The notes under the pieces were generated by a model that was not told the DNA's origin, made no database searches, and saw only the letters and a program-made list of their open reading frames with translations. Positions 1 through 64,000 of a stretch of 64,000 nucleotides of DNA are shown here, piece by piece (positions within the stretch are counted from its first letter, which is position 1; every line of letters starts with the position of its first letter). The DNA is from Strigamia acuminata. Its lineage: Eukaryota > Arthropoda > Chilopoda > Geophilomorpha > Linotaeniidae. Both the position numbers and the translations under genes were made by a program. Where the stretch lies: positions 1-64,000 of the forward strand of contig CASHSZ010000136.1 of assembly GCA_949358305.1 (NCBI GenBank), read 5' to 3'.

Positions 1-991
1 GGCCGACAGAAGGGCAGCCGAGCTGGCCGCCGGGCGACAGCCCCGACTTCCGTCTCGACCGCAACACTCGCCACAACCGAGAGGGACAGCGACAAGGGCG
101 CGCGCGCGGGTCCGCCCTCTAACGCACGATGAGTTTTATGTATATCTAGGGATCCACGTCTTGGCCGGCTACAACAAACAACCCGAATTGCGACACTACT
201 GGTCGAGCAGCAACGTCGGCGATCTCGGTGCACCGGCCGTTGGGCGAGCCATGACACACAAGAGGTTTCAGGAGATTTCGCGGTACCTTCATTACGGCAC
301 GCAACCGTCTTACCAACGGTTGCACGTTACCGGCTCTGCACGCGGCCCCGATGGCGGCAGCACAACGGCGGAAAGGGTGTCATTTTTGAAAGAACGCGAA
401 CAGGACGACCGCGCGATGAAAGTTCGCTTGTTCGCCGACCTGGTCAACAAACGCTTCCGCGCATGTCGGCAACCAAGGACGACGCTCTGCATTGACGAGT
501 CGATGATCGCCTTCCGAGGTCGATCAAAGATAAAAGTGCGTACATTTATTTATTTATTTATTCATCCAGTTGTCTACATTTGTTCATTCGTTCGGCAAAT
601 TTCTTCCAGGTCTTCCAACCGGCCAAACCCATCAAATGGGGATTTGAACTTTTCACGTTGTGCGAAGCGGGCACCGGCTACGTGCTGAACGACGAGGTGC
701 ACTTGGGTAAGCGCACCAAGATGTATTTTGACCCGGACGAAGAGCCGGAACCAGAGTGAGTCAATTCATCGCCTTTTCTATTTCACCTCGGATTGCTTTA
801 CTCCGAACTTGCTAGGTATCCGGGCAGTGTCCTCGGACGCATCGTCGTATACGTGGCCAGACACTATCTCGGCATGGGGTACACTATCGCCTGCGATAAT
901 CGATTTTCGTCCGCCGTGTTATTCGAACACCTCTTCACCCGCCACAACACCATGGCCGTGGGGACGCTGCGGGCCAATTCGGCCCAGATGC

Positions 992-1427
992 TATTGGTTT
1001 TGCAGTGAATTCTTTCGCCATTTGTTAATGTTGCGCGTTTCAGAATTAGCGTAATAGATGTGTACGCCTGTTACTGCGAATGCATGTTTCATCTGTGTTG
1101 TTGTGTTTAGTTTTCTACGCATTATTCTGTTTACTGTTCTCAGCACGGATGGACAACTTTGTGTTTTGGGTGTGCATGTCACCACTGGATATCCGTAGAT
1201 GGATCTGTGTTATTTATTCTTTTGTAAAGAACAAATTCATATCAAATAATATGGATTTGTTCTCCTTTTATTGTGTATCCCGTTTAGAGACTATGTAGCC
1301 TCGAAACGGCATTCGTTTTATGTTTTCCGAGAATTAAACATGGCGGCCACGCTTTGTGCTTACCGCACAGTTTAAATCCGACGTCTTATTAATGGATTCG
1401 ACACACCACTCGCTCCAAGAAACAATA
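992..1427 (+). repeat. copia 5' LTR (436 bp)
   Basis: Matches 7212-7647 base for base as far as I compared, and begins TATTGG and ends AACAATA, giving 5-bp inverted termini TATTG/CAATA instead of the common TG/CA. It contains AATTAAA near 1334 as a possible polyadenylation signal and an AACATGGCGGCC motif near 1338. Confidence 0.95.
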
Positions 1428-1429
1428 CC

Positions 1430-1448
1430 TGGTAGCAGAGGATGGTTT
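1430..1448 (+). other. copia primer binding site, initiator-Met tRNA
   Basis: TGGTAGCAGAGGATGGTTT lies two bases inside the 5' LTR. It is the exact complement of the 3' end of the conserved eukaryotic initiator methionine tRNA, including the CCA. Initiator tRNA is a usual primer for copia elements. Confidence 0.93.
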
Positions 1449-2491
1449 GCATCGTTAGCAACCATCTCGGGACGATAAGCGGACTTCGAGAGCGGTAACG
1501 ACCATCGGACGTTCGCCGACACCGTCATTTTCGTCGCAGAGACGTATCGACGATTTTCGCGAAGTGCGAGCGATTCGGAAGTGTGTGCGGACGATTAGGA
1601 CGTGGTTTTTTTGGACAGAATAGTGTGAGAATTGTTTATTTTCGTTATAAATTGTTTATTTGCCAGTATAACGAAGTTTTACTTCGGTGGCGGCCATTTT
1701 CTTTGGATTGGACTTCATCGCGTACAACGGCGAAGCCAACCAGCGTGTGTTCGGGTCGAAACACGCTCGTTTACGTTGATTTCGTGGAGACAATCGATGT
1801 GCACGTCGATTCGACGATCTTATTAAGATTTTCGACGTGGGACAAACGCCGTAGGTGCCGTTCTGGAGGAAATATACCCGACGACGGCCATTTTGCTTGA
1901 TTTCGTTGGAATCGAGAACGAGGACAGCAGTTTAGTACACCGTGTACGACTGCCAACGTGTGAAGACCTGTGCGGGAATAAATTTGCACACAGGCGACAG
2001 CTATTTGCCGTGAATTGGTTCACGAAGGCGCGGACGAGCGCAACCATCGTACGAGGCAAGGATTCCGTACGAACGACGTTGGATCGACGTTTTCTCATCG
2101 TGGGATCAAGTTGCGACGCATTTCCCGCAACGACGCCGATCAACACAGTGTTTATTATTATTTATTTTCGGGGTCGTGAAACTTTGTATAGATTTAAGTT
2201 TTTGTTTCTGGGTCCTTTAGAATATTCTGCACCCTTTAGGCATTCGCCTAGTGCAGTCTTATTTCGGTTTGGGCTTGTCCGTGGTACAAGGTAGCCGTCC
2301 CGCGCCACCAGGTTGGCGGTCGGAAGCTATCAGGGCGACCAAACTCGAGTATTAATCCTTCTTATAAGGATTTCCCCGGGAAGATTGTTATTATTTTCGC
2401 CTATTATTTTGAGGGAATTGTTGTGTGAAAGTGTATTGGTGTTTAGTGCATCGAATAGTGATTTTGTGTAATAATCTGTGGGATTGTGGAA
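1449..2491 (+). other. copia untranslated leader, about 1 kb
   Basis: The stretch between primer binding site and gag start holds only short ORFs without recognisable similarity. It is unusually long for a copia leader. It contains motifs such as GGCGGCCATTTTC near 1690 and GACGGCCATTTT near 1882, and a small palindrome around 2303-2322. I saw no second gene. Confidence 0.6.
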
Positions 2492-5400
2492 ATGGCGACC
2501 TACGAAAAGGACGGCGATTATCGAGATTATCGAAACATTAGGAAACTCGATGGTGACAATTATGAGTCCTGGTCAGTCCAGGTGAGATTAATTCTCCTAC
2601 AGCAGGGAGTCTGGAGCCACGTTAAGGGCACGGAGCCAAGTTTGCCTTCGACCGCCTCCGCGAAGGAGAAACGCGATTACGAAACGCGAGAAGCGAGGGC
2701 AATATCGACGCTTTGCCTTACGTGTAACGAGGCACAACAATCTGTGGCGGTTGCCCACGAAACGGCACAAGAGATATGGGAAGCCCTAAAAGCCGCCTAC
2801 CAACCGACCACTAGGGCAAGGAAAAACCGGCTCCGACGTGAATTTTTGCAAATGAAATTGCAAGAACGGGAGCAAATGGTCGTGTTTACCACCCGGGTGG
2901 ATCGGAAGGCGGGTGACCTGAAAAATGTGAATGTGACCATGTCTGGAGAGGACATTGCATTCCAGTATATGGACTTCCTCCCTCCGACATACGAGGGAGT
3001 GAAACAAGTTATGTATCACTGGTCAGATACTGAATTCACCCAGTCCAACGTCAAAGACCGACTCCTTGGAGAGTACAACCGTTTAAATGAACAGCACGAG
3101 GAATATGGTGCGCCGACAGCGGAATCTGGAGATAATTCGGGTGCATTCTACAGTCGAGGACGTTGGCAGAGGGGGCGCCCGACCCCAACAACCCAAACAG
3201 ACTATACATGCTATAATTGTGGTGGAAAATACCACTTTGCAAGGGACTGCAAAAAGCCAAAGCAAGGAGGAAATGACCCGACACGTGGAACTTTTGCACC
3301 GATGGCGCGCCGACAAGGACGCGCTGGTGGACGTTCTAGAGGAACCGGCGCAGGTTCAAATCAAGCATTTTTGGACGAACCGTTGTCTTTCTACTCAGCA
3401 GTACATGCCATACAGCAAATGGATTTTCCTGTGATCTCATTGGCATCACAGAAAGCGCCGGAAAGAGATCCCGCCTGGTACATTGATACGGGCGCAACAG
3501 ACCATTTCTCATACAACTATGAATGTTTCACGAATTTTAAACCCCTCGAGAATTTTAGTGTACAATTAGGAGAGGGGAGTTCTGAGATTAGTGGTATGGG
3601 CGAAATTACCTTAATAGCAAATTATGGCAAGGGTGGACGCGAAATTACACTTAAAAACGTGTATTACGCGCCAAAATTTCGAAAAAACCTAATTTCACTC
3701 GGTCGTACAGACGAGGCAGGTCTGAAAACATTCATAGCTGATGGGAAATTAACAATGTTCGAATCAACGATGGACAAGCCAATGTTAACTGCGAAAAGAT
3801 TGTCAAATAGGATGTATCAAGTGAATTGTGCAATTGAAACTCAAAATGTAAACGCATCCGTATTGCCTACGCAAGGGAATACGGATGTCGTGGCGAATAA
3901 ATCGCCTGAAGTTGTTAAAGTGCCATTAACCATGAATTGTTATAAGAAAGCGTTATTAACCCCAATTCGTAAGTCGGAGAAATCCGCAAATGCTGTTGTG
4001 AATCCGAGTAGCGTGTTAGTAAAGCAGGGAAGCGCTGTAAATGCGACCAAAGCTCAACCAATTAAGAAAGTTGAACCAATTAAAGAAGAAATTTATGCAA
4101 AAGTAGTTAATGAGTTGGGGAACGGGGAAAGGAATGGTAAACCCGATAAAGCAGTACCGATGGATTATTGGCACGCCCGTATGGGGCATTTGCATGCGAA
4201 AGGAATTGTTGACATGGAAAAGTCAACCGATATTTATGGAATCAAATTGTCAGACAGGGAAATGAACACTTGTGATTCGTGTGCACAGGCGAAGAGCACA
4301 CGAGCAAGTTTTGCACCAATAGGGGATATCAGGTCAAAAGGAGTTCTGGATTTAATACATATGGACACCTGGGGCCATTCTTCAACAAAATCGATTGGAG
4401 GGGCAAGATATTTCCTATTATTGGTCGATGACTATTCCAGATTTATGTGGATAGTAACAATGAAAACGAAGGATGAAGTGCTAGGCCATTTTAAAACATG
4501 GCAATTACAATTAGAGTGCGCGACATCACGTAAAGTGAAAGCGATCAGAACGGATAATGGGGGTGAATTCGTATCAGCAGCTTGGGCGAAACATGCGAGT
4601 GATTCGGGAATCAAATGTGAGCGCACAACCCCCTACTCCCCTGAAATGAATTCTGTAGCTGAAAGAGGAAACAGAACCATAGTTGAAGGAATAAGAGCAA
4701 TGATGGCAGACACTGGATTGCCAAAGCGACTATGGGCAGAATTAGCACACACAATAGTGTATTTGAAAAATCGTTTTCCCCACTCAACATTGGGAGGCAA
4801 GACACCATATAACGTGTTTTTCAATCGAAAAATGTCTGTTAGACACCTCAAATGTATAGGCTCGAAAGCCTATGTGCATATCCCCGCACAAACAAGAAAA
4901 GATAAATTAGACAAGCGAGCATGGGTTGGAGCCCTGGTGGGATACGCACAAAGTACACGAGGTTATCGAGTTTGGGACCCAAAAACAAATAAGGTTTATG
5001 GGGTTAAACATGTAAAAATTGATGAAGGGACCTACTGGAATGAGGGGGACACAAGAGTTCAAAATGTAGACAAGACATTTGATTATATAAATCTTTCCAC
5101 TCAAGAAGAAGAATCAGATGACGACGTGATTCCTCAGGCTACAGCACCTGCGCCGACAGCACCTACACATCAAATGGTCTTACGAACTAGACCACCAGTA
5201 CCTTTACCCACGACCCCCAAACTAGTGCAAAAGGCATATGGCATGATAATGCCACTTGAAGAGGAACAGCCCATCCTTGAGGAGGAAGGAGCTGTGGGGG
5301 GGATTGAGATAGAGGGGGATGTGGCAGGATTAGATTTGTCAAAGTTGGAATTGGATTCAGGTGATGAACCTTTTGAGGATACTGTTGCCGAACAAGCAAA

Positions 5401-7195
5401 TACAACCGATGAGCCTGAAGAATTACTGAAATTGAACATGCAAGAATGGCAAAGATTTGCAAAAGTCCGTGCAAGGGGGAAAACAGCTGGAAAAGTGGAT
5501 GTTTATTACATGACACCTGGACAAGACCGTTGCCGGAGTCGCACTGATGTGATGCGTTGGTGTGAAGAAGAAGGTTTTCAATACGAGGAGGATTTGTTTG
5601 ATTTCAAACATGAACATCTGGAATTGCCTTATGCAGGTTTTTGCAGCATTGAGCCAGAGACTTACGAACAAGCTATTTCTGACAGGGATCGTTGGGATTG
5701 GTCAAAAGCCATGGACGAGGAAATTGATATATTTGACGAACGAAAAGTTTATACCGAGGTTGACATTGCTCCCGATCAAACATTGCTTGGAAGCAAATGG
5801 ATTTACAAATTGAAACGAGATCATACGGGGGCAATTAAACGTTTTCGAGCACGCCTTGTTGCACAAGGCTTTAAGCAACGACCGGATATCGACTTTAAAG
5901 AAGTCTTCTCGCCGGTTATTAATTTTGTCCTCATATTGATATTTTTCTGCACGCTAGTTGTTTTGTGTAACTGGCGCGACACGCACCTTGACGTAAAGGC
6001 AGCCTACCTTTACGGTGACTTAGATATTCCCCAGTACATGGCCATACCAAAAGGTTATCAAACCAAAACGAACAAAGGGAAATGTTGGCGCTTGGACAAA
6101 GCCCTATACGGCCTGCACCAGTCAGGCCGTATGTGGTTTGAAAAGTTACATGAAAAATTAATTGACATTGGTTTTACACCATTCCCGGGTCTCAATTGTG
6201 TTTATGTCTACAAGAGAGATGCGATTTTAATCGTTTACGTGGATGATCTCGTTCTCTTTTCAAGGGACGATTTTACTGAAAAATGTGTTCTCAAGTGGAT
6301 TTCAAATGCATTTGACATCGTGAATTTGGGACCCGTAACGATGCTATTGGGAATAGAATTTGAGCGTGTAGGCAAGAACATTTTCGTGCACCAGGGCAAA
6401 TATATTGACAAATTGTGCGAGAAATACAGAATTGACTACTCGCATCGTATCAAAGTTCCAGGAACCGTTGGTACGATGATCCGAAGTGTGCGTCCTGGTG
6501 AGCGAGTGGATGTGGAATTCCCCTATCGCGCGCTTGTTGGCAGTTTGCTATTCATTGCCATGAGAACAAGACCAGACATCTTGTTCTCAGTAATTGTGTT
6601 ATCACAATATAACGAGGTGCACTCTTACAAGCATGTGCAAATGCTGCTGCAAGTGCTAAAGTACTTATCTCAAACAAGGGATTTCTGCATCAATTTGGGA
6701 TTATGTAAGAATACAGGCATGTCGATTTACACAGATGCCTCTCATGCCTCGGATTTAGACCAGAGAAGAAGTTTCGGGGGGCACATCATCTACATTGGTG
6801 GGGTTCCCGTGTCTTGGGCTTGTCGCAAACAGAAATTGACAGCGCTCTCGGTGATGGAGAGTGAATTTATTGCCATCGTAGACGGTGTGCGGGAGGTGAT
6901 CTGGTTGGAGAGGTTGTTTGAAGCCGATGTCTTGCGTGATCCCCAGAGAGTTAAACCAATTGTATATGCGGATAGCACAGCCGCAATACAATACGCGAAA
7001 AATAGAATCGAAAATAGAGCGAACAAACATATAGAGGTTCGTTTTCACTTTTTGCGAGATTGGTACACAAAGGGAACTTTTGGAATACATCATATTCCGG
7101 GCGTGTCCAACGTAGCGGACATATTAACCAAATGGTTACCCTTCCCTCGATTATCGACCCTTTGTGAACGAATTTTTGCAGAGCGGCACAAATGA
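2492..7195 (+). CDS. gag-pol: copia Gag-Pol polyprotein with MBD-like insert
   Basis: A single ORF of 1567 codons makes capsid and enzymes from one polyprotein. Residues counted from the ATG at 2492: Gag N-terminal region with the DNYESWSVQV block (about 22-31); zinc knuckle CYNCGGKYHFARDC (240-253); protease DTGATDHFS with Asp332; integrase His/Cys zinc site (YWHARMGHLHAKG, then CDSCAQAK) and catalytic Asp625, Asp688, Glu724; an MBD-like segment (about 982-1039); reverse transcriptase with LGSKWIYKLKRD, YVDD (1249-1252); RNase H with TDASHASD and ADSTAA. No frameshift or stop interrupts it. The start ATGGCG sits in a good context and was preferred to an upstream in-frame GTG. The MBD-like block is not a normal part of copia Pol. 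Likely competent for transposition, judged only from intact motifs. Confidence 0.96.
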   Translation: MATYEKDGDYRDYRNIRKLDGDNYESWSVQVRLILLQQGVWSHVKGTEPSLPSTASAKEKRDYETREARAISTLCLTCNEAQQSVAVAHETAQEIWEALKAAYQPTTRARKNRLRREFLQMKLQEREQMVVFTTRVDRKAGDLKNVNVTMSGEDIAFQYMDFLPPTYEGVKQVMYHWSDTEFTQSNVKDRLLGEYNRLNEQHEEYGAPTAESGDNSGAFYSRGRWQRGRPTPTTQTDYTCYNCGGKYHFARDCKKPKQGGNDPTRGTFAPMARRQGRAGGRSRGTGAGSNQAFLDEPLSFYSAVHAIQQMDFPVISLASQKAPERDPAWYIDTGATDHFSYNYECFTNFKPLENFSVQLGEGSSEISGMGEITLIANYGKGGREITLKNVYYAPKFRKNLISLGRTDEAGLKTFIADGKLTMFESTMDKPMLTAKRLSNRMYQVNCAIETQNVNASVLPTQGNTDVVANKSPEVVKVPLTMNCYKKALLTPIRKSEKSANAVVNPSSVLVKQGSAVNATKAQPIKKVEPIKEEIYAKVVNELGNGERNGKPDKAVPMDYWHARMGHLHAKGIVDMEKSTDIYGIKLSDREMNTCDSCAQAKSTRASFAPIGDIRSKGVLDLIHMDTWGHSSTKSIGGARYFLLLVDDYSRFMWIVTMKTKDEVLGHFKTWQLQLECATSRKVKAIRTDNGGEFVSAAWAKHASDSGIKCERTTPYSPEMNSVAERGNRTIVEGIRAMMADTGLPKRLWAELAHTIVYLKNRFPHSTLGGKTPYNVFFNRKMSVRHLKCIGSKAYVHIPAQTRKDKLDKRAWVGALVGYAQSTRGYRVWDPKTNKVYGVKHVKIDEGTYWNEGDTRVQNVDKTFDYINLSTQEEESDDDVIPQATAPAPTAPTHQMVLRTRPPVPLPTTPKLVQKAYGMIMPLEEEQPILEEEGAVGGIEIEGDVAGLDLSKLELDSGDEPFEDTVAEQANTTDEPEELLKLNMQEWQRFAKVRARGKTAGKVDVYYMTPGQDRCRSRTDVMRWCEEEGFQYEEDLFDFKHEHLELPYAGFCSIEPETYEQAISDRDRWDWSKAMDEEIDIFDERKVYTEVDIAPDQTLLGSKWIYKLKRDHTGAIKRFRARLVAQGFKQRPDIDFKEVFSPVINFVLILIFFCTLVVLCNWRDTHLDVKAAYLYGDLDIPQYMAIPKGYQTKTNKGKCWRLDKALYGLHQSGRMWFEKLHEKLIDIGFTPFPGLNCVYVYKRDAILIVYVDDLVLFSRDDFTEKCVLKWISNAFDIVNLGPVTMLLGIEFERVGKNIFVHQGKYIDKLCEKYRIDYSHRIKVPGTVGTMIRSVRPGERVDVEFPYRALVGSLLFIAMRTRPDILFSVIVLSQYNEVHSYKHVQMLLQVLKYLSQTRDFCINLGLCKNTGMSIYTDASHASDLDQRRSFGGHIIYIGGVPVSWACRKQKLTALSVMESEFIAIVDGVREVIWLERLFEADVLRDPQRVKPIVYADSTAAIQYAKNRIENRANKHIEVRFHFLRDWYTKGTFGIHHIPGVSNVADILTKWLPFPRLSTLCERIFAERHK
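5435..5608 (+). other. MBD-like (methyl-CpG-binding) segment inside copia Pol
   Basis: The encoded segment runs from LNMQEWQRFAKVRARG to LFDF. It reproduces the family pattern of methyl-CpG-binding domains: a W near the start, an R-x-x-G loop, AGKVDVYYMTP, then RSR and a terminal FDF. Spacing Arg993-x9-Asp1003 and Asp1003-x11-Arg1015 equals the spacing of the Arg, Asp and Arg that read methyl-CpG in MBD2-type domains, and the two Tyr residues follow the Asp. It lies between integrase and reverse transcriptase, where copia elements normally have a variable linker. Function is inferred from this pattern. Confidence 0.8.
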
Positions 7196-7210
7196 AAAGA
7201 AAGAGGGGGA
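7196..7210 (+). other. copia polypurine tract
   Basis: AAAGAAAGAGGGGGA, a 15-base purine run directly after the stop codon and one base before the 3' LTR. It is the expected primer for plus-strand DNA synthesis. Confidence 0.9.
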
Positions 7211-7211
7211 T

Positions 7212-7647
7212 TATTGGTTTTGCAGTGAATTCTTTCGCCATTTGTTAATGTTGCGCGTTTCAGAATTAGCGTAATAGATGTGTACGCCTGTTACTGCGAA
7301 TGCATGTTTCATCTGTGTTGTTGTGTTTAGTTTTCTACGCATTATTCTGTTTACTGTTCTCAGCACGGATGGACAACTTTGTGTTTTGGGTGTGCATGTC
7401 ACCACTGGATATCCGTAGATGGATCTGTGTTATTTATTCTTTTGTAAAGAACAAATTCATATCAAATAATATGGATTTGTTCTCCTTTTATTGTGTATCC
7501 CGTTTAGAGACTATGTAGCCTCGAAACGGCATTCGTTTTATGTTTTCCGAGAATTAAACATGGCGGCCACGCTTTGTGCTTACCGCACAGTTTAAATCCG
7601 ACGTCTTATTAATGGATTCGACACACCACTCGCTCCAAGAAACAATA
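7212..7647 (+). repeat. copia 3' LTR (436 bp)
   Basis: Second copy of 992-1427, same length and ends, followed by the target duplication GATGC at 7648-7652 and then by the resumed transposase exon (CATCAGATTTTTCG). Confidence 0.95.
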
Positions 7648-8508
7648 GATGCCATCAGATTTTTCGACACTCAGACGATATCAAGGCAACCGGAGAGGTA
7701 ACGCATTTGCTCGGACGTGAACGCGCGTTTGATTTATTCAATTATTAATTTTTATTCTATCCATCTCTCTCATTTTTTTTTTTTTTTTTGTCGGCGATTT
7801 CATACAACGACAAAACGGTCGGTTGGTGCTCACTGCGTGGCGAGACACAACCACCGTGAGTTTGCTCAGTACGAACGTCGACCCACTGTCAGCGGCCGGC
7901 CGTGTCTTGCGTCGTATCGGTGGCAGGAACGTGGATATTGCATGTCCGGCGCCCGCACTGTCCTACATCGAAAATTTTCATTGGGTAGACGTCTTGAACC
8001 GACTTGTCTCCTCATTCCACATCGGACGCCGGTCCAGTTATTGGCACCGATACTTCTTCTTTCAAAAGCTGAATCAAGGTGGGGTCAAGGCCCCAATCTC
8101 TGATTATTATCATTATTGTTATCGTTACAATCTTAATCTCGACTCGTCGTTTTCCATTTATTCCCCGCAGTGTGTGTCAACGCCCGAATCAACATGCGCG
8201 GAGTCACAGCCTCCGCGCGCGGCGATCGATCGCAATTACAATTCCGAAGGGCACTTGTCGCTCAACTCTTGGCTCGGGAGAGGACGAGGACGACGACCAC
8301 GGCCTCGCGCGCGGCCCTACCTACTGGACCCGTCGTCCATCGAATGGAGCGCGCGGGGAAAAGTTGTCGATGCGTGGTGTGTCGCGAGGTCCACAAAGAA
8401 CGCCACGAGAGCAGTTTCTGGTGCGCTCCCTGCCGGACCCACCTATGTCGCCCACGCTACCGCAATTGTTTCCAACTCCACGAAGCCGGCGTGGGTAGAT
8501 TGCCGTGA

Positions 8509-8747
8509 TTTTCTATGCTCTTTTGTTTGTAAAACTAAATAAATAAATAAATAAATAAACTTTTATGATTTCCACCAGAACATGTAACAATTTTTTTTTA
8601 TCTATTTATTTATCGTGTGATAGATGCAGCGGTGGCGATGATGAGATGACAATAATAATAGTAATAATAATAATAATAATTAAAATAAGAATGGGCATCA
8701 ATTGACTCGTTGGTCTCGCGTCGGTTTTTGTATCGTCCGAGTCGCCC
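8509..8747. other. short spacer between convergent genes with microsatellites and poly(A) signals
   Basis: AATAAA occurs repeatedly near 8538-8560 on the + strand (likely end of the transposase transcript) and in (AAAT)n on the minus strand near 8600-8615 (likely end of the next gene). An (AAT)n-like run lies at about 8650-8685. Confidence 0.5.
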
Positions 8748-10109
8748 TCAAATTGTTTCGGGTTTTTCTGGTTGCTCGGTTTGAATGGCTTTGTCAAAAA
8801 GATCCGGGGGGCGACTCAACTTTGGAAACGACCCCTAAAAAGAGAGAGAGAATGAAGGGGGGAAAAAAAAAAAAAAAAAAAAAAGAAAGAGAAAGAAAGA
8901 AAGAAAGAGATAGATACACTCACGAATCTGGCGATCAACCGCGAACTCCGTTCTTGGTTACGTCGAATTTGCCACTCCTTCCGCAACCGGTCTTTGAGAC
9001 TTTCCACCAGCACTTCGAGCGCCTCTATCTTCGCGGCCCGAACCCCCAGCTCCGTTGAATTATTTTTCAACTGCTCCGCATAACCCCCTACATACCGGGC
9101 CCACGATATTCCTTGTCCGGGTGGGTGCATCGCCCACTCCCTCTGCTGCCTCAGGTCTTCTTTGCGACACTTCTTCTGCCTCTTTAGGTCCTTTTCGCGC
9201 CACTCCTCCAACTGAATTTTTTTTTCTCGCTCCAGTTGCGCGAGACGCAATTGTAATTGATGCTCCTCATATTCCTTATGGTATTTCAATTGTTGTCGGT
9301 ATTCTTTTTGGTGCCACGCATCCAGATCTTTCATCCTCTCTGTGATCATCAATTTTTCTTTTTCCTCCAGTTGCCCTCGAAGCGATCCTATCTCTCGCTT
9401 CAACTCCCCCAACTCGTCATCCACGACTCGACGCAACTGTCGCTGCTCCTCTCGTGTTTGTTGAATTTGCGCCAATAGAAACCGCGCGCTCATTGATTCT
9501 CCATTTTCTCGCTCTTCCTCTCCAATCGCGCGTTTCCGTTTCTCTCCAATCGCGCGTTCCCGATCCTCTCCAATCGCGCGTTCCAAATCCTCTCCAATCG
9601 CGCGTTCCAGATCTTCTCCAATCGCGCGTTTCCGATTCTCCTCAATCGCGAGTTCCCGTTCCATCTCGACATCTTCTCCCATCGCGGGTCGCTCATCTCC
9701 TCCTCCTCCCTCGCATGGTACTTCCACCTCAACCACCCCAATCTAGAGACACAGACCAGTAGATGGGTAAGTAAGTAAGTAAGTAAATGGACGAATTAAT
9801 GGATCGAGGTGAACCAAGGCACGACATTACAGATTCTCACTTCGATTTCGTGTTCCTCTTTAGCACTGCACGACGGTGCGTCGTTGACGTTGGCGGCGGC
9901 GGCGGCGACAATAGTGAGGGTGGCGTCATCGTCCCCTTCCTCGTCATCGACCTGGAAATAATTAATCAATCAAATCAGAAAAATATGCACATACGCGCCG
10001 TACCACTCCGTTTAATAGCCCGGGTTCATAAGCATGTAAACGCGCTTACCACGATAACGGGAATAGGTGGCCATCTTGGTCGCCTCTCTTCCTCACGCTT
10101 CGGTTCCAT
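8748..10109 (-). CDS. coiled-coil protein with RAIGED repeats, unknown function
   Basis: Four deduced exons on the minus strand: 10109-10050, 9951-9841, 9742-8924, 8834-8748, all joined in phase 0 by GT-AG introns; about 358 aa. Residues 1-20 start MEPKREEERRPRW; exon 2 is acidic then Ala-rich; exon 3 begins with five to six copies of a 10-aa unit (RAIGEDLERA and variants, DNA period 30 bp at about 9520-9655). A long charged heptad-like coiled coil follows (RQLRRVVDDELGELKREI to LKDRLRKEWQIRR). The tail from exon 4 is GSFPKLSRPPDLFDKAIQTE. No catalytic or membrane motifs were seen. The start is the first in-frame ATG of exon 1. I do not recognise the family; a structural or nuclear scaffold role would be a guess. 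Confidence 0.65.
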
Positions 10110-10343
10110 CTGAAAACAGACAATTTCGACACCGCTGAGAGAATAAAACGACGATGGTGGTGGCAATATCAATGTTGGTTTGTTGTGCCACGAGTTTCCG
10201 GTTGTTGGGAAAGTAGAATAGTTGGACCACTCGCTGTGTGACGCCGTCGAGCGAGGGGGCAGCCACACGTGCGCGGCGAACTGAAATGTCGTGACACTAC
10301 GGCGCTATGACGCGATACCTAGTGACACTAATTGCAAACAAAA

Positions 10344-10345
<2 letters not shown>

Positions 10346-10397
<52 letters not shown>

Positions 10398-10420
10398 ACA
10401 ACAAACAACAAACAACAACA
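10346..10420 (+). repeat. (CAA)n microsatellite
   Basis: About 75 bp of CAA repeats, ending with AAACAAC interruptions, just upstream of a tRNA-like SINE head. Confidence 0.95.
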
Positions 10421-10445
10421 CCGATAACGGCGACCTTTTATCGTC

Positions 10446-10520
10446 GGCCCAGGTGGTCGAGTGGGTAGTCACCCGCCTTACGGAGTCGTGGGTCGTGGGT
10501 TCGAGTCACGACTCTCCCGA
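10446..10520 (+). mobile_element. tRNA-derived SINE head
   Basis: The segment has an A-box TGGTCGAGTGG (10454-10464) and a B-box GGTTCGAGTC (10498-10507) separated by 33 bp, as in polymerase III promoters. The acceptor and T arms do not fold into a proper tRNA, so a SINE is preferred to a tRNA gene. An unrelated body and a T-rich/(TTTA)n region follow. A second example on the other strand lies at 30826-30901. Confidence 0.65.
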
Positions 10521-10781
10521 ATTTTCGTTTCAGTCGATCTTCTTCATATCTACGGGATAAATATTCAAAAAAGACGATGTGTACGTGCCAATTACACATA
10601 CTCCCTTCCCCAGGGCCTGTGGGAGGGGGGGGAGGGGTCGAAAGATTTGATCCCTTTTATTTATTTACTTATTTTTTTTTTTGGGGTTTTATTTAATTTA
10701 TTTACGTTTTAAACTACTTATTCAGTCGTCGTAACTAAACGACGAACGGATCTCTCATCTGTTTTGTTTCTCTATGATATT

Positions 10782-10836
<55 letters not shown>

Positions 10837-10845
10837 TCTATCTAT

Positions 10846-10882
<37 letters not shown>

Positions 10883-11166
10883 TTTTTTTTTAAATTTTTG
10901 AAGGGTTCCACCAACGCCACATCCATCTACTATGTCGTACAAGATCGGAAAACCTCCCGGAGCGGTGACGGAAGCGGATAGTCACGGTCACGCAATTAGG
11001 CGCTCGGTCACGCGCGCGATCATTGCGTTTTATCCATTTTTTCACATCTTTTATTCAAATTTAATAAAATGTCACACTGAATCGATCGAATGCATTAGTT
11101 TAATGGACCGAACGAAAATAAAATTCTACAAACTTTTTCCATAATTTGAGAAAAAGGAAAGAGAAA

Positions 11167-11209
<43 letters not shown>

Positions 11210-11332
11210 CGAAGTGATACAATTGCAAAACAGACAAATAAATAAATAAATGGACGAATGAACCGAATAAATGAATAAACTGAACAGCAAATAAAGTTTT
11301 GTTCCTTTAGGCGCACCCCCTCCCCCCCCCCC
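10521..11332. other. gene-free stretch with microsatellites
   Basis: A (TTTA)n run at about 10781-10880 and a (CA)n run at 11170-11202 dominate. The rest is AT-rich with short chance ORFs. No conserved coding was recognised. Confidence 0.7.
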
Positions 11333-11888
11333 CTAATACTCCATCGAAGCATCACTGTCGTTGATAGTCTTTCCGGCATCCTTTCCCCTCCCGTCGCCAT
11401 CTTCTTCTCCATCGCCTTCGCTTTCCTCCTCCTCTTCGATCTTCTCCAGGCGCTCTCGCCACCTCGCTTCCATACCCAACACAACTCTCTCCGTTCTTGC
11501 CATCATCTCCTCGAATCCTTTTGCCACCGTCTTCTCGATCCTCCTCATCCTTTTCATCACCGCCTTCTCAATCTTGTCCGCAACTATTCTTTCCACCTTC
11601 TTGGCACCTGGTGTCCTTGGTGTCAAGAGCGACCTCTGAAAAACGAGGAAAGAGAATTAACGAATACACAAATAAATAGGTGGGCGGAAATTTTGATAGA
11701 ATACTGACCCTTCTTCTTTTTGCGGGAGTGCCCGCTTTCTTCGAATCCACCGAGCGACGTTTATTAGACGCCCCGGAACAAATGATCGGCGACGGCGGCG
11801 GGGAACAACTCGACGGCGGCGACTTATAGTCGACGCACTGCAAAATGGAGACAGGAGACGACATGGTGGCTTCCATTTTTTCTTCCAT
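11333..11888 (-). CDS. two-exon basic/coiled-coil/acidic protein, family member 1
   Basis: Exons 11888-11709 (60 codons) and 11635-11333 (101 codons with stop), phase-0 GT-AG intron with donor GTCAGT. The protein has 160 aa: a Ser/Pro-rich start, a basic patch at the exon end (KKAGTPAKRRR), then RSLLTPRTPGAKKVERIV, an amphipathic helix rich in Glu/Lys/Arg, and an acidic tail ending DSDASMEY. The gene at 31214-31800 has exactly the same exon lengths (180 and 303 nt) and a similar end (GSDLSME); genes at 26446 and 58422 are more distant relatives. AAAATGGCGTC lies on the minus strand about 110 bp upstream. No known family was recognised; the basic patch could serve nuclear import. Confidence 0.65.
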
Positions 11889-13201
11889 GAAAAAAAAAAA
11901 TAAAAAAAAAAAAAAATGTAATAAAGTGAAAACAAAACACGCGGGATTATGGTTTTAATGTCGGGAACCTGGAAATCGAGACGCCATTTTTGTCAACGAA
12001 ACGTTACATTTTATTACGTTTCAATAACGAGAATGGCCACTTTTGACTGACTAAAAAATTGATAAAAACGATAATTTATGACGAAAAGAAAAAGAAAGAA
12101 AAGACGCTATTCCGGTACTGGGAACCGGGAATTCCCGAAAAAAGAGAAAACAAAAACCCCGCGCGAGACGTCAAACTCAATATCGCTTGGTTTCTGTTGG
12201 CGGCGACAACAACAACGTGGGGGCGGAAAAATAAAAAATGGCTACGCGCGTGGCTCGCCAAATTCCACGTGGATATGCGTTTGGGCGCGTGTTTGAACGT
12301 GCATTTAGGAGTGCGGGTGGGCGAGTTTTGTGTGTGTATGTGTGTATGTGAATATGTGAAATGGTTAACTTACCTTTTAACGTTCTCACACGGTTGGTCG
12401 ACAGTGAGCGAGTGTGAGCAAGTGAGTGGATGAGTCCACGCGACAGATGGCGGCAACGGCCAAACTTATTTATTTATTTTATTTTATTTTATTTTATTTT
12501 TTTTTTTCTTTTTCTTTTTCTTTTAATTAATTAATTTATCAATTATTTTAATAATTCACCAATAAATATTTTTTCTTTAATTTTCACCCATTTTATTTTT
12601 CAAACACGCGCGGTTGTATACACGCGACGCTAGCGACGCGTTTAACCCGGTGTCGGAACCATTAACCACAGCGAAGCAAACGAAGCATCATTGTCTTCCT
12701 CGACTCGCGCATTTACCGTAAGTAAACAATCGATTGTTTCCGGAGGGAATTTGTCCGAATTGAATCAATTCGGCAATTTATCGATCGAGGGTTTGAACAA
12801 TTGTTCGATAGACGAATTTGAGGAGGAGCGAACAAACAAACAAATAATTAGACAGGCGGGCGCGATGAAGCGTAGCGAGTGTTTCTCGCCTCCGTGTTGA
12901 CGGAACGCGACATACATACCAGATTTCGGCAACAACTGTGGCACAATAACTCGAAAACCAACGTCCAATCTAGCCTGACCGAACAACGCAAAACAAAACA
13001 CTACAAAATAAATCAAAATAACGAACAAATAGACGGTAAATTAAAAAATTCAAAACAGAATTTCCAATTTCAAGTTGTTAAATCGTCCTCGATGCAGTGT
13101 TATTGCCGACATCGGGTTTATATGTTCCGTCAACATGCATCCCAGCTTCGACTCAGGTTTCTTCTCCGCTTATTTCGTTCAATTTTTATTATCTCTTATC
13201 T

Positions 13202-13232
<31 letters not shown>

Positions 13233-13255
13233 TTTTTTATATTTTCGTTTCCTAG
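11889..13255. other. spacer between divergent genes; possible 5' UTR exon of the next gene
   Basis: Contains A-rich runs, (TTTTA)n at about 12465-12500 and a strong donor-like ACC|GTAAGT at 12718-12724 that could end a noncoding first exon spliced to the ATG exon at 13256. A CAGATGGCGGC motif lies near 12443. No convincing coding sequence was found. Confidence 0.45.
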
Positions 13256-13433
13256 ATGGCAGACAGTGATGATGAACGATCGCGTCGAATCAGAGGACGG
13301 GGTAGGGCGGCGTGGAGGGGTGTCCCCTCGGTTAACGAGAGGTGGGCGTCGCCCCTACCCCGCCCTCAGCAGTTCGCCCTTAGACGCGACGCCCAACCGA
13401 GGTGAGTAAATTGCAAATTGACACGATTGGTCG

Positions 13434-13464
<31 letters not shown>

Positions 13465-13883
13465 TATTTATTCTTTGTTGCAGCCTTCTGCCGCCACCAC
13501 CACAGCCGCCGATAGTGCGACATCGAATTGCGGCGCTTCGTGCGTCGGCGGAGGCAGGAGGACGCGCGCTTGCAACTGCGCGCGCGATTGGGTCGGTCGA
13601 GTTCGCCGCCCAAGTGGAGGACCCGGCGTTGTCCTTGGTCATGGTGGCCACGGCGGCTGCCGCAGCGGCAATGACTCTGTCGCAGTCGATTGGAGCGACA
13701 CGGGAGTCGGTGGCGGCGGCGGCAGGGGTCGTCGCGTCGGCCAACGGCACTGACCCCAACGTCGTGGCCGCCATTGAAGAGGCTGTCGATGCCGCCGTAG
13801 CCTCATGTGAAGCAGCCGAGGAGGTGCGACGGGCAACTCTGTTCGCGGCCGAGATGGCAACTCGTCATTTCAATTTTATCTAA
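13256..13883 (+). CDS. Ala-rich two-exon protein, unknown function
   Basis: Exons 13256-13401 and 13484-13883, GT-AG intron in phase 2, 181 aa. The ATG follows a 3' splice site (TTTCCTAG|ATGG), so the first intron lies in the 5' UTR. Exon 1 encodes MADSDDERSRRIRGRGRAAW and further basic residues; exon 2 begins with a Pro stretch (LLPPPPQPP), then a long Ala/Val/Glu-rich helical region and ends MATRHFNFI. Strong third-position GC in exon 2 contrasts with the AT-rich flanks. Phase-2 splicing directly after a short first exon is shared with the genes at 33164 and 54539. Function unknown. Confidence 0.6.
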
Positions 13884-13945
<62 letters not shown>

Positions 13946-14475
13946 TCTCAATTTTTAAATTTTAAATTTTCCATGTTCACTCATTTGTAATTTTCCATTT
14001 TCCATGTTAATTTTTAATTTTTTTTTTTCCTTTTTTTTTTGTAAACAACTCGTTTTTATATATATATATATATTTCTTTATTTTTTTTGTGAATAAATCA
14101 TTTTTAATTTTTCAAATCGTTTTCAATTTTAATTTTAATTTTCATAATCATATTTAATCATTAAAACTCGTTTGTAATTGACATGCACATGTTAAATTAT
14201 CTATCGATTATTTTTTTAAATCAATATTGTTAAAATTCAGCATTAAATAAACAAACATAACATAACATCTTTTATACCAGACTAATCGAGATTCAAACAA
14301 ACAAACAAACAAACACGCAAATATTAAATGCTACCACACCAAAACTAAAATAAAATTGCAAGTTGTAAACTCAGAAAAATATAAATTATTATTTTTTATC
14401 AGAAGTATTAAATATAAGCAAAAAAAAAAAAATAGTTTCGATCCGGAAAACTGTTTGTTTGTTTGAAATCTAATA

Positions 14476-14509
<34 letters not shown>

Positions 14510-14807
14510 AAACAAGCACAAAAAGAAATAAAATCGGTGTGTTTTAAACGCAGAACCATGCTTGATTGTTAAAAAGAACAACACCGTAATCAAAAACAAC
14601 ACCAAGAACACCGAAATTATTGTCAGATTAGTAATTCGCTGTGAATGACCGTTGATTGTTTTGGAACGCTGTCCGCAATTTTTAGCGTTTCTCCGCGCGG
14701 ACGTGAAGAGGGCGCCACTCGTGTGACCGAAACAACGACGACACCAAACACACTGACGTCGAGAATTCGAGTAGCTTCGCTGTTTTGTCAGAGTCCACTC
14801 GAACCAG
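13884..14807. other. AT-rich gene-free stretch
   Basis: Poly(A) of about 50 bases at 13891-13941, (TA)n near 14058-14072 and further A runs at 14480-14507. No gene or recognisable repeat was seen. Confidence 0.7.
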
Positions 14808-14884
14808 ACTCGACGTGGACGAGGCTGCCACATTCCACGTGTGCGAGAGAAGACATCGTTGTGATTGGGGGTGCCGAAAAATGA
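14808..14884 (+). pseudogene. fragment related to the thymidine kinase gene at 48.8 kb
   Basis: Reads REDIVVIGGAEK followed by a stop, against EEDVVVIGGAEKY in the intact kinase. About 34 bases (14851-14884) match with four differences. Weaker similarity precedes it after a one-base shift (DEAATF against GEAAF). The zinc-binding C-terminus is absent. The fragment is short, so chance resemblance of a short motif is not fully excluded. Confidence 0.45.
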
Positions 14885-15037
14885 TGCGCTCGAACAACGA
14901 ACAACACGATTGCGTCGCTATCAAACACCGACGTGCCCATTTGTCTGTAAAAAAAGAACGAGTTTTAAAGGAGTGAAATAAATTAAAATTAAATTTAAAA
15001 CATGTATTCGTACATTTGAGGAGCAGATTAGGCGAAT

Positions 15038-18000
15038 TCACTTTTTCTTTCCGGCGCTCGACTTTCCCTTTCCTTTCCTCTTCCTCTTGCTCCTTGCCCG
15101 TTTCTCTTTCTCCTTCCTCGCCAGTTTCTTTTCTTCGTCTTCGCCCTCATCACTTTCCGCATCGTCCTCAAATTCAGAGTTTCTGTAATCTTCGTCGTCT
15201 TCTTTTTCCTCTTCACACCTTTCACCTGTTTCACGCTCTTCTTCCCGGCGTCTCTCTTCTTCACACCCCTTTCCTTCGTCGTTCTCGGGCTCGTCGACGA
15301 CAACAAACCTCTCCTTCATCAGCACCTCATCACCGAACGAGTAATCTTTATTCTGCAAATAAAACGGGAAAATCAATATCTGAAAAGTGTCGACGTAGAC
15401 GCGCGCGGTAGATTCACTCACCAACATGTCGTTCCATTGGTTTAACATCCCCAGCATCCGGAGTATGTGGGTCTGGATGTCGGGATCGTCCCAATACTAA
15501 AAAAAAAATAAAAAAATAAAAAAAATATATACATAAATAAATAAATAAAAATAAAAATAAAAATAAAAATATATATACTTGTTCCGCCTGAACCTGAGCC
15601 CGTATCGTAAAGAGCAGGATATTAAGCGAATGAATGGAGAACCGCATACTCCCATCACGAAAGATTTTCATTTCGTGGTTATCGTCCCAATAGTTGGGAT
15701 CGTTGTTGGGTTCGCTGCCCCCTTCCGCAACGGGAACCACCCTCGATCGCAACACCCGTTCCTCTCCCTGCGCATCGCCTCGTTGAAAAGATGATGAACG
15801 TGACGCCGAATCACCGTCGTTGTCGTCGTCGTCGTCGTTGTCTCCGACGCGCTCTCCCTCTCCCTCTCCCATCCCCGGTGCCCATGCAATGCGATATCTG
15901 TGTTTGACCAACCAGTGGTCCTCTAGTCGGTCAACCACAGGCCTCGCAATGCAGAATGGGCACCGTTTCAGGGCCTTGTGCATTTTTTTCAACTTCTAGG
16001 AAACAGAGAAAAAAATAAATAAATAAATAAAACGAATCGACTAATTGATTAAATACCCACCGGCAACAGGAGATCGGGTCTGCGCGAATAGTCCCGCAGA
16101 TGTTTCCGGACTCTCTTCGAGATTTCATCCTCGCGCTTAACTGCGTCTAGGTGGTGATGTTGGCGCCAATGGCGGTACGCGTCCTCGCTGAAATACCCGT
16201 ATTTCGACACCCCTAAGGTACGCGGGAGAGGAAAGGAAAAAAAAAAATAAAAAAAAAATAAAAATTAGACAAAAAATAAACAAACAAATAAACAAATGTA
16301 TGTTTCTCATTACCCGGTTGTTTGGCGCACAGAGCACAATAAAAGGACTTCCCGCCCTCTGTCCGGAGTTTTTCTCCCTTCTTTCCTTTCCCTCCACCCT
16401 GGCGTCGTTGCCGTGTCGGCACCGCCCCCGTCTCCACCTCCCCCACCTTCCGGAGCACCCATTCCTGGAACTCTCCGAACCGTCGATCCAACTCCATCGA
16501 CAAGTTGGACGGAAGGTTGGACGGAAGCCCACTCGGTCCTGCCCTGCCAGACGGCACCACCGAGCCCTGGGATGCAGATGCCTTTCGTATCTGAAAGAAA
16601 TGGAAGGAACGATTGAACAAACGATCAAAGACAAATAGACCAGACAGGTTACCTTTTCCGTCGACCGCGTGACTCGAGTCTCCGACCTTTTCGACGCGGG
16701 CCGCTTCGACGCGGATCTTCGCGGCTTGGCGATGACACGCGCCAGTTGCTGTTCTTGCGGCGGCGGGGGGGCGATGGGCGCAGATGGTGGCACGGTGAAA
16801 CACGGCGTCGACATAACCGGGCACGGCGCCGACATGACAGGACGTGGCATCGGTGTGAGGATCGGCAACTGCAGCCGTTCCAACCTCACGACGGGGCACA
16901 TTAAAGGCATTTCGCCTAATGTCGCCGTTGGTTGAAGTGGTGGCGACCGCGGCGGTGACAGGTCTGGTGACGACGGGACCGTCACAACGCTTGGCATCGT
17001 CCAAGCGCACCCTGATGTGCTGGGCAACGACTGGAGAAAAAAAAAAAATAAATAAATGAATAAACGAACAAACAGACGGGCAAATAAATATACGATATTG
17101 CACGTCGAATCCAAGTTTGTGCGCGGGTCGGATTCATACGATCAATCCGCTCAATGCGCGCGCGGCAAATTAAATTTGCTGGTTAAATTATAGTGCGCGC
17201 GCGGGAATTATTAATTTACGTCAAATCAACGTGATCGCTTTTCAATTTCAAATTGGAACGCGACCACGTTGGTTGTCAAAATAAAATGGTCAGTTACTAC
17301 GTTACCTCGAATACTTCCTTTTCCACCTTCTCAACGGTCTTCCGTTTCTTTTTCGCACCCCCTTTCCTCACACACTTCCTCTTCTTCGGTGCCGTCGCCG
17401 TCTCCTTCTCCTTTTCCTTCTCCTCCACTGCCTCTTCCACTGCCGTTTCCTTCCACGTCTCCTTCTCCTTTTCCAACTCCACCTCCATCTCAGGCCACAC
17501 TATTCCCATCTCCTCCACTGTCTCTTCCACCACCGTCTCCTTCTCCACCTCCTTCTCCGACACAGTCTCTTCCACCGCCATCTCCTTCTCCTTCCCCGAC
17601 ACAGTCTCTTCCACCGCCATCTCCTTCTCCACCTCCTTCCCCGACACAGTCTCTTCCACCGCCTTCTCCTTCTCCGTCTCCGACACAGTCTCTTCCACCG
17701 CCATCTCCTTTTCCACCTTCTTCTCCGACACAGTCTCTTCCACCGCCTTCTCCTTCTCCGTCTCCGACACAGTCTCTTCCACCGCCATCTCCTTCTCCAC
17801 CTCCTTCCCCGACACAGTCTCTTCCACCGCCTTCTCCTTCTCCGTCTCCGACACAGTCTCTTCCGCCGCCCTCGCCTTCCCCACCTCCTCCACGATCTCA
17901 TCCACAACCCCCCCCACAATCTCATCCGCCGTCCCATCCGTTTCTCTAAAAAAAAAAAATAAATAAATAAATTGTGAGACGTTGCGTGCAAGACCCGAAG

Positions 18001-20604
18001 AGCGCGTGGAACTCACGTTTGTGGCAGGCTCGATGACCACACGGAATGCCCCGTGCTTTGTGATAGGTCCAAGGCACCGTCGTCGTTGGGTCCGTCCTGG
18101 TAAGAAACGAGTAAATATAATTACAAATGTGTGCATAATTAAAAAATAAATAAATAAATAAATAAATAAATAAAAATAAAAAAAGGGGGCCAAAAAGACG
18201 CCCACAATTAAAATGACTAACTTGTAATAAAAAAAAAGAAAAGGAAAAAATTAACCAATAAATGAATTAAATTTAAATAGACCCTGACATTAAATGTGTC
18301 GGTAAAGAGCACGCATTTGATGTGCGCGCCTAACTCGAGATGACGCGCGTTGGTTGGTCGTTTTCACATTTCGTCTGCGCCGATCGTGTCGGAAACATGA
18401 GAGTCAAGAACACTCTTGTAAACTCGACTTTGATTCTTTAGCCTACCGTTGCAGTTGCGGGTTCATGGTCCGGTGCCCCGGAAGACGCGATGCATTGTGC
18501 GACTCGAAACAAGACGGTCGACATGACTTCGGACGCCGCGGTCTGACAGGAAACAAACAAATGTGAATATTCAAACGGATTGAAAAGAAAAAGAAACAAA
18601 ACAGAAAAAAAAATGCATATACTGTATACAGTATATCTGTGATTACTCTGCGGGTCTTTAATAGCGCGCGGGACCATTTATTTTTAAATAGCGCACGGGT
18701 GCGCTATTTACAGATAAACGGTATCCTCGATTTGTACACGTGTCTTCGGTGGGACAATTTTAGTTCACGAATAACGCGCGCGGGCCTCTGATCGTACACA
18801 TGAGAAAATTTGTCCCCAGATAGCGTGTGGATGCACTATTTGGAGATATACGGTATATAATTTCTATTTTTCTAATTCTAATTCACTCACCGTCCCTGCA
18901 TCTCCAACGATGGCCTCCATTATTGCCCGCCTCTCTATCAGCCTATCCACCCGCCTCTCCACCACCCTCTCCACCACCCTCTCCACCAGCCTTTCGTGGT
19001 ACAACACCACCCTGGACTCGGAGGGTTGAGACTCGCTGAATTCCGTGTCTTGGGATTCCTCCAGCATCGGCTCTGTTGGTTGCGATTGCGAGTCGTCCAG
19101 AACCGACTCCACTGCACGTCGTCGAGATGTGTCCATTGTGGCCTGATTAAAAACGAGCAAATATAATAAATAAAAAAATAAAAATAAAAACAAAAAAAAA
19201 ATGAATAAAAATAGAAAAAGAAAAAGAAAAATCAATTAAAAGAAGAAAAAAAAAGGGGGGGAGGATGGGGGGGGGGGGAAGGGAGTGGACACGTAAAACA
19301 AATCGAGACGCGGGGCGTCGAACGACAAAAATTGGACGCGCGTGTTCGCGTATTTTTGCGCGCACAAACATGGGAGAATGGGTCACAATTGCGTCGATCG
19401 CGCCAGAACCAGCAACGAAAGCTTATCCTCGCAAAATTAATTTTGATTATGGGCCAATTCTTTCACTCACCGCCGTCGACGCTTCCACAGTGACCAACCT
19501 CTCGTCCACGTGCGGTTCCGTGTCCTGGAACGATACGAATGTGTATGAATAAATCAGCGTTTAAAAAATAAATAAATAAAATAAAATAAAATAAAAAAAA
19601 ATAAAATAAAACAAAACAAAGAAAGTTTAGAAAAATGGAAAATAGCGGGTCCGTACCCCGGACCGTGCCCATTTCCACGCGGATATTAGAATTTATTCCT
19701 ATCCCGCTGTAGCCCCTCTCCACGGATCTCAGATTTAATTGTCGGAAGAAAAATTTGATTACTACTTTGCAATTGGCATTCGATGCTGTTAAATGGTTGG
19801 AGAATCGGGACCGTTTGTCATTGCTTAAAATTGGCACAGATAAGAGATCGCGCATAAATGGGACAAAAAAAATTAAATTTATGAATGATATGAATCAATT
19901 TTTAATGTCCGCGCGGAAATAAATAAATTATTTTCTATTTTCATTTCGCGAATTGGGCAGAAATATTTATTTATTTATGTGTTTGTTTATCTATTTTTCA
20001 TCAATAATAATAATAATAATATTGTTAATCGTGAGACAATTTTTCCACTCACCGTCATCGTGGTTGCAACTTCGGTTGACCCCTCCTCGGTTTCTAATTT
20101 TTCATTTTCCATCTTCCCACCTTCCGTCTCTTTGTTTGCGTCGGATGTCTGTAAGGGAGAGAAAATAAAAAATAAAAATAAAAATAAAAACATTTTTCGT
20201 TTGTGTCGGCATATTCCGCTCTAAACGCGCGATTTGAAAACGACCACAAATCCGTGCTCGACGACGGTGCGTGGCAACGAGTGGACCAATACGGTATACA
20301 CGTGTGCATATGAATCGATGAATCGTGTATAAATCAATAAATAAAAAATGTATACATTCGTCTAATTTTAATAAACCTCGTTCGCCGTCGATCGGGTAAA
20401 AATCATCCACGTTACACCGCAAACGCTCACTCACGTACACTCCCGCGACCAAACACAAAAATCCATGCGCGTTGTTCGACGACCACACGTGTGCACACGT
20501 ACGACCACGGACGCGATTCATTGACAAAAATATCGCAAAAATTTGTAAAAGCCGCCCAAATTTACCTGCGGAGACGCGACCGAGCATAAACTTCCCGCTT
20601 CCAT
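15038..20604 (-). CDS. 13-exon gene: repeat-rich protein with two zinc-finger-like motifs
   Basis: Deduced minus-strand exons: 20604-20566, 20148-20053, 19524-19471, 19142-18891, 18542-18447, 18096-18017, 17945-17306, 17030-16653, 16590-16314, 16212-16061, 15995-15579, 15496-15422, 15352-15038. All have GT-AG ends and compatible phases (mostly 0), giving about 956 aa. Order: [13 protein letters not shown] start; acidic Ser/Glu segments; [12 protein letters not shown] helix; nine copies of EETVS in a Glu/Lys repeat; Pro-rich region; basic [14 protein letters not shown]; zinc-finger-like CALC with [11 protein letters not shown]; second CPFC-x11-H-x4-H; acidic stretch; two YWDD blocks; Lys/Arg tail. 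The motifs suggest a nuclear nucleic-acid-binding protein (inference). It could be two adjacent genes split at the 17306-17030 intron, because exon 7 also runs into a stop two codons past its donor. A short paralogue lies at 58907-59455. Confidence 0.62.
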
Positions 20605-21173
20605 TTCCAGTTCATGTATGCTCGCTACCAGTTTGTTGACGCGACACCTGTTGGCGATTCCGCGAATGATTTTGATTCAAAGTCTCCGATTTACATCCGT
20701 TTTTTAAGAGCTACGATGTTTTGGTTTTGGAGTCGGCTATGTGATCGTTTTTTAATTAAAAACGAAACAATTTTGGGTCAGACGATAATATTTTGGGCTC
20801 CGTTATAATTTCGAGCGCGCGATCGTGAGCGGGGTGCTGTGGTGCCCACTTCACTCCAGTCGCGTTTAAACAAACCAACAAGTTCGGGTTTTTGTCCCCT
20901 TTACTTATTTGTTTATTTTGGAGTTTTTATCGTGGGTCAAAAACGTTGACCGGAGGCAACGCCACATGCGCAAAAGGGCAATAAAAGTACAAGTTTACTC
21001 GGATGGAGAGAACATTGCGTATATATAATATATATTATATATGTATTTATTTATTTATTTATTTATCTATTTATTCATTTATTTACTATCTACGCGCGGC
21101 CACGTAAATAAATTCAATGGGAACCCCGTGGAATCGTGTGTTGCATTCACGCCCAATAGATGGCGTTGTTTGT

Positions 21174-21217
<44 letters not shown>

Positions 21218-22141
21218 TCTATTTTAATAATGCAGGTGTAACATCCGGTTGGTCCGGCGTGCGACGAGAGACTGGGCGGTGTTTAAGTTTGACTGTTTAT
21301 TATCGACGAATAGAGTAAACAATAAGTAAATTCTTCAAAGACGAAGAACATCGGGAGAAGTGGGTAACACTAAAACTCGATTGAAGCGGGCAAAAAACGC
21401 TAGAGAGGCGCTAATAAATCCGTTTGAGTGACATCGGGTCGTGAAAACGACCTAACTAGCTTCGATTAACTGATAGGAACTAATGGACATTTATTCGAAT
21501 CGATAGTCTAAACGGGCACAAACTGTCTAAAAGCGATGTTGACGGGAGCAGTTCGGGACGGGAATTGATAAAACCCGAAAACAGAGAAGATTCGCAACGA
21601 AAGCAATGGCCGCCGTTGGAAACGACGAGAAATAAGCGTCAGCGGATGGAGACAAATAACATAACGCGAGACGTCTAAACCAAGCAGGAAGGTAAGAAGA
21701 ACGTGCGAGCTTTGTTTTAAATTTTTGCAAACATTAGTATCTCCAGCAGAGATTCGACGGGCGCGTATAACCGTGCGGAGTTAGTGAGCCGGGTCGCGCG
21801 AGTCGACAAACTAGGACGGAGCCCGGGAGGAAAAAAAGCCGCGAAAACAAGCACAACAGGTGAGTAAAATTCGGATGCCTGAGTTCAAATAAATCCCGAG
21901 GAAATAAACTGAAGAGTGTACATTTTTTCTAGGACATTAGCGCGGGTCCATCGGGAAGAGAATAGGACGCACCACGGTCCTCTCACGATTATATTGGAAA
22001 TAGAAAGGGACAACGAGGACGCATTTGTCGACAACGAAGCGACAGAGAGTGGAAAATAGGAAAAGAAGGGCAATTAGATGAGTTCTTTTCACATCACATA
22101 CTCCTGACAGCGTATTAAAAACAGATCGTTCTCATTTTTGC
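20605..22141. other. gene-free stretch with (TTTA)n and an unplaced splice donor
   Basis: (TTTA)n at about 21040-21070 and 21170-21219. An AATAGATGGCG motif lies near 21157. A donor-like CAACAG|GTGAGT at 21859 may end a noncoding exon leading to 22142. No long ORF is present. Confidence 0.5.
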
Positions 22142-22384
22142 AGGAAACACGATGTGCAGACGGTTTGCTACGTGTCATTCTCGGTTGCTCGCGACAGATG
22201 TCACACGGAGTCCTCGCGTCGTTCTCGCGTGTTGACACACATACATACTCGCGCGCGCATACATATAAGGCCACTCGAATTGGTGTTACGGAATCTGGAG
22301 GAAATTCAACGAATTTGCGTGCATTGTTTTTCGCACAACATTGCTGAAGGACCGTTCATCCATCGAAACTACCGGTGCATGTAG
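22142..22384 (+). CDS. possible internal or last exon, Cys/His-containing, unknown
   Basis: Follows a good 3' splice site (ATTTTTGCAG). One frame stays open to a TAG and encodes HDVQTVCYVSFSVARDRC near the start and CVHCFSHNIAEGPF near the end, a C-x2-C-x3-H pattern. The partner exon is not certain; the donor at 21859 is the nearest candidate. It may be part of a decayed gene. Confidence 0.3.
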   Translation, partial: RKHDVQTVCYVSFSVARDRCHTESSRRSRVLTHIHTRARIHIRPLELVLRNLEEIQRICVHCFSHNIAEGPFIHRNYRCM

Positions 22385-22736
22385 AAAAAAACTGATTTAT
22401 GACTTTATTTCTATTTTTCATACAGGTTAACGATGTTAAACCGAGTGAAATAATGCGGATCGAATCTTTTTAATACGAGTTGATTTATTTGGTTTGAACG
22501 AATTGAATTAATTTATCTTGAATTTCAGGTGGAAGAAAAACAAGTGACCGACTAGATATAAAATCGAGTGTGTTCTCGACACCTGGAACGAAACGAGTTG
22601 TTGGATGGGTGAAATATAATCAGAAAATGTATAAATATTTGAATTTTAACCAGACGTTTTATGATTGCAGGATTTTGTTAAACTGATTGATTGATTAATT
22701 GCAACCTAGACGTGGCGTGTTGCCTCCTAGTGGACG

Positions 22737-22955
22737 ATGGTATCAGCTCCTGGTGCGTCAACGAGAAGGACGTGCAGTCTGTGTCTCCTCTACGACGACA
22801 CCGAGTCTGGTCGCTCGAAATGCTGCTCCGTTGCGATGCCGGGCAATGGGCCGCTCAGCACGTACACGCTCGTCGACGGCGCGCGTCCCATCGCTGCGGA
22901 CCCGGGGTGCTGCAAGGAGAAGACAGGCAGACGGATAGATGGAATTAATAATTAA
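22737..22955 (+). CDS. small Cys-rich protein, 72 aa, unknown
   Basis: The ATG follows an acceptor-like CCTCCTAG|TGGACG, matching the local habit of an intron ending just before the start codon. Six Cys occur at residues 13, 16, 29, 30, 58 and 59 (CSLC, CC, CC). No signal peptide is evident, so a secreted knottin-like peptide is not supported. Two other frames are open over the same bases, which weakens the call. Confidence 0.35.
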   Translation: MVSAPGASTRRTCSLCLLYDDTESGRSKCCSVAMPGNGPLSTYTLVDGARPIAADPGCCKEKTGRRIDGINN

Positions 22956-25900
22956 ATTGAAAATTTGATTCAACTTTTGGGGTGACTAAAACTCAAAGAC
23001 AAAGTTTGTAATTTACTCGCATCGAAAGATAAATTAGTTGTTGTTGTTGTTTTTTTTTTTTTTGTTTTTTTTTTTCAAAATAAATACAATTTATTAATAA
23101 AATATTACACGATGATTGTTCCACATTGATTATTTGTTGATTATTTGTTTTACAATTACACTTTCAATTCTCGGTGAGCAGTTCTTTGCGTTCCGACGCG
23201 TCGCTATCGAGATTGATGTCGGGTCTCGTTCGATTGGCTGCGTTCAAATCAATCAAAACTGTGAACACAGGGCCAACGCAAATCGCGAAATCCACACGCC
23301 CATCAATCAACCACCCACGGAGTTTAAATAAATGAATAAACAAATAATTTAATAAATGAACAATGCCGACACTGCGGAAGCATGTTTCCGAACGTTTCGG
23401 TGCCGACGCGCATTCGTGAGTAAAGCGCATGTCGACTTACCGGCGAGATCGCGTCACCCGTTAATAGTACGCGCGTTTGAACGCGGCCTAGTGCGCGACG
23501 AGGCGCGCAATGCGGGGTAGAAGAGCGGGCATCGTTTCCACCGCGTATTACGACATTTACGGGGGCGGGTCGCAGGGATAAATTAACACGAGTCGAATCG
23601 AATCGAATCGAATCAACCCGACAGGAGCTTTTTTTTGGAACAATGTGTCGGGGCTGCCGGCGCTCGTCCGTCGACACCAGCTGCCCCTATTTGCCGCGAA
23701 TGCGACCCTTTGCACGACCCTTTGTACCGTGCAAACCGGCACTGGTTTGGCCGATGACAACACAGGATAGATTAAAAGTGATGAGACAAATCCACCGGAA
23801 CCCTCCGAATATCCGCGAGGACCCGGAACGGTCTGAAACCGTTTGTTTGTTTGTCTGTTTGTTTGCAAATCCATCGAACGTAGTGACGAAAACTCACTTC
23901 TCCTACGCTGGCGCGTCGAGTACAATGGGGTGAAAATAAAATCGTAAACCAATAGAGGCGTTCGTGGCCTCGTTTCGTGCAACACTTGTCACCGATTTCT
24001 ATTCTTTTATTTAACTCGACACGATCGTTTGCGCGCGGGATTTGACGCCCGTTCGCGTGACCCGTAATCCGCGTCCTTTAATGGACGCCAAAAATGTTTG
24101 TTGCGACGGTAGCGCGTTCTGGCGGCAATTTAGCGCAATGAAGCGCGATCACGGCGGACCAGAGAGAGAGAGAAAGAGAAATCGACACGACTCGACGGGA
24201 ACTTATTTTTGGAACAAATTTATTGGGGGCTGCCGTCACCAGCTGCCCCGTATGCCCGTATGCCGATGCAATAGAGAAAACACTTTTTACAACGCATAAA
24301 TGACATCTACTCCACCACGAACACCCCGAGGGTATTGAGACACGAAAAGGACGAAACAGGTCCGTTTAAGCGCTCAGCGCTTGATGGCTCCTTGTTCGAA
24401 ACAAGTGTGTCTGGTCTGGGTTTGAAAATGTCCGCAGAGTCGGTCGAATCCAACGACAACAACTGCGTCGCCGGGGATGGTGCGAGGCGTCCGGAAGCCA
24501 GTTCTAAAATGTAAAATGTAATTTATTTTCAATTTTTTTGTTGGGATCGACCCCAACGAAGATAATCTCATTAAACAATGGAGCACGAACCGCGAAACTG
24601 ATCCCGTGATCGGGAAATCAAACTCCAGTCGTCCGCCCATCGTCGATCGCCAGGTATCTTTAAGCGATAAACATGTCGCGCCTCGAGAGTTCGTGGATCT
24701 GATCTGACTTAATCTGACCTGGATCGAACCCGAATTTGAATCTTAATTTTACGTATTTTTTAGCGTTTCAACATTACGTCAGTTTCCTTTTATTAAACAA
24801 TTATACTTTTAATTTTCGTCGATAGTTATTTGCATTCCGACGCGTTGCTATCGAATTTGACGTCGGGTCTCGGTCGACTGGCTGCGTTCAAGTCAGAATT
24901 GCGAACACGGGACCAATACACAGGCCGCAGTAACGCTAAAAATGAGGGACCTTTCCGCAATTTGCACACCACGAGGTCCGAATAGATGAATTAATAAATA
25001 AGTAAACGAATAAACAAATAAATAAACAATGCCGACGCCGTAGAAACGTGTAGAAGCGTGTTTCTGGACGTTTCAGTGCCGGTGCTGCGCATCCGTGAGT
25101 AAAGTGTGCGTCGATTTAGCGGCGTGATCGCGTCACCCTTAATTGTACGCGCGTTTAAATGCGATCTAATGCGCGATGAGGCGCGCAATACGGGGTAGAA
25201 GAGCGGGGCATTGTTTCCACCGCGTAGATCGCAGAGATAAATTAACACGATACGAATCGAATCGAATCGAATCAACTCGACAGGAGCTTTATTTGAAACA
25301 ATGTGTCGGGGCTGCCGGCGCTCGTCGGCGCCAACTGCCCCTATTTGTCGCGAACGCGACCCTCCGACCATTCGCGTCTGGCCAATGACGACGCAGAATA
25401 AAACGAGCGCAATCAAACCCATGCCGAACCGGAACCCTCCGGATATCCGCGAGGGCCCGGAACGCTCTGAGATTGTTCGCAAAGTCCGGTCGAGCGCAAT
25501 CTCAAAAACTCGCGTCGATTACACGGTGCGAGACAACCGGAAAAGAAAAAATAAAATATAAAACGGCGGATTTTCCACAAAATCTTTGTTCCAGTAGGTC
25601 GCTGCGAGGATAATCTAATTATTGGTCGGAACACAAATCGCGGAACCGACTCCAAGATCAGGAAATTAAACTTTGATCGTTTTCCCTATTATGCACATTT
25701 TTTGTCCCGAGTGGCAATGTCCGGTACGCGCGCGTCCGTCCCCTCCCTCTTTCTACCCGGACACCAAGACCCGGTGGACGATAGGTTGTGTGGACACTCG
25801 AATATTCGGGGTTCGGTCCTTTGCATTTATTCATAATGAAGACTCTTCTTACGTACAACTTAGCGTTATTTTTTTTTTTTTTTCCCGCGTGTATTGTTTG

Positions 25901-26445
25901 CCGTCAACATGTTTAAAGTGCGTGCCGACTCGATCAGCGACCAAATAAGCGGAGTTGTAAACCCACGCCAAATTGAACGACTGCGGAAATATCGTCGCCA
26001 GTCCACGCATGCTCCACTTGATTACTTACTTACTTACTTACTCACCCACTCACTCGCTTTCTCTCGCTCTCACTCTCGCTCTCGTCGACACCACGTTGCA
26101 GTGAAGCACAAAGCTTCGTTTCAATTGTCGCCATTTTTTAAATCGAGCTAGAGCCGGGCAAAGACAGTTTGCGTTTGCAGTTGCGTGTTTTGTTTCGTTT
26201 CGTTAAACGTGAGTGAGCGAATGAGCCAAGTGTTTTGTGGTATCATTTGTCAATTATTCCCGCCCAATTATGCACGTATTGTATCCGTAAGCGCGCGCAG
26301 AAAAAATTTGTTTGTTTGGTTATTGTTGCTAACAGAAAATGAAGCCACTTCGAATTTAATAACCCATTTGGTTTTTTTTTTTTTTGTTTTTTTTTATCTT
26401 TTTCTTTTGATTTTATCTATCGCGTTTTTTTCTTTTTCAGAGACC
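22956..26445. repeat. diverged copies of the dispersed repeat family
   Basis: Modules recur at about 23440-24000, 24200-24300 and 25110-25660: one with GCGCGTTTGAACGCG-like text followed by an AGAAGAGCGGG block, one with GGGGCTGCCGGCGC...CCCC, and one ending near TTTAATCGT. They match younger units in the 50-64 kb arrays with visible divergence. (ACTT)n-like and (CTCT)-rich runs occur at about 26020-26090. A noncoding first exon of the gene at 26446 may lie near 26150-26210 (donor-like CGTGAGTGAG). Confidence 0.55.
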
Positions 26446-27128
26446 ATGATGACAGGAACATGGAAGGTGAAAGGGGAAGGGGAAACATCGTCCATCTCGA
26501 CGCCCGTTCTCCGTGCGACGCGGACTAGAACCACATCGCCGTCGTCGACTGCCGCTATCGCGTCGGTACTGCTCGATCCCGCTTTGTCCAAGCGTCCAGG
26601 CAGGCAGAAAAGGAGTAAACCGACGCTGATCAAGAGGGTGCGCGCCACGTCTTGGGTTTTATTTATTTGCTTATTCTCTTTTTTTTTTTTCTTCCTTTCC
26701 CTTTCCAGTCGCGAAGAGAGACATCATTGCCGCCGCCGTCTTCACCTTCGGTGCTGCGGGAAGAGAGATTGGCAACAAGGGTCGAGGCGGTGATAACAGA
26801 AAAAATGGAGAATGTGGTGAAGAATGTGGTGAAGAATGTGGTGGAGAATGTGGCGGAGAATGTGGTGGAGAAGGTTATGGCGAAGCGAATGGAGAAGGTG
26901 TTGGCGGAGCAACTGGACAAAGTGGTTGCGGAGCGAATGGAGAAAGCGGCGAGATGGCGGGAAAAGAAGACGAAGACGTTGTGCGTGTTGAAGTCGGTGG
27001 GGAAGAAGCTAGAGGCGGTGCAGGCGGAGGTGAAGGAAATGGAGATGGACATGGTGGACATGATGGAGGAGGAAGATGGCTGTGGTTACGAAGGACTCGA
27101 TGATAACGGTGATGAAAAGGAGTGGTAG
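26446..27128 (+). CDS. two-exon coiled-coil/acidic protein, family member 2
   Basis: Exons 26446-26637 (64 codons) and 26709-27128, phase-0 GT-AG intron with donor GTGCGC; 203 aa. The ATG follows a 3' splice site (TTTTTCAG|AGACCATG). Exon 1 is Ser/Thr-rich and ends in a basic patch (RPGRQKRSKPTLIKR). Exon 2 has SRRETSLPPPSSPSV, then near-perfect repeats of VVKNVV/VVENVAENVV and MEKVLAEQLDKVV forming an amphipathic helix, then an acidic tail (MVDMMEEEDGCGYEG). Its layout parallels the genes at 11333 and 31214 but it is longer. (AAAT)n with AATAAA follows at about 27200. Function unknown. Confidence 0.62.
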
Positions 27129-29410
27129 GGAGAAGGGATGATGGGCCCTGAAGACGATGGTTACGATGTGACCGACAGTGACCACAACCAAGATTCTATC
27201 AAATAAATAGATAAATAAATTGACAAGTGTACTCATAATTGTTGTATAGATTCTTTCGATCGAATAAACATTGTTTTAATATAGTTGTTGTCACGGTTCA
27301 TACTTTGGCGAAAGCATGTCTGGCGATGGCAAGGGGCGCACGAGTGGCTACTCGCATGCCGTCCCCTGGGACATGCAGACTCGCTCTCGGACCTCAGGAC
27401 TCATATTGTCGTCTGGCTCGCGTAGACAGCGTAGACAGCGATGGGGCAAGAAGTCTGGGAGATAAAGTTAAAATCTGAAACTGCAAATTTTTCACAAAAC
27501 AATTTGTTTCAATCGGTCCCAGCGACGATAATCTAATTAACAGTTGGAGCGCAAACCACGAAACCGATTCGACGATTGTGGGATTAAACTTTCATTGTCT
27601 TCCATGGGTATTTTTTATTCCACAGGGTGTCCCACGCGCGCGTGTCTACTCCTTTCTCTTTTCTCCGTCCGGGGACCCATTTCCAATCGAATTTTTTTTT
27701 TTTTGTCCGGCGCCCAAAAGCCCGGACAGATCCACGAAATCCGCAGCGAAATCACGAGCTTGGGGTCGGCGTATAGGTCGCACGCATCTCCCGAGGATTA
27801 AATATATAAACAATTAAACTAGTGTTTTTGCACAATTATTTGGAACAAACAATCGCTATAACCAAACAATACCAACGCTGTGGAAGCGTACGGGAGCGCG
27901 TATCTGAACATCTCGGCACCAATGTACCACCATGAACGCGACACCCTTAACGATACGTGCGTTTAAATGTGACCCAATGCGCGATAAGACACGTGACGCA
28001 TCATTTTCACCACGTATTGTGACATTTACGAAATTTACGGCATCTAATCAACTCGATCTTATTTTGGAACAAGTTATTGGGGGCTGCCAGTGCTGGCTGC
28101 CCGTATTCTGCGTGGCGAGAAGATAGGACCCCGTCCTTTTTTGCGCGCCAATACCCTCGGAATGTTCGTGGTGGAGTGGTCCCTACTCTGAAGTAAGCGT
28201 GTCTGGTCTCGATCGACCTAGAGGCGCTTGCAAATCCACCGAACGCAATGACACAGACTCACGTCGAAAGCGATGGCGCGAGACGCCGGAAAGACGAAGT
28301 TAAAATGTGAAACGACGGATATTTTGCAAAACTCTTATTCTAGTCGGTCACTGCGAAGGTAATCTTATTGACGACCGAAGTACGAACTGCGAAATCGTTT
28401 CCACGATTGAGAAATTAAACTCTAGGCGTCTGTCTTCCTTGGGTAGATTTTATTCTGTTTTGTGTCTGTCTGTCTGGTACCGATCACCCACCCATCTCCG
28501 ATCATCGGGCACCTATAAGCGATAAACGCTCCCCTCCACGCTTGGCATGTCGCGCCTCGACAGTTTGCGGATCGAACCTGAATTCGAATCCGAAATTTTG
28601 CGTTCTCTTTATCGTTTCAACGTTACGAGGGTTTCTTTTTATCAAAAACGATTACATTTTCAATTCTCGTCGGTAATTAACTGCGTTCCGGGCACTTTGC
28701 GGACGTTTATCCACGTTGACAAACATCATCGTCGACGCCCAATTCGAAAACCCGTGTCACACTCACCCGCATCGCATCACGCGCGTCATCGCGTGTAGGA
28801 ACGCGCGTATCGAAAACAACGTTGTGGGAGCTTGGATTTTATTTTGGAACAATTTGTCGGGGCTGTCGGCGCGCATCGGTCGCCAACTGCCCCGTGTTCT
28901 CCGACGAACCCACTTTGGAGTGTTTTTTGACGAACCAGGGAGTGTTCGTGGCGGAGCAGAACAACCGTATCAAATCGATTCAGGAAATTTCGACCGAAAC
29001 CCTCGGATCTCCATGATGGCTCGAAGCGAACGAATTCAAAGTGTCTGCAAACTCGTCGAACGCGATTATACAAACTCGCATCGCCTACGATGGTGCAACG
29101 TGTACCGCGAGTTGAAATTTAAATCGTAAACCGATCGGAGCGTTCGCGATCTTCGTTTCGGACAACACCCAGTTCTATAATCTAATTAATCGTTGGGACA
29201 CTCGACGTGGAATCGGTTCCACCGTCGATAAATCAATTTCTATATTTCGAGGATTTTTATTTAACTCCGCGCGAGCGCCTGTGTGACGTAATTTCTCACA
29301 ACCGCCACGCCATCTGACGTAACCCGTGTCTCATTTGCATCCAAATCAAGTTCAGACACGATACAAGACTGTTTTCCGCGTCTCGTTGGCGTTCCTCGCA
29401 ACATTGAACC
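27129..29410. repeat. diverged copies of the dispersed repeat family
   Basis: Recognisable modules at about 27480-27790, 27935-28480 and 28540-29250, including ATTGGGGGCTGCCAGTGC near 28074 and TCGGGGCTGTCGGCGC near 28857. Text at 28600-28800 resembles 50960-51130. No intact gene was seen. Confidence 0.55.
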
Positions 29411-29903
29411 ATGTTCCAGGTAATTCCAGGAACAGATACGAATTGTTTCGTATAATTTTTAATCTAAAACTTCTCTTATTTAGCCGAAACCGCTTGAACC
29501 CACGAACGAACATCCCTTGCTCAAGGTGAAGATAGGGAATCTCGCGCGTAATGCCCTGGTAATCGAGTGGTCGCGCTTCTGCGCCATCGACGAACGTTTA
29601 TTCGAAGAAACGGGCTACCCTCGGGACAGTATCCGCGAACTAGACGACGACGACGATAGACACCGGTACCTAAAAAACATCGTTGGTGACCATTTCCAAA
29701 TAATTGGACAGATCAAGATGGACGTCGAGTGGGTGAATCGAGGCACCGAAACCAACTTCATCGTCGTGACGAAAGAAAGAACTCTCGTCTTGGGGATGCG
29801 TTTCCTTTGGGACTCGAATATGTCTTGCGCGCAGTTTGATCGATTCTTCAGAGACAATAAACTTGGCGTCACCATCCCATTCGAGTATGGATTTGTTCCA
29901 TAG
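29411..29903 (+). CDS. retropepsin-like protein lacking the catalytic Asp
   Basis: Deduced exons 29411-29419 (Met-Phe-Gln) and 29484-29903, phase 0, 142 aa. The layout is that of a retroelement aspartic protease: PLLKVKIGNLARNALV, then the position of the D-T/S-G triad reading IEWSRF, and IIGQIKMDVEW, then FIVVTKERTLVLGMRFLW, matching the late ILGxDFL element of retropepsins. The catalytic Asp-Thr-Gly is replaced, so proteolysis is not expected. An acidic DDDDD run lies between the two halves. The ORF is uninterrupted and no other pol domain adjoins it, which suggests a retained host gene or a late remnant. AATAAA follows at about 29950. The three-residue first exon is uncertain. Confidence 0.5.
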
Positions 29904-30168
29904 ACAAATCTGTACTTTGTCGAATATCCAGATAAAATGTACAAGTGTCAATAAATGGCAATTCTATGTGTGAATGGGGTAAAAAATGTGGGAAAAAAAT
30001 GTTATACAAATAAATAACTGTCGTTTTCGCGTAACTTTTTCGATTTAATATTTGATATTGTCGCCGCGGTGGGCGTTATTCCACCATATAATCGTCGCTT
30101 CAATGTATCGTTGTTTCATCGTTTCGTTTTATTCCGTTTTATTTGTTTATTTGTTTTTATTTTTATTT

Positions 30169-30199
<31 letters not shown>

Positions 30200-30603
30200 T
30201 TTTTTTTTTTATAACATTCTGCAAACTGTAGAAACTGTAAAAACTTTAAATATAGATATTTCAGTGAACAGCGAGTTTGTTTTTATTTTAGACTAGATGG
30301 GATACCTGGGTCGAAACGAATTAGGTCGAAACGGGATTTCGACTTTAGTCATTTCGACCTTAGTATGGAATCCCGGGTGCTCATAGTATTCGAAAATTGA
30401 GTAAAGTAAAGTTTAATCATCTTCTTTGGATGTTTTTTTTACTCCGTTTGGCGTCTTGCGCGCGCGCTTGTTTGCTCCCATCTCCCTTCTCCGCCTCGAA
30501 TTTCGTCCCCGGTCGGTCGTTTTCACCCGACACCCAAAAGTCCAATCCCGACGAACGGATCCACGAATTCCGTCGTGAAATCGCGAACACGTCGTCGACG
30601 CAC

Positions 30604-30673
<70 letters not shown>

Positions 30674-30825
30674 GATAAAAATTAAAACAAAATAAAGAAG
30701 GGTTGAATTTCTCGGACCTTGCGAGAGGGTACGACTAATAGTTTATACCATCATCATTGTCGCCCAGCAGTCAGTCAGTCAGTCTCTTTCTTTCCTTTTT
30801 TCTGCACAAAGCAAACGTAAGATCG
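29904..30825. other. spacer with (TTTA)n and (GATA)n microsatellites
   Basis: (TTTA)n at about 30160-30205 and a (GATA)n run at 30604-30672. The segment 30420-30600 resembles 27610-27790, another old repeat module. No gene was recognised. Confidence 0.65.
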
Positions 30826-30901
30826 CGGAAGCGAGACTCGAACCCAGAGTCCACGGCTCCATGCGGCAGGTAGTCCTGCCCACTCGACCACTCTGGGTCG
30901 A
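30826..30901 (-). mobile_element. tRNA-derived SINE head
   Basis: On the minus strand it has an A-box TGGTCGAGTGG (30880-30890) and a B-box GGTTCGAGTC (30835-30844) spaced 35 bp, close to those at 10446. T-arm pairing is poor, so it is not called a functional tRNA. Confidence 0.6.
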
Positions 30902-31213
30902 TTATAAATTGTGCTAAAATATAGAAAAGAAGAGAAACAGATAAATAAATAAAATAAATAAAATAAAGACGTATATTTAATCACCCGATGAGATGTTTTT
31001 TTTTACAATGAGAAACAAAATATACGCAATACGAACAAACAATACGAGACAATGAGATGGGGGATTGTTGTTTTTGTCCCATAAGAGTTGTGTCACATCT
31101 TTGACAATTGAAAAAAAAAAAATAAATAAATGAATAAATAAAATTAAAAATCAAAACAAAAACTAAATCAAACAAACAAACAAACGAAAGTGGGAATAAA
31201 CCGTCTCCTCTTA

Positions 31214-31800
31214 TTATTCCATCGAAAGATCGGAACCACCAATTGCCTCTTCAGCGCCTTCGTCATCATCGTCGTCAACGACATTCTCTATCCAACCCAT
31301 CGTTCCCTCCATCGCCTTCCACCATTTTTCCTCTGCTTCTTCAAATGTTTTCTCAAATTCCTCCATCGTCGCCTTCACCATTTTCTTGAGTCTTTGTTCC
31401 GTCCTGTCTATCAACTCCTCAATTCTCTCCTCTAGTCCCTCCATCATTTTTTCGACCCTTTCCTCCGTCGCCGCCATTGCCGTCTCCTGGACCTTCGTCT
31501 GTCTTCGACCGAGCGACTGGAGAAAGAGAGAAAAGAACGAATAAATATAAAAAAAAAATAAAAAAAAAAAAAGGTCAAATAAAAAAGACAAAAGAGTAAA
31601 TATCGGAATGGGACACATACCCCCTTGATCTTCGTGGGATCATTAGTTTTTCGCTCGCGTGCATCATGCGCGGAACTACTGGCGGCGCTCAAGTTTGGCG
31701 TGTGGCTCCACGCCTCCACGAAGTCGATGCGTTCCAAAAGGACGACGGGTGACAGGTGCGACTTTGTGGACGGCTTTTCTCCTCTCTTTCCTTTTTCCAT
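31214..31800 (-). CDS. two-exon basic/coiled-coil/acidic protein, family member 3
   Basis: Exons 31800-31621 (180 nt) and 31516-31214 (303 nt), phase-0 GT-AG intron with donor GTATGT; 160 aa. Both exon lengths equal those of the gene at 11333-11888. Exon 1 starts MEKGKRGEKPSTKSH and ends in basic text; exon 2 reads SLGRRQTKVQETAMAATEER, then an Glu/Lys-rich helix (ERVEKMMEGLEERIEELID) and an acidic tail ending GSDLSME. Sequence identity with the 11.3-kb copy is low outside the layout and the ends, so the duplication is old or the proteins evolve fast. Function unknown. Confidence 0.65.
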
Positions 31801-31973
31801 ATTTTCTTCGATGTGAAAAAAAAGATAAAAATTAAAATCGCAACAAAAAGAACCAAAACGTGGGACGTCGAATAAAACATCCGCGCACATATTGTTCGCG
31901 CAAGTCTACGCGCGTACATGTACGTGTTGGACGTGGTACATTTGATGCCTACCGCGGAACAATGCGAGAAAAC

Positions 31974-32090
31974 ACGAGAAAATACGAAGTTCTCGTATTT
32001 TCTCGGTTTTACTTCCATTTGGTTAATTCTTACCTTTGGTTTCAATACAATTTATCTTATTTCAGAAGTCTGCGAGACACATATAAAAAG

Positions 32091-32126
<36 letters not shown>

Positions 32127-32321
32127 TTTATTTCTAATTAAATGAGAAAAATCTTATATATAGGCTTAACCCGCCATGCAATAAGAAACAGACAAAAAAA
32201 ATCTTCTTTTTATTCGTGTCTTGTAGTTTTCTGAAATGAGATAAATTGCATTGAAACGTAACATAAGAATTAATCAAATGAAAGCAAAACCGAGAAAAAA
32301 TGAGAATCTTGTATTTTCTCG
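31974..32321. repeat. foldback element with 128-bp inverted arms
   Basis: 31974-32101 and 32194-32321 are reverse complements at roughly 80-85 percent, separated by 92 bp that include a long T run. The outer end of the left arm is itself a perfect 13-bp palindrome (CGAGAAAATACGA ... TCGTATTTTCTCG), degenerate in the right arm. It resembles a foldback/MITE-type element or two head-to-head copies. No clear target duplication was found and no coding capacity is present. Confidence 0.75.
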
Positions 32322-33163
32322 TTGTACAACAAAGTCGGTTCGCGTTACACGAGTTTTTCAAAGTACCGTGGCCCTGGTACACGATACCGTCTCGGTTTTA
32401 AAACGGCACCGCGGTCCCGACGCTCACCTGCCGCAAAAAGCAATGCAGTCCAGGGCCGCGAACCGCGTGTAAAAACGCCAACTGACGAGTGTTTACCGGG
32501 AAAATGGTTAATTTACCTCTAATCGTTCCACTTGTTCACTTGTTCACGACACGGGGTCCACACTACTGATGGCGAGCGCGCGAGTGATTCGACGCGGCAT
32601 CTGGCGACAACCATGGAATCCCGCGCGTGATGCGACGTTGTTTGTTTATTTTTGTCTATTTTATTTATTTATTTGTTTATTTATATATTTATGTTTATTT
32701 GTTTATTCATCTATTTGTTTCACGATGCTTTCAAATTTTTATTTTTTTGTAACTCCGCTCACCAAGCAGCGTCGTTATCGAAATCCGCCATACCTGACCG
32801 CTGATTCCGCGCCGCCACGTGCTTCGCTGCTGAGCAAGTTGAAAGTATTTATGCCGTTTATCTATTTATCAATCTATCTATCTATCTATCTATCTATCTA
32901 CCAATCAACCAATTGACAACGACAACAATTGTTTCAACAATCCGACCATTCGTCCGCTTGTGTCTAAACGAGTGGAAGCGTGGAGAGGCGCGAAATTCGT
33001 CGCCATATTCTCGCTTGCCAGAAATGAAAAGAGAATAATTCGGTTTATCATTGTTTGATTGATCTGTGGTTTTATTCACCATCCTTTCCTTTTCATTGAT
33101 TGTGTTTTGCTGTTCAATTCTCGTTTGTATTTAATTTACGGTAATCTAATTTTTACATTTCAG
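32322..33163. other. upstream region of the tandem-exon gene, with microsatellites
   Basis: TTTA/TGTTTA-type runs at 32640-32710 and (CTAT)n at 32865-32900. ACTGATGGCG near 32563 and CATCTGGCG near 32598 could mark a promoter or 5' UTR. A noncoding first exon before the acceptor at 33163 is likely but not placed. Confidence 0.45.
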
Positions 33164-33619
33164 ATGGAGAACGGAAAGAACGTCATCTGGGGTGAAGTGC
33201 GCCCGGGCACGAGGTGAGAGTGGTTGGTCGATCGATTGGTTTTATTTATTCGACACATTTTATTTTATTTCATTTCATTTTTATTTTATTTTTAAGGGGC
33301 CCATCGCGATTGTCATTTGGGAAAAAGAACGTGAATAATCCCATCGTTTGGGGTGAAATGCGCCCGGGCACAAGGTGAGAGTGATTGGTCGATCGATTGG
33401 TTTTATTTATTTGACACTTTTTATTTTATTTTATTTTATTTCTATTTTATTTTTAAGGGGTTCGTCGCGATCGCCACCTTCGACGAGGTCGCCGCAGACC
33501 ATCTATGTGCGGCCCGGGGAATTTGGTAATAACATATTCTTCGGGCCGAGGCGCTATGTGCCAGAGTGAGTAAAGCAATTTATGGTCGATTTGTCGGTCG
33601 CGGTTCAATTAATCATTTT

Positions 33620-33651
<32 letters not shown>

Positions 33652-33895
33652 TTATCATAGTAACTTACCATGGTTGCCACCTAAGTGTGCGAATAATTTC
33701 CAATGCGACACGCGCCTCGCGCGGGATCGCCCGACACCGCCGACGCATGGGTGGTCGGATATCCCAAGATCCACCAGAAACTATGTGTATCAATTCTGCA
33801 CAACTTGCTACGAGTTTGGTCGTTGCAACCCATTCGTCACCAGTTACCAGTCACCAGTCACCCACGACCGCCACCAGTTCGTCAAGATATATTGA
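33164..33895 (+). CDS. tandem-exon gene, C-terminus cut by the gypsy insertion
   Basis: Exons 33164-33213, 33297-33374, 33458-33565, 33661-33895, all internal junctions phase 2, 156 aa as it stands. The ATG follows an acceptor (CATTTCAG|ATGG). Exons 1 and 2 both end in WGE(V/M)RPGTR and their introns (33214-33296, 33375-33457) are nearly identical, so an exon-plus-intron unit was duplicated recently. Exon 3 has PQTIYVRPGEFGNNIFFG. Exon 4 holds Cys pairs (KCANNFQC, FCTTCYEFGRC), possibly metal binding. The stop TGA is made by the first bases of the gypsy LTR at 33893; before insertion the frame ran seven codons further (48531-48554). The gene at 54539 shares the 78-nt, phase-2 exon habit. Function unknown. 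Confidence 0.68.
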
Positions 33896-35331
33896 AGTGA
33901 ACCGGAATCTTATTACTAAAACTGACTCACTATGGATTGCCGTTTATAGGACTTACAAAACTCACTATCACTAAAATTTATATTTAGTCTAATGGCCTAA
34001 GTGAATTTAACTAACTAACTAATTTCAAAGAATACAAATGTTTTTCTCTTTTAAATTCTCACAGGAGATTTATTCTTAGTCTTGAATAAATCACAAAATA
34101 CATTTAAATAATATATGAAATACAGGATTTACTTAACTTTACGTTTTACCGTTAAAACATGCGTTAAAAAACTAAAAACTAAAATACTTAACGGAATAAT
34201 CGGAAAAAGAATGGAAATAAACAAAATGGCGTCGAATGGCGTCCTCGACGTGGCTCGTCTTCTTCTCCGCGATCTGGCGACGACTCGGCGCTGGATCCTT
34301 CTCTCGAACTCCGTTTCGTTGATGGAAACGTTCACGTACGCCGACGGAACGTTTTCACGACGTTACTCTTCAAACACGACGTCTCACAAACGTCCGCACC
34401 TTCACCACTAATTCTCCTCGATAAACGATCTCCCACACGACTCGGGTCTCTGCTCGGCACGACGGCGCGACAGACGACCGTGACGGTGGCGAAAACGTCT
34501 CGGTTACGTTACACAAATCCAACTTGGACGACACCCACGACTCGGATCTCACTCGGCACGCCGGCACGAGTGACGACCTTGACGGCGGGTCGCCAAACTT
34601 GGCAAAATACAAATATCTCGTCGCCTGTTTAGCGACAAGAAAGAAATCTCACAACAACAAACAGGTTGTTGCAAGAAACGGGCTCTCGTGATAACAATGT
34701 GGTTATCACAAGAAAATATCTCGTAATAGTGGGTTCACTATTACAAGAAATGATGAGTCTTAAAAATCTTGGCAAATTAGCCACAAAATCACAGTAGAGT
34801 TTTCAGGTTTTTCTGGATGCAATTTCACGTGGTTGTTTCAACAAGGTTTTCAAAGTAAGACTGAAGTGTTTCTGCTAAATTTCCTTATTAGCAGGAAACA
34901 CTTCCTGTATTGCTTAGCTTGTGGGTGGGTTGCCCTGGCAACCTCCCGCTCAGCTGTTTTCTGCAGACAGGCAGAGTTCTAAAAATAACTATTAATTAGC
35001 TTTTAATTGCTCAATTATGCTGCTGTCATTTTGTGGCACAAAATAATAACAAAACTGCCAATTTTGGCAACTTTCAAGACTCAAAATAAATTCAACTGGT
35101 TTATAATTCAAATGCATATATTTTATTCGATTTACATACAAAATGGTGACATTGAACTCGAATTAACTTATTTCGAGATACAATGTAAAAAATAATAAAA
35201 TAAAGCAAACTTTTGCTAAATGCACTAAATAAATAAAATTCGGAATTGTTTATTTCCTTTTGCTCGAAATTGTCTTGTTTCCGAAGCAATAAAATAAAAC
35301 ATAATTTCCCGGTGGCACCCGGGCCACCGCA
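33893..35331 (-). repeat. gypsy 3' LTR (1439 bp)
   Basis: On the + strand it begins TGAAGTGAACC and ends GGGCCACCGCA; the copy at 47088-48526 has the same length. It contains two direct repeats of about 57 bp (about 34436 and 34539), an array of four hairpins (34615-34750), ATGGCGTC motifs near 34226 and a terminal palindrome CGGTGGC...GCCACCG. Confidence 0.95.
34615..34750 (-). other. array of four hairpins in the gypsy LTR
   Basis: Four consecutive perfect stems with + strand arms GTCGC (34620), CAACAAC (34652), GTGATAAC (34688) and GTAATAGTG (34723), 5, 7, 8 and 9 bp long with 4-7 nt loops. Each is preceded by (A/G)(T/C)CTC and followed by AAGAAA. Stems are unrelated in sequence while the flanks stay constant. 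The same array is at 47810-47945 in the other LTR. Role unknown; it lies where LTR RNA could fold for packaging, dimerisation or 3' end formation. Confidence 0.8.
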
Positions 35332-35345
35332 CTTCCCCTCTTTTT
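35332..35345 (-). other. gypsy polypurine tract
   Basis: On the minus strand AAAAAGAGGGGAAG directly abuts the 3' LTR, the expected plus-strand primer. Confidence 0.9.
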
Positions 35346-35371
35346 GGGAGGTTTTCCCAAAACCGACATCT

Positions 35372-37810
35372 CTACCAAACAACCCCTTTCGTCTCAGGAA
35401 TGGCCACGGGAGTTGCATTCTCGGAAATTGAGAATTTTGGCAATCCGCGGGCTGGGCCAGACATCATCCCCGTATTGACGTGGAGCCAGACGTCACGAAT
35501 GTCTGCCGTCTTCTTGAGGACATGGTCGTAATTCATTTCGAATTTCTCTTCCTCGCTGCTCGGGGCTCGGCGTACTGCAATGAGTTGGCGGTGACGCGAT
35601 CGGTATTGCAACTCGCGCACAGATTTTTCAAGCCATTTAAACGCCTCTTTGCAAAGAGTAGAGCTGTTTTTTAACAAAGCTCTCGTGCCATCGGAAAACT
35701 TTAACTTTGGGTAATAATACCTGATTTTGCCATATTCCATATTCTGGATCATGGAAATGGTCGGCACTTCCTCTTTCCCACTGGCGGACGGTTCCACTGA
35801 ACAAATTCCTGCCTCCGTGGCGTTCGTGGTTGTGGTCAGCGCCCGATACACCGCTGGCACATAGGTGACTGACGGCATGTAGGTGACGTAAGGGCGGCTG
35901 ACTTGAGCAAATGCAGTGGTGGAAGGAGCACTTGCACCTGTTGGTGTTGCCCTTGGTCTGAACGGGGCCCCAGCAGGTCTCCACAATGCACAAGCTTGTG
36001 CGCCAAACGTTTGCGAGTCTCGACGCTTTTCCATCTCTTCTAATCTCATCGTCCATTCCTGTCTCAGGCGAATCGCGCTCTGATTGCATGTTTCTCCATT
36101 CGCCAGATTTGCATACACCAAATTGCTCCGAAGCAACACCGCATCGTAGAGGATTGACTTCCAGTTGGTAAGCATTTCAGGTGGAATTCCTAATGGCGTT
36201 GTATACAACACAGTATCGCCTATGAACGATGCCTCATCGGTGTAGAATACCCCCGGAAACAGTAGGCGTTGCTGCACTTTCACCGTTTTCTTCTGGAATT
36301 TTTGCAGCCAGCGTTCAGTTTGCTCCCTCAGTGGTACTTGCACAAATTCCCTGGCCAAACGCTTCATCTCGTTCACCGCTTCATTGAGCTGGGCGGCCTG
36401 ATATCCATCCAAATTTGTGAGGACCAGTTTCTGGGTGTTCAACGGGTATTTCAAATAACCGCGCCACAATCTGTAGAAATCCTTGTCGTAATCTTCTTGG
36501 GGTCTCATTGGTTGTTCCCCCGGGCACAATGCGAGTTCTGGGACCGGAATCGAGTGGTCCATCAGTGGAATGGGTCCCTCCATTGGCAACGTGTGCGGGT
36601 CTACAGTTGGCGCTTTCTTCTTTTTCAGACGATCATGTTCAATCGATTTTCTCGGACGTAACATTTTTGGCTTTCCCTTTGCCTTTGGCGCTTTCACTTT
36701 CAGCGCCATCAGTTCTTGCAATTGGGGAGGCGGAGGTGGGGCTTCCGGCTCTGCTGATGCTTCTTGAGTCAAGCTTGGGACCTGAATGGTCATTGCTTCT
36801 TCAGGGGAGGATGGCCTTGGTGATGGGGTGTCAGGTACATCCTTGTGTGGTGCTGGACTCTGGAACACCGACGAGTCTTCTCCTCCTGTAGCGACTGCTT
36901 CCTTCCCTGCGTCCGACGAATACTCCGATTCTTCTGCCTCGTCGACAATCACGAAATCCTCTTGCCACGAGTCGTCCCACTCAACCAACGGGATGATGGG
37001 CTCGTCGGGGTCGCAGGTGCCCTTGATTTTGATTAAAAGTGCATCCTTTCTTGACATCGGCAGAGTAATTTCGCGTTGAGCCTTCGACTTCTTGTGCGAC
37101 CTCCTGCATTTTTTTGCTCTCTTTGGTGGCGTGACTTCGCGTGCTTCCTCATGCCACTCGATGGGAGAGTGTCGACTTCTTCTCGAGCGCTGATCTTCGA
37201 GACGTTCCCAATCCTTCATCACTTTAGTTGGAGCATATCGTCTGCGCGGTCGATTTCGATTGGTGTTTGCAACTCGATTCCCCACGGCTCCAGTTAGATG
37301 CAACTGATGCATCTGAGTCTGCGTTTTTGCGAAATGTTCGGGTGGTGACGTCACAGGCGGGCCTCCTAGCTTTTCCTGCTCTTCTAAAAAAGCTTGTTGC
37401 TTGACTATAAATTCTGCTGCTACTGGGCCAGCTTCCGCCTTGATCCTCGCCATAACTCGCTTAGCAAACTTTTGCCGATTTGTTGCCGGGTCACAATACA
37501 CTTCATAATCCTTTGCCTCTTCGTAAACCATTGGATATAATTCCGCCAATAACTCATTGAAAATGGGTCCATGCGGGTCTTCCAGTTCGGATATGATTTG
37601 ACGTAAGGCGTGCGCTTCCAATGTGTCTCCATGGCAGATTCGCTTCGTGGTCCCCCAATATTTTTTGATTTGGTTGGTGAGCCACTTCCGAGTTATCCAA
37701 GCGTCATATCCTAGTCGCTTGAACACTATTTGAATCTTGTCCGGGATCCTTCCACGGAAGATGTTTAGTCTAATGATTGCACCTTCTGGAATCGCCTCCC
37801 AGGACGCCAT
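35372..37810 (-). CDS. gypsy third ORF, 812 aa, not envelope-like
   Basis: Intact ORF in the position where env lies in envelope-bearing elements, but no signal peptide, membrane segment or fusion-type features were seen. N-terminal 150 residues form a charged domain (MASWEAIPEGAIIRLNIFRG, RLGYDAWITRKW). Then come basic patches (PPKRAKKCRRSHKKSK, RPRKSIEHDRLKKKK), a Pro/Glu/Ser-rich middle (PEAPPPPPQLQE), a helical region around DFYRLWRGYLKYPLNTQKL, and a C-terminal charged domain. The start ATGGCG follows an acceptor-like TTTTGGTAG|ACTGAACAAGCC, so expression from a spliced RNA is plausible. I do not recognise the protein; a nucleic-acid-binding accessory role is a guess from its charge. Confidence 0.85.
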   Translation of the reverse strand: MASWEAIPEGAIIRLNIFRGRIPDKIQIVFKRLGYDAWITRKWLTNQIKKYWGTTKRICHGDTLEAHALRQIISELEDPHGPIFNELLAELYPMVYEEAKDYEVYCDPATNRQKFAKRVMARIKAEAGPVAAEFIVKQQAFLEEQEKLGGPPVTSPPEHFAKTQTQMHQLHLTGAVGNRVANTNRNRPRRRYAPTKVMKDWERLEDQRSRRSRHSPIEWHEEAREVTPPKRAKKCRRSHKKSKAQREITLPMSRKDALLIKIKGTCDPDEPIIPLVEWDDSWQEDFVIVDEAEESEYSSDAGKEAVATGGEDSSVFQSPAPHKDVPDTPSPRPSSPEEAMTIQVPSLTQEASAEPEAPPPPPQLQELMALKVKAPKAKGKPKMLRPRKSIEHDRLKKKKAPTVDPHTLPMEGPIPLMDHSIPVPELALCPGEQPMRPQEDYDKDFYRLWRGYLKYPLNTQKLVLTNLDGYQAAQLNEAVNEMKRLAREFVQVPLREQTERWLQKFQKKTVKVQQRLLFPGVFYTDEASFIGDTVLYTTPLGIPPEMLTNWKSILYDAVLLRSNLVYANLANGETCNQSAIRLRQEWTMRLEEMEKRRDSQTFGAQACALWRPAGAPFRPRATPTGASAPSTTAFAQVSRPYVTYMPSVTYVPAVYRALTTTTNATEAGICSVEPSASGKEEVPTISMIQNMEYGKIRYYYPKLKFSDGTRALLKNSSTLCKEAFKWLEKSVRELQYRSRHRQLIAVRRAPSSEEEKFEMNYDHVLKKTADIRDVWLHVNTGMMSGPARGLPKFSISENATPVAIPETKGVVW

Positions 37811-38814
37811 GGCTTGTTCAGTCTACCAAAAGAATGTTATTTAATAAATATTTTCAAGATAATAACAATTCCTTATGTGTGTGACATTTATTTTAGCATT
37901 TTCGATAAAATATTGCTTTTTAATTTGATTTCGGGCCGCTAGATGGCGTCCCCTCTGCATGGCATGCGGAGTTTTATCTTTTTTGACGAAATTATTTTAG
38001 ACAATTTTGTCTTTTCCAACTCGAAAATCTGTTTAATCTTTTCTTTTATCGTTAATTCCTTATTTTGTCACACACTTCTCGTTTCTTCCATGTGTGTGTC
38101 AATGTGTTTAAGTTTTGTTTCAAACTTCGCCATTTTTGGTTCCGTAATTGAACGCAAGATGGCGTCCGCTCTCATGCTATTTATGGCAATTTTCACTTCG
38201 ATTCCCATACCCGCATTTAATTTTTTGTTAAATCTTTCAATTAAACGTATCAAATTTATGCCTTATAATTCTTTTTTATGAATCGTTTTGCCTTTTAACT
38301 TATGAATAGTAAAGATTCGGACAATTTTTTCCCTTTTACCATTCATTTCTGAGAGTGAGCCTTTTAATTCTCTAATAAACTTTCTCATTTCTACTTTTGA
38401 TCACATTGACATACACATTTATATGAAGGAAACGTTTTCTATCGACTTATTTGTCGCATTTCTAATTGAATATTTTTCAACTTTTGACTACCTTGTCCAA
38501 AATTTCCTTTTCTTTCTGTTGTTCATCCTCCGAACCGTCTGCTTGACGTTCTCGCGACATCTTTCCCGATTAATCTCCGCTTTTCGCTGTTGTTGGTCGC
38601 CGTAAACGCTTTTTCCAAACCTCAGATCGCTGTTGCTGTTGTCTGCCAGTGATCACTTATCGAAATTTGTTTGTTTTCCGAGAGGTTAAACTAGTTCACA
38701 CTTGTTGTTATGTCTAAGTGTCTCGAACTGCAGCTGATCCCTTCGGCGACCAATCACAACGCAGCAATGACGTCGTCCATTTCCGGACTTCCGAGTGACG
38801 TCCTGACTCTATTT
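37811..38814 (-). other. gypsy spacer between pol and ORF3
   Basis: About 1 kb, AT-rich, without a long ORF on the minus strand. On the + strand CTAGATGGCGTC (37936) and CAAGATGGCGTC (38157) occur, similar to motifs in the LTR. It may hold splice or promoter signals for ORF3. Confidence 0.5.
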
Positions 38815-41800
38815 TTAGAGATAATCCGGAGGCTTTATCTTCGCTCTGTCGCGAAGTGGGTATTGTTTTAAAGCCTTTTTCTTTTCACGAGAATTCAATT
38901 GTTGATATTTCTTTTTGATTTCAACTTTCTTTTCCACTCTCTTTCCCCTCTTTTTGGAAAATGAAGCAGCTTGCTTTTCATTTCCAAAAACATCATTTTC
39001 TGGGGCGATTAGTGGAATGTCTGCATCCGTGTCGTCTGAACTTTCTACAACATATTTTTCTGCAAGTTCATTTGCAGCTTCTGCACCTTGCACATTTTCT
39101 GCATTTGGTGAATTTTCTGCACTTTGTGCACTAGTTGGTGCATTTTCTACGTCTTGTGCGACATCTTGCACATTTCTGTGCACAGATTCCGCACTTTCTG
39201 CGCCTTGCGCACTGTCATTGTCCTGAACGTTTTCTGCACGTTCTTCATTTTGCGTGTCGTCTGCACTTTGTGCATTTGCAATTTCTTGCGTTTCGACGAC
39301 TGTGTCCAAATCAAAATTGACTTCAAAATTTTGCGAATTTTGCAAGTCTGACTGTTTTTGTGTTTCTTGTGCATTAGTTGACGTTTGCACATTTTCTGCG
39401 ACTTCCGTACTTGGCACATTTTCTGCCTCTTCCACTACTTCTGAATTCTCCCCTCTTGCTGGAATGTCATCGAATAAGGTGTTTACCACCTCAGCATTGG
39501 GGTTACTTTTAGTTTGGCCTTTTAACCAAATTTCTTGGTTAAATTCAGGGAAGTAGGGTGACAATTCGGATTTGTGAATTGAGTTAAAAATTCGATTGTC
39601 TTTTAGCCGGCGCAATCTGGCAGCTCCACCCTGATGTATTTGGGTAATAACATAGGGGCCAGTACGCTTGTCCGCAATACTCGCAGAGATACCAGCTGAG
39701 GCTTTTGAGAGCGCGTGGTTTTCTCTCCAAACAAGATCATTGATTTTGAAGTTCTCAAATTTGGCATCATCTTGATGATTGCGCACTCTCTCTCTTAAGT
39801 CTACAATATGCGCCATCATGTGGTGGTACGTGTCGCTTATCACTCTTTGTAATCTTTGGACATACTCATGGGGCCGTTTTGGGTCAATCCGAAGAATTCC
39901 ATCGAGAACTCTCGGATCCCAAGGAATACGAAGTTCTCTGCCGCAGTTGAGATAGGCAGGGGAGTATCCTCGACCCCTTGACTCAGTGGACCTGATGCTG
40001 AACGCTATTTCTCTTAAATATTCGTCCCAGCGGCGGTGCAGGTCTGTGAAAATTGCAATGACATACTTAATGTCCCTGTTGAGCCTCTCGACTGGATTGG
40101 CTTGCGGATGATACGGGGAAGTGAATTTTGGGATAATTTTGAAACGTTTGCAAAACTCCTTGTAGATTCGCGCTTTAAATTGCGGGCCATTGTCGGATAT
40201 TATTTTTAGAGGAAATCCCCAGTCCATGGACGTGTCGTAAACACAGTCAGATATTATTTGGGCTGTGGGGTCCTCCAATGGGTACAATTTGGGCCAATGA
40301 GTCGCGACGTCCAAAATAACCAAAATGTAATTATTTCCTTCGATCGTCCGTGGTTTTGGGCCTGTCAAATCAATGCTTAAGCACTCAAATGGTGCATAAG
40401 GCCCAATTTCAGCCGGCTCAACTTTAGTTTTTGGTCGTGGTTTGCACGCCTGACATCTGACACAGTGCTTGATAAATTTTGCAGTGTCTCTTTTCATGCC
40501 GTCCCAAACATAGACGCAGCGCATCCGGTAAAGTGTTCTTGCAATACCGCTGTGGCTGGCCAATGGGTGGCCGTGCATCAACCAAAGTACTCGAAATCTT
40601 AGCGACTTTGGTACCACGACTTTCAACGCACTACTATCCTCGCCTAGCTCATCAGAAATCGTTGGTTGATATCGCATGAGCAAATCTTCCTCGAGGATGT
40701 GTCTGGTCGCCAATACTTTGAAATTTCTTCTTTCAAGGCGAGTGGTTACGTGTGGTGGGAACTGCTGTGTTTCCAGATAGAATCGGATAACTTGACACTG
40801 TTTATCTGCCTTTTGTTCAGCTATAAATTCCTCACGAGTAGGTGGAGTGCAGTTTAACTGCTCTGTCACTTTGATGATGAACGCATTTGCCATTGCATTG
40901 TTGGATGTTGGCATGTAACTCCATTGTTTCTCCTCTCGTAGGTCTTGTTTTGTCTCCGCCGTTGGTGCAACATATGAATTACACCAATAAGTGACCATTG
41001 GGTCGTCAGGTTTTTTCGGTGTCGGCAGCTGATTCCAATTCTTAATTTCCCAAGAATGGATTTCCGTCGGGCAGTAGTGTGTGTCACCGTCTGCTTCTCC
41101 GCATTCATCGTCACCACTTGTCAAATCTGTTGGTGCGCGCGATAATGCATCGGCAAGCACGTTGGTTGGGCCCTTGATGTACTGGATTTTAAAGTTGTAC
41201 GCCATGAGCTCCATTTGCCAGCGGGCAAGGCGGCCTGTAGGCTCATCTAATCCCATGAGCCATTTTAAGGCCTGATGGTCCGTCTGCACAGTAAAATGGG
41301 TGAATTCCAGGTATTCTCGGAATTTTCGCAACGCCCAAATTACCGCCAGACATTCGAGATCTGTGACACTGTAATTCAGTTCTGCAGCCTGGAGACTGCG
41401 GCTGACATATACGCAGGGGACCTCGAGTTCTAGGCCGTTGACCATGTTCTTTTGCATTAACGCCGCTCCGAGCCCTTTTTTGCTTGCGTCGGTGTGGACA
41501 ATAAATGGACGGGTTAAGTCCGGCAACGCCATCGTCTCGGAGTCAGTGAGTAGTTTTTTGACTTCATCAAACGCTCGTTGGTGATCTTCTGTCCACATGA
41601 AATCAATACCCTTTTTCAAGAGCGGACGCAGGGGCTCGGCCACAGTGGCCAAATCCTTTAAAAGTCTGTGGAAAAAATTCACCATTCCAAGAAAGCGCTG
41701 TAACTCGGTAAGATTGGTTGGCGCTGGAAACTTAGCAATGGCGTCCACTTTTTTCGGATCTGCGCTTACACCGTTGACTCCCAAATTGTAGCCCAAAAAT

Positions 41801-43704
41801 TTCAGTTCTTTCCGACAAAATTTTGACTTTTCAGGATTCACGTGCAAGCCAGCTCTTTCCAATTTTGATAAGACGTCGTCCACATGGCGCATGTGCTCTT
41901 CGTATGTTTTTGACACGATGACGATGTCATCCAAGTACGCCCAGGCGTACTTGCGATATGCATCGCCGAGCACTTTCTCGATTAGGCGCTGGAATGTCGT
42001 GGGCGCGTTGACAAGCCCAAACGGCATAACGTTAAACATCAAACGGCCAATCGGACTCCAGAACGCCGTCTTTGGTCTATCTTCTGGGCGCAACTCAATC
42101 TGCCAGTAACCCTTGGTCAGATCTATTGTCGTCACCCAGTTGAACTCTCCTAGTTCTCGCAGAATCTCCGTGATTGTGGGCATTTGGGGCGGATCATACA
42201 AAGTGTGCTCATTTATCGGCCGATAGTCGATGCATAACCGAGGATCTGATCCGGTTTTTGACACTAATACGATCCGCGCAGCATAATCTCCCTCCGCATC
42301 CGACACAAAACCTTTGTCCTTGAACTCTTGACAGAGTTGGCGCAAAATTTCGCGCTTTTGCGGGTTCCAGCTTCGAAATGGCACTCTAATAGGCTTTTTT
42401 GTGTCCAATTCGATTGTATGCTGCAAAACATGTGTTTTCCCTGGCGTTTTGGTGAGAATTTTTTCATGCTTTCTAAGCACTGCTTCTAACTGAAGAGCCT
42501 CTGTTAGCTGAAGTTTGGCTTCTTCCACCAAGTTGTCTACGCCATTGTCCATTCTCAATCTTGCATTGAAAGCATTGTAACATGTTTCTTTTGCAAATGT
42601 CCGGAATGTTGATTCTGGTTGCTCTAACGTTTTTTCCCATTTATCCAGCACGGACTGTGGAACATATGGAGTTGGTACTTCCAAAGTGGTTATGAAATTC
42701 CACTTTCCGCTGAGGGGATTCGGCTGGATTCTCATTCTTTTCATGACATCATTCCCCATGAGCATGAAGTGCATCTCATGCGGCAACACCAAAAAATGGT
42801 GCAACATCATGCCGTGTGTCCATCGGAATAATATTCGAATTGAACCGATTGGTTGCACTTTTTTGTCCGCTGTGTTTATGGCCATGTTAGGCCCAACTTT
42901 GGTAATTTTATCTTCCAAATCCATTGCTTTCACTAGCGGTAGTGACACACAACTTCTGTTGGCACCCGAATCTAATGTTGCGGCTATGCTTCCGCTCGCA
43001 GTGAGGATGTCCATTGTTGTCATTCCTCCTAGTTGTTCGTCGTCGGGGATTAAAACATTGAAAACTCTAATTCTTGGGCCTTCTTCAGGGGCTAGCTTTG
43101 GAAGTTCGTACAGTAATGGATCCCACTCGACGGGTTCGACTGGTGTGTTCACCATCCAAGCTGCCTCTGAAGGGTCATTCTCATATGAATTTTTCACATT
43201 GGCCCAAAAAATAGTTGCTTCATTTTCCTCATCAAGTCCCACCTCCTTCAGTGCTTGTGTGATTTCATTCACAAAATATGTGTTGTCAACTTCTTCAATT
43301 TCCTCACTCTCAGGAATTGTTGATAATTCTGATAATGGAAATTGTAATTTGACAATTTTGCCGTCTTCGGGTTTGCAAGTTACTTCATCTTGAGCAGCTC
43401 GCATTGTCCCTATGGCTTCTGGAGGCGTTAATACACAAGGGATCTTTTCCTTTGCAACAAGAGCATTATCAAGTACTTCTTTCTTTTCAACTTTAGAAGA
43501 TGCCAATTCTGGTGGCGGAAATCTAATTGACACTATTTCTCCGCCAATGATTTCACAAATCATTTCTCCTTTTCTTTTCCCCGTCTCTGGATCGATAGAG
43601 GGTGACACTTCTTTTTTACTTGCAGTTACGCCTTCACTTTCCTGCAATTCTTCCGATTTCTTTGATGGCGCGGGATCCTGATTTACTGGTCCCGCGCTCG
43701 CAAG
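38815..43704 (-). CDS. pol: gypsy Pol: protease, reverse transcriptase, RNase H, integrase
   Basis: Read in the -1 frame relative to gag from the slippery site at 43704-43710; no ATG is needed. In the main ORF from 43647: protease LDSGANRSCVS (Asp226), reverse transcriptase DLTKGYWQI and YLDD (571-574), RNase H HTDASKKG (Asp720) and QTDHQAL, integrase His/Cys zinc site (HPLASHSG to CVRCQAC, about 1025-1068) and catalytic Asp1093, Asp1152, Glu1188. The C-terminal 300 residues are an Ala/Gln/Asn/Glu-rich low-complexity repeat followed by a basic tail ending PLRDRAKIKPPDYL. Order PR-RT-RH-IN places it in Ty3/gypsy. No chromodomain was seen. Confidence 0.95.
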   Translation of the reverse strand, partial: LASAGPVNQDPAPSKKSEELQESEGVTASKKEVSPSIDPETGKRKGEMICEIIGGEIVSIRFPPPELASSKVEKKEVLDNALVAKEKIPCVLTPPEAIGTMRAAQDEVTCKPEDGKIVKLQFPLSELSTIPESEEIEEVDNTYFVNEITQALKEVGLDEENEATIFWANVKNSYENDPSEAAWMVNTPVEPVEWDPLLYELPKLAPEEGPRIRVFNVLIPDDEQLGGMTTMDILTASGSIAATLDSGANRSCVSLPLVKAMDLEDKITKVGPNMAINTADKKVQPIGSIRILFRWTHGMMLHHFLVLPHEMHFMLMGNDVMKRMRIQPNPLSGKWNFITTLEVPTPYVPQSVLDKWEKTLEQPESTFRTFAKETCYNAFNARLRMDNGVDNLVEEAKLQLTEALQLEAVLRKHEKILTKTPGKTHVLQHTIELDTKKPIRVPFRSWNPQKREILRQLCQEFKDKGFVSDAEGDYAARIVLVSKTGSDPRLCIDYRPINEHTLYDPPQMPTITEILRELGEFNWVTTIDLTKGYWQIELRPEDRPKTAFWSPIGRLMFNVMPFGLVNAPTTFQRLIEKVLGDAYRKYAWAYLDDIVIVSKTYEEHMRHVDDVLSKLERAGLHVNPEKSKFCRKELKFLGYNLGVNGVSADPKKVDAIAKFPAPTNLTELQRFLGMVNFFHRLLKDLATVAEPLRPLLKKGIDFMWTEDHQRAFDEVKKLLTDSETMALPDLTRPFIVHTDASKKGLGAALMQKNMVNGLELEVPCVYVSRSLQAAELNYSVTDLECLAVIWALRKFREYLEFTHFTVQTDHQALKWLMGLDEPTGRLARWQMELMAYNFKIQYIKGPTNVLADALSRAPTDLTSGDDECGEADGDTHYCPTEIHSWEIKNWNQLPTPKKPDDPMVTYWCNSYVAPTAETKQDLREEKQWSYMPTSNNAMANAFIIKVTEQLNCTPPTREEFIAEQKADKQCQVIRFYLETQQFPPHVTTRLERRNFKVLATRHILEEDLLMRYQPTISDELGEDSSALKVVVPKSLRFRVLWLMHGHPLASHSGIARTLYRMRCVYVWDGMKRDTAKFIKHCVRCQACKPRPKTKVEPAEIGPYAPFECLSIDLTGPKPRTIEGNNYILVILDVATHWPKLYPLEDPTAQIISDCVYDTSMDWGFPLKIISDNGPQFKARIYKEFCKRFKIIPKFTSPYHPQANPVERLNRDIKYVIAIFTDLHRRWDEYLREIAFSIRSTESRGRGYSPAYLNCGRELRIPWDPRVLDGILRIDPKRPHEYVQRLQRVISDTYHHMMAHIVDLRERVRNHQDDAKFENFKINDLVWRENHALSKASAGISASIADKRTGPYVITQIHQGGAARLRRLKDNRIFNSIHKSELSPYFPEFNQEIWLKGQTKSNPNAEVVNTLFDDIPARGENSEVVEEAENVPSTEVAENVQTSTNAQETQKQSDLQNSQNFEVNFDLDTVVETQEIANAQSADDTQNEERAENVQDNDSAQGAESAESVHRNVQDVAQDVENAPTSAQSAENSPNAENVQGAEAANELAEKYVVESSDDTDADIPLIAPENDVFGNEKQAASFSKKRGKRVEKKVEIKKKYQQLNSREKKKALKQYPLRDRAKIKPPDYL

Positions 43705-43710
43705 TTTTTT
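43668..43710 (-). other. -1 ribosomal frameshift signal (gag/pol)
   Basis: Slippery heptamer A AAA AAC (43710-43704) sits in the gag frame as CAA AAA AAC. A 6-nt spacer TTGCGA follows, then a perfect 8-bp stem GCGCGGGA/TCCCGCGC (43697-43690 with 43675-43668) closing a 14-nt loop. The gag stop TAA lies in the loop. Slipping back one base enters the open pol frame. Confidence 0.92.
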
Positions 43711-46700
43711 TGCACGGCTTCAGTGAGGGCGTCCACCAACTTTTCAATGTCCATTTTTGGTGCAGACTGCTTTTTTGGTTGTGGGCACTGTCTTGCCCAA
43801 TGTCCTAATGCACCGCAGTTATGACAAGGTGCGTTGTCAGGCGTCATTCTTGGTGTAGCAGCTGTTTCTACACTTCCTTCACTTTTAACTGACGTAGTCG
43901 TTGCTTGACTATTGCTTTCAGTTTCCTGTGATTGCGCTTTTGCTGGAAATTCCAGTGAAAAAGTTTTTGGCGCTTGACTTTGACCTTCTTTGGTGTCACT
44001 AGAGACTGCTGACTTTGGCTGCATTGGCGGCTTGTATTTGGCCGTTGTTGCATTATTTTTAGCGTAAAATGCGTTTGTTGCCTCAACCAAAGTTTCAATG
44101 TGCTCGTCAGTTAATTCCATAGAGATTATTTGGTTACTTACCATATCTCTTTGATCATCAACTTCCTGTACCCATCTAGCTGTGGGTCTAGTTGGAATTT
44201 TTGGAGGAGGGTGAGGAGTTGGTTCATTATCTTTGCCGCGCTGAAATGTGACTTCCTTGCGAGGCATGGTGAATAGTGATCGAGGTTGCATCACTTTCGT
44301 ACCTCCTCTAGCAAAGTTTGCTTGGCGTCGCAACAACTCCTCTTGTCCCCTTTGCTCCTCCGGTGGCAAATCTTTGATGTATCGATCGTCAATGTACATC
44401 TGATTTGTTCTCATAAATTCAGCCAATTTCTCGAAAGAGTTTGCCAAGGGCGCTTTGACCATTGACAACACTTTCTCTGAGAATTCCGTTAAACCTCGAC
44501 GGAATTGGCGATCAGCTGAAAAGTCATCAACATTGTATGGTAATTGATCAAGTAATTCCTCCGTCCTTCGCAAATACGAGCGGAGATCTTCACCTAACAT
44601 TTGTTTCAAGTTATCCCAATTATGGTACAAAGTTGCATTTGATTCTCCATATTCTTTCATGAAAGCACGCACAAATTCATTCCATGACGCAAATGAGCGA
44701 CCATAGAACCATTTTGCCGCACCTCCAGTCAGAATTTTGGGAATAATCTTGTCTAATGTGGTTCTCGGGTCAATGCCGTGACTTCTTGCAATTTGCATTA
44801 CGTCATCAAAAAATTGAGTTCCGGCTTGCCAAGTTCCATCAAACGGGTCTGGTGTTATTCTATCCCATTTTATTTGACTTGGGTCAGTGAATGTGTGTGA
44901 CCAATTTCCAGCACAATATTTTCTAATTCTTTTTTGCAAAACCTCTTCCATCTCTTGAGCCTTGGATGGAATTCTTGCTAAACGTTCATCAATTTGACTA
45001 TTAATGAATTCTCGCCACTGTGCAGGAGTCATTTGAGACGCGCCGCCATTACCAGCAGGTATTCTTTGCTCATCTGAACGATATTCGGATCTGTGTTGAC
45101 GATCTCCGAAATTTTGTGAATAATTTCCTTCATTTCGTCGGAAATATTCCGAATCCGAATATTTTCGCTCGTCTCTTTCGTTTTGTGTGCCTCCTGGTGG
45201 TGGACTATTGCGGCTTCTTTGCCGTTCATTATGACGGGAGTATCTGTCTTGATGAGAATCCCTTCTTTGGCGCGACTCATCACGCTGTCTCGAGTTACTT
45301 CTCTGTTGTGATCGATCTCTGTAATTTGGATCGTCACCTTGACGTTCGTCATTCGTGTAATAACGCTGATCGTTATATTGATAACGTTGATCCCTTTCAT
45401 TTGGGTTATCACGAGATGACAAATAATGGTCACGTTGTTGATGTGAAACGTCATCACGACGCCTATCTCGGGTTTCATAATGGCGTTTCCTTTCTGGAAA
45501 TTCTTGTGTTGGGACTACTTGGTCACCTTGTGAGGGATAATGCTCAGTCTGGCGCCTTCCCTCATTTCGTTGTGGAAGGTGTCGCTCATCCGCATCTTGA
45601 CTTGACGCGAAAGGATTTGCTGAAGCGCCTTGCTCTTGTTTTCCATCGTCTGTATTTTCCAATTTGCTCGAATCGTCTTCCCAAGGGCGAAAGGTTCTGT
45701 TGGATTTCGGATTTTTCGATTGTTCGAAATTTGACGCACCAATTTGGTGTTGGTCATATTTTCCTGGCCAATCTCCTGCGTACACGTCGCGTGAACGTTC
45801 ATTTTGTCCTTTCGTCGCTGGAATTGTGACGGTTTCCGGTTGCAAATTAACTTCTGTTGTCTTTGTTCTGTGTTGAGTAGTCTGTCCTTGGTTGTTGGGA
45901 CAATGTTGAGCACTCCACTGGTCAATGACTTCAAATAAATTTCTAGTTGGTGACGATAGCAATTTTTTGCTTGCTGAATCTTCTTCAGCACCTTCCCTCC
46001 CTCTTTTGGACGAAGTCCCAAAAGAATCAGTCCTTCTCTGTCCAGTATCTGCTGGACGCGAGCTTCTCTGCGGTTCCGCAGCTCTCGGATAATTGATGTG
46101 GGCGATATACTTCATATCTTCTAGCTCCTTGCGCATCCGCTCGGCATCTTCTTGCGCTTGCAGAGTCGCTTGACGAAGACGGACATTTTCATCTTGAACT
46201 GCTGTCTCCATCGCCTTTTCTCTTGCAAACAAAGCTTGTTGCCGAGTGTCCAAGCGCACTTTAAAAGCTTCCATTTGGTCTTTTTCTTGTTGTAGCCGGT
46301 TTTCTTTCTGCTTCGTAACAAGCTCTAATTCCAATTTGGAATTTTTGAATTGGCATTCCTCCAACCTCATTTGTTTCATGAGTTGGTATTCCTCTGAGCC
46401 AGCAATTCGAATGTCGTCCTCGCGTGCTTGTATTGCTGCCAATCGCTCCGCCGCTTCTTCATCCGTAATCGGGCCGCCCTCTAAATATTTCTGCTGCGCT
46501 TCCGTCAAACTGGTAGCTGCAGCTTGCATCAGGTCGTGAATGCGTTGGCGGACCTTATCCAGTCTTTCCTGGGTCGGAGTGCTGGTCCCAGATGTTACAG
46601 CGCTAATGTCCCTACTCCTGGACGCGGCAATACGGTGCGCTTTCAACAAACGACCCCTTTTCTTGGCCACTACTAGCAACTCTTCGCGTGATAAATGCGA

Positions 46701-46961
46701 TAAGTCGGCCTTCAAACTGGCAGTAGAACTAACATTCTCTGCTATTGACATGGGAGAGGGTGGGCGTGAGACGAGAGTATGGTCAACATTGTCCGAATTA
46801 GGCCACAGATCTTGACTGTATGGGTTCGGCGTTCGACTCCCGTCGGCTGACCGTGACGACGATCGCGAGCGTGTGTCGTGATGTCCTTCCGACGCTCCGT
46901 CCCTCTGTCTGGTCCTGCGTGCCGGACCTTTCCCTCTTCCTGCTTCTCTGTCTTGTTGCAT
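43683..46961 (-). CDS. gag: gypsy Gag, 1092 aa
   Basis: Structural polyprotein that packages the RNA. The ATG at 46961 gives MQQDREAGRGKG; an upstream in-frame TTG was not used. The N-terminal half is a long coiled coil (QKYLEGGPITDEEAAERLAA, KEKAMETAVQDENVRLRQ), the middle is Arg/Asp/Gln/Tyr-rich and disordered. A capsid-like retrotransposon Gag block follows (WNEFVRAFMKEYGE, LRSYLRRTEELLDQLPY, FRRGLTEF). Near the end is one zinc knuckle CHNCGALGHWARQC. The length is roughly double that of common gypsy Gags because of the added coiled coil and disordered region. It ends inside the frameshift stem-loop. Confidence 0.93.
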   Translation of the reverse strand: MQQDREAGRGKGPARRTRQRDGASEGHHDTRSRSSSRSADGSRTPNPYSQDLWPNSDNVDHTLVSRPPSPMSIAENVSSTASLKADLSHLSREELLVVAKKRGRLLKAHRIAASRSRDISAVTSGTSTPTQERLDKVRQRIHDLMQAAATSLTEAQQKYLEGGPITDEEAAERLAAIQAREDDIRIAGSEEYQLMKQMRLEECQFKNSKLELELVTKQKENRLQQEKDQMEAFKVRLDTRQQALFAREKAMETAVQDENVRLRQATLQAQEDAERMRKELEDMKYIAHINYPRAAEPQRSSRPADTGQRRTDSFGTSSKRGREGAEEDSASKKLLSSPTRNLFEVIDQWSAQHCPNNQGQTTQHRTKTTEVNLQPETVTIPATKGQNERSRDVYAGDWPGKYDQHQIGASNFEQSKNPKSNRTFRPWEDDSSKLENTDDGKQEQGASANPFASSQDADERHLPQRNEGRRQTEHYPSQGDQVVPTQEFPERKRHYETRDRRRDDVSHQQRDHYLSSRDNPNERDQRYQYNDQRYYTNDERQGDDPNYRDRSQQRSNSRQRDESRQRRDSHQDRYSRHNERQRSRNSPPPGGTQNERDERKYSDSEYFRRNEGNYSQNFGDRQHRSEYRSDEQRIPAGNGGASQMTPAQWREFINSQIDERLARIPSKAQEMEEVLQKRIRKYCAGNWSHTFTDPSQIKWDRITPDPFDGTWQAGTQFFDDVMQIARSHGIDPRTTLDKIIPKILTGGAAKWFYGRSFASWNEFVRAFMKEYGESNATLYHNWDNLKQMLGEDLRSYLRRTEELLDQLPYNVDDFSADRQFRRGLTEFSEKVLSMVKAPLANSFEKLAEFMRTNQMYIDDRYIKDLPPEEQRGQEELLRRQANFARGGTKVMQPRSLFTMPRKEVTFQRGKDNEPTPHPPPKIPTRPTARWVQEVDDQRDMVSNQIISMELTDEHIETLVEATNAFYAKNNATTAKYKPPMQPKSAVSSDTKEGQSQAPKTFSLEFPAKAQSQETESNSQATTTSVKSEGSVETAATPRMTPDNAPCHNCGALGHWARQCPQPKKQSAPKMDIEKLVDALTEAVQKNLRARDQ

Positions 46962-47065
46962 GGTCAATCAAAGAGTGAAGAAAGAAACAGACTTATAACT
47001 AACAAGATTTCACAAAAAATTCTGGAGGTCCCTAGAATTTTACACAAATGCAAATCCACTTAAGG

Positions 47066-47085
47066 TTCAAAAGGACAGGCCCCCA
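47066..47085 (-). other. gypsy primer binding site (tRNA not identified)
   Basis: Two bases inside the 5' LTR end the minus strand reads TGGGGGCCTGTCC, beginning TGG as required to pair with a tRNA CCA end. I could not match the tRNA from memory. Confidence 0.6.
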
Positions 47086-47087
47086 AG

Positions 47088-48526
47088 TGAAGTGAACCGG
47101 AATCTTATTACTAAAACTGACTCACTATGGATTGCCGTTTATAGGACTTACAAAACTCACTATCACTAAAATTTATATTTAGTCTAATGGCCTAAGTGAA
47201 TTTAACTAACTAACTAATTTCAAAGAATACAAATGTTTTTCTCTTTTAAATTCTCACAGGAGATTTATTCTTAGTCTTGAATAAATCACAAAATACATTT
47301 AAATAATATATGAAATACAGGATTTACTTAACTTTACGTTTTACCGTTAAAACATGCGTTAAAAAACTAAAAACTAAAATACTTAACGGAATAATCGGAA
47401 AAAGAATGGAAATAAACAAAATGGCGTCGAATGGCGTCCTCGACGTGGCTCGTCTTCTTCTCCGCGATCTGGCGACGACTCGGCGCTGGATCCTTCTCTC
47501 GAACTCCGTTTCGTTGATGGAAACGTTCACGTACGCCGACGGAACGTTTTCACGACGTTACTCTTCAAACACGACGTCTCACAAACGTCCGCACCTTCAC
47601 CACTAATTCTCCTCGATAAACGATCTCCCACACGACTCGGGTCTCTGCTCGGCACGACGGCGCGACAGACGACCGTGACGGTGGCGAAAACGTCTCGGTT
47701 ACGTTACACAAATCCAACTTGGACGACACCCACGACTCGGATCTCACTCGGCACGCCGGCACGAGTGACGACCTTGACGGCGGGTCGCCAAACTTGGCAA
47801 AATACAAATATCTCGTCGCCTGTTTAGCGACAAGAAAGAAATCTCACAACAACAAACAGGTTGTTGCAAGAAACGGGCTCTCGTGATAACAATGTGGTTA
47901 TCACAAGAAAATATCTCGTAATAGTGGGTTCACTATTACAAGAAATGATGAGTCTTAAAAATCTTGGCAAATTAGCCACAAAATCACAGTAGAGTTTTCA
48001 GGTTTTTCTGGATGCAATTTCACGTGGTTGTTTCAACAAGGTTTTCAAAGTAAGACTGAAGTGTTTCTGCTAAATTTCCTTATTAGCAGGAAACACTTCC
48101 TGTATTGCTTAGCTTGTGGGTGGGTTGCCCTGGCAACCTCCCGCTCAGCTGTTTTCTGCAGACAGGCAGAGTTCTAAAAATAACTATTAATTAGCTTTTA
48201 ATTGCTCAATTATGCTGCTGTCATTTTGTGGCACAAAATAATAACAAAACTGCCAATTTTGGCAACTTTCAAGACTCAAAATAAATTCAACTGGTTTATA
48301 ATTCAAATGCATATATTTTATTCGATTTACATACAAAATGGTGACATTGAACTCGAATTAACTTATTTCGAGATACAATGTAAAAAATAATAAAATAAAG
48401 CAAACTTTTGCTAAATGCACTAAATAAATAAAATTCGGAATTGTTTATTTCCTTTTGCTCGAAATTGTCTTGTTTCCGAAGCAATAAAATAAAACATAAT
48501 TTCCCGGTGGCACCCGGGCCACCGCA
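47088..48526 (-). repeat. gypsy 5' LTR (1439 bp)
   Basis: Copy of 33893-35331 shifted by 13195 bp, same length, same ends, and the same chance ORFs, indicating near identity. Confidence 0.95.
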
Positions 48527-48554
48527 ATATCTACCTGTCCAGTTAGTTAATTAA
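48527..48554 (+). pseudogene. displaced last codons of the tandem-exon gene
   Basis: After the ATAT duplication the sequence CTACCTGTCCAGTTAGTTAA continues the frame of the gene at 33164, coding seven residues (LPVQLVN) and a TAA at 48552-48554. The gypsy element now separates it from the rest of the gene. Confidence 0.75.
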
Positions 48555-48840
48555 TTGTTCTTTATATCTTTTTTTTGTTTGTTTGTTTGTTTGTTTGTTT
48601 GTTTGATAAATATGTATATATATTTTTTTTTCTTCCTCTTAGTGGGACATCGTTATCGAACGTAGCGCCATTGGCGTAATTTTTCATTTTTTATTGTATT
48701 TTGTTCATTTGTAGTTTATAATTTAAATTAAAATTGAATTCGAGATAAGTGGCCACGATTGATTGGGTTTATTTGATCGCAAAAAAAAAAAAAATAATTC
48801 GAATGAATCTATCGGTGTTAAAAACGATACGACCGGTTTG

Positions 48841-49398
48841 TTAGCCGATTGGTGAACAATTTGCGAAACACGCGCGACACGTGGGGGCGTATTTCTCGGC
48901 ACCCCCTATCACCACGACGTCTTCTTCGCCCGACGTCCGCTTCGTGAACGCGGCTTCCCCTCGACACCGGTAGCACGTTGCCTTCAGCTTCACGATGTGC
49001 TCTGATTTCGGGAGCAAATCGCAGACTTGACCGAACGGGTTCAACTTGAAATCCCCATCGAGGGCCGCGATTACCACAGTCTTTCCTTTCTCTGCCATTT
49101 CTTGACAGAATTGTACCAAGTCCTCGAAAAACTGGCCCTCGTCAATCCCGATAATCCCGAAATTTTCGGATTGTCTTCGGGCTTCCGCGAGGTTTTCGAC
49201 GGCGCGCGCCGCTCTCGATTTTCCGTCACGAGCGACGATTTCTCCGGGAATGTGGCGGTTGTCGATTTTGGGCTTCAATAACAACGCTTCTTCTCCTTCT
49301 AGGCGCCTCAAGAGTTCAGTTGTTTTCCCTGCAAACATCGGGCCCACTATTAACTGGATATTGCCTCGTGGTCGATCCTCGATGGCCGACGTCGACAT
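48841..49398 (-). CDS. TK: thymidine kinase, type II (TK1-like), intronless
   Basis: Phosphorylates thymidine with ATP in the pyrimidine salvage pathway. 185 aa. Motifs in order: P-loop GPMFAGKTTELLRR (about 19-32), IGIDEGQFF (Asp/Glu of the Walker B region), VVIAALDGDF, and a structural zinc site made by CYRC and CRAC near the C-terminus, with VVVIGGAEKY in the substrate lasso. Length fits the short type II enzymes; human TK1 has a longer regulatory tail that is absent here. The KPKIDNRH segment differs from the vertebrate form. The coding part has no intron, unlike its neighbours; an acceptor-like GACGGTAG lies just upstream of the ATG, so a 5' UTR intron is possible. AACAAAATGGCGG lies near 49521. 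A decayed partial copy is at 14808-14884. A retrocopy or transfer is possible. Confidence 0.93.
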   Translation of the reverse strand: MSTSAIEDRPRGNIQLIVGPMFAGKTTELLRRLEGEEALLLKPKIDNRHIPGEIVARDGKSRAARAVENLAEARRQSENFGIIGIDEGQFFEDLVQFCQEMAEKGKTVVIAALDGDFKLNPFGQVCDLLPKSEHIVKLKATCYRCRGEAAFTKRTSGEEDVVVIGGAEKYAPTCRACFANCSPIG

Positions 49399-50450
49399 CT
49401 CGCCTTGTTGCGTCTACCGTCGAGAAAAAAGAGAAAGAATTTAAACGAAAAAATGAAAAACGAAAAACTGCCAAAAACGTGAGTCCGACTGCAAAACTAA
49501 AATTGGATAGAGATCGAGAACAAAATGGCGGTGATGGTGATGTAACCACGGGGATTCCCGCCCGTGTTCGCGTACCGACCCGTTCTGGTTCATTTGGTTA
49601 GTTGGTCGGTCGACTCAATTAAGGAGTCAATCAAATTGTTGGAGATTTTTCCTATTTTTCTATTTTGAAAATTGACTAGGTTTGTTTACCGTGCAAACGA
49701 GACTCGATATAGCAAATGAACCGGTGCGTACAAGTGCGCGAAGCGAAGCGCGGTATGGTGGAAAAGTTTAGCCCGTCGCTCGCTGCAAAGACGTGACGAT
49801 ATGATGCGACATTCTGTGACACAAATTAGAAATTAAGAAAAAATAAAAAAAAATAAATAAATAAATAAATAAATAAACAAATAAAATAAAATAAAGAGAG
49901 GATTCTTTCCATTCTCTTCTTTACGTTTTCTCTTTTCCTCTCCATTTCTTTGCGCCCACCCGCGAGAGAAGCGCACATCAGTGCACCAACGCAAACGCGT
50001 CGCCTCTAATGGTACGCGCGTTTGAGCGCGCCCTAATGCGTGATAATGAACGCAACGTGGTCGAGAGGGGCGACAATCAGAATTTAATGAAATGAATATT
50101 TTTTTTTTTTTTTTTTTTTTTCAGTTTGATTTGAGATTATTGAAATATTAAAATTTACAATTAAAATAGCACACAATTCCAGACGCAATCACAATTGCGA
50201 ACAATGATGGATTCTGGGATTAATTTAAAGTTTGCGTTAAATCGTAAATGCGCATGCGCAGATACCGCGCAGCGAGGTGCACAGGTATAATTTCCTCCGA
50301 TGAATTTTACTTCGGATTTTACGGACAATTTCAATGTGGAAAATTTATTTATAGTCGTCAGTTATTTGGCAACAATATTATTACATTTTTAATCAGCATT
50401 TTAATCATAACTTTTGTCAGTTGTGTAGCTTATTTTTGATTTGTTATTGT
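49399..50450. other. spacer with microsatellites and an old repeat module
   Basis: (AAAT)n at about 49845-49890, a T run at 50099-50121, and GGTACGCGCGTTTGAGCGCG near 50010, matching the module at 23460 and 25140. A segment at 49890-49985 resembles 52380-52475. No gene was recognised. Confidence 0.55.
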
Positions 50451-53400
50451 GACTGACCAGAAGGCCAGTCTGAGACCGAGAGGGGCGTGCAAAAGGGACA
50501 CCTATCGGCACTGGCGTCAGAAGAACTCGGGTACCGCGCCACTCGGTGGGTACTGTGCCGCTCGACCGAGCGACGACGGCCCCTCGCTCTGCTCTCGGTC
50601 TGAAGGCTTTCGCAAAATGCAGCGGACGCGGTGATTAGAACTCGCGTCGACTCCGACGGGACGTCAACTCTGGAAGGTAAAATTAAAATATGAAACGGCG
50701 GATATTTTACGAAACTTTTGTTCCAGTCGGTTGCTACGAAGATAATCTCGTTAATCATTGGAATACGAACCGCGGAACCGGTTCCAAGATCCGAAATTTA
50801 AACTTTAATCGTCCGCTCGTTGTCGATCGCCAGGCACCTGTAAGTGATAAACGCGTCCTTTTCATTTTCTTGTCGCGTCTCGGGAGTTTGTGGATCTATA
50901 ACCTGGCCTAATCTGACCTAATTCGAATCTGAGTTTGGATCTGAATTCTGCGTTTGCTTTATCGTTTCAACATTATGAGAGTTTCCTTTTATTAAACAAT
51001 TACATTTTCAATTCTCGTTGGTAGTTAATTGCGCCCTGGTGCGTTGCCATAAACACCGGACACTTTGTGGACATATATCCACGTTGACGGACATCATTAC
51101 CGACGCCCGCGCCAAAAGCCCGTGTCGCGCTCACCCCCATCGCATCACGTGCATTATCGCGCGTCGTAGATCGCGAGCAAAGACACACTCATGTCCATAT
51201 GTTGCTGAGGACTTTGCTCACGGTCGCGCGTCGACGTCGAAACGTGTCGAAACAAGCCGAAAAATGCAGGCAACCACGCGCGCGTCATGGGGTTTAAATA
51301 AGCGAACGGATGTCGGTGCGGAAACTTATTTTCGGGACGAGTCGTTAGGGCTGCTGTCGTCGCCGCTCAACGGCCCCAACTGCTCCCATTCGCCGGTAGA
51401 CCGAGCGAGAACGGGTGCGTTCTATTTCCGATTCATTTATTTATTATTTTGACCGACCCGAAGGCCAGTCTGAGACCGAGAGGGGCGTGCAAATGTGACA
51501 CATATAGGCACTGGCGCCAGAAGAACTCGGGCACCGCGCCACTCGGTGGGTACTGTGCCGCTCGACCGAGAGACGACGACCCCTCGCTCTGCTCTCGGTC
51601 TGAAGGCTTTCGCAAAATGCAGCGGACGCGGTGATTAGAACTCGCGTCGACTCCGACGGGACGTCAACTCTGGAAGGTAAAATTAAAATACGAAACGGCG
51701 GATATTTTACGAAACTTTTGTTCCAGTCGGTTGCTACGAAGATAATCTCGTTAATCATTGGAATACAAACCGCGGAACCGGTTCCAAGATCCGAAATTTA
51801 AACTTTAATCGTCCGCTCGTTGTCGATCGCCAGGCACCTATAAGTGATAAACGCGTCCTTTTCATTTTCTTGTCGCGTCTCGGGAGTTTGTGGATCTATA
51901 ACCTAGCCTAATCTGACCTAATTCGAATCTGAGTTTGGATCTGAATTCTGCGTTTGCTTTATCGTTTCAACATTATGAGAGTTTCCTTTTATTAAACAAT
52001 TAAATTTTTAATTCTACTTGCTATTTAACTGCGTCCCGGTGCGTTGCCATAAGCACCGGACACCTTCGGACATTTATCCACGTTGGTGAACATTATTATC
52101 GATGCCGGTGTCAAAAATCCATGTCGCGCTTACATACATCGCACCTCGCATATTATCGCGCGTGGGAACGCGTTCACGCGTGTGCATGGCAAACAAAGAC
52201 ACGCTCATGCGAGCACATTGTCGAGGACTTCGCTCACGATCGCGCACTGACACCAGAACGTGTTGCATCGAAATATTGAAATTTTCTACGACCAGATGCC
52301 GAATCTGTCATGTGCAAAGAGAGTGTGTGTAAACGAACGGACAAATAAATAAATAAATAAATAGATAAATAAATAAAGAGAGAGAGAGGGATTCTTTCCC
52401 ATTCTCTTCTCTGCGTTTTCTCTTTTCCTCTTCGTTTCCTAGCGCGCATCCACGAGAGAAGCACACATCGGTTTGGGATTCGAAAGATTCGAAAGATTCA
52501 TGGGATTCGGATGGGATTAGGAAGCCATTGCCAGAGATTCGGTCGAACGTCGTCCCCCTCGCATTGTTTTCGCCACTGGCTGTGTAGCTTATTTTTGATT
52601 TGTTATTGTGACTGACCAGAAGGCCAGTCTGAGACCGAGAGGGGCGTGCAGCGTGCAAATGGGACGCATATAGGCACTGGCGACAGAAGAACTCGGGTAC
52701 CGCGCCACTCGGTGGGTACTGTGCCGCTCGACCGAGCGGCGACGGCCCCTCGCTCTGCTCTCGGTCTGAAGGCTTTCGCAAAATGCAGCGGACGCGGTGA
52801 TTAGAACTCGCGTCGACTCCGACGGGACGTCAACTCTGGAAGGTAAAATTAAAATACGAAACGGCGGATATTTTACGAAACTTTTGCTCCAGTCGGTTGC
52901 TACGAAGATAATCTCGTTAATCATTGGAATACGAACCGCGGAACCGGTTCCAAGATCCGAAATTTAAACTTTAATCGTCCGCTCGTTGTCGATCGCCAGG
53001 CACCTATAAGTGATAAACGCGTCCTTTTCATTTTCTTGTCGCGTCTCGGGAGTTTGTGGATCTATAACCTGGCCTAATCTGACCTAATTCGAATCTGAGT
53101 TTGGATCTGAATTCTGCGTTTGCTTTATCGTTTCAACATTATGAGAGTTTCCTTTTATTAAACAATTATATTTTTAATTCTACTTGCTATTTAACTGCGT
53201 CCCGGTGCGTTGCCATAAGCACCGGACACCTTCGGACATTTATCCACGTTGGTGAACATTATTATCGATGCCGGTGTCAAAAATCCATGTCGCGCTTACA
53301 TACATCGCACCTCGCATATTATCGCGCGTGGGAACGCGTTCACGCGTGTGCATGGCAAACAAAGACACGCTCATGCGAGCACATTGTCGAGGACTTCGCT

Positions 53401-53530
53401 CACGATCGCGCACTGACACCAGAACGTGTTGCATCGAAATATTGAAATTTTCTACGACCAGATGCCGAATCTGTCATGTGCAAAGAGAGTGTGTGTAAAC
53501 GAACGGACAAATAAATAAATAAATAAATAG
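50451..53530. repeat. tandem array of about 1.0-1.2 kb units (three units)
   Basis: Units start at 50451, 51451 and 52610 with the 20-nt hairpin GACYGRCC-NGAA-GGCCAGTC. The first 550 bp of each are nearly identical (for example 50451-51000, 51451-52000, 52610-53165), and 51965-52365 equals 53130-53530 apart from few changes. Each encodes, on the + strand, a peptide with D(T/A)YRHWRQKN and GCCGCTCGACCGAGC-like hairpins. Unit ends carry (AAAT)n. Nature unknown; see findings. Confidence 0.8.
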
Positions 53531-54538
53531 ATAAACCAAGTGTTTTTCATAACTGTTTGTTTGTGTGTACCGGCGGAACGTTGTGATGTCGATGTGAGAG
53601 TTTATTTTGGAAGAATTTGTTGGGACTGTCGACGCTCGTCGGTGCCAACTGCCCCGGTTGACCAACGGCTGAACAATAGAGTGGTTGCGCAACCCGAATG
53701 CAGACTTTTGTGACCGAAACCCCCCGGATTTCCGCGAGGGCTCGAATCAGTCCCGGTTGGTCTGAAGGTGTTAGTAGATCCATCGGATGCAGTGACCGAA
53801 ATTCGCGTCATTTACGATGGCGCGCCGTGCATCGCGGAATGGAATTTAAACCGTAGACCAGTTTAAGCGTTCACAATCTCATTTCACGCGACATCTATCG
53901 TGATAATCTGATTAATGGTTGGGGTACACGGTGTGACGTAATTACTCAGAATCGTCACGTTAAAAAACAAAACGAAATGGGTGGATGGATGGGAATTTTT
54001 ATTTCAGTCAGTTTTATTTACTCGCCTAAAAAAGAAAAAAAGAAGAAAAAAAAAAAGAAAGGAAAAAGAAAAGGAAAAAAAAAAAAAGAAAAAGGATAAC
54101 GAATACGACGATTGGTCGAGTGAACGGAGATACCCGCCGCATGGAACCGTGTGCCGAAAGGATGGAGACAGACAGCCGCCATGTTTCCGGATTATGTCAC
54201 TTGGTGTCGCTCTATGCATCGATAGTGATCACGCGCGGGACAGACGACGTCGTGTTTCCATCTTCCAAAAAGTGAGTAGTTGACCGTTCTACCGTCACAT
54301 TTATCAGTCAATCGATCGACAAATTGAAAAAAAAAACAACCCTCGATTACCTCTACGCCTCTCTCGACAACGTATCAATTAACACGCGCGTGCAAACACG
54401 AACGCCTGCGTTGGTTCGGTCGGGCACCGCTCGCTCGCTCATTTGACAGACTCGTGACTTGAAATTTTTTATTTTTTCTTAGCCGTTATTTTATTTTCCT
54501 TTGCATTCGACTTTAATTTAATTTCTATGTTCCAGACG
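53531..54538. other. old repeat module and probable 5' UTR exon of the next gene
   Basis: 53580-53940 is a diverged repeat copy (TTGGGACTGTCGACGCTCGT near 53627). A poly(purine) run lies at 54028-54095. A donor-like CCAAAAA|GTGAGT at 54271 could end a noncoding exon spliced to 54536. Short ORFs between are not supported. Confidence 0.45.
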
Positions 54539-54819
54539 ATGAACAAAAACGAGAAAAACGACCACAACAACGACGGCGATGATGCAAGGTGAGAGATTCG
54601 ACCGACCGGTTTCGATTTCGATCGTTCGTTTATCTGTTTCTTCATTTCTTTATTTCTTTGTTTATTCAGTTGTCAGCCAATTGATCCGCCCCAGTCGTCA
54701 TCGTGGCAGTGGACCGAACCCGGTCACATTCGACCCATCATGCGGGTTGCGCCATTCCAGCGCGCGACTCCGGAACCGATGTAATTCGGTCAAACGTCTC
54801 GTTTGATTTATTTATTCAT

Positions 54820-54866
<47 letters not shown>

Positions 54867-54973
54867 TTTTTTAAGCCATCCTCGCGGACGTTCCGTACTG
54901 TTTGCTCGCTTCGCGGGCGCCCAGTTGATGGGACCGGGACGTCCGATGCCGAGGTGAGTTAATTCGATTCAAC

Positions 54974-55004
<31 letters not shown>

Positions 55005-55262
55005 GACCGATTGGTTAGTTTGATTCGAATTGATTTATTTATTTATATTTATTTTATTTTATTTTCTATTTTTCAAGTCAATCCCGCGGGCGCGCCAGGA
55101 TGCTAGCGCGTTTCGCGGCCACCGAACCGATGTTGCCAGGGCGTCCGGCGTCGAGGTAATTAATTCGGTTCAACGTTTCAATTTGTCCGCCCGTCCATCA
55201 GTTTGTTCACTTAGTTTATTCAATTTGATCTCTTCCTCAGTGACCCACAACCAGGCGCGTAA
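54539..55262 (+). CDS. tandem-exon gene, 112 aa, unknown
   Basis: Exons 54539-54588, 54670-54780, 54876-54953, 55078-55155, 55241-55262. All introns are phase 2 with GT-AG ends and (TTTA)n or T-rich 3' ends. The ATG follows a splice acceptor (TTCCAG|ACGATG). Exons 3 and 4 are both 78 nt and encode related segments (IHPRGRSVLFARFAGAQLMG and SQSRGRARMLARFAATEPML); exon 2 ends with a third related piece. The donors are followed by the same TTAATTCGRTTCAACG text, so exon and intron were copied together. Exon 1 is short, hydrophilic and Asp/Asn-rich. AATAAA lies at about 55337. The layout matches the gene at 33164, whose second exon is also 78 nt. Function unknown. Confidence 0.65.
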
Positions 55263-58200
55263 TCGGCGATGTGACGAGTCGATTGTGAATCTTTTTTTAT
55301 TTTATTTTTCTATTTTTCGTTTTTATTTTGTAAACAATAAAAACACTCAACTTTTATCATAGAATTTGAAAAGTTTGACAATTTCTTATTAAATTTTGAA
55401 TTGGAGTGTGGGGGGAGCAATGGTCGAAACGTCGTTACGGGGAACCAGATGGAAATGTTAGCGATAAAGTCGTTCAAAGTCATAAAATCGGTGTCGATTT
55501 TTACGAGGCGTTGGGGACGGTTGGAACTCGAGTCAACCAATGGACACGTCGATGCCACTCCGTTGTAAAATGCCACACACAGACACACACGTGCACGCGC
55601 GAAACATCAACAATAAAGCTCGTAAAACGACACAAATTGTCGAGTGAATAAGCGAATTGGGTTCTCCATTTCGACGATGATTGCCGGGGAGTAATTCGAT
55701 CCTCCCCCTCTATCGTCGTTCGTCACCCATCGGAATATCAACGACAGATCCGACACTGTGGAGACTTAAAAGATGAGTTTTTCTCCTATCGTTGCCCTCT
55801 AATTTTTTTTCCTTCGTTTGTATTCCCTTTCCCCTTCCATCTCTCCGTTTCTTCGCGCGCATTTGGGAATGCCGTCGGGGACTTCGCTTCGCGGTCGCGC
55901 ATCGACGTCGAAACATGCCGTATCGGTGTGCGGACGTTTTCTATGCCCACAACGAACCGAATCTGTCGGACGCGAGTAGAATGCGCGTCACGAGGTCTAG
56001 ACTAACGGATGAGTGTCGATGTGGGAGCTTATTTTTGGGACGAGTCGTCGGGGTTGCCGCCGCCTTCGCCACCGCTCAACGAGCCCAACTGTCACTATTC
56101 GTCGGGATGGATGCGTTTTGTTCCCGACTTATTTATCTATTTATTAATTTTTTTCTTTTTTTTTGACCGGCCCGAAGGCCAGTCTGAGACCGAGAGGCGG
56201 GAGACGCGTATCGCCGTTGGAACCAACAGCATCATAGAATGCAAGAACCCGGCTACCGCGACTCGTACAGATTGAGTGCAAAGAGTTAACCACTGACCTC
56301 GAAAGGAAACTAGCAAAACAAGCTGTACGATCGATTGGTCTAAAAATGCTCACAAAACCCATCGAGTGCAGTGATATAAACTCGCGTCGACTACGTTGGT
56401 GCAGCGTGTATTGCGAGATGAAATTTAAATCGTAAACCAATTGAGACGTTCACGATCTTGTTTCACGCAACATCTACCACGAAAATCTAATTAATGACTG
56501 GATCACATGACACAAAATTAATTCTACGACCGGGAAATCGATTTCTATTTTTTAAAGACTTTTATTTAACTCGGCGCGAGATTCTACCTACAAACGATAA
56601 ACGCATCCTTTTTATTTTCTTGTTGTCGTCTCGAGAGTCTGTGGATCTACAACCTGGCCTAATCTGACCTAATTCAAATCTAAATTTGAATCTGAATTTT
56701 GCGTTTTCTTTATTGTTTCAACATTATAGGAGTTTCTTTTTGTTAAACAGTTATATTTTTAATTCTTGTTGGTTGTTAATTGCGTCCTGGTGCGTTGCCA
56801 TAAACACCAAACACTTCGCGGACATTCATCCACGTTGACGGACATCATTACCGACGCCCGCGCCAAAAGCCACGTGTCGCGCTCACCCCCATCGCATCAC
56901 GTGCATTATCGCGCGTCGTAACGCGCTCAAACGCGTAGATCGCGAGCAAAGACACACTCATGTCCATATGTTGCTGAGGACTTTGCTCACGGTCGCGCGT
57001 CGACGTCGAAACGTGTCGAAACGAGCCGAAAAATGCAGGCAACCACGCGCGCGTCATGGGGTTTAAATAAGCGAACGGATGTCGGTGCGGAAACTTATTT
57101 TCGGGACGAGTCGTTAGGGCTGCTGTCGTCGCCGCTCAACGGCCCCAACTGCTCCCATTCGCCGGTAGACCGAGCGAGAACGGGTGCGTTCTATTTCCGA
57201 TTCATTTATTTATTATTTTGACCGACCCGAAGGCCAGTCTGAGACCGAGAGAGGTGTTTGTTTAGAAAGGACCCCCTATCGCCATACGCGAGAACCCGGC
57301 TACCACGCCGCTCGGCGGGTACTGCGCCGCTCGACCAAGCGGCGGGCCCGAGTTCCGCATTCGATCTGAAAGCGTTCGTGAAGCCCGTTGAACGTGTTCG
57401 GAGAGACTTCCGTCGACTATGACGGCGCCAGACCACCGGGAGATGGAAATAAAATATGAAACGATTGGTTTTCTATAAAATTTTTATGGCAGTGAGTTGC
57501 GGCGAAGATAATTTAATTAATGATTGGAGCACGTGGCACAAAATTAATTCTACGATCGGGAAATGCATTTCTATTTTTTAGACTTCTAAACCTTGTGTTT
57601 AGAAAGTCTAATAATGAAACGGCTCTGTCTGTCCGTCTTCGACGTCCGGTCACGTGACCTGTATGTAATGTTTCTACTTCCGGTACTTCCGGTTTGTGTA
57701 ATATCCCAAAAAAATGAATTAAAAAATTAATCGGACGATTGGAAAGTAGACTTTTCTGGTGCAGTTTTTGGTCTATTTTCCAATTATAAATATGAAATTG
57801 GCATTAAATATAGTTAAAAAGAAGAAAATGCTAAATTACGGCGAAATGTAATGGAAAACAGCGCCACTCGGCGGATCCCGTAAGCTATAATGGAGGCAGA
57901 AATCTTCGTCGCAAACTGAAAAATGTTGTTTTCTATCTCGAAATGAGATTTATAAATTTTGAAATCAGTCTCATTCGACTGGAAATCCAAATCTGCACCT
58001 GCCTGTATCTTTTATTTTTCAATTTGGTCAAGAAAAAGTACCGTTACGATCCACCGAAGTCGGCGACCGCGTGGCAAATTTGGTGGGAAATTTGAAAAAG
58101 ACTGATTTTTAAAACTGAATAATTTTAATGATTAAATGAGGTTTCCTACGTGTAATTTGGCGCTGAAAACGATGGCGTCATTAGTTTTTGGATCAAATAT

Positions 58201-58421
58201 AGTTACAAAGGCGAAAAAAGCAATTTACGGCAAAATTTAAGTAAACCAGAGCGCCATCTGACGGAAGCCGTGACCGAAACGTAATGTAATGTACTTCGTA
58301 ATGAAAATTGGACAAATGGAAGTGAAATCTGAAAAAAAGGGGTATCACGTTGAGATTCTCACTATTTGTTCATTTTTTCGTTTATTTTTTTTTTTTTTAT
58401 TTGTTTTCTTTCCTTTTCCAG
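55263..58421. repeat. spacer with shuffled repeat units and a 75-bp direct repeat
   Basis: 55853-56160 is almost the same as 60955-61250, and 56775-57255 almost the same as 51018-51485. Hairpin-bearing unit starts are at 56165 and 57220. Two related blocks of about 75 bp at 57808-57884 and 58196-58271 (AAATATAGTTA...GCGCCA) differ from the other repeats. A possible AATAAA for the preceding gene is near 55610. No further coding was supported. Confidence 0.6.
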
Positions 58422-58703
58422 TCGTCCGCCGCTTCCATCCCGCGTGCGCCGACGGGCAGGTTGAAGACGGTGGATCTTATAGTCCAAAGAGCGACGAAGG
58501 AGGAGGAACGAAAGAATGAAGGCAACAGAAACGTCCCCATGAGAGTCGAGATGCTTCCAGATGGAGACGTTCTTTTGTCGCATTCAGTGGTGAGCGCGTT
58601 AGTCCGTGTGGGTGTGGTAAGAGTCACATCAGAAAAAGACGAAGGAGACGGCGACGAGTCTCAGAAAGAGAATCGAGAGGCTGGCAAAGAAGACGCGGGA
58701 TAA
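58422..58703 (+). CDS. last exon of a coiled-coil/acidic protein, family member 4 (partial)
   Basis: Follows an acceptor (CTTTTCCAG) and stays open for 93 codons to TAA. It begins SSAASIPRAPTGRLKTVDLIV, comparable to SLLTPRTPGAKKVERIV in the 11.3-kb gene, continues with a charged helix and MRVEMLPDGDVLLSHS, and ends in an acidic tail (DEGDGDESQKENREAGKEDAG). I could not find a first exon in the right phase upstream (the donor-like GGGGTATCAC at 58340 gives the wrong phase), so the gene may be truncated. It converges on the zinc-finger gene at 58907. Confidence 0.5.
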   Translation, partial: SSAASIPRAPTGRLKTVDLIVQRATKEEERKNEGNRNVPMRVEMLPDGDVLLSHSVVSALVRVGVVRVTSEKDEGDGDESQKENREAGKEDAG

Positions 58704-58906
58704 TAAAAAATTGACCGTGTATTTGTAATAATGATAACAATAACAATGATTAATGTGGATTTTTTTTGTTTGTTTTCTTTTTTATTAAAAAAAAAAAAAA
58801 AAAATTAAATAAATAGATAAATAATAAAAAGTAAAAAACAAATAAAAGCAAATGAAGAAGAGTTGGACAGTGCAAATTATGGGGAAAAAATAAAATTAAA
58901 TAAAAA

Positions 58907-59455
58907 CTAATGTCCATTGACGCCACCTCCATCGTTTCCGGCGGGCGCTTGGTAATCGTGTGCCTCCGCCCAATGAGTGACGAGATCCCCGGGAGAGGGC
59001 GTCGCCGCACAAAACGGACAGCGTCGCCCGTTGAGTCGGTGCACTCGTTTCAACGCCTAAGAAGAAAGGGGAAAAAATAAAAATACGAATTAGTTAACTA
59101 GTGTGTGAATGAAGAGGATAATCGGACACTCATCGATGCCAGACAGACGAGCTCGCGCGAGAAATTTTTCACGTCCTTGTGGATGTTGTGTCGCTGTCGC
59201 TGATGGCGAAAGACGTCGACGCAGAAGAATCCGTTCGGTCCTGAGGCACATGGGGCGGGGGAGAAGAAGAAGAAGAAAAAAATTAAAATAAAATTAAAAA
59301 ATATTTATGTATATAAAATAAATAAAAGATATAGAACAAAAGATATAAAATAATAAGTAAATAAATAACCGTTTCTTACTATCGGGGTGTTTATCATCGC
59401 ATAGAGCGCAGGAGTATGACCTGCCGCCACCCTCCTCTTGTGGTGCTTCCGCCAT
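58907..59455 (-). CDS. short zinc-finger-like paralogue of the 13-exon gene
   Basis: Minus-strand exons 59455-59380, one starting at 59240 and one at 59056-58907 (stop TAG). Exon 1 starts at ATGGCGG and encodes MAEAPQEEGGGRSYSCALCD, matching SFYCALC in exon 9 of the larger gene. Exon 2 continues with GFFCVDVFRHQRQRHN against [15 protein letters not shown]. Exon 3 begins ALKRVHRLNGRRCPFC, matching KALKRCPFC, then has a His pair (THWAEAH) and ends GGGVNGH. It keeps only the zinc-finger module and lacks the long N-terminal and C-terminal regions. The donor of exon 2 is uncertain; it must leave phase 0. Likely nucleic-acid or zinc binding by analogy only. Confidence 0.58.
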
Positions 59456-61247
59456 TTTCCTTTTGTTTGTGAGACGAGTAAACAACTGAAAATAAATTGG
59501 AGAGAGAGAGAGAGAGAGAGAGAGGGAGGTGATTGTGGTCGTGGGCGTGGTCCATTGACCGAGAAATCACACAAAGCATCAAACTTACTTACCAACGAAC
59601 ACGAGGTGGTAGTGAGGATCAGACGGAAGATGAAACGCGCGCGTTTGATATAAGCTGCCGAACCAAAGTGTGTGTATGTCGTGAGCGGCTGATGTGACAT
59701 CTGGTGGCAGTCCGAGAACGATTTAAGTTTGAACTATGGAGCGTCGGCAAATGAACGGGTCTCTCTCGTTGGCAATCCTCGTTGTTCCGACGAATCCTGC
59801 TATCGCCGTCTTTGTGGTCCTCGTCACGGTCGTCGTTTTTATTTAACTCGAAACGAACGTTAATACTAAGTTTCCAATGTGCGTAGACGCGCGTGCTTCG
59901 CGCGTTTTCCACATGTGGTGCGCCCGTCAAGCGTGAATACAAAACGTCGACCCAATAAATTCCGAAACTGGGCTAATCTTGTTTTATTCGCCCATGTGCG
60001 CTTACCCATATATTTTGTTTTTCAGTTTGTGGAAAAGTTCATTGCCTGTGGTTTTCGGCGCGTACATGGCAAACGCGGGAAAATTTGCGGTGGTAGCGCG
60101 CTTTGGTGGCAATAAAAAAAAAAAAACACCATAATGTTAAAAATGGGAATCCCGTCGGGTTTTTTTTTACGAAACATCTTGCAGAAGCTTATTTTTGAAC
60201 AAATTGTTTGGGGCTGCCGGTGCTTGTCGGCGCCAGCTGCCCCGTATTCTGTACAGAGAGACGTTCAAAAGAACATCTATTAACTCATACGGTAGAAAAA
60301 CCACAGAAGTGAGTAAAACAATCGCGGAAAACCAAAACCCTCCGGATTTCCGCGAGGGCCAGGATTGGTCTGGATTACTGGAATCACTCTCGAAGCCCGT
60401 CGAATGCGTTGATGGAGATTCGCACCAACTACGACAGCGCGTGGCAACCGGAAGGTGAAATTAAAATATAAAACGGCGGATATTTTACAAAACTTTTGTA
60501 TCGGTCGTTTGATACAAAGATAATGTGATTAACTATTGGAATACGAACCGCGAAACCGATACCACGATCCGAAATTTAAACTTTAATCGTCCACCCATTG
60601 TCGATCGCCAGACATCTATAAGCGATAGGTGCGCCCTTTTCATTTTCGTGTCGCTCCCCCAGAGTTTGTGGGTCTAACCTGACCTAATCTTACCCAATTC
60701 GAATCTGAATTTGAATCTAAATTTTGCGTTTTCTTTATCGTTTCAACATTATACGAGTTTCCTTTTGTTAAACAATTATGTTTTGAATTTTCGTAAGTGG
60801 TTGGTTAATTGCGTCCCGGTGCGTTGCCATAAACACAAAGCACTCTGCGGACATTTATCCACGTTGACGGACATTATTATCGACGCCCGCGTCGAAAGAC
60901 CGTGTCGAGCTCATCGGCATCGCATCACACGCAATATCGCGCGCGCGAACGCGCTTGTGCGAGTATGTACGTCGTCGGGGACTCGGTTTCGCGGTCGCGC
61001 ATCGACGTCGAAACATGCCGTATCGGTGTGCGGATGTTTTCTATGCCCACAACAAACCGAATCTGTCGGACGCGAGTAGAATGCGCGTCAAGAGGTTTAG
61101 ACTAACGGATGAGTGTCGATGTGGGAGCTTATTTTTGGGACGAGTCGTCGGGGTTGCCGCCGCCGTCGCCGTCGCCACCGCTCAACGAGCCCAACTGTCA
61201 TTCATTCATTTATTTATTTATTTATTTATTAATTTTTTTTTTTTTTT
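59456..61247. repeat. spacer with (GA)n and diverged-to-young repeat modules
   Basis: (GA)n at about 59500-59525. CATCTGGTGGCAG near 59698 lies upstream of the minus-strand gene. 60180-60460 is a repeat copy with TTGGGGCTGCCGGTGC...CCCC, 60460-60960 matches 50690-51170 with divergence, and 60955-61250 matches 55853-56160. No gene was recognised. Confidence 0.6.
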
Positions 61248-61830
61248 GACCGGCCCGAAGGCCAGTCTGAGACCGAGACCCGCCGACCGACCATTGGATG
61301 GTAGGCGAGTCGACCAACAGAAAATGGCGACGAACATTTCGGGAAGCGGAACCACACCAACGACCGACCGACCATTTGGTACTCAACAGGTACTCCGGTC
61401 TCGATCTGAAGAACGTCCGCAAAGTCTATCGAATGCGATGACCGCGACTCGCGTCTACCGCGACGGTACATGGTCCCCGGGAAATGATTTAAAAATGTAA
61501 AACGACGGTTGTTTTGTAAAACTTTTATTCGAATCTGTCGCGACGAAGATAAAATGATTAACGGTTGGAAGGCGAGCCGCGAAATCAGTTCTACGACAGG
61601 GGAATTAAAATTTTAACCGTCTTTCTTTTTCGGGTGATTTTTTTTACTCCGTACCGATCGCCACGTCAGACACGAGTAGGATGCACGCGACCGCGCGCAC
61701 GTTTAAACGAACGAACGAACGAACGGATGCCGACGCGGAAACTTATTTTCGGGGCGAGTCGTCGTGGCTGTCGTTGCTGTCGCCACCGCCGCCGCTCAGC
61801 GACCCCAGTTGCCCCAATTTTACGGCCAAT

Positions 61831-61869
<39 letters not shown>

Positions 61870-64000
61870 TTTTGACCGGCCCGAAGGCCAGTCTGAGACC
61901 GAAGAAGCACGGCTGCTTTTACAAAGACGGGTATCGAATACCGCGCCGCTCGGCGGGTACTGTGCGCCGCTCGACCGAGCGGCGGGCCCGAGTCCCGAGT
62001 TCGATCTGAAAGTGTTGGCAAAACCCATCGAACGTGTTCGGGAAGACTCCCGTCCACAACGACGGCGCGAGACCCCCGGAAGATGAAAATAAAATACGAA
62101 ACGGCTGATTTTCTGTGAAATTTTTATTACGACGAGTTGCGACGAAGATAACCTAATTAACGGTTGAAGCACGGACCGCAAAGTCGGTTCCACGACCGAA
62201 GAATTAAAATTTTAATCGTCTTTCCTTTTTCGGGTGATCTATGCCGATCGCCACACCGGACACGAGTAGAATGCACGCGACCGCACGCGCTGCGGGGTTT
62301 AGACGGACGAAGGGATGCCGGTGCGGGAGCTTATTTTCGGGGCAAGTCGTCGGGGCTGCCGCTGCCGTCGCCGCTCAACGACACCATTTGCCCCTATTCT
62401 CGTCGGGACGGGCGCGCTCTATTTCCGATTTATTTGTTTCTTCATTTATTTATTATTTTGACCGGCCCGAAGGCCAGTCTGAGACCGAGAGAGCGAGGAA
62501 GGCGTTCAAAAAGGACGCCTACAGCCACTGGAAGCGAGAACCCGGCTACCACGCCGCCCGGCGGGTACTGAGCCGCTCGACCGAGCGGCGGGCCCGAGTT
62601 CCGCTGGCGATCTGAAAGTGTTGGCAAAACCCATCGAACGTGTTGAGGAAGACTCCCATCGACTGGGACGGCGCGAGACCCCCGGAAGATGAAAATAAAA
62701 TACGAAACAACGGATTCCCTACAAATTTTTTTTCCCGGTAAATTACGACGAAGATAATCTAATTAACGGTTAAAGTACGAACCGCAGAGTCGGTGCCACG
62801 ACCGGAGAATTAAAAATTTAATCGTCTTTCTTTTTCGGGTGATATTTTTTACTCCGTACCGATCGCCACGTCAGACACGAGTAGGATGCACGCGACCGCA
62901 CGCGCGCTGCGAGGTTTGAACGAACGAATGGATGCCGGCGCAGGACCTTATTTTCGGGGCGATTCGTCCGGGCTGTCGCTGCCGCTGACGCCGCTCAACG
63001 ACACCACCTGCCCCTATTCTGGCCGGGACGGGGGCGTTCTATTTCCGATTTATTCATTTATTTATTTGTTATTTTGACCGGCCCGAAGGCCAGTCTGAGA
63101 CCGAGACCCACCGACCGACCATTGGATGGTAGGCGACTCGACCAACAGAAAATGGCGACGAACATTTTAGGAGACGGAACCACACCAACGACCGACCGGC
63201 CATTTGGTACTCAACAGGTACTCCAGTCTCGATCTGAAAAACGTCCGCAATGTCTATCGGATGCGATGACCGGGACTCGCATCGACTGCGACGGTACACG
63301 GTCCCTGGGAAATGATTTAAAAATGTAAAACGACGATTATTTTGTAAAACTTTTATTCGAATCTGCCACAACGAAGATAACCTAATTAACGGTTAAAGCA
63401 CGAACCGCAAAGTCGGTTCCACGACCGGAGAATTAAAATTTTAATCGTTTTTCCTTTTGCGTGTGATATTTTTTTTTAACCCCGTACCGATCGCCACACC
63501 GGACACGACTAGAATGCACGCGACCGCACGCGCGCTGCGAGGTTTAGACGGACGAAGAAATGCCGGTGCGGGAGCTTATTTTCGGGGCGAGTCGTCGGGG
63601 CTACCGCCGCCGCTGCCGCCGCTCAACGACGCCACCCGCCCCTAGTCTCGCCGGGACGGGAGCGTTCTATTTCCGATTTATTCATTTATTTGTTATTTTG
63701 ACCGGCCCGAAGGCCAGTCTGAGCCCGAGACCGATTGGGGACCTGTCGACCACCCATTTGGAGCACAAGCACAAATACCGCACCACCGACCGATCCTCGG
63801 GTGGGAGAGGCGAATGCCATCTTGTCATCAAACGGGGATCGAGCGGCGCACGAGACGGGGGCGACGGCCCTCTCACTTTGGTCTCGATCTGAGGATCCCC
63901 TCAAAATCCGTAGAACGCGATGATTGAAACTAACGCCTACTACGACGGCACGAGACCCCCGGAAGATGAAAATAAAATGCATAACGGCTGATTTTCTATA
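61248..64000. repeat. tandem array of about 600-bp units, running off the window
   Basis: Hairpin-marked units begin at 61248, 61874, 62460, 63076 and 63700 (spacing 626, 586, 616, 624). Each unit ends with a GGGGC(G/A)... GCCGCCGC ...GCCCC region and a (TTTA)n-rich run just before the next hairpin. The variable part after the hairpin comes in kinds: 61268 and 63096 share CCGACCGACCATTGGATGG, while 61894 and 62480 share GCGGGTACT...GAGCGGCGGGCCC. The order A-B-B-A-C suggests higher-order structure. Confidence 0.85.

Follow-up and report, generated by a model that had tools for sequence, protein, structure and literature searches.

The window analysed here, a stretch of 64,000 nucleotides of Strigamia acuminata DNA, carries on its forward strand a complete copia element that spans positions 987-7652 with its target-site duplications (TSDs). 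The long terminal repeats (LTRs) at 992-1427 and 7212-7647 are 436 bp long, begin with TATTG and end with CAATA, are identical at 436 of 436 bases and are bordered directly on the outside by the same five bases, GATGC (987-991 and 7648-7652). Directly 3' of the 5' LTR lies a primer binding site (TGGTAGCAGAG, 1430-1440), which we take to be of the initiator tRNA-Met type, and a polypurine-rich stretch 5' of the 3' LTR (7200-7211) is presumably the polypurine tract. A single Gag-Pol open frame encodes 1567 aa from the ATG at 2492 (2492-7195), or 1569 aa when read from the GTG at 2486 (2486-7195). From 5' to 3' it contains Gag (Retrotran_gag_2, PF14223, 2585-3097, 94 bits), a zinc knuckle (PF00098, 3206-3256) whose 20.6 bits are slightly below the cut-off of 20.8, the Pol beta-barrel domain of the protease region (PF22936, 3476-3721, 69.9 bits), the integrase core (rve, PF00665, 4349-4642, 48.4 bits), an SH3-like domain 3' of this core (PF25597, 4820-5038, 87.3 bits), a methyl-CpG-binding domain (MBD; PF01429, 5438-5608) and the reverse transcriptase (RVT_2, PF07727, 5744-6457, 176.1 bits). 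The succession of PF14223, PF22936, PF00665, PF25597 and PF07727 between the LTRs, together with the TSD, is that of Ty1/copia elements. The LTR identity and the GATGC duplication indicate that the insertion is recent, and the element is an intact, full-length, young copia (Ty1-like) LTR retrotransposon of S. acuminata.

The insertion adjoins a fragment of a piggyBac-like transposase (PF13843, 98-688, forward strand), and the window as a whole lies on a 305-kb contig (C145) outside the chromosome set. The reverse strand carries a large gypsy element (38815-46967) with Gag, a weak protease-like match, reverse transcriptase, RNase H and integrase; its open frames are 1094 and 1610 aa long, and its reverse transcriptase piece is found at 100% at seven more places in the genome among the matches listed. 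Beside it, an open frame of 812 aa (35372-37810, reverse strand) gave no Pfam match at E 0.1 and is possibly a third gene of the neighbouring gypsy element. Also on the reverse strand, at 48841-49398, a frame of 185 aa encodes a thymidine kinase in a single exon (PF00265, 178.8 bits).

The match of the copia element's MBD to Pfam PF01429 scores 31.6 bits, above the cut-off of 21 (E 1.2e-7). The domain follows the SH3-like domain of integrase at a distance of about 133 residues and precedes the reverse transcriptase by about 45. An MBD-like module had been placed at 5435-5608 by the initial annotation, which had also pointed out the spacings Arg-x9-Asp and Asp-x11-Arg. Both the module and its spacings were recovered, the latter at the level of codons: when residues are numbered from the ATG at 2492, they are formed by Arg993 (CGT, 5468-5470), Asp1003 (GAT, 5498-5500) and Arg1015 (CGG, 5534-5536), which we take to be the equivalents of R111, D121 and R133 of MeCP2; Tyr1005 of the domain is encoded at 5504-5506. 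When the single sequence was compared with the PDB, these spacings lined up with MBD4, which was the top match (E 2.1e-5), followed by MBD1, plant MBD6, MeCP2 and MBD2. At E <= 1e-3, a profile built from nine S. acuminata copies matched 30 distinct PDB sequences, each an MBD except for one MBD-like TAM domain, with MBD2 at 1.8e-14 and MBD1, MBD4 and MeCP2 nearly equal. With an alignment of 11 rows as input, an MBD fold was confidently predicted (mean pLDDT 86.1; only 43.4 from the single sequence). The predicted fold resembles MBD4, MeCP2 and MBD2, best of all MBD4, and MBD or TAM domains make up the top 36 among the 50 fold matches listed. The MBD stretch by itself matched nothing in the protein database at E <= 0.001. 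An MBD with intact reading residues is present, but the label "MBD2-type" is too specific, as MBD4 is the best match by single sequence and by fold, and MBD2, MBD1, MBD4 and MeCP2 score nearly alike in the profile.

Conservation of the binding residues, likewise proposed from the window sequence, was found across the genome. Neither the arginine fingers nor the aspartate vary among the nine S. acuminata sequences aligned, a set that omits the copy L018, which has an internal stop. In subfamilies B and C the methyl-reading tyrosine is replaced by Val or Ile. For the MBD, dN/dS amounts to 0.107, 0.072, 0, 0.043 and 0.092 in five pairs of related copies; for the 150 residues upstream the same five pairs give 0.155, 0.22, 0.224, 0.092 and 0.089 (the other five of the ten pairs are saturated at synonymous sites and were excluded). 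The MBD is thus under purifying selection, as the initial annotation had suggested checking on related copies. A coincidental motif, produced by chance or by the composition of an acidic linker, is contradicted by the Pfam match, the PDB profile, the fold, the selection and the conservation together; nothing was found in its support, and its probability is negligible. The stretch that separates integrase from reverse transcriptase is a genuine MBD and, both arginine fingers and the aspartate being intact, is predicted to bind methylated CpG.

To place the MBD carriers among copia elements, a reverse transcriptase tree was computed from 32 distinct rows, representing 64 of 69 sequences (five had too little reverse transcriptase and were left out). 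A single branch, supported at 100/100, divides the 19 MBD-bearing rows from the 13 that lack an MBD, in a tree that has a midpoint root only and long branches flagged by the program. The MBD-less rows were drawn from 30 loci among the 150 best-scoring copia places, and in all 30 of these loci an MBD is absent within 1.5 kb of the reverse transcriptase match. The MBD is present in several subfamilies that group as one clade within the copia sample, and one capture suffices for this sample. In the protein database, a query comprising MBD and reverse transcriptase found 368 relatives at E <= 0.001, and PF01429 occurs together with RVT_2 (PF07727) in 10 among the 120 relatives listed. Ten database relatives were chosen for a comparison of MBD conservation; outside these ten, the MBD-like stretch of some relatives is altered or degenerate, with a loss of reading residues. 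Two of them, P0004 and P0005, give weak profile matches (10.0 and 11.6 bits) and have neither the arginine fingers nor the aspartate; they may represent a captured reader with a changed function. A further relative, P0021, resembles these two by eye only (profile score 1.0 bit).

The chromosomal distribution of the copies was analyzed in the S. acuminata assembly GCA_949358305.1 (237.5 Mb), in which C12 is the X and C13 the Y according to its description (PMC10556566). MBD places were collected from two genome searches, each represented by its 150 best-scoring rows, and are samples rather than censuses. They amount to at least 227 distinct places, a weak partial match of 35 bits at C3:20309085 being left out. 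Within 3 Mb of a chromosome end lie 127 of the 200 placed MBD copies, compared to 24/147 MBD-less copia copies, 23/147 gypsy copies and 29% for a uniform scatter; the controls are the placed copies among the best-scoring matches. The bias persists at thresholds of 1, 2 and 5 Mb and after merging copies less than 100 kb apart (83/148 for MBD copies, 23/128 for copia and 22/131 for gypsy). The near-end share is 50-89% in each of seven MBD groups and 4-36% in each of seven control groups, the groups being blocks of equal score rather than tree clades, with places shared between some of the MBD groups. By subfamily, 25/48 copies of B, 18/23 of C and 6/12 of the window's own are near ends. The bias is seen on 10 of 11 chromosomes, among which C10 has one MBD copy.

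On several chromosomes the copies prefer one end. Chromosome 1 has 21 copies at the high end and 3 at the low end, chromosome 2 has 14 at the low and none at the high end, and chromosome 5 (C6) has 18 at the high and none at the low end; the asymmetry is weaker on the X (11 and 6) and on C5 (2 and 5). Such crowding would fit the pericentromeric heterochromatin of one-armed chromosomes. The Y is an exception: MBD copies are in excess there (18 compared to 9.9 expected) but scattered along its length. The X also has an approximately twofold excess (18 compared to 9.2 expected, among the matches listed). No prior report of a chromosome-end distribution was met in literature searches that had other aims, and we make no claim that it is unpublished.

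The piggyBac-like family represented next to the insertion (by the piece at 98-538 of the fragment named above) has no MBD match, and 16 of its 23 placed copies are near ends, with 21 of 44 copies on unplaced contigs. Two other piggyBac-like groups are not end-biased (2/13 and 4/19). These counts use 109 of 131 rows; the 22 dropped rows are mostly second pieces and include at least two separate fragments. An MBD is therefore not required for accumulation near ends, and the end domains gather more than one kind of element.

Insertion sites were read for CpG content in 17 of 20 flanks, no LTR end being recognised in L079 and L083 of the window's subfamily and in L090 of subfamily B. For the window's subfamily, four of ten flanks fall within CpG-dense satellites with units of 53 bp and 9 bp and 14-17 CpG per 100 bp; two of these four share an array, on which they are separated by about 4 kb. 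Subfamily B, with an average of about 4.4 CpG per 100 bp over seven flanks, has no CpG-dense surroundings. The mean over the 17 flanks is 7.2 CpG per 100 bp, compared to 7.1 for the window itself; GC and CpG values were compared with those of the window, of five DNMT loci and of four copia loci that lack an MBD. The CpG-rich satellites that adjoin MBD-copia insertions are located at L088:527-1187 and L081:408-972. The best matches of the 53-bp unit are on C6 (16.03-16.14 Mb), C4, C5 and C1, and the 9-bp unit is CGGTTACGT.

We consider it probable that two statements jointly explain these observations, namely that the element is an MBD-carrying copia of a kind known from arthropods and that its MBD tethers integration to methylated repeat chromatin. 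Processing of the polyprotein would leave the MBD on the C-terminal tail of integrase, where it could bind symmetrically methylated CpG via its two arginine fingers and hold the pre-integration complex on methylated, CpG-dense repeat chromatin. The element would then land in gene-poor, repeat-rich domains, such as those close to an end on most chromosomes, the Y and CpG-rich satellites, and insertions there would do little harm and would not be purged. The crowding of MBD copies near ends agrees with a steering to methylated heterochromatin, without proving it. Several findings stand against targeting: a piggyBac-like family without an MBD has the same end bias, subfamilies B and C keep theirs with a changed reading tyrosine, only half of the copies of the window's subfamily are near ends, the flanks of subfamily B are poor in CpG and the mean over all flanks equals that of the window, and some database relatives have lost reading residues.

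The same distribution might arise by retention if the elements inserted widely and survived mostly in the gene-poor ends and the Y, where recombination is low, while the MBD served another step, for example by anchoring the complex to chromatin or by obstructing the MBD silencers of the host. The end concentration of a piggyBac-like family devoid of MBD is in line with such retention, as is the spread of the Y excess along the length of that chromosome. However, copia and gypsy copies that lack an MBD, many of which have long open frames, are not kept near ends, and we judge retention rather unlikely as the main cause. The age of the copies bears on it less clearly: the 3' ends of the near-end B copies L093, L094 and L096 are 99.6-99.8% identical to one another, which marks these copies as young; the interior copies sampled show a comparable similarity, however, and the point is not decisive. 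Since the MBD carriers form one reverse transcriptase clade, an effect of the MBD and an effect of lineage are inseparable in the distribution. The integrase of this clade might target the end domains in some other way, for instance through a chromatin partner that contacts its tail, with the MBD as passenger or auxiliary; the persistence of the bias in subfamilies with an altered tyrosine is what such a lineage effect would lead one to expect. Purifying selection on the MBD and the invariance of its reading residues in this genome argue that DNA reading matters, and a pure lineage effect appears unlikely. The MBD might also counter silencing with no role in integration, by competing with host MBD proteins on methylated LTRs or by recruiting partners. 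It could indeed be expected to recognise the element's own copies when these are methylated, but this role predicts neither a position beside integrase nor a distribution bias, and it is improbable.

Tethering of integration by the MBD can be extended to a broader proposal, which we put forward tentatively and with some doubt: the MBD may be a working integration guide that directs a whole copia clade to methylated repeat-rich domains, located close to one end on most chromosomes and all along the Y, from which copia elements devoid of an MBD stay away, and the subfamilies with Val or Ile may be starting to change what the domain reads, which would make them a natural series of targeting variants.

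Elements of this kind, named CopiaMBD, are reportedly Copia elements whose MBD binds CpG-dense methylated TE DNA in Strigamia maritima, and their young copies are said to accumulate in CpG-dense regions. The initial annotation knew of no described case; a retrotransposon family of arthropods that carries a functional MBD was in fact published in 2019 (de Mendoza, Pflueger and Lister, Genome Res 2019, 29:1277; PMC6673714). The window element shares with CopiaMBD a copia Pol with an MBD in an arthropod, the genome having 54 arthropod cuticle-domain matches and thousands of 25-mers of the TTAGG telomere repeat, compared to a handful of control hits. A slime-mould source, considered with Physarum Tp1 in mind, was rejected on the strength of these cuticle domains and telomeres. 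It differs in coming from S. acuminata, a congener of S. maritima, and from an assembly with chromosome-scale positions, and it is tied to CopiaMBD by description rather than by sequence. It is an additional case of an already described kind of element. Methylation in S. maritima is heavy for an arthropod: published values are 33.18% overall (PMC8857917) and 75.8% of 719 annotated TEs highly methylated (PMC7343188). Two other sources concern different objects, namely an unrelated host transcript with a methyl-CpG-binding domain (PMC5055719) and plant MBD proteins rather than an element-borne MBD (PMC8616336).

The present analysis adds a congener, an intact young copy, conservation and selection at the level of residues, and a chromosome-scale distribution with an internal control and a counter-example. 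A genome with abundant MBD-bearing and MBD-less copia elements that have opposite sampled chromosomal distributions makes testable the question of whether DNA methylation can attract a mobile element and not only silence it.

Among copia-type elements, Ty1 and Ty5 have targeting signals on the C-terminal tail of integrase, which sets the target by protein contact; these are short peptides that contact AC40 and Sir4, in contrast to a folded DNA reader. The chromodomain reads histone rather than DNA methylation, and the elements that carry it, the chromoviruses, are gypsy and not copia elements. Like the element described here, they have a chromatin reader in Pol (Gao et al. 2008, Genome Res 18:359); the analogy to gypsy chromodomains drawn in the initial annotation is supported. 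Capture of a part of the DNA methylation machinery itself is known from retrotransposons of the LTR Copia and DIRS types, which carry cytosine methyltransferases (de Mendoza et al. 2018, Nat Commun 9:1341, as cited in PMC12344493); what those retrotransposons acquired is a writer of DNA methylation, and what the Strigamia element carries is a reader.
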